From: a virus
Reading direction: 5' to 3' (one strand)
DNA length: 26,861 nt
Virus record (IMG/VR): IMGVR_UViG_3300047330_000021
Location: 1 to 26,861 of that record
Below the pieces are notes generated by a model, which worked only from the letters and a program-made list of their open reading frames with translations, did not search any database and was not told where the DNA came from. The translations under genes were made by a program, and so were the position numbers. The stretch's first letter is position 1; every line of letters begins with the position of its first letter. Shown here in pieces: positions 1-26,861 of this stretch.

Positions 1-645
1 GCCCCTCTGGACAAGCAGGGTGGAGAGTACAAGATGAGGTCTTACCTCACTGGCATTCCTAGTCAGTTGATTCCGTACAACGCAGCTCTCAGAGAAGAGA
101 CGAACAAGGAAGTTCCGTATGTAACACACACTCTCGACAAGTCTGGAGCACAGGAAGCTGTCAACAAAGTCAAGGCTATTCTCCCTTGGGAGGCAGGTAC
201 TTTGCCTGCACGTCTTGACGTCTACGGTCGTCCTATACCTTCTCGCTCAGGACCTTTCAAAATACAACCTGTCGAACAGGACCCAGCTATTCAAGAAGTC
301 AATCGTCTTTCGACGTTGGCTAACAAGAAGATGGTGCTTCCTGCAGGCAAGACTTACACTGCGTACGATGACGACGACGTCGCCCAGAAGGTTACGTTTA
401 CGCCAGAGCAGCTTAGGTCGTACCAAGAAAAGTCGGGTGATTATTTCCGTCGTGACTTTGCTCAAGAGATTCAATCTCCAGAGTATCAGAGTATGTCGGA
501 TACAGATAAGATAGCAAGGCTGAAAGAAGTCCTCAAAGCTCAAAGAGAAAATGCCCGTGACGAGGTACTTGATGCCACAGCACCGGCAGTCTCTCAAGGT
601 TTTGTTCCTGACAATCAGTTCATACCAGACAAGAAAGCCCGTTAA
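1..645 (+). CDS. C-terminal part of a large phage virion-type protein (partial)
   Basis: The reading frame is open from the first base of the window (A-P-L-D-K-Q-G-G-E-Y-K before the first Met at 34), so the Met at 34 is probably internal and the gene begins outside the window. The visible ~215 residues are hydrophilic, rich in Lys, Asp and Gln. They include a segment ILPWEAGTLPARLDVYGRPI, a style I associate with the C-termini of very large phage internal-virion or polyvalent structural proteins. There is no membrane segment or catalytic motif. The stop overlaps the start of the next gene (TAATG), so the two are translationally coupled at the end of a rightward structural operon. The specific role (tail fibre base, internal virion protein or ejected protein) cannot be decided from this fragment. 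The family call is inference. Confidence 0.6.
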   Translation, partial: APLDKQGGEYKMRSYLTGIPSQLIPYNAALREETNKEVPYVTHTLDKSGAQEAVNKVKAILPWEAGTLPARLDVYGRPIPSRSGPFKIQPVEQDPAIQEVNRLSTLANKKMVLPAGKTYTAYDDDDVAQKVTFTPEQLRSYQEKSGDYFRRDFAQEIQSPEYQSMSDTDKIARLKEVLKAQRENARDEVLDATAPAVSQGFVPDNQFIPDKKAR

Positions 646-866
646 TGAGCGAGACCTATCTAACTTTGCCAGAGAGACTAGCTATTCTAGAGACTAAAGT
701 GGAACATCTTTCCGCCCAGAACGAAGACATCAAGGAAAAGCTAGATGCCCTCCTTGCGTTCAAGCATAAAGGATTAGGGGCTCTCTCTCTTATTACAGCA
801 ATCCTTGGTACTTCAATCATTGGTGGTGTCTATACAGTGATTGAATACTTCAAGCTTGCACACTAA
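645..866 (+). CDS. Small coiled-coil protein with one C-terminal membrane segment (XhlA/holin-like)
   Basis: This 73-residue protein begins by overlapping the previous stop by one base (TAATG). Residues ~7-40 form a heptad-rich coiled coil (LPERLAILETKVEHLSAQNE onward). Residues ~44-67 are hydrophobic (LGALSLITAILGTSIIGGVY) and would span the inner membrane once. This layout matches the hemolysin-XhlA type of small phage membrane protein, which often accompanies lysis genes. Here it ends the rightward structural operon, and the lysis cassette lies just beyond on the opposite strand. It could instead be an accessory holin or a virion-associated membrane protein. The topology is seen in the sequence; the lysis role is inferred. 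Confidence 0.6.
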   Translation: MSETYLTLPERLAILETKVEHLSAQNEDIKEKLDALLAFKHKGLGALSLITAILGTSIIGGVYTVIEYFKLAH

Positions 867-875
867 TCATATTAT

Positions 876-920
876 AAAAAATCCCTCCTCAGCAATTAAG
901 CCGGGGAGGGTTTCTTTTTG
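876..920. terminator. Bidirectional rho-independent terminator between convergent operons
   Basis: CCCTCC (883-888) pairs with GGAGGG (905-910). The stem is followed on the + strand by TTTCTTTTT and, read from the other side, by ATTTTTT. It sits between the stop of the + strand operon (866) and the stop of the - strand holin gene (926), where a shared terminator for both directions is expected. Confidence 0.8.
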
Positions 921-925
921 TCTAA

Positions 926-1213
926 TCAGTTCGCATTGGCGTCTGCCTGTGAAGGGTCCTTAGGCTCTTGACCTAGAGGGTCATTTGGGTCCTTCATCTT
1001 CTCGTACGTACGCAAGGCGGCTAGTGGGGCAAAGGCTAAGATCAATACCGAAAGTTCCCTCAGGGAAACTCCAGTCTTGTTTAGGATAGGAATGAGGATG
1101 GTGTTTGCCGCCATCGCTCCTATCACCGTTGCGTATCCCACAGGTCGCCACCACTTGTTGACGAAACAGAGAGCTATCTCGTTTAGAGATTCTAGGGCTG
1201 CTGTCACTTTCAT
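926..1213 (-). CDS. Holin (3-TM gene-transfer-agent type)
   Basis: This 95-residue protein has a short N-terminal helix, then WWRPVGYATVIGAMAANTIL (about residues 21-40) and a second hydrophobic stretch LSVLILAFAPLAAL (about 54-67), followed by a charged, Pro/Asp-rich tail. The W-R-P motif before the first membrane helix is typical of the Holin_3TMs family, which makes inner-membrane lesions that release endolysin. The ATG overlaps the endolysin stop by four bases (ATGA), so translation is coupled. It is the last gene of the leftward lysis cassette (spanins, endolysin, holin) and is followed by the bidirectional terminator. Position and topology support the call well; family membership is by recognition. 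Confidence 0.78.
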   Translation of the reverse strand: MKVTAALESLNEIALCFVNKWWRPVGYATVIGAMAANTILIPILNKTGVSLRELSVLILAFAPLAALRTYEKMKDPNDPLGQEPKDPSQADANAN

Positions 1214-1647
1214 ACGTCATACTTCTCCAGTCCAGAGCCTCTCATGATCTGTACAAGCTTTACTCCGTACAGAGGGTCAGTGGCGTAGACACCAGTGAGT
1301 GCGTGAGCAAAAGCTTCTGGATGCTCTACCAGGGCCATCGCATTGTGGTAGGCAGGGTGTGTAGCAAGGAGCTGACCATGGAAGTCGAAGGCGTCTTCAT
1401 ACCCTGTGAAGTCTTTGAACTTTGCAGTCGTCAAGACATACCGACCGTTGATGTACTCGTGAGTAGGTACTTCTGTGTACGGACCCTGCCCGTCCCATTT
1501 GTTGCCGAAGAAGTTAAACTTCCCTGTAACCTTCGTACCCCATGCACTTTCCAGACCAAACTGGGCTAGAGTTACAGAGGCAGGGACGAGCCACTTCCTT
1601 CGTACGGCGATAGCTGCATCAGTTATCTGTTGGGCTAGTTGTACCAA
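1210..1647 (-). CDS. Endolysin, N-acetylglucosaminidase domain (FlgJ/glucosaminidase family)
   Basis: The 145 residues are a single glucosaminidase-type domain. The catalytic Glu is probably Glu33 in TLAQFGLESAWG, and the family's N-F-F-G (residues ~45-48), typical mid-domain Tyr and Ala-Thr-Asp-Pro-x-Tyr (YATDPLYG) motifs follow. It would cleave the glycan backbone of peptidoglycan. No signal peptide is visible, so release probably depends on the holin immediately downstream. The start is TTG: AAGGAGG lies six bases upstream, and no ATG in this frame is better placed. The gene overlaps the 3' end of the inner-membrane spanin by about 29 bases in another frame. Annotation as a flagellar FlgJ fragment is possible, but the lysis context argues for an endolysin. 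Confidence 0.82.
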   Translation of the reverse strand: MVQLAQQITDAAIAVRRKWLVPASVTLAQFGLESAWGTKVTGKFNFFGNKWDGQGPYTEVPTHEYINGRYVLTTAKFKDFTGYEDAFDFHGQLLATHPAYHNAMALVEHPEAFAHALTGVYATDPLYGVKLVQIMRGSGLEKYDV

Positions 1648-2164
1648 CTGACTCCTCCTTCTGTATGGTTAGCAGAGATTGATAATAGGCTTGCCATCCC
1701 TTGACAAGATCGGTGTTGGTGACACAAATCTCTCTATCCGTTTCTTCCTGCTGAGTTAGCGGGACGAGTTGACTGGACCCACTGGCAAGAGGTTGGTCGG
1801 GTTTGGTTGAAACGACGGTTCCCTCACTGGGTCCGACAGCTCCTTGGGAGGAGGCGGCAGGTTGGGGCAAATAGATGATCCGACTCTTGCTCCGCAGGCT
1901 GGCAATGTCAGAAGCAATGGTGCCAGTAGTGACAGCCTGAGAAGATTGTACTGCTTTTGCATCTCGGTTCTCCGTGATAGTTTTATGTATGACAGCGGCT
2001 GTGTTGACAGCTTTGGTTGTAGTGACATAGCTTGTAGCTACCTTGGCTTCGTGTGTTCCGTACCAGAGCAAGGTCCCGTTACCAACCAGAGAGAGCGCAA
2101 GCGCTCCCCCTAGTACGGCAGTGAGATTACTTTGGATCGGAGATAGAAAAGAAAGAATCCCCAT
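1619..2164 (-). CDS. Inner-membrane spanin (Rz-like)
   Basis: This 181-residue protein has one N-terminal membrane segment (about residues 13-34, AVLGGALALSLVGNGTLLWY) followed by a long periplasmic region rich in Thr, Ser, Ala and Gln, with no enzymatic motif. This is the i-spanin layout: an inner-membrane anchor plus a periplasmic arm that meets an outer-membrane lipoprotein to fuse the two membranes during lysis. The start ATG is preceded by AAAGGAG at good spacing. The identification is strengthened by a lipoprotein gene embedded inside it in another frame (1756-1962), the classic Rz/Rz1 arrangement, and by the endolysin and holin downstream. The sequence is too divergent to name a particular phage homologue. 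Confidence 0.75.
   Translation of the reverse strand: MGILSFLSPIQSNLTAVLGGALALSLVGNGTLLWYGTHEAKVATSYVTTTKAVNTAAVIHKTITENRDAKAVQSSQAVTTGTIASDIASLRSKSRIIYLPQPAASSQGAVGPSEGTVVSTKPDQPLASGSSQLVPLTQQEETDREICVTNTDLVKGWQAYYQSLLTIQKEESVGTTSPTDN
1756..1962 (-). CDS. Outer-membrane spanin lipoprotein (Rz1-like), nested inside the i-spanin gene
   Basis: Translation in a second frame inside the i-spanin gene gives a 68-residue protein with a lipoprotein signal peptide: MQKQY, then a Leu-rich core, then the lipobox L-P-A-C-G with Cys around residue 23. The mature part is Pro-rich (P-N-L-P-P-P-P-K, P-S-F-Q-P-N-P), as in Rz1 o-spanins. The frame is open upstream to 2028, but the ATG at 1962 is preferred because GGAG lies eight bases before it and the signal sequence begins there. 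Lipidation would anchor it to the inner leaflet of the outer membrane, where it partners the i-spanin. The full embedding of one gene in the other is as in lambda. Confidence 0.8.
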   Translation of the reverse strand: MQKQYNLLRLSLLAPLLLTLPACGARVGSSICPNLPPPPKELSDPVREPSFQPNPTNLLPVGPVNSSR

Positions 2165-2348
2165 CTTTATGCTCCTTTTGGAATGTCTCTAAGGTGTCTT
2201 CATACCATTCCCAGTCATCGACTCCTGCGGCATGAAGAGCCTGTAGGAAGCGGGAATCTTCAATCAATTCCTGCAACTCAGTAAGAGGAATGGTGGCAAA
2301 GATTTCGCTCTCGTCTGCCATCGGGTAAATATATTCATCTTCAGTCAT
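2127..2348 (-). CDS. Small acidic protein of unknown function
   Basis: This 73-residue, strongly acidic protein (M-T-E-D-E-Y-I-Y-P start; helical segment TIPLTELQELIEDSRFLQAL) has no recognisable catalytic motif. The ATG at 2348 is chosen over an upstream in-frame start because it overlaps the ribonucleotide reductase stop (ATGACTGA), a typical coupling junction in this genome. Its 3' end overlaps the first codons of the i-spanin. I do not recognise the family. Its place between RNR and the lysis genes gives no functional clue beyond co-transcription. Confidence 0.6.
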   Translation of the reverse strand: MTEDEYIYPMADESEIFATIPLTELQELIEDSRFLQALHAAGVDDWEWYEDTLETFQKEHKDGDSFFSISDPK

Positions 2349-4272
2349 CAGGGTTTCCAATCGATACAATATCACACTGACCGGCAAAACAAGACAGTTC
2401 CTGTGATCCCGTCGTGCTATCCACCTTCTCGTAGAAGGAAAGATCGTCCCAGTTAATCACTGGCATAGGATGGGCTTCAACCCAAGCATTCCAGTCTTCT
2501 TCACTCAACTCTTGGTACGGAGCTTGCTTGTACGTCCCCCCGTCATACGGAAGGAATGATACACCCGAAAGGTTCTCGAAGTTTTCGTACACCCAGGCTC
2601 CTACTTCCATCCACTCTCCCTCTTTTACGTAGACGGTTGCGGAGGGCTTATGTTCGCACCAATGACGTTGGAGGGTGTCCCAGACTTCAAGACTTCCAGT
2701 AGCCGATATTTGCTCACGCTTAACGCTAGCTGCGGGAGACTTTTTAGCGAAGTAAAAGATTGTAGTGCTATCTGGCTTGAACGCACACGGTTCATAGTAT
2801 ACTCCTGCCTCCTTAAGGAAGGTTGTCATCGGGTCTTTGTTGTCGGCACGAACAGTACGAAGGTAGTAGTCACTGTGACGAGCGTGAAGCCCAGAGCTGC
2901 TATCCACCAGTTGAGAGACAGTGCCACTTGGCTTGACGCAAGTGATAGCAGTAGACTGAGGAATACCAATCTTCTCAGCCCACTCTTTATTTGTATCGAT
3001 AGCTACTTTACGGAGATGTTCAAGAAGAGAGGGGTCAAGAATGAGAGAGGGGTTATCAAGAACTCCTGTAAGGGATACACCAAGAAGACGTTCTTCGTTA
3101 CAGTTATCTGCCCAAATCTTACGGATATACTTGAAGTTTGTAAAGGTACTCTGGACAGTACCAAGGATTGTAGCAAGTCTTACTTTATTCTCTAGAGTCT
3201 TCCATGTATCGTCAGGTCGTACAACCAGTTCGGACAGGTTACACATCTGGTATGGGCGAAGCAATATCTCGGAACAGGGGTTGCAACCAAACTCATGGTC
3301 GATGTTTCGACGACCATTACGTCCAGCTATTCTCTTAGCTGCATACCTAGAAAAGAAGCCTCTCTCGCCTGACTTGCTATCATAGAGAGCTTTCCACTCC
3401 TTCATAAAGAAGCCGACGTCTGGTTGCTTAGTTGTATAGACTGCAGAGTTATTAGCAAGGGCACGATGCCCTGCATCAACCCACCAAGCTCCTGTCTTTG
3501 CCGTACGAAGACGTTCGTCATCGGCATCACTAAGACTGATAAGAGCTGATCGACGTACACCACCTACGACTACTACATCGGCGATCTTGCACATCAAGTC
3601 ATGGCATTCTAGTGAACTGAGTTGCCGTCCGGCTGCACCACGAAAGAGGCGGACAGTGAATCCAAAAAGGTCAACCAAAGGTTCGGGTCCGCTAGCACGG
3701 CCACCAAAGGTCCTAAGTCTTTCGCCTGCACCTCGTACTCGACTGACGTCCCATTTGGGAAGCTGACCTGCATACAAAAGGGCGATGAGTTCTCTGAGGG
3801 CTCGTGCCCAACCTTCCTTTGAATCTGCAACATGTATGACGCTAGAGGTTTCCTCGAAGGTTTCTGAGACTGTTGGGAGTTTGTGGACATACATTTTCTC
3901 TACTGAATAGCCGACACCAGTGCCGCACATAAGGATATAAAGGATTTCATCGAACACACGAGGATTGTCTACAGGGGCGTAGCAACAGTTGTAGGCACAG
4001 ATGTCGTTACGATCCATAGCGGGACCTGCTGTAGCCAAGGCCCTCATACTTGGTACAACAGAGAGGTTGTGGATTGCCTCGTATACTTCTTCTGCTACTT
4101 CTTCGAACTGAGGGACACGACTGACGTAGTAGTTAATCAGACGGCTGACAGTTTCTGGCCAGGTTTCTCTTCGGCCTTTCTCTTCGATCCACTTCACGTA
4201 TCGGGATACTGCGATAAATTTCTCATAGTCAGAAGGAAAAGGATTAGGTAGTTCAGGAAATTTAATCGTCAA
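2341..4272 (-). CDS. nrdJ: Adenosylcobalamin-dependent (class II) ribonucleoside-triphosphate reductase
   Basis: This ~643-residue enzyme resembles the monomeric RTPR of lactobacilli and reduces NTPs to dNTPs using B12. Counting from the ATG at 4281, the active-site cysteine motif NPCSEI is near residues 334-339, the radical-relay region M-C-N-L-S-E-L is near 346-352, and the partner Cys lies in the early Y-N-C-C-Y-A-P motif (about 97-103). The C-terminal redox pair CFAGQC (about 631-636) is present, so all key cysteines are retained. T-V-K-P-S-G-T-V-like (C-V-K-P-S-G-T-V) and G-L-H-A-R-H motifs also fit. I prefer TTG at 4272 as start: AAAGGA lies eight bases upstream. The in-frame ATG at 4281 abuts the AAAGG directly and would lack usable spacing. 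Needs no small subunit, so it works alone for the phage. Confidence 0.93.
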   Translation of the reverse strand: MTIKFPELPNPFPSDYEKFIAVSRYVKWIEEKGRRETWPETVSRLINYYVSRVPQFEEVAEEVYEAIHNLSVVPSMRALATAGPAMDRNDICAYNCCYAPVDNPRVFDEILYILMCGTGVGYSVEKMYVHKLPTVSETFEETSSVIHVADSKEGWARALRELIALLYAGQLPKWDVSRVRGAGERLRTFGGRASGPEPLVDLFGFTVRLFRGAAGRQLSSLECHDLMCKIADVVVVGGVRRSALISLSDADDERLRTAKTGAWWVDAGHRALANNSAVYTTKQPDVGFFMKEWKALYDSKSGERGFFSRYAAKRIAGRNGRRNIDHEFGCNPCSEILLRPYQMCNLSELVVRPDDTWKTLENKVRLATILGTVQSTFTNFKYIRKIWADNCNEERLLGVSLTGVLDNPSLILDPSLLEHLRKVAIDTNKEWAEKIGIPQSTAITCVKPSGTVSQLVDSSSGLHARHSDYYLRTVRADNKDPMTTFLKEAGVYYEPCAFKPDSTTIFYFAKKSPAASVKREQISATGSLEVWDTLQRHWCEHKPSATVYVKEGEWMEVGAWVYENFENLSGVSFLPYDGGTYKQAPYQELSEEDWNAWVEAHPMPVINWDDLSFYEKVDSTTGSQELSCFAGQCDIVSIGNPDD

Positions 4273-4405
4273 TGAAATCATCCTTTATTGATTGTCTGTA
4301 TGCCTGCTGCTCTTTAGTCAACTTAGGAAAACGGGGATCAAGTCCCCGCCATAGCCGCCTCACCCTGCGACGATCCTTGTTCTCGTACTTGTTCATTCCG
4401 TTCAT
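4262..4405 (-). CDS. Small basic protein of unknown function, overlapping HD hydrolase and RNR
   Basis: Direct translation gives 47 residues: M-N-G-M-N-K-Y-E-N-K-D-R-R-R-V-R-R-L-W-R, then G-L-D-P-R-F-P-K-L-T-K-E-Q-Q-A-Y-R, ending S-I-K-D-D-F-I-D-D. GAAGG stands about eight bases before the ATG at 4405; a second in-frame ATG is at 4396. The 5' two-thirds overlaps the HD hydrolase C-terminus in another frame, and the 3' end overlaps the RNR start by about 10-20 bases. It therefore bridges two genes that would otherwise have a 56-base gap, which supports it being translated. The N-terminal half is very basic (nucleic-acid binding possible) and the tail acidic. No family is recognised; existence is inferred from RBS, spacing and composition. 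Confidence 0.5.
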   Translation of the reverse strand: MNGMNKYENKDRRRVRRLWRGLDPRFPKLTKEQQAYRQSIKDDFIDD

Positions 4406-4946
4406 TTGTACGGCCTTCTGTCAACTCTTTGTATCGCTCAAGGAAGAGAGTCTCAGCCACGGATGGAGAGAATCCCACAGGCTTAACGCTACGAACAGCA
4501 CGTAGGTTAGTATGCCATAGATCATCTTTGCCGGGGGCGATGTGCTGTCGTTCTGCGTGGTACATCCTCTTATCTGCCTGATGGACTTCAAGGGAGTGCA
4601 ACTTCCACGGGCTGAGATTGAACTTCTTGGCAATGCTAGCCATGGTTGCATCTTCTAGTGCCCTATATTCAGGCAGAAGTTTCTTCAGAGGTGAGGAAAC
4701 GTCCCCAAGAAAAGCTTCGGCGGCGTCATGGAAGAGACCTTCAAGAGCGAACTTCTTCGGCACCGCCAGAGAAACAAGGACAGAATGCTCAGCAACAGAA
4801 TAGAAACGATTGACATGACCAGTATATCTACACAGATTAGATAGAGCATGAGCAATGGTAGCAACAGTATATACCGAACTATCAGGATCAAGAAAGTCAA
4901 AGTACTCTCCGTCGTACACAGAGATGCATGAAGGGGTTTGTTCCAT
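4338..4946 (-). CDS. HD-domain phosphohydrolase (YfbR-like nucleotidase)
   Basis: This 202-residue protein has the HD metal-binding pattern: His54 in F-Y-S-V-A-E-H-S-V, His73-Asp74 in G-L-F-H-D-A-A-E-A, and D-V-S-S-P-L-K after it, followed by a downstream Asp in V-H-Q-A-D-K-R. The F-L-G-D-V-S-S-P-L-K-x-L-L-P-E-Y signature is that of the phage/bacterial YfbR-type HD hydrolases, which usually remove phosphate from deoxynucleoside monophosphates. It sits immediately upstream of the ribonucleotide reductase and near a dATP/dGTP diphosphohydrolase, so a dNTP-pool role is plausible. The ATG overlaps the preceding stop (TGATG) and has GGAG seven bases upstream. The C-terminal ~25 residues (Glu/Gln/Asn/Arg) are low complexity and overlap another ORF. 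The sequence does not resemble the adenine-excluding DatZ enzymes closely enough to claim that role. Confidence 0.85.
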   Translation of the reverse strand: MEQTPSCISVYDGEYFDFLDPDSSVYTVATIAHALSNLCRYTGHVNRFYSVAEHSVLVSLAVPKKFALEGLFHDAAEAFLGDVSSPLKKLLPEYRALEDATMASIAKKFNLSPWKLHSLEVHQADKRMYHAERQHIAPGKDDLWHTNLRAVRSVKPVGFSPSVAETLFLERYKELTEGRTNERNEQVREQGSSQGEAAMAGT

Positions 4947-5086
4947 CAGTATTCTCCGTCTAGTAGACTATCAGGATCATGATCTTTCCACCACTGGTCA
5001 CAAGAAAAACAATCACCTCCTGTTTTGATATACTCGTCTAACTCGATAGTCTTACCACAAGTTTCACACCAACGTTCTTCTGTCAT
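4946..5086 (-). CDS. Small zinc-ribbon protein (46 residues)
   Basis: Translation gives M-T-E-E-R-W-C-E-T-C-G-K-T, then a short acidic spacer, then G-G-D-C-F-S-C-D-Q-W-W-K-D-H-D and an acidic end. The two CxxC pairs (about residues 7-10 and 26-29) make a four-Cys zinc site. GGAAG stands upstream of the ATG, and the stop overlaps the HD hydrolase ATG by one base (TGATG). It exactly fills the gap between the diphosphohydrolase and HD genes, which supports expression. Small treble-clef or ribbon proteins of this kind are common in phage early and middle operons and usually have no assigned role. The zinc-binding claim follows from the Cys spacing; function is unknown. Confidence 0.65.
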   Translation of the reverse strand: MTEERWCETCGKTIELDEYIKTGGDCFSCDQWWKDHDPDSLLDGEY

Positions 5087-5089
5087 GAT

Positions 5090-5605
5090 TTACTTCCAAG
5101 GTTCGTCAGAGATATGTAGGTTCTTTTCGCGAAGGAGAAACTCTAGGCGAGCGAGGGCACCCCAGGCGACATGAGCTGCGTGAAGGATTCCCGAATCATT
5201 ATCCCAAGGACTTTCCGCTGACTCGGCGACAAGGTGGCGAACCATCGCATCACTATACCGTTCAAACCCTTCGGGTACTGTGGACCATCCCTTCCAGGAA
5301 TATTTAGCTGCTCCAAAAGTTGAAACAGTAGCAACCGCCCGCAATGCTCCGGGGAAGTAGTCAATGGCCCCTCGCCAGAGGCAGGGCTTGCCTGCATCAA
5401 GTTTGGCTCCACTTGCCTTGGGATCGATTCCGTAGGGGTCTCTTTCTCCGTTTCCAAGGGGCTTGTCTCCGTCTCCTTTGTAGGAGGCTGGTTCTGAAAG
5501 ATAGGGCTGGCACTTCTCGGTCCCGGACCCGATGGCTTTGCTTTGTACGCCATTACTCTTCACCTTCTGTTGTACCAGAGATTGGTGTATCTGTTCCGTC
5601 TGCAT
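5090..5605 (-). CDS. dATP/dGTP diphosphohydrolase-like protein (PF18909/DUF5664 type)
   Basis: The C-terminal ~110 residues carry the family pattern: S-G-A-K-L-D-A-G-K-P, then L-R-A-V-A-T-V-S-T-F-G-A-A-K-Y, G-W-S-T-V-P-E, R-Y-S-D-A-M-V-R-H-L and a helical D-N-D-S-G-I-L-H-A-A-H-V-A-W-G-A-L-A-R. These are the metal-binding and helical parts of all-alpha MazG-like nucleotide pyrophosphohydrolases, named in Pfam as the N-terminal domain of dATP/dGTP diphosphohydrolase. The N-terminal ~60 residues (Gly/Lys/Ser/Pro) look disordered. The ATG at 5605 is used because GAGGT lies eight bases before it; an in-frame TTG at 5662 has no better RBS. It overlaps a small upstream ORF by 53 bases. It would trim purine dNTPs to dNMPs, fitting the adjacent HD and RNR genes. 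Substrate is not provable here. Confidence 0.75.
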   Translation of the reverse strand: MQTEQIHQSLVQQKVKSNGVQSKAIGSGTEKCQPYLSEPASYKGDGDKPLGNGERDPYGIDPKASGAKLDAGKPCLWRGAIDYFPGALRAVATVSTFGAAKYSWKGWSTVPEGFERYSDAMVRHLVAESAESPWDNDSGILHAAHVAWGALARLEFLLREKNLHISDEPWK

Positions 5606-5669
5606 GATAATATACCTCTTGATCTGAACCAAGCCAGAAATAGAACTTGGAAGGGTCAACAAAATGCAT
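5553..5669 (-). CDS. Small protein of unknown function (38 residues)
   Basis: The frame reads M-H-F-V-D-P-S-K-F-Y-F-W-L-G-S-D-Q-E-V-Y-Y-H-A-D-G-T and ends I-S-G-T-T-E-G-E-E, a normal globular composition rather than shadow-like. The ATG lies four bases after the stop of the upstream 69-residue gene, so re-initiation or coupling is plausible, but its own Shine-Dalgarno is weak. Most of it overlaps the diphosphohydrolase N-terminus in another frame. No family is recognised. If the diphosphohydrolase starts further downstream, this ORF would account for the otherwise uncovered segment. Moderate-to-low confidence. Confidence 0.4.
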   Translation of the reverse strand: MHFVDPSKFYFWLGSDQEVYYHADGTDTPISGTTEGEE

Positions 5670-5673
5670 TTCT

Positions 5674-5883
5674 TTAAAAGGGTTCTCGTTCTTCGTCATT
5701 AGAGTCTTCAATCCTCAAATCCTCTTTGATGTCGTCAAGTTTATCGAGAATGTCTTCCTCGAAATAATAGATGATGTCTCGTACAGAGAGTGAAAGAAGT
5801 TCGGCTAACTCCCACCCTTCATACCTATCTGCAAGTGCCTGCTTGATACCTTCAGGGAGTTGCTCTTCGTTCATGATACTCAT
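5674..5883 (-). CDS. Small acidic phage protein of unknown function (69 residues)
   Basis: The protein (E-G-I-K-Q-A-L-A-D-R-Y-E-G-W-E-L-A-E-L-L, then V-R-D-I-I-Y-Y-F-E-E-D-I and an acidic tail) is predominantly helical. The R-Y-E-x-W-E-L-x-x-L-L pattern recurs in small uncharacterised proteins of podoviruses and siphoviruses; this is recognition, not proof. AAGGTG precedes two candidate Mets (5883 and 5874), either of which could be used. It lies seven bases after the exonuclease stop in the same operon. No enzymatic motif is seen. Confidence 0.6.
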   Translation of the reverse strand: MSIMNEEQLPEGIKQALADRYEGWELAELLSLSVRDIIYYFEEDILDKLDDIKEDLRIEDSNDEEREPF

Positions 5884-5889
5884 TACACC

Positions 5890-6603
5890 TTATACTTTAC
5901 TACGTTTGCCGTCTTGCCAAGAACCACACGACTGACAATGAAGACGTTGAATTTTAAAAGACTTTGTACGGCGATAGCCGCGTGACTGTACTTTGTTGGA
6001 ACCACAGGCACCGCAGGCGTGAGCTTCAGAACCGATGTGGGGATGGTTTGTGATGTAAGGTCGGATCAAGAGATAGAGCTTTACAGTAAGGAGGACGTCA
6101 CCGATGCAATAGTTTTGCATTCTCGACTGGGCAGCTTTGTCACCCTCCATCACCTTTGTCCAGAGAGAGAAGCCTTCGTGTTTAACTTTGTCACCAAGAC
6201 CAAGGAACGGCCCGATGAATTCAAGCTTGCCACTCTGGAACCCCAACTTTTTCACAGTCTTGTACAGATCGATTGAAGTCAGAGGAGGTAGAGGAGGAAA
6301 ACCTTCAAGGAGAAACTCTCCTCTCAGTTTTGTAAGATCGAACTTATCCCCGTTGTACGTAATGACGGCGTCGGCTTCAGCCATCAGCTCATATATACCT
6401 GCAAGCATTGCCGTACGCCCACCAGGTAGCCAGTCAGCGAAGAAGTATGCCTTGTCTTCTCCAACCCAAGTGGCGGCTACACAGATGATACGAGAGACTT
6501 CTACGATCTGGTTGACTGCGACGTTGACGTCAAACAACTTCCAGGCATAGACAACTGCGGGTTTAGTTTCAATGTCCAATACTAGGACCTTAGGTTCAGC
6601 CAT
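5890..6603 (-). CDS. DEDD-family 3'-5' exonuclease (RNase H-like fold) with C-terminal zinc ribbon
   Basis: Residues ~7-13 contain V-L-D-I-E-T-K (first Asp/Glu pair of DnaQ-like exonucleases). A-V-I-T-Y-N-G-D-K-F-D (about 80-90) is the second motif, and N-Y-C-I-G-D-V (about 162-168) has the YxxxD spacing of DEDDy enzymes. After the nuclease domain come two Cys pairs, C-G-A-C-G and H-C-Q-S-C-G, forming a zinc ribbon that could bind DNA. The ATG at 6603 is chosen over an upstream TTG (6621) because V-L-D-I-E-T starts close behind it; the Shine-Dalgarno (GGAAAG) is ten bases away. The start overlaps the wall hydrolase stop. The polymerase has its own exonuclease domain, so this is probably a separate repair or recombination nuclease. 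Confidence 0.8.
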   Translation of the reverse strand: MAEPKVLVLDIETKPAVVYAWKLFDVNVAVNQIVEVSRIICVAATWVGEDKAYFFADWLPGGRTAMLAGIYELMAEADAVITYNGDKFDLTKLRGEFLLEGFPPLPPLTSIDLYKTVKKLGFQSGKLEFIGPFLGLGDKVKHEGFSLWTKVMEGDKAAQSRMQNYCIGDVLLTVKLYLLIRPYITNHPHIGSEAHACGACGSNKVQSRGYRRTKSFKIQRLHCQSCGSWQDGKRSKV

Positions 6604-6976
6604 AAAAATAATGCTTTCCAATTTGTTTTATGAAACGACGTCCATGCCATTTGCCGGGATAGTTACGGAAGTACGTAGCTCCTCCAGTACTGTCTGGGCG
6701 TTCGACATCAACAGAGAAATCCTTCGGAGGTCTGCTAGATCGAAACTGCCCTCGCTTTCGGACAACTTCGCAAGTCGATGAGCCTGTCCTAGCTGATCTG
6801 TTAAGTATGACAGAAGATACTGCTGCTCTTCCTTCACGAGACTCTCCTCTTGCTTCGGCATACACAGCCGACTTAAGACACATCAATGCCGCGAGTGTTA
6901 GTTTTAACAACCTTCTTCTTTCTTTTGCGGCGACGTACAGGAGATGGAATAAATAGTCCGGTATGCCTGTCGACAT
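6596..6976 (-). CDS. Cell-wall hydrolase, SleB/Hydrolase_2 family
   Basis: This 126-residue protein carries the Hydrolase_2 pattern: L-K-S-A-V-Y-A-E-A-R-G-E-S-R-E-G (Glu41 and Glu45 in the family's E-A-R-G-E-S), then V-S-S-V-I-L-N-R, C-E-V-V, Q-F and a C-terminal G-A-T-Y-F-R-N...W-H. The family cleaves peptidoglycan glycan strands, as SleB does in spore germination. The N-terminal ~30 residues (R-R-R-L-L-K-L-T-L-A-A-L-M) have a basic-then-hydrophobic character that could act as a signal-anchor, though it merges into the domain. It overlaps the endonuclease VII gene by 104 bases and sits among nucleases, about 4.5 kb from the lysis cassette. It may serve as a second endolysin. A helical alternative-frame ORF inside it is not supported. 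Confidence 0.78.
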   Translation of the reverse strand: MSTGIPDYLFHLLYVAAKERRRLLKLTLAALMCLKSAVYAEARGESREGRAAVSSVILNRSARTGSSTCEVVRKRGQFRSSRPPKDFSVDVERPDSTGGATYFRNYPGKWHGRRFIKQIGKHYFYG

Positions 6977-7220
6977 ACTCTGCCATCTTCCTCAGTAAGT
7001 CTCCGTCTCGATGACGACCTATAACTCTATGGTTATGAAAAGAGCAAAGGATACCTCTGATCTCGCCTGTTACGTGGTCGTGATCTACTGCAAGATTTTT
7101 ACCCTCTTGCTCGGGTGTTTTACCACAGATGAAGCAACCCCCACCTTGGTCAGCCAGTAGCTGGTCATACTGTTCGACAGTGATGCCAAACTTTGTACGA
7201 AGATGGGAGGCTCTAGTCAT
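6873..7220 (-). CDS. Recombination endonuclease VII-like (HNH/treble-clef) nuclease
   Basis: The 115 residues begin with L-R-T-K-F-G-I-T-V-E-Q-Y-D-Q-L-L, the usual lead-in to endonuclease VII. The zinc pair CFICGK and the catalytic A-V-D-H-D-H-V-T-G-E-I-R-G (HNH/beta-beta-alpha-Me motif) follow. The second zinc half, normally L-C-x-x-C-N, is L-C-S-F-H-N here, so one Cys is replaced by His; metal binding may still work as C3H. The C-terminal tail is highly basic (R-R-R-K-R-K-K-K). Homologues resolve branched DNA before packaging or act as free-standing homing nucleases. The ATG follows the methyltransferase stop immediately, and a G-rich stretch (GGGGA) lies just before it. Its 3' end overlaps the wall hydrolase. 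Confidence 0.85.
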   Translation of the reverse strand: MTRASHLRTKFGITVEQYDQLLADQGGGCFICGKTPEQEGKNLAVDHDHVTGEIRGILCSFHNHRVIGRHRDGDLLRKMAEYVDRHTGLFIPSPVRRRKRKKKVVKTNTRGIDVS

Positions 7221-7811
7221 TCATCCCCATTGTTCTGCCATAGCGTCGGCTATGCCTTGAAAGGTTAAACTACGGGCCGCTGCCCTTTCAGATTGTGGCA
7301 GGCAACTCGTCTCGTAGAACCATCGGGACATCTTCTTGCCACTCGAAAAGATGAATTGATCCTCCACAGTCACTATACAACTGGGCTGCAAAAGCGGCAA
7401 ACCTTTTAGCCACAGCCCTGTCTTTTTCGTCACGGGGTGTCCATGCTCCCAAGGCTGTACGTATTGGTCGGGGCGGCGAATCGCAGTACTTACAACCCCG
7501 ACAGGGTTCTCTACACATATCTTCGGGCATGGGTTCTCCAAGAAAAGTCGGAAGAATTCTATCGCTTCCATTCTAGAAATGGTTCCAGCATAATGCCGAT
7601 TACCTGTGACGCAAAGAGCAGTGCAAGGCGGATGAGCAATTATCAAATCCCAAACATAAGGGTAAACAAGTTTCTCTCTAACATCACACTGAAAATGCCG
7701 ATCAGAACCTGCCAAGTCAGGGAGAATATCACAAGAAAAAGCGTCATGTCCTTTAGCCAAGAAGGCATCTCTTACTACTCCTGAAAACTCACAAGCTACT
7801 AAAACTTTCAT
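7221..7811 (-). CDS. Cytosine-C5 DNA methyltransferase-like protein (short phage family)
   Basis: The 196-residue protein starts M-K-V-L-V-A-C-E-F-S-G-V-V-R-D-A-F, a SAM-binding motif I variant. It has I-I-A-H-P-P-C-T-A-L-C (residues 57-67) with the PPC catalytic loop of C5 methyltransferases, and V-E-N-P (100-103) in place of their E-N-V motif VI. It is shorter than typical 5mC enzymes (usually over 300 residues), and I cannot see the Q-x-R-x-R motif VIII or an obvious target-recognition domain. It may be a divergent methyltransferase, a hydroxymethylase-type relative or a non-DNA enzyme. It overlaps the upstream nuclease by four bases (ATGA) and abuts endonuclease VII. Fold assignment is confident; reaction uncertain. 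Confidence 0.72.
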   Translation of the reverse strand: MKVLVACEFSGVVRDAFLAKGHDAFSCDILPDLAGSDRHFQCDVREKLVYPYVWDLIIAHPPCTALCVTGNRHYAGTISRMEAIEFFRLFLENPCPKICVENPVGVVSTAIRRPDQYVQPWEHGHPVTKKTGLWLKGLPLLQPSCIVTVEDQFIFSSGKKMSRWFYETSCLPQSERAAARSLTFQGIADAMAEQWG

Positions 7812-8644
7812 GTCACTTCATACACACGAGGTGTCTCCACGACTTTGGTGAGATACTTAGGTCCCGTGGAATAGATGAAGGTACGGAGACCGGGCCAGCA
7901 CTCCCTCTTGTATGCACAGTATGAACATTCAGTTCCGAGAGAACGATTACCTGACTTACCTTCTGGCTTGTCTGGATAGCATCGTACAGGAGGAGTATCT
8001 AGAGAGATGACTTCTCTGAGATGTTCGATACGTGGTCCGGGAGGATGGTCTTGTACGATTGAAGTCGAGAGGTCCATCACGGTTATGTCGCCGTTGACTT
8101 TGTTAACTGCAAGGAAAGCCCCGGCCTCGCCAGGAGTTTCTTCATTTACGTATCCTGAAAGCTGCTGTACATAGCCGAAGGAGTCTTTCTCCAAGAGAGA
8201 GTGATCTTTGAATTTCTGAAAGCCATGAGGGCTAGCAGACTTAACATCGACGACAACGCCATCGATCTTACAGTCGATGTGGCCTTTAACTCCAAGGCAT
8301 GACACCTCTTTTTGTTCGTCTGTGATTTCATGTCCTGCCTCCTTGGCAAGAAAGATAATGAGAGCCTCGATGACATGGCCGTACAAGAACTTGAAGTAAG
8401 TCTTGTCGGTCAGTTCTTCTTTTGGATAGCCGTGAGCTTCGTACCAAAGCTGTCTGTCGGGTTTGCCAAGTGCCGAGAAACGGAGATAGAAATCTCTGGG
8501 CTCACGCAAGGCGAGGCCAGTTCTGATTGCTGACTTGAGAGTTTCAGTGAAGTACTCGAGGTTGTCTTCATTGACGACATGACCTTGGTTAGGATCGAAC
8601 AACTGGAAGATGTCAGCTACAAGGGTGTCAAGCGATTTCGTCAA
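7808..8644 (-). CDS. PD-(D/E)XK nuclease, RecB/Cas4-like
   Basis: In this 278-residue protein Glu93 (G-H-V-I-E-A-L), Asp124 (K-G-H-I-D-C), Asp133 and Lys135 (V-V-V-D-V-K-S-A) form the E-D-(D)xK active site of the PDDEXK_1 superfamily. A following G-Y-V-Q-Q-L-S-G-Y motif is typical of RecB-like nucleases. Near the C-terminus, C-S-Y-C-A-Y-K-R-E-C-W resembles the cysteine cluster that holds an iron-sulfur or zinc centre in Cas4/AddB-like enzymes. It probably acts as a DNA exonuclease in recombination or host DNA degradation. The start is TTG: AAAGGA stands eight bases upstream and no ATG is near. The 5' end overlaps the preceding gene by 17 bases, and the 3' end overlaps the methyltransferase ATG. 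Confidence 0.82.
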   Translation of the reverse strand: MTKSLDTLVADIFQLFDPNQGHVVNEDNLEYFTETLKSAIRTGLALREPRDFYLRFSALGKPDRQLWYEAHGYPKEELTDKTYFKFLYGHVIEALIIFLAKEAGHEITDEQKEVSCLGVKGHIDCKIDGVVVDVKSASPHGFQKFKDHSLLEKDSFGYVQQLSGYVNEETPGEAGAFLAVNKVNGDITVMDLSTSIVQDHPPGPRIEHLREVISLDTPPVRCYPDKPEGKSGNRSLGTECSYCAYKRECWPGLRTFIYSTGPKYLTKVVETPRVYEVT

Positions 8645-8885
8645 CAGCTTCTTCCTTTACTTCTGTAGGAGAAGGAGGGTTCGAACCCGGCCCTGTCCTA
8701 CCAAATACCCATTCGTCATCGAAGTATTGTATATCTTTGGGAATGAAACGAGTAAACTCTTTTGTATGAGCCTTGTCGATGACGTCCTTTAGCAAAGCCG
8801 GGCCTTCTGTTTCAAGGTCTACGGAAACTTCGCCTTCCATATAGAAGTAGCCTTTACGACGAAAGCTCAAATTAAATCGTTCCAC
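8628..8885 (-). CDS. Conserved-looking small phage protein, unknown function (85 residues)
   Basis: The sequence after the start (E-R-F-N-L-S-F-R-R-K-G-Y-F-Y-M-E-G-E-V-S-V-D-L-E) looks like a small beta-rich domain with a disordered Pro/Glu tail. GTG at 8885 is the likely start: AAAGGA lies six bases before it, and the frame's upstream TTG (8900) overlaps that Shine-Dalgarno. It follows the SSB gene after a 156-base gap with hairpins and overlaps the PD-(D/E)XK nuclease start. No known motif is seen. Position between SSB and a nuclease suggests a replication or recombination accessory role, which is only inference. Confidence 0.55.
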   Translation of the reverse strand: MERFNLSFRRKGYFYMEGEVSVDLETEGPALLKDVIDKAHTKEFTRFIPKDIQYFDDEWVFGRTGPGSNPPSPTEVKEEAVDEIA

Positions 8886-9041
8886 AAGTTGTCCTTTCAA
8901 ACATTCTCACTTCGTTTGAAGAGAGGGTGTCGGCCTTTCACCGACTGGGGTCTTACTAGTATGGCCTCTTCGATACAACAGAACAGTCTTCCCTGTCTGT
9001 ACAGATGTACCGCTATCTGCTAACCCTTGGGTTAGTATCTC
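8886..9041 (-). other. Intergenic segment with two hairpins downstream of SSB
   Basis: On the - strand this gap holds CTAACCC-AA-GGGTTAG soon after the SSB stop, and GTCGG-TGAAAGG-CCGAC closer to the next gene. Neither is followed by a clear T-run, so they look like mRNA stability or processing structures rather than strong terminators. The frame in register with SSB stays open for about 44 codons after its TAA and reads like protein (for example G-K-T-V-L-L-Y-R-R-G-H-T), but has no ATG. No tRNA was recognised. Confidence 0.4.
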
Positions 9042-9647
9042 TTACATCACGTCTTCAAGACTGTCGTCCAGTTCGTCAAGACCGAAGTCCTGTTCGAAGG
9101 CGGTCTTCTCGGGAGCCGCAGCCTTCAAGTCTTCCTGCGCCTTCAGGGCAGCCTGATAGTACGGATCGCTTTCATCGATGTCAGTAAAGGTCTGACGCTT
9201 GAACTCAACCAGTTCGAGGACACGGATGGCTCGGGGATAGATGCCCTTCTTCTTGCCGGGGCCGTTGTCTACGACGGCGAACTTAAGATCGACTACGCTG
9301 CCGTTGCCAATCTCTTTTGTATAATCCCAAGGCTTGCCGAGGATATCCTTGATCTCGATGGGATCGTTAGGTCTTCCGTCACGACGAAGTTCAGCTTGAC
9401 GAAAAGTCAGATAAGGTCGGCCATCGAGGTAGGCAGGTTTTTCAACACCGTCCTTCTCGTACGGCTCGCCACGACGAATCTTGTCGGCGATCTTCAGCTT
9501 CTTGGCTTCCTTCACAGTAGCTTCATCGATCTCCAGATCAACCTTCCACTCCTTGCCATCCTTGCTGTAGTTCAGAGAGAGCTGGTCAGGGAGGACTTTA
9601 GCAAAGCTAGTCTTGCCACGGAAGGTGTGAATCGTAGTAGTTGGCAT
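9042..9647 (-). CDS. Single-stranded DNA-binding protein (T7 gp2.5/DUF2815-like)
   Basis: This 201-residue protein opens with F-R-G-K-T-S-F-A-K-V-L, has the family's OB-fold pattern (Y-S-K-D-G-K-E-W-K-V-D-L-E-I, P-Y-L-T-F-R, D-P-I-E-I-K-D) and ends in an acidic tail (D-E-L-D-D-S-L-E-D-V-M). Such a tail in gp2.5-type SSBs contacts polymerase and helicase. It coats ssDNA at the fork and should work with the T7-like polymerase and primase-helicase upstream. The ATG at 9647 has AAAGGA nine bases before it; an in-frame upstream start at 9665 sits inside that RBS region. A strong promoter at 9696-9724 drives it directly, consistent with a need for high expression. Confidence 0.85.
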   Translation of the reverse strand: MPTTTIHTFRGKTSFAKVLPDQLSLNYSKDGKEWKVDLEIDEATVKEAKKLKIADKIRRGEPYEKDGVEKPAYLDGRPYLTFRQAELRRDGRPNDPIEIKDILGKPWDYTKEIGNGSVVDLKFAVVDNGPGKKKGIYPRAIRVLELVEFKRQTFTDIDESDPYYQAALKAQEDLKAAAPEKTAFEQDFGLDELDDSLEDVM

Positions 9648-9695
9648 CAAAAAATATCCTTTCAAATAGAGTAAAACGTCTTACTCTCTACAATT

Positions 9696-9724
9696 ATTAT
9701 ACCACAAAACGCGCACTTTGTCAA
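9696..9724 (-). promoter_or_regulatory. Sigma70-type promoter for SSB
   Basis: TTGACA (9719-9724), a 17-base spacer and TATAAT (9696-9701), read on the - strand. The spacer ends TGTGG, giving an extended -10 (TGG-TATAAT). It belongs to a family with four other promoters here that share TTGACAAA and TGGTA(T/C)AAT. Confidence 0.9.
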
Positions 9725-9752
9725 GTAAAATCGTACACGGAGAGAGATTTAT

Positions 9753-10073
9753 TTATGCCCCGGTATAGAAAGTATCGTCGACTGCAGACAACCCTGCTTC
9801 GAAACCTTCTCTAAAAAGCCACCGGGCATAACTCATGTCATCTTCAGGTTCCCACTCCAACTCGTCTGAAAAGAAGCTCCAGCTTTGTTCGAATTTTTCT
9901 TTGTTAAGCCCGATTCCTCGGAGAATCTTGAAGAAGTTTTGATACCTTTCAAATGAGAGGTTATCTGAAATATCTTCTGCAAGACTAGGGTAAAGTTTTA
10001 CAAACTCGTCGTGTTCTTTTTGAACTTTTTCGAAATACGTTTTGAACTTTTTCTCTTTTTCTTCTTCGGTCAT
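9753..10073 (-). CDS. Acidic helical protein of unknown function (106 residues)
   Basis: The N-terminal ~30 residues are highly charged (M-T-E-E-E-K-E-K-K-F-K-T-Y-F-E-K-V-Q-K-E). The rest is Trp/Phe/Glu-rich (F-E-Q-S-W-S-F-F-S-D-E-L-E-W-E-P) and ends R-E-G-F-E-A-G-L-S-A. The protein looks fully helical and has no recognised domain. AAAGGAG is upstream of the ATG at slightly long spacing. It lies between the HNH gene and the SSB promoter, so it ends the polymerase operon. The gene is also AT-richer than its neighbours, like the HNH gene before it, and the pair could have been acquired together. That is inference. Confidence 0.6.
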   Translation of the reverse strand: MTEEEKEKKFKTYFEKVQKEHDEFVKLYPSLAEDISDNLSFERYQNFFKILRGIGLNKEKFEQSWSFFSDELEWEPEDDMSYARWLFREGFEAGLSAVDDTFYTGA

Positions 10074-10127
10074 TTCAAACTATACTCCTTTAGAATTACA
10101 TCTAGCGCAAGAGGACGAAAGTTTTAC

Positions 10128-10586
10128 TCATATTTTTGCCGTACCAGAATCGATAAGGTATTTCATCGCTGCCTCCATAGTATGAATAGATTCTTTGAAA
10201 AGACCTAGAGCTCTGTTACAGTTATGACAAAGAAGCCCTCTTATTTTACCGGTGTCGTGGTCATGATCTACTACGAGCTTCATTACGTGATGATCTGCCA
10301 TAGTAAAACCTTCAGAACCACAAATTTTGCATTGATTATTTTGCTCTTCTTTCATTTGTTGGTGCATTTCAGGTGTAATTTTGTAGAGTCTTTTAAGATA
10401 CCAAGACTGTCTTGCAATTTCTTGACACTCGTCTGAACAATACTTACTCCTAGTGCCGGTAGGTGTGTAAAGGTCTTCACACAACTCACATCGTCGAGGA
10501 GTATGTTTATAATGACTTCGACTAGTGAGTTTCGGCCCAGGTGAGGCCGATGTTGACTGAGCATTCAATAGGGATTCTGTATTCAA
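10128..10586 (-). CDS. HNH endonuclease (endonuclease VII-type), overlapping the polymerase 3' end
   Basis: The protein has two zinc modules: an N-terminal C-E-L-C...K-Y-C-S-D-E-C treble clef, then C-K-I-C-G...V-V-D-H-D-H-D-T-G-K-I-R-G-L-L-C-H-N-C-N-R-A-L-G, the endonuclease VII/HNH core with all catalytic and zinc residues. A Y-K-I-T-P-E-M-H-Q-Q-M linker before the core is typical of this group. The frame is open to an ATG at 10643, which lacks a good RBS. TTG at 10586 has AGGAG six bases upstream and is preferred, giving ~152 residues and a 65-base overlap with the polymerase. Such nucleases are commonly free-standing homing endonucleases next to replication genes. A Holliday-junction role is the alternative. 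Confidence 0.8.
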   Translation of the reverse strand: MNTESLLNAQSTSASPGPKLTSRSHYKHTPRRCELCEDLYTPTGTRSKYCSDECQEIARQSWYLKRLYKITPEMHQQMKEEQNNQCKICGSEGFTMADHHVMKLVVDHDHDTGKIRGLLCHNCNRALGLFKESIHTMEAAMKYLIDSGTAKI

Positions 10587-12378
10587 AGAACTCTCCTGCT
10601 TTCTTAAAACACTTATGAAATATTTCGATAAGAGGTTCGACATGTTCAGTTAATACATCCCATTGAAACTCGTCATGAATATTTCCTACAAGAAGGGCGT
10701 CAAGGTTTTGTCTACGAATCTCTTGATGGATAAGGATCATAGCTTTCTTCATGATACGGCTTTCGTCTCCTTGTAGGAGATAACCAAGTTTTGTATGAGG
10801 CCGATCAACTATTACAGGAGTTCCGTCACAAAGGACGATACGACCTGTTCTATCTATTTGTTTCTGTAACGAATTAAGAAGCTCGTTTAATCCCGGAAAG
10901 TTATTCTGGAATCTTGATTTAACTTCTTTACCTGTGCTTGTAGAACCTCCAATGATTTGTCCGACTTTTGCATCTCCTGCCCCTAATAGATATGCATACA
11001 AAAATGTCTTTGCAACAGCTCTTGTTGAAAAACCTCCAACCTCTTGGTTGTAACTGTGTGGATCACCTCCGAGGACTGCATCAGTGAACTCCTTGTTGTT
11101 TAGATAATTAGCGAGAACACGTAGTTGGATGCCTTTAGCATCAACACCCACAAGACGGCGACGTACAGGATCACGAGTGACCCATAGATCACGGGCTTCA
11201 TAAGTGAATACGCCGTCCTCACCATACCGGACAACCTCTTCACCATCGACTTTCTTGATACGAACTGCAGGGATATTGGCAGTATTAGGAGCAGAATGTT
11301 TATAACGAAGAGTATTAGCAAGCCACAAAGACCCATGAATACATCCGGTGTCATGGTTGTACGCTTCCATCCAAGTGTTAATCATGTTGCCACGGGCGTT
11401 GTAATCCAACCATTCCGCGATAAGCTTTACTCCGGGGTTGTCAGTGCTGTTGACAAACCTTTCGAGTGAAGGTGCCAGCTTTCCCTTGACAACTGGTTGA
11501 GGTCTCCCAGTCTTAGTAACTTCGTCTTTTTCGTTGACCCAGCCGAGAGCAAGTAGTTTTTCCAATCTTTGATCTGGGCTTCCAATATTGAAAGAGACGT
11601 AATCAAAGACGTTGTATCCTCCGTCGTTGGAGATTGTGACTTGAGGATACTGCTCGATATGTCGGAGATAGTCCTTTGTATGGCTTCCATCCTTTTTATA
11701 TGCCTTTGCATATTTTCGTATGAAAAGAAGTTTAGCGGGCCATATTGTGTGGACTCGTCCAGCGATGTCATTTTCTATTCCTCTAACTTTGGAGTACAAC
11801 GCCATAGCCTCTGGGTAGTTAAAGGCAAAGCCATTCTTCTGTTGTTGTTGTATCAGTTGCCACGACCGATGTTCAATCTCAAGACCTGTGTCGGTCAGCC
11901 CTGCCTTGATACACCGATGCAGCAAAGCCATATAGACCTTCATACAGAGGATGGCGTCGTTCAGGCAATAGTCTTCCTGTTCTTGAGACCACTTCGAGAA
12001 GTCAGACCAATCTCCCTTCGGATGTTTGATACGAAGACCCCAAGCACCCAGACCATGGCCGTCAGGAATGGAAGGATTATACACCATCGACATGACAAGA
12101 GTGTCAACCAAGTCAGCAATAGTGAGAGAGGTGCCCAGAAGACGATTAAGAGTAGGGGCGTCATATCCAATAATGTTGTGGCCAACGAACCGACAACCTT
12201 CTTTCTTACGGGCATCGATCCACTCCCTTATATCCTTCGAAGTACGAAGACGTACCTCTTCCTTTGTATCAAGCTTGACTGCACAGAGGCACCAGATGAC
12301 CGTGCTTGGTATGAGATCGCCTTCGATGTCGACACTCCAAAGCTTCGACAGGTCGGCTGTCAGATACTTAAGAGCCAT
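10522..12378 (-). CDS. Family A DNA polymerase (T7 gp5-like) with 3'-5' exonuclease domain
   Basis: This 618-residue protein starts with an exonuclease domain: S-V-D-I-E-G-D near residues 15-21, V-G-H-N-I-I-G-Y-D-A-P near 65-75, and Y-C-L-N-D-A (YxxxD). The polymerase palm and fingers follow: motif A V-G-V-D-A-K-G-I-Q-L-R-V-L-A, motif B A-K-T-F-L-Y-A-Y-L-L-G-A-G-D-A-K-V-G-Q-I (the Lys and Tyr that contact dNTP are kept) and motif C N-I-H-D-E-F-Q (about 565-571). It ends I-G-L-T-W-A-E-T-H like gp5 relatives, so it is complete, though shorter than T7's ~704. The ATG at 12378 is preceded by GAGGA at eight bases. It replicates phage DNA with the primase-helicase just upstream. No sign of an adenine-discriminating variant was evident. 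Confidence 0.94.
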   Translation of the reverse strand: MALKYLTADLSKLWSVDIEGDLIPSTVIWCLCAVKLDTKEEVRLRTSKDIREWIDARKKEGCRFVGHNIIGYDAPTLNRLLGTSLTIADLVDTLVMSMVYNPSIPDGHGLGAWGLRIKHPKGDWSDFSKWSQEQEDYCLNDAILCMKVYMALLHRCIKAGLTDTGLEIEHRSWQLIQQQQKNGFAFNYPEAMALYSKVRGIENDIAGRVHTIWPAKLLFIRKYAKAYKKDGSHTKDYLRHIEQYPQVTISNDGGYNVFDYVSFNIGSPDQRLEKLLALGWVNEKDEVTKTGRPQPVVKGKLAPSLERFVNSTDNPGVKLIAEWLDYNARGNMINTWMEAYNHDTGCIHGSLWLANTLRYKHSAPNTANIPAVRIKKVDGEEVVRYGEDGVFTYEARDLWVTRDPVRRRLVGVDAKGIQLRVLANYLNNKEFTDAVLGGDPHSYNQEVGGFSTRAVAKTFLYAYLLGAGDAKVGQIIGGSTSTGKEVKSRFQNNFPGLNELLNSLQKQIDRTGRIVLCDGTPVIVDRPHTKLGYLLQGDESRIMKKAMILIHQEIRRQNLDALLVGNIHDEFQWDVLTEHVEPLIEIFHKCFKKAGEFFEYRIPIECSVNIGLTWAETH

Positions 12379-12631
12379 CAAGATAATCCTCTTTAGGTTC
12401 TGTAGGACACTCTATTACAAGACGCGCCCCACAAGCCAAAATAGTACTATTAGGAGTATAGATGATCCGACTCCCGTCAGGAATCCAAACACCCATACAG
12501 GCCCTAGATTTTCCGTACTTGCCATGACGTATCGTGATAGGAGGTTCAGGATTTTCTGCAAGGATGTTACTCCGTATCAAATTCTTGTTGATATTGATAT
12601 ACCATTTACGCCCAGGGCTGGTCACTTTCAT
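12368..12631 (-). CDS. Small phage protein of unknown function between primase-helicase and polymerase
   Basis: The 87 residues read G-R-K-W-Y-I-N-I-N-K-N-L-I-R-S-N, then E-P-P-I-T-I-R-H-G-K-Y-G-K-S, G-S-R-I-I-Y-T-P and I-L-A-C-G-A-R-L-V-I-E-C. It looks like a compact beta protein of a type seen in T7-like replication modules, with no assigned function. AAGGAGG lies seven bases before the ATG. Its start overlaps the primase-helicase end by 26 bases and its stop overlaps the polymerase start by 11 bases, so it is tightly coupled to both. Co-expression with the replisome suggests an accessory role. A processivity or DNA-binding function is untested. Confidence 0.65.
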   Translation of the reverse strand: MKVTSPGRKWYININKNLIRSNILAENPEPPITIRHGKYGKSRACMGVWIPDGSRIIYTPNSTILACGARLVIECPTEPKEDYLDGS

Positions 12632-14222
12632 GGGCAGTTCCTCCTTCTTCGTAGATGTCGATCAGTTCCTGTGTCAGTTCTGTAAGGCGATTTGTCTCCG
12701 GGTTGTACTCAAGCCACAGGCATGGTCCCGTACGGCCACAAAACCTGTTCTTTTCAACAGTAACAACTGTAATGTTCCGTCGCCACGCCTCCTTGGCTTT
12801 CTTGTCCCGATACAAAGACATATGAATGTTTGCAACTTTCTCCGGGCCCGCCGAACCACGCGCCTGGCCAGTCCTGTTTGTATGAATGACGCAAAGTACA
12901 GCAATGTTCAACTCCATCGTCATAGTCTTCAGCTTCGTACTGATCTCGTCGAGCTGCTTCCTTTCATCTCCAGACTGATCTGACACGATTATGGACAAGT
13001 GATCGATGACGATGTACTTACACCCGAGGGCAACCATGTGACGAATCTTGTTTAGAATTTCGTCGATGTCGTTGCTGCCGAAGTGGTCGTAGAAGATAGC
13101 CCGATTATGGTCAAGAACCTCTCCATGGGCTTTGATGATATCTTCTGGAGTAAAAGGAGTATCAGGAAGGTGGTACGGCTTGCTGTCATGAATGCTAAGA
13201 AGGCCGAGAGCGGTGTCATGGTTAGGTTCCTCTAGGTGTAGGAAACCTACGCCGTATCCTTCCTTGATGATATCAGGGTTCATCAGCAGACAATACTCAA
13301 TCTCTTTGAGTACGGACGTCTTACCAACACCGGTGTCAGCCATAAGAAGTACAGCCTCTGACAGCCGCATCCCGTACGTCATCTTGTTCAGACCTTGCCA
13401 GGGATATGGCACACAGAAATGGTTAGGACGATTGAGAATCTCATCGGCCATGTCACGACCCATCTTGAGACCATCCGGCTTAAAGGTAGGAGCCTGCCAC
13501 CATTCTCGTACAAACCCCTCACCCTCTTTGTTCCGAAGGTAATCGTTGGGATCGTTGTACTTACGCAGTGAGAGAGTCTTGATCTTACCGATCTCGAAAC
13601 CTACGTTACAGACATCCTTCATAGCCTTCTTACCGGCGTCGTCGTTGTCGAAACAGAAGACGATGTTGTCGAAGGAGTTGAGATATTCGAAGTCACGCTT
13701 GACGTCTTGTACAGCAGTAGAAGAGCTATGGACAGAGACTACTGGCCACTTGCTGCCCATCATCTGATAAGCCGCTGCTGCGTCGTCCTGACCCTCTACG
13801 ACAGTGATATACTTACCTCCAGGAGGGAAGGCATGACGACCGAAGAGACCTGCTCCCTTGATCGAACCTTCGTACGCAAACTGTTTGTTGGGTCCACGGA
13901 TTTTGTTACCGATGTGGTTGCCTTCAATGTCGAAGATGGGATACTTCGCAAGATACTTGGCTCCTTCGCTTCCTACGTCGATGCCATAACGCTTCACCGT
14001 CTCGGCTACAAAACCTCTTTCAGGAAAAGGACGGAAGACAGATGTCATAGGAGTAAAAGGTTTATCAGTTGCTACTTCTGGGGCTGCCAGACTCATATCG
14101 TCAGCCTTATCTGGTGGGATATTACATTTACACGAGAAGCATTTGCCCCAGCCGTTGCTCTGAATACTGTAGGCATCACGAGAGGGACAACGGGGGCAAG
14201 GTAGATGAGTAGTCTTAGTCAT
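12606..14222 (-). CDS. Fused DNA primase-helicase (T7 gp4-like)
   Basis: This 538-residue bifunctional replisome protein begins with a zinc-binding primase ribbon (Cys9, Cys12, Cys28, Cys31). A TOPRIM domain follows (V-V-E-G-Q-D-D at 141-147 and F-D-N-D-D-A-G at 191-197). The RecA-like helicase has Walker A M-A-D-T-G-V-G-K-T-S (about 294-303), Walker B K-Y-I-V-I-D-H-L-S-I and a C-V-I-H-T-N-R motif. It unwinds DNA 5'-3' and primes the lagging strand for the family A polymerase two genes downstream. The first gene after a strong promoter (14253-14281), with GAGGAGGAC ahead of the ATG, so it heads the replication operon. All key motifs are intact. Confidence 0.95.
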   Translation of the reverse strand: MTKTTHLPCPRCPSRDAYSIQSNGWGKCFSCKCNIPPDKADDMSLAAPEVATDKPFTPMTSVFRPFPERGFVAETVKRYGIDVGSEGAKYLAKYPIFDIEGNHIGNKIRGPNKQFAYEGSIKGAGLFGRHAFPPGGKYITVVEGQDDAAAAYQMMGSKWPVVSVHSSSTAVQDVKRDFEYLNSFDNIVFCFDNDDAGKKAMKDVCNVGFEIGKIKTLSLRKYNDPNDYLRNKEGEGFVREWWQAPTFKPDGLKMGRDMADEILNRPNHFCVPYPWQGLNKMTYGMRLSEAVLLMADTGVGKTSVLKEIEYCLLMNPDIIKEGYGVGFLHLEEPNHDTALGLLSIHDSKPYHLPDTPFTPEDIIKAHGEVLDHNRAIFYDHFGSNDIDEILNKIRHMVALGCKYIVIDHLSIIVSDQSGDERKQLDEISTKLKTMTMELNIAVLCVIHTNRTGQARGSAGPEKVANIHMSLYRDKKAKEAWRRNITVVTVEKNRFCGRTGPCLWLEYNPETNRLTELTQELIDIYEEGGTAHESDQPWA

Positions 14223-14252
14223 TCAATCAAGTCCTCCTCAACCTGTACGAGT

Positions 14253-14281
14253 ATTGTACCATATTTAGTCCGATTTGTCAA
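14253..14281 (-). promoter_or_regulatory. Sigma70-type promoter for the replication operon
   Basis: TTGACA (14276-14281), 17-base spacer and TACAAT (14253-14258) on the - strand, with ATATGG at the spacer end (extended -10) and CGTACAGG at the expected transcription start. It overlaps the 3' end of the upstream zinc-protein gene (stop at 14265) and lies 31 bases before the primase-helicase ATG. Confidence 0.88.
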
Positions 14282-14483
14282 GCAAAATCGTATCAGGCTG
14301 CTCATCTTTTTCTAGGATGCCTTCCTTTTCAAGGACATAAGTGACTTCATCTTCGTCGAGAGGGTCGGAGAAAACCTCCGCGATTGCGATCAGACAGGTC
14401 GGACAAGGGTCCCAGTCTTTGTGTTCGTTGTTGTAAGAGACTTGTTCTCCTGTGAGAACATGAGAGCAAATGTAACACTGCAA
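14265..14483 (-). CDS. Small zinc-finger protein, unknown function (72 residues)
   Basis: C-Y-I-C near the start and C-P-T-C about 23 residues later make a four-Cys zinc site. The rest is acidic (D-P-L-D-E-D-E-V-T-Y-V-L-E-K-E-G-I-L-E). TTG is the start: AAAGGA stands eight bases upstream, the same spacing as two other TTG-initiated genes here, and the first ATG in frame would lose the CxxC. It is one of several small Cys-rich genes in a row (14265-14660). A DNA- or RNA-polymerase-binding regulator is possible but not shown. Its end carries the -35/-10 of the replication promoter. Confidence 0.65.
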   Translation of the reverse strand: MQCYICSHVLTGEQVSYNNEHKDWDPCPTCLIAIAEVFSDPLDEDEVTYVLEKEGILEKDEQPDTILLDKSD

Positions 14484-14495
14484 CTTAAATTCCTT

Positions 14496-14660
14496 TCAGC
14501 AACTGAGATCGCAAGGGCGATCCCCGCATTTGACACAAACAAGAAGAGAATAATGACACATCTCTTCAGTTGAGTGACCGTCTTTATCGACGTCACAACC
14601 ACAAAGAGGACATTTTCCTACGGTATCTTCTGGGTAGGGTCCAGTCGGATCACAACACAT
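14496..14660 (-). CDS. Cysteine-rich small protein (54 residues)
   Basis: It reads M-C-C-D-P-T-G-P-Y-P-E-D-T-V-G-K-C-P-L-C-G-C-D, then H-S-T-E-E-M-C-H-Y, V-C-V-K-C-G-D-R-P-C-D-L-S-C at the end. The eleven Cys suggest two zinc sites. The ATG at 14660 follows GGAGAGTGAT, the same leader that precedes the next gene upstream (14997), so the frame's upstream extension (to 14723) is not used. The pattern recurs in small hypothetical phage proteins of unknown role. It lies 13 bases before the next small zinc gene in the operon. Zinc binding follows from Cys spacing; function is unknown. Confidence 0.68.
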   Translation of the reverse strand: MCCDPTGPYPEDTVGKCPLCGCDVDKDGHSTEEMCHYSLLVCVKCGDRPCDLSC

Positions 14661-14670
14661 ATCACTCTCC

Positions 14671-14997
14671 TTACCACCACCAATGAATAATAACTTCTTC
14701 ATCAGCAGGGACACCTTTTTCACGAAGGTAATCTATAAGAGGTACAAGACTAGTCGGCCTCTTTACCCAACCTTTTTGTTCTTCAGGAGTTTTACCCCAA
14801 ACCCACTGCTCACACTCGAAACCTTCGCCTAACTCTTGAAGGTCTTCTCTTGATTTACGAAGAACGTAGTTATCATTACCGAGCTCATAAAACCTCCAAA
14901 GGTTTTTTACCACTTCCTCGACTTCGAGAGGAATGTCTGTCCATTGGGCATCAAGAACCCACATTTTGTGTAAGGCAGGGTTATTCATATAAACCAT
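14671..14997 (-). CDS. Phage protein of unknown function (108 residues)
   Basis: The sequence (M-V-Y-M-N-N-P-A-L-H-K-M-W-V-L-D-A-Q, then L-E-V-E-E-V-V-K-N-L-W-R-F-Y-E-L-G, ending E-V-I-I-H-W-W-W) is acidic and Trp-rich. The central part is helical, the end beta-like (V-P-L-I-D-Y-L-R-E-K-G). AGGAG lies six bases before the ATG at 14997; the upstream in-frame starts lack an RBS. The preceding gene's TGA is one base away (TGATATG). No domain is recognised. It shares a near-identical Shine-Dalgarno leader with the Cys-rich gene downstream. Confidence 0.6.
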   Translation of the reverse strand: MVYMNNPALHKMWVLDAQWTDIPLEVEEVVKNLWRFYELGNDNYVLRKSREDLQELGEGFECEQWVWGKTPEEQKGWVKRPTSLVPLIDYLREKGVPADEEVIIHWWW

Positions 14998-14998
14998 A

Positions 14999-15151
14999 TC
15001 ACTCTCCTGTATATGTGGTGAGTTCGACATCGACGACGTCGTCTTCAAGGGCAAGAAAAGATTCGAGACCTTCCTGTATGATGAATGGTACTTTCAAGAC
15101 ACTGCCGTCTCTGTATGTGATAACTGCAATACGAGGAGGAAAATGGTTCAC
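14999..15151 (-). CDS. Small protein of unknown function (50 residues), coupled to the ATP-grasp gene
   Basis: Translation from GTG gives M-N-H-F-P-P-R-I-A-V-I-T-Y-R-D-G-S-V-L-K, V-P-F-I-I-Q-E-G-L-E-S-F, then L-E-D-D-V-V-D-V-E-L-T-T-Y-T-G-E. It looks like a small beta-sandwich or hairpin protein. The GTG overlaps the TGA of the ATP-grasp gene (GTGA), and its own stop is one base from the next ATG. It has GGAGG only after the start, so initiation probably depends on coupling to the ligase. Tight linkage suggests it might belong to the ligase pathway, for example as a peptide substrate or adapter; this is inference. Confidence 0.6.
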   Translation of the reverse strand: MNHFPPRIAVITYRDGSVLKVPFIIQEGLESFLALEDDVVDVELTTYTGE

Positions 15152-15945
15152 GGCATAAACTCCTTGAAGAAGTCGGCGTAGTCTTGGACGGTCTGACCTT
15201 CTAGTCCGGGAGCGGTATTGACTTCCAACACAGAGGCTTTCCCTCCTGTTGTAAGGATAACATCGACTGCACCAAAGTCGAGGCCCGTCGCTTCCAAAGC
15301 TCGCATAGCGGCAGACCGTACATGTAGCGGAACGTTAATTCCTTGGCGCTGGAAAACGAAACCGTTGGAGTGGGATCGGATGCGCCAGTCTGTTGGTTCT
15401 GTTCCATGCTTTGCTACTTTCTGTTGTTCTGCGATGACTACGAATGTGCCGTCAGAAGTCTTGCCGACGTGGATACGAAATTCTTTCTTCTTCTTCATGT
15501 ACCGTACATAGAGGGGAGCATCGACGAGATCGTCAGGAGTGTCAGCGATGACGATACCAACCCCTGAGTGGCCGTTGAGGACTGTCCGGCAGACGATCGG
15601 ATAAGCTCCTGCCGGAATGTATTCCTTGTCTGTCCAGAACTCAGGGACGATGTCGTCTTCGATTTCAGGGCTGACTGTGAAATCTTTCAGGAGTTGAAAG
15701 AACTTCAGTTTGTCAACAGCTTCTCTCACTTTTAGAGGACTATTCAAAATGGTGACTGTGGTATCCTCAGGGCAAGGGATGTGATGAAGGGAATGAAATT
15801 CAGAGGAACCCCAGTTAATAACGAGGGAATCATTCTTAACTTTCCACTTCGAGTTTGTGAGACGAAGAGCTTTGACGTCCAGGGCTTCGCAGAGAGTTTT
15901 GACACTCTTGCTTCCGGTTTTGTAAGGGAGAATTTTAACGGACAT
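15148..15945 (-). CDS. ATP-grasp ligase (RimK/D-Ala ligase-like)
   Basis: The 265-residue protein has an N-terminal Rossmann-like part, a nucleotide-binding region with I-V-C-R-T-V-L-N-G-H-S-G-V-G-I-V (Lys/Arg plus Gly-rich loop), L-Y-V-R-Y-M-K-K-K-K-E-F-R-I-H-V-G (edge strand with the R-x-H typical of peptide ATP-grasps), and the metal site V-L-E-V-N-T-A-P-G-L (Glu and Asn bind Mg-ATP). These enzymes join a carboxylate to an amine through an acyl-phosphate, often adding amino acids to a peptide or metabolite. It overlaps a GTG-started small gene and lies three bases after the amidoligase stop, with GAGGA before its ATG. With two amidoligases and two amidotransferases nearby it probably belongs to a multistep peptide-bond pathway. 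The substrate is unknown. Confidence 0.85.
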   Translation of the reverse strand: MSVKILPYKTGSKSVKTLCEALDVKALRLTNSKWKVKNDSLVINWGSSEFHSLHHIPCPEDTTVTILNSPLKVREAVDKLKFFQLLKDFTVSPEIEDDIVPEFWTDKEYIPAGAYPIVCRTVLNGHSGVGIVIADTPDDLVDAPLYVRYMKKKKEFRIHVGKTSDGTFVVIAEQQKVAKHGTEPTDWRIRSHSNGFVFQRQGINVPLHVRSAAMRALEATGLDFGAVDVILTTGGKASVLEVNTAPGLEGQTVQDYADFFKEFMP

Positions 15946-15947
15946 GA

Positions 15948-17090
15948 TTAATCCTCATCTGGGTCATAGTTCGACGTAGTTGGGTATTCTTCTGAAATGT
16001 CTGGAATAGAAAACCACTCATTGGCTTGAACAGTTGTAGGAGGTTGAGAAGTCACCGTCTGGTAAGAATGAGGAGCTGGTGCAGGTCCCAGAAGAGGCTT
16101 GTAGACAGGTCCATTAGCCAGAAGAGACTGCAACTCTACCTCTGACATTCCATAAGCCAAAGCTACATTTCCCGATTTCTTCTTAGGACGACCAAAAGGA
16201 TCGTCTTTAGATACTACAGGAACGAAAACAGACCAGTCACGACAGAAACAAATGTCCTGTGCCATTCTGATGCCTTCGTACAGGGAGTCAGAGATTTGGT
16301 CGTCGTTCCAGTCTATACCCTCACGGACGATATCATAGGTATCCCCGAGAATATTCCGCATGAAGAAGAGAGGGCCGCCGTACGAGAACGAGTTGCAAAC
16401 TTCCCGAGGATCAGGGAACTGCTCGGAGAACTCATAGAGACGACGATTGATAGCCACCCAATCAAGGATAAGTTGAGGATCGGTGGCACCACGAAGGTAA
16501 CGATTCTCCAAAGAACCAAACTTTGCCAGAGCCTGAATGTTCAGCCCGGCGTAATGAAGACCGTCATGGAGAGAGACATCGCCGTCACGCTGGATGAACT
16601 TCTTCAAGGTTTGTACGATGTTCGGAGCATCCTTGGCGCGAAGACAGAAGAGATTGCCGACACGATGATCGCCAGACCATTCTGCGAGGATTTCTTCGAG
16701 AGCAAACCACATCGCCGTAAATGAGGCAAGACGGTTGACATTCCAGAGACCGACGTTGAGATGGACGTGGACAGAAGTCCTGTTCGATTCATCCAATTCA
16801 GTTCCGTAATCCTTGAACAGAGTCCAGAGATGCTTGAGAGCATCCGGCACTTCGTCGAAAGTGATAGGAGCAGAAAGGACGTACTCGGCGTTATCTTCGC
16901 CACGGAGAGAATGATCTTCGTGGTAAGACCAGTACGGTTCGAGCTTGGCGCCTGACTTGTAGAACTTGTTGCCTTCGCATTCGATCTCCAGACCGATGTC
17001 ACCGAAGACCTTCCCTTTACTCATCAGGTTTCTGATTTCCTCACCGTACACTTTGTCTTTCAGTGCCGGTATAAAAACTGGATGAGCCAT
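15948..17090 (-). CDS. Amidoligase of glutamine-synthetase fold (Amidoligase_2-like)
   Basis: In this 380-residue protein G-D-I-G-L-E-I-E-C-E-G (about residues 30-40) supplies the paired Glu of the amidoligase metal site. Y-H-E-D-H-S-L-R-G (57-65) plus A-E-Y-V-L-S-A-P (68-75) and S-V-H-V-H-L-N-V (106-113) follow, matching the ordered motifs of the amidoligase family related to glutamine synthetase. L-E-N-R-Y-L-R-G is the downstream Glu/Arg motif. The chemistry is ATP-driven carboxyl-amine ligation. The C-terminal ~80 residues (Pro, Ser, Gln-rich) look disordered. ATG at 17090 is used because AAGGA is seven bases ahead and it overlaps the previous stop (TGATG); GTG at 17093 is the alternative. 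It stands second from the end of the ligase cluster. Confidence 0.82.
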   Translation of the reverse strand: MAHPVFIPALKDKVYGEEIRNLMSKGKVFGDIGLEIECEGNKFYKSGAKLEPYWSYHEDHSLRGEDNAEYVLSAPITFDEVPDALKHLWTLFKDYGTELDESNRTSVHVHLNVGLWNVNRLASFTAMWFALEEILAEWSGDHRVGNLFCLRAKDAPNIVQTLKKFIQRDGDVSLHDGLHYAGLNIQALAKFGSLENRYLRGATDPQLILDWVAINRRLYEFSEQFPDPREVCNSFSYGGPLFFMRNILGDTYDIVREGIDWNDDQISDSLYEGIRMAQDICFCRDWSVFVPVVSKDDPFGRPKKKSGNVALAYGMSEVELQSLLANGPVYKPLLGPAPAPHSYQTVTSQPPTTVQANEWFSIPDISEEYPTTSNYDPDED

Positions 17091-17845
17091 CACACAATCC
17101 TTCCAAAGTATTCAGTTGCTGCGATAACTTCAGTGAGATACTTGAAGTCGTCGCCAAGTTTCAACATCGTCTTGTCACAATGAGGACAGACACCGACGAT
17201 CTCGCTCTTGTATGCAACGAAAAGCATTCCGATAGGTCCTCGGATAAGGGCCAGTTTCCTGTCGAAAGCCACGCCACGATTGGCAATATCGGGATTATTC
17301 AAGGCTTCGAACGTCTCGTCGAGGCCAGGATAGTTACCCAATATAGTGTCTGCCAACTCATTTGACAAGAGGTTGATCTGACGATCTCGATAGGCATTCC
17401 CCCCGAAACAGACAGGAATCTGTGAGAGACTCTGGTTGTTAAGACCTTGTTCCGTACGGCGAGTAGGAGCCCTTTCGACATAGACACAACGGTCATCGAT
17501 GTTCACAAAACCGAGAGGAAATGGCCGGAACTTGTTGAAATGAGGAGAATTCATCTGTTTCCTGATTACCTTCGAATGAGGTTTCATCTGAAGGTACTGG
17601 TCACAGAGAGGTCCAACGGAAGGATTGTCTCCGCTGTTTTTCGAGATGCCATCGAAAGGGGAGAAACGCATCTCGGTTTCTTTGCCGTCACAGAGAGGTT
17701 CCATGTACACCCTGAAGATGTCGTCACCCATGTGGTTGGCAACAGCGAGGACGTGGTAAGGATGGCCGTCGTAGAGAATGACGGTACCCTTGATCCTCTT
17801 ATTAGCCTCAGGAAGAGACTCGTAGAAATTGGGATACTTCGCCAT
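17090..17845 (-). CDS. Uncharacterised protein between two amidoligases (251 residues)
   Basis: I do not recognise a catalytic domain. The N-terminal part (N-K-R-I-K-G-T-V-I-L-Y-D-G-H-P-Y-H-V-L-A) looks like a small SH3-like beta barrel. The middle has R-P-F-P-L-G-F-V-N and V-Y-V-E-R-A-P-T-R-R-T-E-Q-G-L, and the C-terminal part has V-C-P-H-C-D-K-T, one CxxC. The gene lies between the two amidoligases with coupling on both sides: the previous TAA is one base from its ATG, and its TGA overlaps the next ATG. Such constant placement suggests it is part of the ligase complex, perhaps a substrate-presenting or structural subunit. It could also be a ligase substrate. Both are inference. Confidence 0.6.
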   Translation of the reverse strand: MAKYPNFYESLPEANKRIKGTVILYDGHPYHVLAVANHMGDDIFRVYMEPLCDGKETEMRFSPFDGISKNSGDNPSVGPLCDQYLQMKPHSKVIRKQMNSPHFNKFRPFPLGFVNIDDRCVYVERAPTRRTEQGLNNQSLSQIPVCFGGNAYRDRQINLLSNELADTILGNYPGLDETFEALNNPDIANRGVAFDRKLALIRGPIGMLFVAYKSEIVGVCPHCDKTMLKLGDDFKYLTEVIAATEYFGRIV

Positions 17846-17846
17846 C

Positions 17847-18698
17847 TTAACCTTCCTTCACGATAGTTTTCAAAGGATAATTCCAACAGTACTCAAAATC
17901 CTGGTTACGGCGAGAAGAGTTGATAGCCTTGCAGAGGAGTTTGTTGGCATCACTACCACATTTCTCTGGCAAGTAGAGAACCGACATATCCCAGATGGCT
18001 TGGTTCATCCGATCCCAGACAGCTCTACGAAGAGATTTGCTCGTCAACCAGAAGTTGGACAGAACACGGTATTCGACGCCGTAATTCTTGTAGCGACATG
18101 CCCCTGCCTGTCCGTACAGGGAACGACGGATGTTGTCTTTGTCGGACAAGAGAGACCAATATCCGAGATACCAGTCGAGTTGCTTCACAAGGTCGGAGCA
18201 GTGATTGAGATGATCGATATCCTTCGAAAGATCGATATCCTGTGTCCAGCCGATATGGAGATGGCCGCTTGCCGTACGGACACGTTCGAGATCACCAACA
18301 GGTTTCGGGGAAGGATTCTGCATATTCGTCCAGCCGTTGAAGTCTGGGGTGCAGCCGAGAACCTTGGCAGAAGGAGGGATACGTTCCCATTCCTCGATGT
18401 CATACTTGACAGAAGGAACAATAGAGAGCTTGTACCCTTTCGGGAGGAAGGAGAGCAGACTTTTCATCACCTCGACGATGTTACGGTCGAAGTCTTCGAA
18501 GGTCTCGACTGGATCGATGTTGAACTCGGCGGCAGTGCCGTCGACTTGGATAGCTCCGTAAGGAACCTTGAAGGGCTCATCCTTCGTTCCAGGCAACAGA
18601 TCGTGTGCAGAGACGACACGACCTTCTGTGTTGAGAACAAACAATTCTGGGTCACACCCAAACTTGAATCCCGGCAGTGGTTTGATTGGAGCTTTCAC
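17847..18698 (-). CDS. COOH-NH2 ligase, phiEco32-like type 2 (PF14395-like)
   Basis: The 283-residue protein begins F-K-F-G-C-D-P-E-L-F (residues 11-20), the signature that opens the phage type-2 COOH-NH2 ligases. The other motifs follow in order: D-G-T-A-A-E-F-N-I (53-61), A-S-G-H-L-H-I-G-W (143-151) and G-V-E-Y-R-V-L-S-N-F-W (207-217). These are the glutamine-synthetase-fold metal and substrate residues. It should ligate an amine to a carboxylate using ATP, but its substrate has not been established in the literature I know. Start is GTG with AAAGGT at 7-8 bases; there is no nearby ATG. It is the first ligase after the class II amidotransferase and is coupled to the uncharacterised 251-residue gene. 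Confidence 0.85.
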   Translation of the reverse strand: MKAPIKPLPGFKFGCDPELFVLNTEGRVVSAHDLLPGTKDEPFKVPYGAIQVDGTAAEFNIDPVETFEDFDRNIVEVMKSLLSFLPKGYKLSIVPSVKYDIEEWERIPPSAKVLGCTPDFNGWTNMQNPSPKPVGDLERVRTASGHLHIGWTQDIDLSKDIDHLNHCSDLVKQLDWYLGYWSLLSDKDNIRRSLYGQAGACRYKNYGVEYRVLSNFWLTSKSLRRAVWDRMNQAIWDMSVLYLPEKCGSDANKLLCKAINSSRRNQDFEYCWNYPLKTIVKEG

Positions 18699-18720
18699 GA
18701 CTTAGACCTTTCTTGCTGAG

Positions 18721-19890
18721 TTAGAGATGGTTAAGGAGGGACTGGATACCTTCAGGAAGTGTAGGCAGTTCAGGCATGATGAGACGATTTTGTGACGAAT
18801 CGACTGAACATTTCGAACAGAGGATGATGTCGTCGTAGTTTACGACAGTGACGCCAACTGTATCAACATCGATGTCACTATTGCACCAAGAACAACCAAA
18901 GCTAGCCAGCTCATAAAATCGATCAATCGGGAGGTGTCCCGCGAAGGGATCGCTCTTGTCGGCGACGAGATTGATGAACTGGACGCCGTTTCGTCCGGTG
19001 CCGTTACCAGTCGAGCCAGGGGTTGTCGATGAGTTCTTGTTCGGTGTACTCGCCAAGTGTACGTTCGTGGTGCCATGGTGGTGAAAAGGGGTAGTCCCGG
19101 TGCTGTAGTGAGTTACAACCGGGGCAGGCTCCTTTCCCTTGAGTTGACCTTTCTTGGCGTATTCGAGAGGATAGTCCATGTCCGCCTTGTCGCGAAGCTT
19201 GTCGAGATCGAAGGTGTACAACTCGTCGATATCGGTGGCGAAGTAGGTATAACCCTCCGTCGACTGGGCCATGTCATACTTCGACGGCGACAAACCGATT
19301 GCAGCCTGTATCATAGGCCACTCCGACGCCCACATCACCTGCTGGTGGTTTTTCGAGACCGCCGTCCAAAAAGACCGCTCCTTGTTGCGGAGGAAGTTGA
19401 CAGTGTTTTCGTTCTTGTCGTACCAGACGAGTGCCCAGGCTCCTTGGAGGAGAGGGATTGTCTTGTGTACGCCAAACCGAGCGATATGGGTGAAGATAGC
19501 AAGGGAATCGACATCAAATTTTTCTCCGAGTTCGTCTTCCAACTCCATATGAGAGAGGATCGAGAGAGTTCCGTTGTGGGCACCGATGATGTGATCCACT
19601 ACGAAAGGATGGGCGTTATTGGCGTTGACCTTACCCTTCGTCGCTGCCCGGTTGTGGCCGATGAAGACAGAGCTTGCCGTACCCGAGAGGGCGGTGTCAA
19701 ACTTCTTGCTGTCGAACAGGTCGAGAGGATGACTGGCAATCTTGACGACATGGGTATCTTTTGTGGCATGTCGAACTGCTGCAAAACCAGTTGAGTCCAT
19801 GCCTCGGAAGTAGTCGTAGAGCATCAGGCGCTTCATTGTCGCCTCGTCGCGGTGTTCTAACACACCCATAAGTCCCACAAGCCCACACAT
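18721..19890 (-). CDS. Class II glutamine amidotransferase with C-terminal zinc ribbon
   Basis: Translation from the ATG at 19890 starts M-C-G-L-V-G, placing the catalytic Cys2 at the N-terminus after Met removal, as in Ntn-type amidotransferases. An upstream frame extension to 19905 would bury it and lacks an RBS; GGAG is seven bases before 19890. G-M-D-S-T-G-F-A, F-I-G-H-N-R-A-A-T-K-G and G-A-H-N-G-T are the Gln-binding and Arg/His/Asn motifs of the family. Residues ~270-300 are low complexity (His/Thr/Ser/Gly), and then C-S-W-C-N-S-D...L-C-S-K-C forms a zinc ribbon. There is no asparagine-synthetase domain, so it probably releases ammonia from glutamine for a partner ligase downstream (the COOH-NH2 ligase), or acts on a gamma-glutamyl group. 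Confidence 0.82.
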   Translation of the reverse strand: MCGLVGLMGVLEHRDEATMKRLMLYDYFRGMDSTGFAAVRHATKDTHVVKIASHPLDLFDSKKFDTALSGTASSVFIGHNRAATKGKVNANNAHPFVVDHIIGAHNGTLSILSHMELEDELGEKFDVDSLAIFTHIARFGVHKTIPLLQGAWALVWYDKNENTVNFLRNKERSFWTAVSKNHQQVMWASEWPMIQAAIGLSPSKYDMAQSTEGYTYFATDIDELYTFDLDKLRDKADMDYPLEYAKKGQLKGKEPAPVVTHYSTGTTPFHHHGTTNVHLASTPNKNSSTTPGSTGNGTGRNGVQFINLVADKSDPFAGHLPIDRFYELASFGCSWCNSDIDVDTVGVTVVNYDDIILCSKCSVDSSQNRLIMPELPTLPEGIQSLLNHL

Positions 19891-19914
19891 TGTATATCTC
19901 CACACAAATAATAC

Positions 19915-19943
19915 TTGACAAAACTGTCAAAGTATGGTATAAT
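19915..19943 (+). promoter_or_regulatory. Sigma70-type promoter for the HNH gene, with -35 palindrome
   Basis: TTGACA (19915-19920), 17-base spacer, TATAAT (19938-19943) on the + strand with TATGG at the spacer end. TTGACA-AAAC-TGTCAA (19915-19930) is a perfect inverted repeat over the -35 and could be an operator or simply a double -35. The promoter points away from the adjacent - strand amidotransferase gene. Confidence 0.88.
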
Positions 19944-19967
19944 GTAGTATAACCCAAAGGAGTTTCT

Positions 19968-20429
19968 ATGGATAATACTGGCGAAAAGAAAGTCTATTTT
20001 AGATTTCCTTATTCTCAACTTTCCGAAGAGAAAAAACAGAAGCACAGAGATGCCCACAAAAGATGGGCGGAAAAACATCCTCGTACAAAGTACTACAAAG
20101 AGTACGACGAGAAAAGATATGAAATAAGAACACCAGATCGTATGCTGGCTTCTGCGAGAATGCGGTCAAAACAAAGGAATCTTCCTTTTGATCTTGTTAA
20201 AGGTGATGTAGTAATTCCTGAAACTTGTCCTATTTGCGACACTGAACTTCGATCAGCTAAAGGTATCAAAGGAGGTTCTCGTCAGAGCCCAACTCTTGAT
20301 CGAATCTGGTGTGACAAAGGTTACGTCAAAGGAAATATTGCCGTCATTTGTAAAGACTGCAACTCAAAGAAAGGTAATGCGACACCTGACGAATTACGTC
20401 GTATTGCTGATTGGATCGAACAAAAATAA
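19968..20429 (+). CDS. HNH endonuclease, free-standing, own promoter
   Basis: This 153-residue protein has a basic N-terminal part (E-K-K-Q-K-H-R-D-A-H-K-R-W) and a treble-clef nuclease core: C-P-I-C-D-T-E-L, then S-P-T-L-D-R-I (the H-position replaced by L-D), G-Y-V-K-G-N-I-A-V-I-C-K-D-C-N-S-K-K-G. This is the D-R-I...G-Y-x-x-G-N variant common in mobile phage HNH genes. AAAGGAG precedes its ATG. It is on the opposite strand from every neighbour, sits between the class II and class I amidotransferase genes and is AT-richer than they are, all signs of later insertion. Function is probably homing or defence against competing phage; a recombination role is possible. Confidence 0.82.
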   Translation: MDNTGEKKVYFRFPYSQLSEEKKQKHRDAHKRWAEKHPRTKYYKEYDEKRYEIRTPDRMLASARMRSKQRNLPFDLVKGDVVIPETCPICDTELRSAKGIKGGSRQSPTLDRIWCDKGYVKGNIAVICKDCNSKKGNATPDELRRIADWIEQK

Positions 20430-20473
20430 TTCCTTTCAAATTCAAAAGGTTGTGAAATAGTTAAAAATAAAGC

Positions 20474-20502
20474 TTGACAAAAAGCCAAAAGTGTGGTATA
20501 AT
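20474..20502 (+). promoter_or_regulatory. Sigma70-type promoter reading toward the class I amidotransferase 3' end
   Basis: TTGACA (20474-20479), 17-base spacer, TATAAT (20497-20502) with TGTGG before it, then ATCCGTACAGG. The last element is identical to that after the - strand promoter at 23962. The transcript would start near 20509 and run antisense into the class I amidotransferase gene. Confidence 0.88.
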
Positions 20503-20526
20503 ATCCGTACAGGATGAGGAGAGGTA

Positions 20527-20574
20527 ATGGTAAGTTTATTGTTTATAGTATATTGTTTATTATATACTATCTAA
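20527..20574 (+). CDS. 15-residue hydrophobic micropeptide (candidate)
   Basis: The ATG directly after GAGGAGAGGT opens a 15-codon ORF reading M-V-S-L-L-F-I-V-Y-C-L-L-Y-T-I, nearly all hydrophobic. It has the length and character of type I toxin peptides such as the Ibs family (18-19 residues), or it may be a leader peptide. Its RBS is paired in the predicted transcript. Short length makes chance occurrence possible. Confidence 0.3.
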   Translation: MVSLLFIVYCLLYTI

Positions 20575-20609
20575 CAATAGGGCCTGTCAAGATTATCTAA
20601 CAATAGGGC
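20568..20609 (+). repeat. Two 16-base direct repeats
   Basis: TATCTAACAATAGGGC occurs at 20568-20583 and again at 20594-20609, 26 bases apart. The second copy is part of a GGGC/GCCC hairpin. The repeats could bind a regulator or be the mark of a local duplication. Confidence 0.75.
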
Positions 20610-20640
20610 GATCTGCCCACCTTACCATCTCTTGTACGAA

Positions 20641-21483
20641 TCATACTTCCTGTGTAGGGACCTTCTCGGCTTGTTCCTTCATGAAACGCTCCATGATGTA
20701 CTCGGCTTTGAGACGTCGATGCTTCCCGCTAATTGCAAGATCGGTATTCAACTCGACGTAGTCATAGATCAGGTCGAGACACCACTTCGTGTATTCTGCG
20801 TAGCCACGGTATTCAGGATGTCCCTGTACGCCGATGCAGCATGTGTCACGAATGAAGAAAGCTTCGACGTCCTGATGGTTGCCGACTGCCTTCGTCGTGT
20901 CGTTGAACCAACGAGTCTTGCTGTTGTGGCCATGGGCGATGACTTCCATCCCAGGTCCCGAGATGACCATCTGATGATGGACAGACGAGACAGGCTGTAG
21001 ATACTTCTTGTTCTTCCTGTCGAAGATGCCGTGGTTCTGGTTGTGGCCGTCGACGTCCTGATAGAGCTTGAAGCCGTTCATCACTGCAAGGAACTGGGCA
21101 CCACGGCAGATACCGAACATAGGGATGCCGAGGGAGTGACAGAGGTTGTACAGATTGATGTCTTCCTTGTCACGCTCTTCGTCGTGTACGGTCGTCTCAT
21201 GTGGAAGCTCGCCGTACAGAGCAGGGTTGACGTCTGCACCGCCTGCGAAGACGACCAGATCAGCTTCTTCAGGAGTCTTGGCGTTGTAACACCGAGCCCG
21301 AGAGAACATCTCTGCGAACTGCCTCTTCTCAAAAAGGGAGCCCGTCAGATAAACCGACAACCACAGCTCCGGCATTTCCAGAGCTGAGTCCTTTTGCAGG
21401 ATGACTTTGTGTTGGCCTAGGAGCAGGCCGGGCGGACCATTGCTTGTAATGGTAGTCGTCCCAGTATCTTTCTGCATCGACAT
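20641..21483 (-). CDS. Class I glutamine amidotransferase (PuuD/peptidase C26-like)
   Basis: The 280-residue protein has the full class I triad: nucleophile Cys126 in F-G-I-C-R-G-A-Q, His222 and Glu224 in G-V-Q-G-H-P-E-Y. Oxyanion-side L-V-V-F-A-G-G-A-D-V-N-P (about residues 76-87) and S-S-V-H-H-Q-M-V (about 166-173) fit the gamma-glutamyl-gamma-aminobutyrate hydrolase (PuuD) subgroup. It would cleave a gamma-glutamyl amide or provide ammonia. The ATG at 21483 has AAAGGA eight bases ahead; the extension to 21522 is not supported. Its 5' 155 bases overlap another gene in a different frame. With a cyclotransferase and ligases nearby, editing of gamma-glutamyl groups is plausible. The C-terminal 30 residues are extra and charged. 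Confidence 0.85.
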   Translation of the reverse strand: MSMQKDTGTTTITSNGPPGLLLGQHKVILQKDSALEMPELWLSVYLTGSLFEKRQFAEMFSRARCYNAKTPEEADLVVFAGGADVNPALYGELPHETTVHDEERDKEDINLYNLCHSLGIPMFGICRGAQFLAVMNGFKLYQDVDGHNQNHGIFDRKNKKYLQPVSSVHHQMVISGPGMEVIAHGHNSKTRWFNDTTKAVGNHQDVEAFFIRDTCCIGVQGHPEYRGYAEYTKWCLDLIYDYVELNTDLAISGKHRRLKAEYIMERFMKEQAEKVPTQEV

Positions 21484-21643
21484 ATTCCTTATCCTTTTTT
21501 GTCGCTTGGATAGTTTTGACATCCATGTGATCCACTTCTTCTAACACAACCTCCGTCATAAGGGCGAAGGCCTCGTCGTGATAACCCCACTCCTTTAGCC
21601 CGATGGCACGATAAAGTTTGAACTGATTGAGGGCATTTCTCAT
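21329..21643 (-). CDS. Unknown protein overlapping the class I amidotransferase start (104 residues)
   Basis: The first half (M-R-N-A-L-N-Q-F-K-L-Y-R-A-I-G-L-K-E-W-G, then A-F-A-L-M-T-E-V-V-L-E-E-V) is helical and protein-like. The second half (W-S-A-R-P-A-P-R-P-T-Q-S-H-P, G-L-S-D-G-L-P-F at the end) is Pro/Ala/Gly-rich and lies within the amidotransferase gene in another frame over 155 bases. The ATG at 21643 has two G-rich Shine-Dalgarno-like stretches upstream (GAAGG close by, GAAGGG further away); an in-frame TTG is at 21661. No family is recognised. Both frames seem to be genuine coding in part, so one of the ends may be shorter than annotated. Confidence 0.5.
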   Translation of the reverse strand: MRNALNQFKLYRAIGLKEWGYHDEAFALMTEVVLEEVDHMDVKTIQATKKDKEYVDAERYWDDYHYKQWSARPAPRPTQSHPAKGLSSGNAGAVVVGLSDGLPF

Positions 21644-21661
21644 ATCCTTCTTTCCCTTCAA

Positions 21662-21675
21662 GGGACTTCAGTCCC
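21662..21675. other. Small stem-loop in the intergenic gap
   Basis: GGGAC (21662-21666) pairs with GTCCC (21671-21675) around a four-base loop. There is no T-run after it on either side, so it is not a clear terminator. It may shape mRNA cleavage or translation of the 104-residue gene. Confidence 0.4.
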
Positions 21676-21686
21676 GAACTCTTTCC

Positions 21687-22373
21687 TTATGCCGGTTCGG
21701 TTACGACCTTGGCTGCGAAGGGGTTGGAGACTGCCTTGGTCTCGGCAGGGTTGTGACCTTTGATCTCCGACTCTCCGTAAATCTTCGTCTTGCGAGAATG
21801 CCAGATTTCGTGAGGAGTCATCGTCGGCTCAGGAATCTTCAGCCATGCCGCAGGAGGTGTGAAAGGATCAGTGACGGCTGAATTCGAGATATTCCGAAAA
21901 AGGGCAAAGATATGGTTCTTGTGAGGGTAATTCCCTTCGACAGGTTCGAGAGGGACTTCCTTCGAGGTGTAGACGGAATTACCTACCGTACGGAGGAATT
22001 CGAAGCCTTCAGCCTTGAGAATCTTCAGCCACTCCTGTCCATTCCGATCCCGCATCTGACTATCAGAAAAGATGGCAAAGAAGGTGTGATCGGGTAAATT
22101 GTCCGTACCGAAAGTACCTATACGGATGAAATTCTCGAAGATTTCTCTGTTGGTCTTACCGAGATAGGCAAACTCGGTCTTGCCGTTGACAGTCACAGTC
22201 AGGGCGCTGTCGTTCTTACCTTCACGGTCGCCGCAGTAGAGTTGGACGGAGGCAGGTGCGTCAGGATCGTTCACAAAACCCTGAATGATATCGACGGCAC
22301 AACAGCCGATACCTTCACCGCCATGCTGTGAGCCGAAACGAAGAAACTCGATCTTGCTTGCAGAATATGCCAT
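21687..22373 (-). CDS. Uncharacterised CC-motif protein in the ligase cluster (228 residues)
   Basis: The N-terminus holds F-L-R-F-G-S-Q-H-G-G-E-G-I-G-C-C-A-V-D-I-I-Q-G-F. A later part has G-Q-E-W-L-K-I-L-K-A-E-G-F-E-F-L-R-T-V-G-N-S and K-N-H-I-F-A-L-F-R-N. The same elements (H-N-G-M-C-C-G-I-K-H-I-F-G-F; L-L-E-R-G-F-R-V-V-N-E-V-R-N-S; R-V-Y-H-L-N) occur in the next gene upstream, so the two are probably paralogous. I do not recognise an enzyme family. The adjacent cysteines could be catalytic, metal-binding or a conjugation site. ATG at 22373 with AAGGAG eight bases upstream is used; the frame continues to 22556 but that part is shadow of the neighbour. C-terminal region is Pro/Lys-rich and likely disordered. 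Confidence 0.6.
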   Translation of the reverse strand: MAYSASKIEFLRFGSQHGGEGIGCCAVDIIQGFVNDPDAPASVQLYCGDREGKNDSALTVTVNGKTEFAYLGKTNREIFENFIRIGTFGTDNLPDHTFFAIFSDSQMRDRNGQEWLKILKAEGFEFLRTVGNSVYTSKEVPLEPVEGNYPHKNHIFALFRNISNSAVTDPFTPPAAWLKIPEPTMTPHEIWHSRKTKIYGESEIKGHNPAETKAVSNPFAAKVVTEPA

Positions 22374-22395
22374 CACTCTTTCTCCTTGTTTGTTG

Positions 22396-22824
22396 TTAGT
22401 CGTCGTCAGGGTCGTAGTCGTATTCCATGTTGAGGTGGTAGACCCGACAGATGTTGTCGGAGTTGCTATTCCGAACCTCGTTGACGACACGAAAACCTCT
22501 CTCCAGAAGCCTCTTCTCGTTGACGACGATCTGGTCCCCGTCTCCGTCATACCCACGAGCCAGGACAGCCTCTACGATGCCTCCAGGACGCTCTGCCTTG
22601 ATGTAGGCAAGGAACCTGTCCAGACGAGCCTCCACGGTCTCCTTAGGGGCTGAGGGAGTGAAGAAAGAGAGATAGGATCGAACCTCTGACCCAGAAGAGT
22701 CTTCGTCGTCGAATTCAGGCTGCTCTTCCAACTCCGGTTCCATCACCTGATTAGGATAGGACGGAAAGCCAAAGATGTGTTTGATGCCGCAGCACATGCC
22801 GTTATGACAGGAAATTCTAAGCAT
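22396..22824 (-). CDS. Uncharacterised CC-motif protein, paralogue of the following gene (142 residues)
   Basis: It begins M-L-R-I-S-C-H-N-G-M-C-C-G-I-K-H-I-F-G-F, has an acidic linker (E-F-D-D-E-D-S-S-G) and a C-terminal domain with G-G-I-V-E-A-V-L-A, L-L-E-R-G-F-R-V-V-N-E-V-R-N-S-N and C-R-V-Y-H-L-N. The last part resembles small phage domains with G-F-x-x-V-N-x-x-x-N-S-N and a final beta strand; I know of no function. AGGAGG lies nine bases before the ATG at 22824, so the longer frame to 22875 is not used. The ATG overlaps the cyclotransferase stop (ATGCTTAG). Tail is acidic (Y-D-Y-D-P-D-D-D). Confidence 0.62.
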   Translation of the reverse strand: MLRISCHNGMCCGIKHIFGFPSYPNQVMEPELEEQPEFDDEDSSGSEVRSYLSFFTPSAPKETVEARLDRFLAYIKAERPGGIVEAVLARGYDGDGDQIVVNEKRLLERGFRVVNEVRNSNSDNICRVYHLNMEYDYDPDDD

Positions 22825-23260
22825 AGCTCTTTTCCTCCTTCTTGGCCCGATTTTGCTCCGAGCGGTGCAAAGCACCTAAGGTGCGGAGCGAGGTATAATC
22901 CAGCCAGTCCGAGCCGTGGATGAGTTGATCGAGAGGAGGTGTCGTGTGGAACTCATAGATGAAGCCGTCGAGTCCGTCGATGTTGACGAGATGCCGTACA
23001 TAGAAGGAATGATCTGGGGCGTCAGGAATGAAGCCTTCGTAGTCATCCAGACGAGCAAGGCCGTCGTCATCGACCTGTATGACGTCACAGAGGACGGAAT
23101 AGCCGTCATCCGAGAGACGTAGGGCCGGGAACCATCCCATGTCGAATAAAAATCCCTGGACTTGGACTTGACGACCAGTGTCATGGATGAAATTCATCCA
23201 ATGCTGGCGCTCTTCTCGTTTTCGGAGAGTGCCGTAGGCGAAGACGTTGTGAGCTGCCAT
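22817..23260 (-). CDS. Gamma-glutamyl cyclotransferase (GGCT/AIG2-like)
   Basis: This 147-residue protein has V-F-A-Y-G-T-L-R (residues 6-13), the substrate-binding loop of the family, and L-D-D-Y-E-G (71-76) with the catalytic Glu75. Such enzymes cyclise a gamma-glutamyl group to 5-oxoproline, releasing the attached amine; F-I-Y-E-F in the second half fits the barrel. ATG at 23260 with AGAGGAGAG upstream overlaps the previous stop by one base (TGATG); GTG at 23263 is the alternative. The C-terminal ~12 residues (S-L-R-T-L-G-A-L-H-R-S-E) are encoded by a palindromic repeat that occurs elsewhere between genes, so the tail is a recent addition. It may edit or recycle products of the nearby ligases. 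Confidence 0.85.
   Translation of the reverse strand: MAAHNVFAYGTLRKREERQHWMNFIHDTGRQVQVQGFLFDMGWFPALRLSDDGYSVLCDVIQVDDDGLARLDDYEGFIPDAPDHSFYVRHLVNIDGLDGFIYEFHTTPPLDQLIHGSDWLDYTSLRTLGALHRSEQNRAKKEEKSYA
22854..22890 (-). repeat. Palindromic repeat copy A, inside the cyclotransferase gene
   Basis: Read on the - strand it is CGCTCC, GCACC-TTA-GGTGC-TTT-GCACC, GCTC, GGAGC. The outer GCTCC/GGAGC arms enclose three blocks of which the central GGTGC can pair with either neighbour. It matches copies B and C in inverted orientation and supplies coding sequence for the cyclotransferase C-terminus. Confidence 0.8.
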
Positions 23261-23430
23261 CACAATCTCTCCTCTTTGAATGCCACTTTCGTTGGAAGGT
23301 ATTTCTTTGTCACTTCATATATAGCAACGTCTTCGCCTTCTTGGAGACGGACGTCAGCTATCGAGAAAGCCTCTTCATACGAAGGAAACTCCTCAGAAGA
23401 GAAGACTTCGACCACGACAAATTTCGCCAT
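23260..23430 (-). CDS. Small protein of unknown function (56 residues)
   Basis: Translation gives M-A-K-F-V-V-V-E-V-F-S-S-E-E-F-P-S-Y-E-E, A-F-S-I-A-D-V-R-L-Q-E-G-E-D-V-A-I-Y-E-V, ending Y-L-P-T-K-V-A-F-K-E-E-R-L. The alternating strands and a helix suggest a compact alpha/beta domain. AAAGGA lies seven bases before the ATG, and the stop overlaps the cyclotransferase ATG (TGATG). It exactly fills the gap between two larger genes. The coupling to the cyclotransferase is the only functional hint; no family is recognised. Confidence 0.65.
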   Translation of the reverse strand: MAKFVVVEVFSSEEFPSYEEAFSIADVRLQEGEDVAIYEVTKKYLPTKVAFKEERL

Positions 23431-23454
23431 ATCTTGATCCTTTCAAGTTTGTTA

Positions 23455-23853
23455 TCAAACGTAGGGAAAAACCCATTCCTGCGAGAGAGCAAACTGCTCC
23501 AACTCGTAGCGAGAAATGCTCTGACAGCCGATGTTGACGCTGTTCGCATAGTACTTGATATACCGGCCCTCTTGTCCAAAAGCGATATCTTCACCGTTTA
23601 TGTAGGGTTTTTTGGTAGTCACCCAACTCTTCCGTTTGCCTTTGGTGTTGACTGCGCTGTCCGACCAATGTTTGGTCCAACGACGAGACGCCCTTGTCCA
23701 AATCTTTTTGAGAGTAGACAGCTTGATCTTGTATGATCCTCTGACGGCGTAGCTGTTTTCGACTCTGGTCTCGCTGCAGACACAAGGTTCTGCAAAAGGA
23801 TAGGTGGGCGTGAGGGCGTCGATGGCGGCTTTGTTGACGGTGATCTTCTTCAT
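23455..23853 (-). CDS. Unknown basic protein heading the ligase operon (132 residues)
   Basis: It contains K-I-T-V-N-K-A-A-I-D-A-L, E-P-C-V-C-S-E, a basic stretch (W-T-R-A-S-R-R-W-T-K-H-W), then Y-I-N-G-E-D-I-A-F-G-Q-E-G-R-Y-I and F-A-L-S-Q-E-W. The charge suggests nucleic-acid or peptidoglycan contact, but no known domain is recognised. AGGAG precedes the ATG. It is the first gene after the promoter at 23962-23990, with a leader of about 100 bases, so it and the ligase genes behind it would be transcribed together. Function unknown. Confidence 0.6.
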   Translation of the reverse strand: MKKITVNKAAIDALTPTYPFAEPCVCSETRVENSYAVRGSYKIKLSTLKKIWTRASRRWTKHWSDSAVNTKGKRKSWVTTKKPYINGEDIAFGQEGRYIKYYANSVNIGCQSISRYELEQFALSQEWVFPYV

Positions 23854-23961
23854 AACAATCTCCTATGAGAAAGAAAGTAAGAGGAGGCGGCACAGCCACT
23901 GTCTAATAGAGAAGACAAAAGAAAGGGCGAGAAAGGAACCCCCTTCTCACCCTGTACGGAT

Positions 23962-23990
23962 ATTATACCATACTTTTGCTCTTTTGTCAA
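23962..23990 (-). promoter_or_regulatory. Sigma70-type promoter for the ligase/amidotransferase operon
   Basis: TTGACA (23985-23990), 17-base spacer, TATAAT (23962-23967) with TATGG at the spacer end and ATCCGTACAGG at the start site. It is nearly identical to the + strand promoter at 20474. The leader to the next ATG is about 100 bases. Confidence 0.9.
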
Positions 23991-24014
23991 GCCTTATTTT
24001 GTCTGTAAGGGGTT

Positions 24015-24128
24015 TCAGTTGTCTTCCAACTCCACTACGTAGTCGATGTACCTGAAAAGGCCATCGATGGCGACGTACAAGATGAAGGTGACGATGATGG
24101 CGATGCCGAACCAATAGATGTAGTTCAT
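24015..24128 (-). CDS. Small single-pass membrane protein (37 residues)
   Basis: The ORF reads M-N-Y-I-Y-W-F-G-I-A-I-I-V-T-F-I-L-Y-V-A, then I-D-G-L-F-R-Y-I-D-Y-V-V-E-L-E-D-N. Residues ~4-21 form one membrane helix with a short acidic C-terminus. AGGAG six bases before the ATG overlaps the stop codon of the last Ser-X gene (TAGGAG), so it is coupled to that repeat array. It could be a superinfection-exclusion or holin-like peptide, but nothing proves this. It is the last gene before the promoter at 23962. Confidence 0.6.
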   Translation of the reverse strand: MNYIYWFGIAIIVTFILYVAIDGLFRYIDYVVELEDN

Positions 24129-24137
24129 CGCAGTCTC

Positions 24138-24305
24138 CTACTTTGACCCTAGCCGTGACCCTAGCCCTGACAGTGACCGTGATCGTGACCCTGACCGTGA
24201 TCGTGACCATGGCCCTGACAGTGACCGTGACCGTGACCGTGACAGTGACCGTGACAGTGACCATGACCCTGACAGTGACCGGTATCTTTGTTTAACTAAT
24301 CTCAT
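24138..24305 (-). CDS. Ser-X dipeptide repeat protein, copy 3
   Basis: Third of three tandem genes. Start [10 protein letters not shown], then alternating Ser with Leu, Gly, Trp or Arg for almost the whole length ([14 protein letters not shown]), 55 residues in all. AAGGAG lies six bases before the ATG at 24305, in a junction shared with copy 1 and 2, and the TAG stop overlaps the next gene's Shine-Dalgarno. The repetitive array keeps all three frames of this strand open, so the translated frame is inferred from the RBS and ATG. The protein would be basic, disordered or beta-like and resembles eukaryotic RS domains only in composition. Confidence 0.55.
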
Positions 24306-24306
24306 A

Positions 24307-24507
24307 TCAGTCTCCTTGATATGACCATGACCATGGCCATGACCATGGCCCTGACCCTGATCCTGGCCGCGACCCTGACCCTGACCATGACCGTGACCAT
24401 GACAATGACCATGACCATGACCATGACCGGGACCCTGACCATGACCGTGACCCTGACCCTGACCCTGCCCGTGACCGTGACCGGTATTTTTGTTTAGCCG
24501 ATCTCAT
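24307..24507 (-). CDS. Ser-X dipeptide repeat protein, copy 2
   Basis: Second of the tandem genes, 66 residues. It begins [13 protein letters not shown] and continues with Ser alternating with Gly, Arg and Trp ([10 protein letters not shown]) to Y-Q-G-D. TGAGG is five bases before the ATG, and the TGA stop is one base from the copy 3 ATG (TGATATG), a coupled arrangement. Copy 2 has slightly more Gly and Trp than the others. No similar phage protein comes to mind. Confidence 0.55.
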
Positions 24508-24514
24508 ATCAGCC

Positions 24515-24739
24515 TCACTTGATAAGCCCTGACCATGACCATGGCCGTGGCCATGACCCTGACCGTGACCATGACCATGACAGTGACCGTGATAGTGACC
24601 GTGACCCTGACCGTGACCATGACCATGACCGTGACCGTGACACTGACCCTGACAGTAACCATGACCCTGACAGTGACCGTGACCGTGACAGTGACGGTGA
24701 CCCTGACAGTGACCGGTACCTTTGTTTAACTGATCTCAT
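24515..24739 (-). CDS. Ser-X dipeptide repeat protein, copy 1
   Basis: First of the three genes, 74 residues, M-R-S-V-K-Q-R-Y-R-S followed by about 31 Ser-X units (X is Leu, Gly, Arg or Trp; one Pro and one Val) ending W-S-W-S-G-L-I-K. The ATG at 24739 has TGAGG five bases upstream. The stop ATCAAGTGA is the same octet that ends the preceding 89-residue gene, showing that the duplicated unit spans the gene junction. The in-frame extension to 24844 lies inside the other gene and is a shadow. Translation is inferred from the RBS; the protein may be a minor product of a DNA element. Confidence 0.55.
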   Translation of the reverse strand: MRSVKQRYRSLSGSPSLSRSRSLSGSWLLSGSVSRSRSWSWSRSGSRSLSRSLSWSWSRSGSWPRPWSWSGLIK

Positions 24740-24746
24740 ATCAGCC

Positions 24747-25016
24747 TCACTTGATAATACCAAAGCTCTCGATAGCAGACGTCTGGATATAAAGGGAGTT
24801 GGGCAGCTTTTGGGCATCTTTCCAAGTCTTGGTGTCAAATGCACCTGTTTCGTACACGATGAAGGGATTTTTGATGAGAATGCAGGTGTCGTTGACGCAT
24901 ACCAGTTCTCCTGTATAGATGTAGTTCATACAAAAGAAGGTGACAATCTGTCCCAACAGAGAAACGAGACCTTCGTTGGCGACTTCGACGACTTCGACAG
25001 TGACAGCTTTCTTCAT
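24747..25016 (-). CDS. Conserved-looking phage protein, unknown (89 residues)
   Basis: The sequence (V-G-x-like L-L-G-Q-I-V-T-F-F-C-M-N-Y-I-Y-T-G, E-L-V-C-V-N-D-T-C-I-L-I-K-N-P-F, I-V-Y-E-T-G-A-F, W-K-D-A-Q-K-L-P, Y-I-Q-T-S-A-I-E-S-F-G) is beta-rich and looks like a short barrel. It matches, by my recollection, a small protein family spread among phages without a known role. AAAGGA lies eight bases before the ATG. A pyrimidine-rich leader (25034-25061) and a palindrome (25072-25087) come before it. Its 3' end is part of the repeated junction of the following Ser-X genes, so the ancestral duplication probably began here. Confidence 0.68.
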   Translation of the reverse strand: MKKAVTVEVVEVANEGLVSLLGQIVTFFCMNYIYTGELVCVNDTCILIKNPFIVYETGAFDTKTWKDAQKLPNSLYIQTSAIESFGIIK

Positions 25017-25033
25017 GATATAATTCCTTTATT

Positions 25034-25061
25034 GAGAAGAAGAGAAGAGAAGAAGAGAAAA
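25034..25061 (-). other. Pyrimidine-rich leader before the 89-residue gene
   Basis: The - strand reads as TTTTCTCTTC followed by TTCTCTTCTC-type repeats with no purines for almost 28 bases. It would be unstructured RNA next to the RBS at about 25024-25029, possibly an S1-type ribosome standby site. The role is inferred. Confidence 0.4.
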
Positions 25062-25071
25062 TAAATAACTT

Positions 25072-25087
25072 GACTTTTGTAAAAGTC
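25072..25087. other. Perfect 7-base inverted repeat
   Basis: GACTTTT-GT-AAAAGTC is a palindrome with a two-base centre. It lies next to palindromic repeat copy B and before the pyrimidine tract. It may be an operator or a weak RNA hairpin. No T-run makes a terminator certain. Confidence 0.5.
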
Positions 25088-25095
25088 ATAATCTT

Positions 25096-25135
25096 CGCTC
25101 CGCACCTTAGGTGCTTTGCACCGCTCAGGAGCATT
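25096..25135 (+). repeat. Palindromic repeat copy B
   Basis: CGCTCC (from 25096), then GCACC (25102-25106), TTA, GGTGC (25110-25114), TTT, GCACC (25118-25122), GCTCA, then GGAGC (25128-25132). GGTGC can pair with the GCACC on either side, and GCTCC (25097-25101) with GGAGC, so the element has two alternative folds. It lies between genes. Confidence 0.8.
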
Positions 25136-25137
25136 CT

Positions 25138-25158
25138 GATTCACATTTGAATGTGATC
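25138..25158. other. Short inverted repeat beside copy B
   Basis: ATTCACATT and AATGTGAT are complementary around a TG centre, giving an eight-base hairpin directly after copy B. Its role is unknown; it could be part of the mobile or regulatory region. Confidence 0.4.
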
Positions 25159-25210
25159 CTCTTTGATTTATAAGGATAATCTTTATCTTCGCTCTTAAGG
25201 AGCTTGTCTC

Positions 25211-25250
25211 CGCTCCGCACCTAAGGTGCTTTGCCACGCGAAGGAGCATT
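25211..25250 (+). repeat. Palindromic repeat copy C
   Basis: Same layout as copy B in the same orientation: CGCTCC, GCACC-TAA-GGTGC, TTTGC, then CACGCGAAGGAGCATT. The last block differs (CACGCGA for ACCGCTC), so the second internal pairing is damaged. Its last bases overlap the stop of the 50-residue gene. Confidence 0.75.
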
Positions 25251-25401
25251 AGTCCCCGGACTTGGGAACAGGGATCGAGAAGAGTTCGCAGAAGGCGCGA
25301 TGCAGTTTCAGATACTCCTGACGAGACCAGTTCTTGAGTTCAGCCGGAGTCGGCAGTTCATAGACTTGGGGCGTACCAGAGCGGGTGTCAATGATTTGCA
25401 T
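25249..25401 (-). CDS. Small protein of unknown function (50 residues)
   Basis: Translation: M-Q-I-I-D-T-R-S-G-T-P-Q-V-Y-E-L-P-T-P-A, E-L-K-N-W-S-R-Q-E-Y-L-K-L-H-R-A-F-C-E-L, F-S-I-P-V-P-K-S-G-D. A short strand then a helix suggests a small regulatory protein. AAAGGA lies six bases before the ATG. The start M-Q-I-I is similar to M-Q-M-Q-I-V of the 60-residue gene to its right. Its stop touches palindromic repeat copy C. No known family. Confidence 0.6.
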   Translation of the reverse strand: MQIIDTRSGTPQVYELPTPAELKNWSRQEYLKLHRAFCELFSIPVPKSGD

Positions 25402-25447
25402 TGATAATCCTTTCTTAACGGAGCAAGCTCCTTGCGTAGCGTACAGA

Positions 25448-25497
25448 GAAGTTGTTCAGCTTATCGATAGGCAGAGCGAAGTTGTTCAGCTTATCGA
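25448..25497 (+). repeat. 20-base direct repeat, two copies
   Basis: GAAGTTGTTCAGCTTATCGA is found at 25448-25467 and 25478-25497, with a 30-base period. It lies in the 208-base gap (25402-25609) between a terminator and the 50-residue gene. The gap otherwise has only a short GGAGC-TT-GCTCC hairpin and a weak promoter-like TTGACC/GATAAG on the - strand. A regulator-binding site is a likely but unproven explanation. Confidence 0.75.
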
Positions 25498-25553
25498 AAA
25501 GTTGGCGAAGTCGGTCAATATCACTGGCTAGACCAGGGACGACCAGACACGAC

Positions 25554-25580
25554 AAAAACCCCGGCGGTTTCCCGCCAGGG
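25554..25580 (-). terminator. Rho-independent terminator after the right-end gene group
   Basis: On the - strand, CCCTGGCGG pairs with CCGCCGGGG (one U-G pair) around a GAAA tetraloop, followed by five T. It ends the leftward transcript from 26758-25610. Confidence 0.88.
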
Positions 25581-25609
25581 CATGTAATGTCATATCGTAA
25601 CAGGACCCT

Positions 25610-25792
25610 TTAGGTCATTCTATATTTAAACTTGTATTGTCCGGCGATGATTTGGACAGTCCCTTTATAGTTTTTACCTTCAAGGATGGACATGCAATGC
25701 GTGATGTTGTCAAAACCGATACCGATAAAATCGCCTTTGTCGGTGACAATATCAAAGTCATTGTCTTTTGTTTGAACGATTTGCATTTGCAT
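25610..25792 (-). CDS. Small protein of unknown function (60 residues)
   Basis: The protein reads M-Q-M-Q-I-V-Q-T-K-D-N-D-F-D-I-V-T-D-K, G-I-G-F-D-N-I-T-H-C-M-S-I-L-E-G, Y-K-G-T-V-Q-I-I-A-G-Q-Y-K-F-K-Y. It is an alternating beta-strand protein of a size seen in early phage genes. AAAGG is six bases ahead of the first ATG. It ends just before the terminator, so it closes the right-end operon. I do not recognise a family. Confidence 0.62.
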   Translation of the reverse strand: MQMQIVQTKDNDFDIVTDKGDFIGIGFDNITHCMSILEGKNYKGTVQIIAGQYKFKYRMT

Positions 25793-25805
25793 AACTAACC
25801 TTTCT

Positions 25806-25976
25806 TTAGTTGGTCTTGGCCAATTCCCGAAGCATTTTGTTAAGGGCCTTAGTGGCCTTTTTCTTTGCCTCGGTGTTGGCGAAGACTGGTGCCCTTGCCA
25901 TGACAGAACGGCCCTTGTCGTTATAAGCGGGTGTTAGCATGCGACGGCCAGAATTGGCAAACCTAATCGCTACCAT
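25806..25976 (-). CDS. Small basic protein of unknown function (56 residues)
   Basis: Translation: M-V-A-I-R-F-A-N-S-G-R-R-M-L-T-P-A-Y-N-D, K-G-R-S-V-M-A-R-A-P-V-F-A-N-T-E, A-K-K-K-A-T-K-A-L-N-K-M-L-R-E-L-A-K-T-N. The C-terminal half is a strongly basic amphipathic helix, which suggests nucleic-acid binding. AAAGGA lies eight bases before the ATG. It lies between two other early-type genes in the same direction. Confidence 0.62.
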   Translation of the reverse strand: MVAIRFANSGRRMLTPAYNDKGRSVMARAPVFANTEAKKKATKALNKMLRELAKTN

Positions 25977-26053
25977 TGTCCTTTTCCTTTCTCTTTTGCT
26001 CAGAATTGATAAGGCCCCTGCAAGTGAGGGTATTAGGTGTGGAGCAAAACTCC

Positions 26054-26758
26054 TTAAGCAGCAGCCTGTTCAGGCGTGGCAGAGACACTTTCGGGTTGGG
26101 CCAAGTCTTCACTCTTGGCAACCGGGTCGATCATTTCATCGGTTTCAGTCTGTTTCATGTTGGCTTCATCCTCGCTCCGCTCAGGAGCATTACGAGTGAG
26201 GCGTTCATTCTCCAAGTATGCCTCGATCTTGAAGTCTGGCAAGTCGACGCCACGGATATGGGTGGCAAACATGCGAGCAGCCAAGACGTCCGATTGGGCG
26301 ACTTCCTTTTTCTCGATGGCGGTATCGATACGCTTCGCGAACGAGCGATACATCTCGATAAGTTTCGAAAGATCGAGGGGTTGCTTGTCTTCAGTCTTCT
26401 TGTCGCCATGGAGGTGCCAAGGATTCTTGGATGCCTCGTCAATACGAAAGCCTCGTTCCGCCACCTTGCCGGACTTGTTGAGTTTGCCGGGCCAATCTGT
26501 CTCGTTTTTGACGACGATGGGAGAGTAGGTGCCGAACCAGGAAACAAGTTGAGCCCTCTGCTGAGTCCGCTTTTCAGTGGCCGGGATGGCGAAGACAAGA
26601 GTTTGGGCGAGGGTGACGTCACCATGCTCACGGGCATGATACATACAAGCAATTGCAGTATCCTGGACGAGATTGAGCCAAGCCGCTGCATTGGTTGCAA
26701 TGGTCTTGATATTGGTTTTTACTTCTTCTTTTGAAAGAAATGCAGTCGATTTTGTCAT
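26054..26758 (-). CDS. Phage early-type protein of unknown function (234 residues)
   Basis: The first ~110 residues (V-K-T-N-I-K-T-I-A-T-N-A-A-A-W-L-N-L-V-Q, H-G-D-V-T-L-A-Q-T-L-V, A-Q-L-V-S-W-F-G-T-Y-S-P) are helical and look like a domain that recurs in phage hypothetical proteins: N-x-A-x-W then H-G-D-x-x-L-A. The C-terminal ~60 residues are acidic and Ala/Glu/Gln-rich. AAAGGA lies eight bases before the ATG. In its C-terminal region it carries a 19-base palindromic repeat (copy D). No enzymatic motif; it might be an inhibitor of a host process, which is only a guess. Confidence 0.6.
   Translation of the reverse strand: MTKSTAFLSKEEVKTNIKTIATNAAAWLNLVQDTAIACMYHAREHGDVTLAQTLVFAIPATEKRTQQRAQLVSWFGTYSPIVVKNETDWPGKLNKSGKVAERGFRIDEASKNPWHLHGDKKTEDKQPLDLSKLIEMYRSFAKRIDTAIEKKEVAQSDVLAARMFATHIRGVDLPDFKIEAYLENERLTRNAPERSEDEANMKQTETDEMIDPVAKSEDLAQPESVSATPEQAAA
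26173..26191 (+). repeat. Palindromic repeat copy D, short form, inside the 234-residue gene
   Basis: CGCTCCGCTCAGGAGCATT equals copy B with its central 21-base block (GCACC to GCACC) removed precisely. It encodes N-A-P-E-R-S on the - strand of the gene. Confidence 0.75.
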
Positions 26759-26861
26759 GGTAATAGTCCTTTACATACAAGACACTAAGGCTTGCGCCAA
26801 AGGTGGAGAATGCAGGGACCATATCAATTCTGACCTAACGATAATCCGCTAGGATTGAGAT

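Follow-up and report, generated by a model that had tools for sequence, protein, structure and literature searches.

A gene for a small Sm/LSm-fold protein, followed directly by one or more genes for short proteins in which Ser alternates with other residues (Ser-X proteins), constitutes a two-gene module that is widespread among uncultivated phages. Both the module and the fold assignment of its first product are well supported, the former by gene association in IMG/VR and the latter by predicted structure. The analysis began from a single stretch of DNA, here called the window, which is a whole IMG/VR virus record of 26,861 bases (class: linear). The window carries one LSm-like gene and three Ser-X genes, SX1 to SX3, arranged head to tail on the minus strand (Table 1).

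Table 1. Coordinates of the LSm/Ser-X unit and its repeats in the window.
Feature	Position	Strand	Description
LSm-like gene, first gene of the unit	24747..25016	-	89 aa; AlphaFold2 pLDDT 93.7; top Foldseek and VIA-align matches Sm/LSm, Z 10.8; 62 IMG/VR relatives
SX1	24515..24739	-	74 aa; head MRSVKQRYR + ~31 Ser-X units; net charge +14; 7-bp gap from LSm stop
SX2	24307..24507	-	66 aa; head MRSAKQKYR + ~27 Ser-X units; net charge +9; 7-bp gap from SX1 stop
SX3	24138..24305	-	55 aa; head MRLVKQRYR + ~23 Ser-X units; net charge +14; TGATATG at SX2 stop, 1-bp gap
Degenerate hexamer array (TCANGG)n on minus strand	24153..24715		Tandem Repeats Finder, period 6, score 254
Junction 1	24730..24756	-	LSm 3′ end, Shine-Dalgarno-like GTGAGG, SX1 ATG head (alignment)
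Junction 2	24498..24524	-	Duplicate of junction 1 (alignment)
Junction 3	24296..24321	-	Duplicate with 1-base deletion shifting SX2 stop to TGATATG (alignment)

The three Ser-X proteins share the head pattern M-R-x-x-K-Q-R/K-Y-R, followed by a Ser-X run. The array beneath them comprises 91.5 hexamer copies, and its score of 254 compares with 56 and 52 for the two other tandem arrays in the window. The coordinates, heads, and period-6 array all bear out the original prediction of three tandem Ser-X genes with a shared junction. That junction, TATCAAG(T)GAG..TGATATGAGAT.., is common to all three Ser-X starts. In the alignment, its first copy extends into the 3′ end of the 89-aa gene, in agreement with the proposal that it was duplicated from there, although casting the 89-aa gene as the source of the junction was too narrow, as the gene itself belongs to the unit. 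TGATATG-type contacts had been described for every junction and hold for SX2-SX3 only, whereas at the first two the stop is the TGA of AAGTGAGG and the ATG lies 7 bp further on. The window proteins are less regular than most of their relatives because Leu is also common at X (8 residues in SX1 and 8 in SX3).

Several other features of the window were recorded. Minus-strand ORFs at 15148-19905, 20641-21522, and 22817-23263 look, by eye, ATP-grasp, amidoligase-like, and glutamine-amidotransferase-like, and a gamma-glutamyl cyclotransferase (phrog_2520) was also recorded; together these ORFs form a possible peptide-ligation or modification cluster. HNH-endonuclease-like ORFs, also judged by eye, are scattered at 6873-7220, 10128-10643, and 19968-20429. 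A near-identical palindromic stretch (GCTCCGCACC-TTAGGTGC-TTTGC..GGAGCATT) occurs at approximately 22852-22895, 25095-25135, and 25205-25247, once in reverse. Its copies lie in or near intergenic regions, and it may represent a terminator or a small mobile hairpin.

The structure of the 89-aa protein was modeled with high confidence (AlphaFold2 pLDDT, 93.7), and the best PDB matches of the model were Sm/LSm proteins (Foldseek probability, 1.00; best E value, 2e-3). VIA-align gave a Z score of 10.8 and an rmsd of 2.2 over 68 residues, with 428 chains at Z ≥8. A second LSm subfamily (YLIRTVT...WIADTGRF...NEVEPF) came to light through loci found by their arrays; its model (pLDDT, 91.3) also matched Sm/LSm proteins best (Z, 9.9). 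The predicted models of both subfamilies show the short helix and bent five-stranded barrel of the Sm fold. The LSm assignment rests on this predicted fold, since the Pfam LSM family (PF01423) matched 2/40 LSm-like members below significance (best E value, 0.071). Neither subfamily had a significant match in Pfam, PHROGs, or NCBIfam, where phrog_7000 and phrog_11844 appeared at E values of 0.001 to 0.005, and a PDB sequence search gave no match.

To quantify the association between the two genes, loci were collected from either side, with the caveat that the counted loci share ancestry and are not independent events. A search with the 89-aa protein returned 62 IMG/VR loci, with Ser-X genes directly after the LSm gene in nearly all of them. 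Among those with at least 200 bp of downstream sequence, a Ser-X gene was present in 52/55; of the three exceptions, L052 and L193 (apparently a single contig represented twice) contain a short run of Ser-Gly, and L050 carries a Ser-X gene upstream. In the reverse direction, an LSm-like gene was present in 126/141 of the loci found by array DNA only, among the matches listed and with at least 450 bp of upstream sequence, and these represent 125 distinct LSm sequences; the other 15/141 lacked an LSm match in the analyzed stretch. Every other neighbor cluster was present in at most 8/228 loci among the matches listed, except for a cluster of antisense ORFs (19 loci) at the position of the LSm gene.

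The two genes are typically separated by tens of bases or joined by a stop/start overlap. Across 41 LSm-to-Ser-X gaps, 16 were at -4 (ATGA), 6 at -1, and 4 at 0, such that the Ser-X start overlaps or touches the LSm stop in 26/41. Most loci carry one Ser-X copy, often two, and up to nine strong arrays among the matches listed, with approximately 14 copies in one locus (L196) by a looser count. Contigs L196, L217, and L299 hold roughly 6 to 14 Ser-X genes in tandem, and every gene has a separate head. One contig (IMGVR_UViG_3300042309_000358) bears Ser-X arrays at two loci, L045 and L238, with an LSm match in L045 only.

In 9/58 cases the contig ended no more than 160 bp downstream of the LSm gene, compared with 1 case upstream of it; the arrays therefore seem to disrupt assembly and have probably been undercounted. 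The two ends of IMGVR_UViG_3300047333_000105 (46.5 kb; loci L009 and L070), a close relative of the window, both fall in the LSm/Ser-X region, and the contig therefore probably derives from a circular genome that was interrupted at the array. Near-identical phage pairs, to which the comparison of indel lengths was limited after divergent pairs were discarded, differ by array indels of 90 bp and 42 bp. Array length therefore shifts by whole hexamers, although repeat assembly error could also produce such differences.

Scanning IMG/VR for array DNA with the Ser codons TCA, TCT, TCG, and AGC yielded at least 312 strong arrays in at least 228 loci. Across the 312 arrays among the matches listed, X was Gly 2,658 times, Arg 2,484 times, and Trp 2,354 times. 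An array usually employs one Arg codon and one Ser codon, and the choice varies between phages: Ser is TCA, TCT, TCG, or AGC, and Arg is AGG, CGG, AGA, or CGT. Among the matches listed, the mostly single Arg codon is AGG in GC-poor phages (mean GC, 0.41) and CGG in GC-rich ones (0.54), and the Gly, Arg, and Trp thirds are near equal in both types; arrays that switch from TCN to AGC serine encode the same protein. Within arrays among the matches listed, entropy was 1.54 bits at the first base of X versus 0.11 bits at the synonymous third base of Ser. Because DNA patterns select uniform arrays, the calculation was redone for arrays located by way of the LSm gene, where no array pattern was used, and gave 1.48 versus 0.16 bits (X = Gly 308, Trp 238, and Arg 214). 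An ATG lies 4 to 16 codons upstream without an intervening stop for 85% of arrays in the Ser frame versus 6% in each other frame, and a stop falls within three codons of the array end for 87% versus 14% and 25%; the way in which array boundaries were set somewhat favors the Ser-frame value. The X letters follow one another almost at random, with repeats slightly avoided and matches at lags 4 to 6 a little in excess.

These codon and frame patterns indicate that the array is selected as protein. The original prediction had left open a real, possibly RNA-binding Ser-X protein and an incidentally translated DNA element. The former gains from the encoding of the same protein by different codons, the conserved starts, and the Sm-fold gene alongside. 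The latter is not supported: from phage to phage the Arg and Ser codons vary, yet protein composition stays constant, which is not the coding-independent motif of an iteron or DNA repeat. Missing from that reading were the Sm-like nature of the 89-aa protein, its near-constant presence, and the wide spread of the unit.

The heads of the Ser-X proteins differ by LSm subfamily, being either basic or MNxAILRxGFD-like, whereas the tails are alike. Head net charge is +3.4 for type 1 versus +0.4 for type 2 (p = 1e-18, ignoring shared ancestry), and the hydrophobic fraction is 0.22 versus 0.44. Tail Gly/Trp/Arg fractions are closely similar, at 0.35/0.28/0.27 (type 1) and 0.27/0.30/0.35 (type 2). Head chemistry that tracks the LSm subfamily beside a closely similar tail fits a head that docks on the LSm protein and a tail that does the work; the head thus probably docks the Ser-X tail onto its LSm partner.

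Sm-like proteins are already known in phages, but we know of no earlier Ser-(Gly/Arg/Trp) partner encoded by a hexamer array, and the LSm/Ser-X module appears undescribed. Neither the Ser-X proteins nor the LSm/Ser-X pair corresponds to a Pfam, PHROG, or NCBIfam family or was found in a cultured phage, and a literature search of partial coverage found no paper with such Ser-X peptide strings or describing a phage pair of an LSm and a repeat protein. The earlier statement that no phage gene like Ser-X had been described is consistent with these family, phage-record, and literature searches. Compared with phage records, the window DNA had no megablast match and two matching records in a distant mode, one from a Manatee Spring phage; tblastn in INPHARED matched only two uncultured Manatee Spring records. 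In one, the complete circular genome MW202573, LSm gene UOF78857.1 overlaps a 43-aa Ser-X gene, UOF78858.1, by 4 bp, and both are annotated only as hypothetical. In MW202825, also from Manatee Spring, a type-1 LSm gene precedes Ser-X genes in a region without annotation. At about 5521-5852 of the corresponding locus (L551; MW202825.1), SLHDALPI and FPTRRSSDL look like sequencing-adapter contamination, and the record is flagged UNVERIFIED_CONTAM. Plasmids gave no match, a host search gave three matches in binned MAG contigs, and 398 genomes of one phylum gave none, a search that is uninformative on the host. Representatives of recurrent neighbors match exonuclease VIII, Erf, SSB, DNA methyltransferase, and helicase families, and such recombination/replication-type neighbors suggest that the module may be expressed early in infection.

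The unit resembles several known systems in part. Like the Sm/LSm/Hfq superfamily, the phage protein is predicted to combine a short helix with bent antiparallel strands, and its top PDB matches are Sm/LSm proteins, but it lacks a significant Pfam LSM match and its low-complexity partner is encoded by a separate gene. The eukaryotic proteins SmB, SmD1, SmD3, and LSm4 carry Arg-Gly-rich tails, and the phage pair likewise unites a (predicted) Sm fold with low-complexity, basic, dipeptide-rich sequence; in the phages, however, the tail is encoded as its own protein, every second residue is Ser, and Trp joins Arg and Gly. No open frame with both an LSm match and a Ser-X array was found among the loci examined, and with it no fused protein or same-chain tail of the RG-tail Sm type. 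SR/RS-domain proteins and FUS-like sticker-spacer domains are of low complexity, with Arg and aromatic residues and Ser/Gly spacers. Ser-X proteins share these traits but lack an RRM, have RS in about a third of dipeptides, use Trp for Tyr, and are encoded by bacterial viruses. The four window proteins had no RRM match at E ≤10, and thus none pairs an RRM with an RS-rich domain; the Ser-X proteins matched only weak RS-like or basic profiles below the cutoff. Hfq is described as an Sm protein that works with a disordered C-terminal domain (PMC5606850). The Hfq tail is acidic and part of the same chain, whereas the phage tail is separate, and the phage protein received no Hfq assignment. Phage small Sm-like and DUF6948 proteins in BFVD show weak Foldseek similarity to the type-1 model (E values, 4e-4 to 0.06) at an identity of only 5 to 21% and with no Pfam match.

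Sm, LSm, and Hfq proteins form rings and bind RNA, often aided by disordered tails, and contacts between Arg and aromatic residues with Gly/Ser spacers drive condensation of RNA-binding proteins. With this background, we infer, at a probability of about 50%, that an RNA-binding LSm protein and a separate low-complexity Ser-X tail form RNA-protein assemblies. The first gene would produce a small Sm/LSm-fold protein, expected to assemble into a ring and bind RNA. The second, which is presumably often translationally coupled to the first and sometimes present in 2 to about 14 tandem copies, would produce a short Ser-X protein whose head, some 10 residues long, corresponds to the LSm subfamily and whose tail, probably disordered, has Ser at alternate positions and Gly, Arg, and Trp in similar proportions at the others. 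The head would carry the tail to the LSm ring in trans, where Arg/Trp stickers and Ser/Gly spacers may add multivalent RNA binding or condensation, and several tandem genes could raise or vary the tail supply. Early in infection, the pair would then collect phage or host RNA or shield it; possible ends include shielding phage transcripts, trapping host RNA, and evading RNA-targeting defense. A more specific version is offered tentatively: a phage ribonucleoprotein condensate, in which the LSm ring recruits a fast-changing Ser plus Gly/Arg/Trp polymer through the subfamily-specific head, and the compartment protects phage RNA or traps host RNA early.

Other explanations of the module were weighed against RNA-protein assembly. 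The Ser-X and LSm proteins might instead bind or condense single-stranded DNA beside phage recombinases and act in recombination or replication. Some modules do lie near exonuclease VIII, Erf, SSB, and helicase genes, the window Ser-X proteins are strongly basic (+9 to +14), and the Sm protein Hfq is described as also interacting with single-stranded DNA (PMC10392684). We nevertheless consider a role on DNA unlikely, as the Sm fold points to RNA first and each recombination gene is near just a few of the 228 loci among the matches listed. A toxin or lysis factor is rather improbable as well. Under that explanation, the Ser-X proteins would be Arg/Trp-rich membrane-active peptides that the LSm-like protein controls or neutralizes. 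Many toxin-antitoxin pairs comprise a short, cationic, Trp/Arg-rich product and an overlapping partner gene, traits that the Ser-X genes share, but near-equal Gly and strict Ser alternation are atypical of membrane-active peptides, a toxin would not be expected in many tandem copies, and an ORF that looks lysozyme-like by eye is already present in the window (1210-1647).

The two remaining explanations set protein function aside. If the array acted as DNA or RNA (an iteron, an LSm-binding RNA scaffold, or a recombination site) and its translation were incidental, then the regular 6-bp spacing with GG every 6 nt, the near-uniform codons within an array, and the frequent contig ends in arrays (9/58) would be accounted for. 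This explanation is strongly disfavored and very unlikely, because the hexamer differs between phages that keep the same protein composition, and the Ser frame is the only one that the starts and stops fit. A free-N DNA motif was considered separately; it would give about half Arg at X, with AGG and CGG mixed within an array. Arg makes up about a third, and at least two AGG and at least two CGG codons occur together in 28/312 arrays among the matches listed; with codons so rarely mixed, the motif was therefore rejected. Hexamer slippage, leaving a low-complexity product tolerated without further function, would explain why indels between near-identical pairs are multiples of 6 and why matches are slightly in excess at lags 4 to 6. 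Drift would not be expected to produce the LSm association, the conserved heads, or the near-equal Gly:Arg:Trp shares that divergent phages have in common, and a mere by-product is accordingly hardly credible.

Ser alternating with Gly, Arg, and Trp is among the simplest protein sequences known to us and is here tied to a predicted Sm fold in a compact gene pair present in many phages. If the pair acts on RNA, it would represent a phage strategy not seen before. It would also offer a minimal natural test case of the cooperation between RNA-binding rings and low-complexity tails, since its natural variants number in the hundreds and retain composition while their order is scrambled.

Follow-up and report, generated by a model that had tools for sequence, protein, structure and literature searches.

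Some eukaryotic Sm proteins join a ring domain to an Arg/Gly-rich disordered tail, and the RS domains of SR proteins are built of serine-arginine dipeptide repeats. Bacterial Hfq is reported (PMC5606850) to be a small RNA chaperone that has the Sm fold and a C-terminal part that is disordered. Here we analyze a 26,861-base virus record (IMG/VR IMGVR_UViG_3300047330_000021), the whole of which we refer to as the window, that carries a hexamer array behind a small gene designated U. We propose, with a probability of about 0.6, that the hexamers are the coding DNA of a basic, aromatic and presumably disordered (Ser-[Arg/Gly/Trp])n protein, which forms a two-gene cassette with the upstream Sm-like U. 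At the sequence level this proposal draws on the reading frame, a conserved leader, the linkage of U to arrays, a frequent 4-nt overlap between the two genes, the joint retention of Arg, Gly and Trp (R+G+W) and synonymous codons that are fixed inside any one array.

The hexamer array forms the body of three tandem genes

The window carries phage genes, among them a ribonucleotide reductase, a DNA polymerase and a primase/helicase. Elsewhere on the minus strand lies a peptide-ligase-like gene cluster (15148-19905 and 20641-23263) with a COOH-NH2 ligase, an amidoligase, a RimK-like ATP-grasp protein, two glutamine amidotransferases and a gamma-glutamyl cyclotransferase, which suggests phage-made peptide or amide modification.

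Tandem Repeats Finder reported 91.5 copies of a period-6 repeat at 24153-24715, for which the coding strand is the minus strand. The hexamers are not one array; they constitute the main part of three genes that lie in tandem on the minus strand, have the form M..(S-X)n and directly follow the 89-aa gene U (24747-25016, minus strand, stop codon TGA at 24749-24747), and two leader/junction stretches break the repeat. Array gene 1 (24515-24739, 74 aa) begins with MRSVKQRYRS and continues with Ser-X dipeptides in which X is R, G, W or L. Array genes 2 (24307-24507, 66 aa) and 3 (24138-24305, 55 aa) each begin with a 10-residue leader, and X is R, G or W in the former and R, G, L or W in the latter. 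All three share the leader MR..KQ(R/K)YRS. A Shine-Dalgarno-like GAGG for array gene 1 overlaps the stop codon of U (24748-24745), a second GAGG (24516-24513) overlaps the stop codon of array gene 1, and an AAGGAG (24317-24312) for array gene 3 is located within the end of array gene 2. In the window, U and array gene 1 are separated by 7 nt and do not show the 4-nt overlap. The array proteins have a predicted pI of 12, a charge of +8.5 to +13.5, up to 10 Trp in 66 residues, approximately 36-39% Ser and GRAVY values of -0.80 to -1.28.

Across the 86 X+S units, with terminal units counted, the X codons are CGG (25), GGG (20), TGG (20), CTG (10) and others (11), with CTG used in array genes 1 and 3 and absent from array gene 2. 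AGG does not occur in any of the 86 X slots and its lone occurrence is in the leader of array gene 1. The third base of X is G in 79 of 86 units, and TCA fills 69 of the 86 Ser slots, with CCA in six and others once or twice each. A first-pass annotation of this DNA had reported that Ser is almost always TCA, that X lacks AGG and that third bases stay fixed, and these three points hold. Taken as a whole, the observation follows the right trend with some overstatement. Its further claim that a single base varies goes too far, because CTG is a second-base change, CCA, CTA, TTA or GCA occasionally replaces TCA, and some synonymous changes are present (GGA 2, CGA 2, TCC 1, TCG 1).

U and array genes occur together

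Many arrays begin at the stop codon of U. Relatives of U were collected with two short patterns and fall into two types, U1 (the window type, ending in ..IESFGIIK; 254 relatives) and U2 (typically ending in ..LPREQK; 382 relatives), which align to each other with an hhalign probability of 98.9. We examined the best 80 of the 254 and 79 distinct loci of the 382. In scans seeded with array-linked U, an alternating-Ser array followed U at 135 of the 139 loci for which 150 nt or more of downstream sequence was available, the other 20 of the 159 loci having less than that. The four loci without a scored array comprise two with short arrays (L504, L604) and two with none (L556, L558), and L680 and L740 hold further U genes without an array.

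The association was also evident from the array side. Upstream ORFs were first sorted as U1, U2 or other by regular expression, with six placed by hand, and were retested with profile HMMs. The profile HMMs found U on the same strand in 119 of 132 mixed-array loci with at least 450 nt upstream, immediately before the array in 109, and detected no U in 13, as compared with 5 U-bearing loci among 140 whose Ser arrays are of other kinds. The 6 kb on either side of 104 loci hold 2829 ORFs; U was present at 101 of these loci, and apart from U the sole family shared by at least 6 loci is an ORF antisense to U (9 loci).

Of 122 scored gene pairs, 84 have an array start codon that overlaps the U stop codon by 4 nt (37 of 63 with U1 and 47 of 59 with U2). 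Leader type also follows U type. Using leader classes defined by regular expressions that were composed after the leaders had been seen, 49 of 135 loci combine a basic leader with U1, 47 combine an LRxG-type leader with U2 and none is crossed, while 3 matched both classes, 23 matched neither and 13 were not scored. Fused U-array ORFs were found in none of 159 loci. From the frequent 4-nt overlap, the exclusive match of leader to U and the rarity of either gene alone, we consider it very probable that U and the array products act together. In one contig (L072, from 6308 onward in minus-strand coordinates) a typical array gene with a U2-type leader sits behind a 934-aa ATPase-like ORF in place of U.

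U is predicted to adopt an Sm-like fold

The 89-aa U ORF of the window is conserved in a 42-row alignment of U1 (A1), from which fragments and long starts were dropped by eye (L081, L187, L133, L156, L193, L238, L223, L234, L240). For the U2 alignment (A2), L407 was moved in from A1 and L136, L219, L210, L180 and L204 were left out. AlphaFold2 monomer models of U1 (pLDDT 93.5, pTM 0.78) and U2 (pLDDT 91.8) are both small barrels, with the short helix and five-stranded small barrel of the Sm fold as a prediction. The 50 Foldseek rows listed for U1 are spliceosomal, Lsm, decapping-complex and SmAP entries, and the rows for U2 are nearly all Sm/LSm, with 7zs2 and 9bxa_B as clear exceptions. VIA-align gave Z scores of 9.7-10.8 for U1 and 8.8-9.9 for U2 in the Sm/LSm rows. 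After strand 3, U1 and U2 alike carry a conserved (E/D)TG motif.

The Foldseek E-values are modest (best 1.9e-3, none at or below 0.001), and the Pfam LSM cut-off was not reached, with a single PF01423 match among 42 U1 members (E 0.021) and none listed for 47 U2 members. Sequence profiles of the PDB gave no match for A2 and one chance-level match for A1. Because of the modest E-values and the Pfam result we call U Sm-like in predicted fold and not a member of the family. With that wording, the models make an Sm-like fold for U a confident prediction.

Related arrays in other phages

Viral contigs were scanned with TCANNG, TCBNGG and AGYNGG patterns, yielding at least 120 loci each; these were not deduplicated by contig and the counts are not abundances. 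Among the matches listed (120 each), R+G+W arrays numbered 57 for TCA, 96 for TCB and 24 for AGY, as compared with 4 of 120 listed loci for a Thr control pattern (six copies of ACNNGG) under the same lack of deduplication. The TCA scan also returned a different Gly/Ser/Asp-rich repeat protein (GDGSGSCYGSG..; L028, 10391-10972 in minus-strand coordinates). No match was found to a DNA pattern specific to the leader.

Among 129 arrays reached via U, the major Ser codon is TCG in 59, TCT in 30, TCA in 19, AGC in 19, AGT in 1 and TCC in 1, with a median dominance within the array of 1.0. Surroundings are GC-richer for arrays with TCG and CGG and AT-richer for those with TCT, TCA and AGG. X is Gly in 34%, Arg in 29% and Trp in 27% of cases, and all three reach at least 5% in 123 of the 129 arrays. 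At one further locus (L671) a divergent U is followed by a Thr-[R/G/W] array, whose start overlaps the U stop codon as GTGA; this suggests that it is the small hydroxyl residue that matters and not the Ser codon.

Runs of several tandem array genes are seen in L127, L164, L026 and L138, with eight array ORFs in L127. Several contigs start or end inside an array (L005/L080, L049/L073, L084/L122), which probably reflects breaks in short-read assembly and would leave array genes under-counted.

Codons are homogenized within arrays while composition is retained

Heterozygosity was calculated for 117 distinct arrays reached from U alone (the 129 minus 12 repeats of identical sequence). The mean was 0.61 for the choice of R, G or W, as compared with 0.085 for the Ser codon, 0.070 for the third base of Gly and 0.038 for AGG versus CGG in Arg. 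AGG and CGG both encode Arg, hence first bases A and C are synonymous in the X slot. First bases G and T occur together in 107 of the 117 arrays and A and C together in 6, with A present in 52 arrays and C in 63 (Fisher p 1.5e-17 for A/C exclusion, with arrays treated as independent though the phages are related). Since G/T and A/C are both transversion pairs, mutation bias alone should not separate them.

Between phages the codons switch. Where two U sequences are 70-90% identical, their arrays use different Ser codons in 220 of 358 pairs and different Arg codons in 172 of 350, as compared with 0 of 14 pairs at 90% identity or above (115 arrays, after exclusion of those with fewer than 8 Ser or less than 80% Ser-codon dominance). 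TCN and AGC are not joined by any single silent step. Leaders have a pN/pS of 0.35 (15 distinct, U2-type) and 0.44 (6 distinct, U1-type). The composition itself is not tightly held for Arg and Gly (standard deviations of 0.120 and 0.128 versus binomial expectations of 0.091 and 0.096), and the value for Trp is 0.087 versus 0.090.

Codons that are homogenized within a phage and switched between phages, with a constant residue mix, indicate that selection acts on the protein, and we conclude that the array is almost certainly coding and selected for composition. Array units would multiply and be replaced through slippage or unequal recombination, erasing synonymous differences, and selection would retain a mix of cationic, aromatic and flexible residues as the units turn over. 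One array thus holds selected and neutral variation together, with R/G/W kept and synonymous codons fixed. Selection for residue diversity, one of the possibilities raised in the first-pass annotation, agrees with this result, since the R/G/W mix is kept in the same arrays from which synonymous variants are purged. The same annotation suggested slippage expansion with one permissive base; slippage is retained here as the homogenizing process, but the base is not simply permissive, as A and C exclude each other where G and T co-occur. To take the pattern as the opposite of purifying selection was a misreading, as synonymous uniformity within an array reflects the shared recent descent of its units.

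Alternative explanations

We considered whether U and the array could instead be a toxin-antitoxin or anti-defense cassette of diverse phages, with the array protein as the effector and U as its partner or regulator. Two small overlapping genes in otherwise differing neighborhoods, and three array genes per U in the window, would be in keeping with such a cassette. We think it unlikely. U is predicted to be Sm-like and is no known antitoxin, and among 47 U2 members scanned against PADLOC one matched, weakly, a restriction enzyme (E 0.0085).

It could also be that the element acts at the nucleic-acid level, with a GG recurring at six-base intervals along the coding strand that could serve two-layer G-quadruplexes or period-6 RNA contacts for a ring protein, for example, the peptide being a by-product. 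X is NGG in almost every phage. It has G as its second base in 3071 and as its third base in 3144 of 3408 codons, though Gly and Arg have other codons; Gly is GGG in 1075 of 1151 cases in arrays versus 137 of 891 in U genes. Our explanation of this bias is that Trp has one codon, TGG, so that units in which a one-base change swaps W, R and G, and which still recombine with each other, must be NGG, and copying would suffice without a second function. NGG use shows no clear relation to Trp content (Spearman -0.13, p 0.16). The A/C and G/T contrast tracks the amino acid, the leaders are conserved as protein and Ser can be replaced by Thr, all of which argue against a nucleic-acid element and leave it rather improbable.

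An Arg/Trp-rich membrane-active peptide, lytic or antimicrobial-like, would fit the pI, charge and Trp content of the window proteins. It is very unlikely given their high Ser content and negative GRAVY values, and given that the partner is a predicted Sm-like barrel and not a lysis protein.

A neutral microsatellite that expanded within a reading frame would account for the local copying seen as lag similarity within arrays, and for the variation in array number and length among close relatives of the window (L084, L087 and L103 keep the leader but have 1, 2 and 1 array genes, versus 3 in the window, and the gene lengths differ). However, TCANGG arrays in bacterial genomes (117 loci) are mostly of one unit, with a single residue in 97 and R+G+W in 1, and the mixed locus, L254 on an archaeal MAG contig, is a phage-type pair with the array after U. 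Neutral copying should also purge R/G/W just as it purges AGG/CGG, yet monotonous arrays linked to U are rare, with 6 of 129 lacking one of R, G and W at the 5% level. We reject neutral slippage, which we regard as highly improbable, on the monotony of the bacterial arrays and the contrast between A/C and G/T.

The GGTCA core that the first-pass annotation put forward as a DNA-binding constraint is nearly constant in the window but is not conserved among related loci, where the major Ser codon is TCG, TCT, TCA or AGC and differs in most U pairs of 70-90% identity, so we reject it with hardly any reservation. The annotation had named synonymous substitution with conserved residues in related phages as the finding that would favor ordinary protein selection; such substitutions are seen, between phages and not within one array, and they count against the core, which is not supported.

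Distribution and novelty

U1, U2 and the window array proteins could be assigned to no family in PHROGs, in Pfam or, for representatives, in NCBIfam, and we judge the scattered weak library matches of single U or array members to be at chance level. One such case is the L152 array protein, whose NCBIfam matches to Ser-rich staphylococcal adhesin repeats fall below the cut-off (best E 0.0029) and were set aside as low-complexity chance. Two U queries each found one record among 50,697 isolate records, both from Manatee Spring metagenomes; in these two metagenomic GenBank records U is followed by an array, annotated as hypothetical proteins in one and unannotated in the other. U2 had no match among plasmids. 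We found no description of the U-array pair in listings of open PMC papers, and the only literature match to array peptide strings was an unrelated vaccine design, judged by title. The pair is present in hundreds of uncultured phage contigs, by the counts of U relatives from short patterns, nearly absent from isolate records and without a family name in the libraries scanned. The predicted fold of U is a known one.

Proposed role and comparison with known systems

For the two-gene cassette of U and a Ser-[Arg/Gly/Trp] protein, the likeliest role may be an RNP in which an Sm-like RNA-binding protein receives a multivalent tail from a translationally coupled gene, a suggestion that goes further than the gene arrangement and the fold prediction themselves. 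U would bind RNA, probably in the form of a ring. The coupled repeat protein would serve as its separate multivalent tail, with Arg and Trp as stickers and Ser and Gly as spacers, and the resulting phage RNP or condensate could store, protect or remodel RNA during infection. An RNA-binding or condensing role is plausible at somewhat less than even odds. More tentative is the full picture of a split Sm-type RNP in diverse uncultured phages, in which a ring protein and a separate Ser-[Arg/Gly/Trp] sticker-and-spacer protein, selected for composition and encoded by a gene that turns over as a microsatellite, build phage RNA condensates in the infected cell. If the RNP reading is true, the pair would be a minimal natural sticker-and-spacer system.

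Phage DUF6948 proteins are structural neighbors of U in BFVD (ranks 5, 17 and 40), a likeness in structure. No Hfq entry occurs among the matches listed in the structure searches with U, and we know of no Hfq counterpart to the (E/D)TG loop after strand 3. Compared with SR proteins, the array proteins are phage-encoded, X is about one third Gly and one third Trp, and no RRM was found (array genes 1-3 had no PHROG match and gene 1 had no Pfam or NCBIfam match). With Sm proteins that have RG-rich tails, and with archaeal SmAP/LSm rings, the likeness lies in the predicted fold of U. Unlike these Sm/LSm proteins, the phage system is without Pfam LSM membership and has as its low-complexity part a separate, presumably translationally coupled gene of Ser-[R/G/W] dipeptides.
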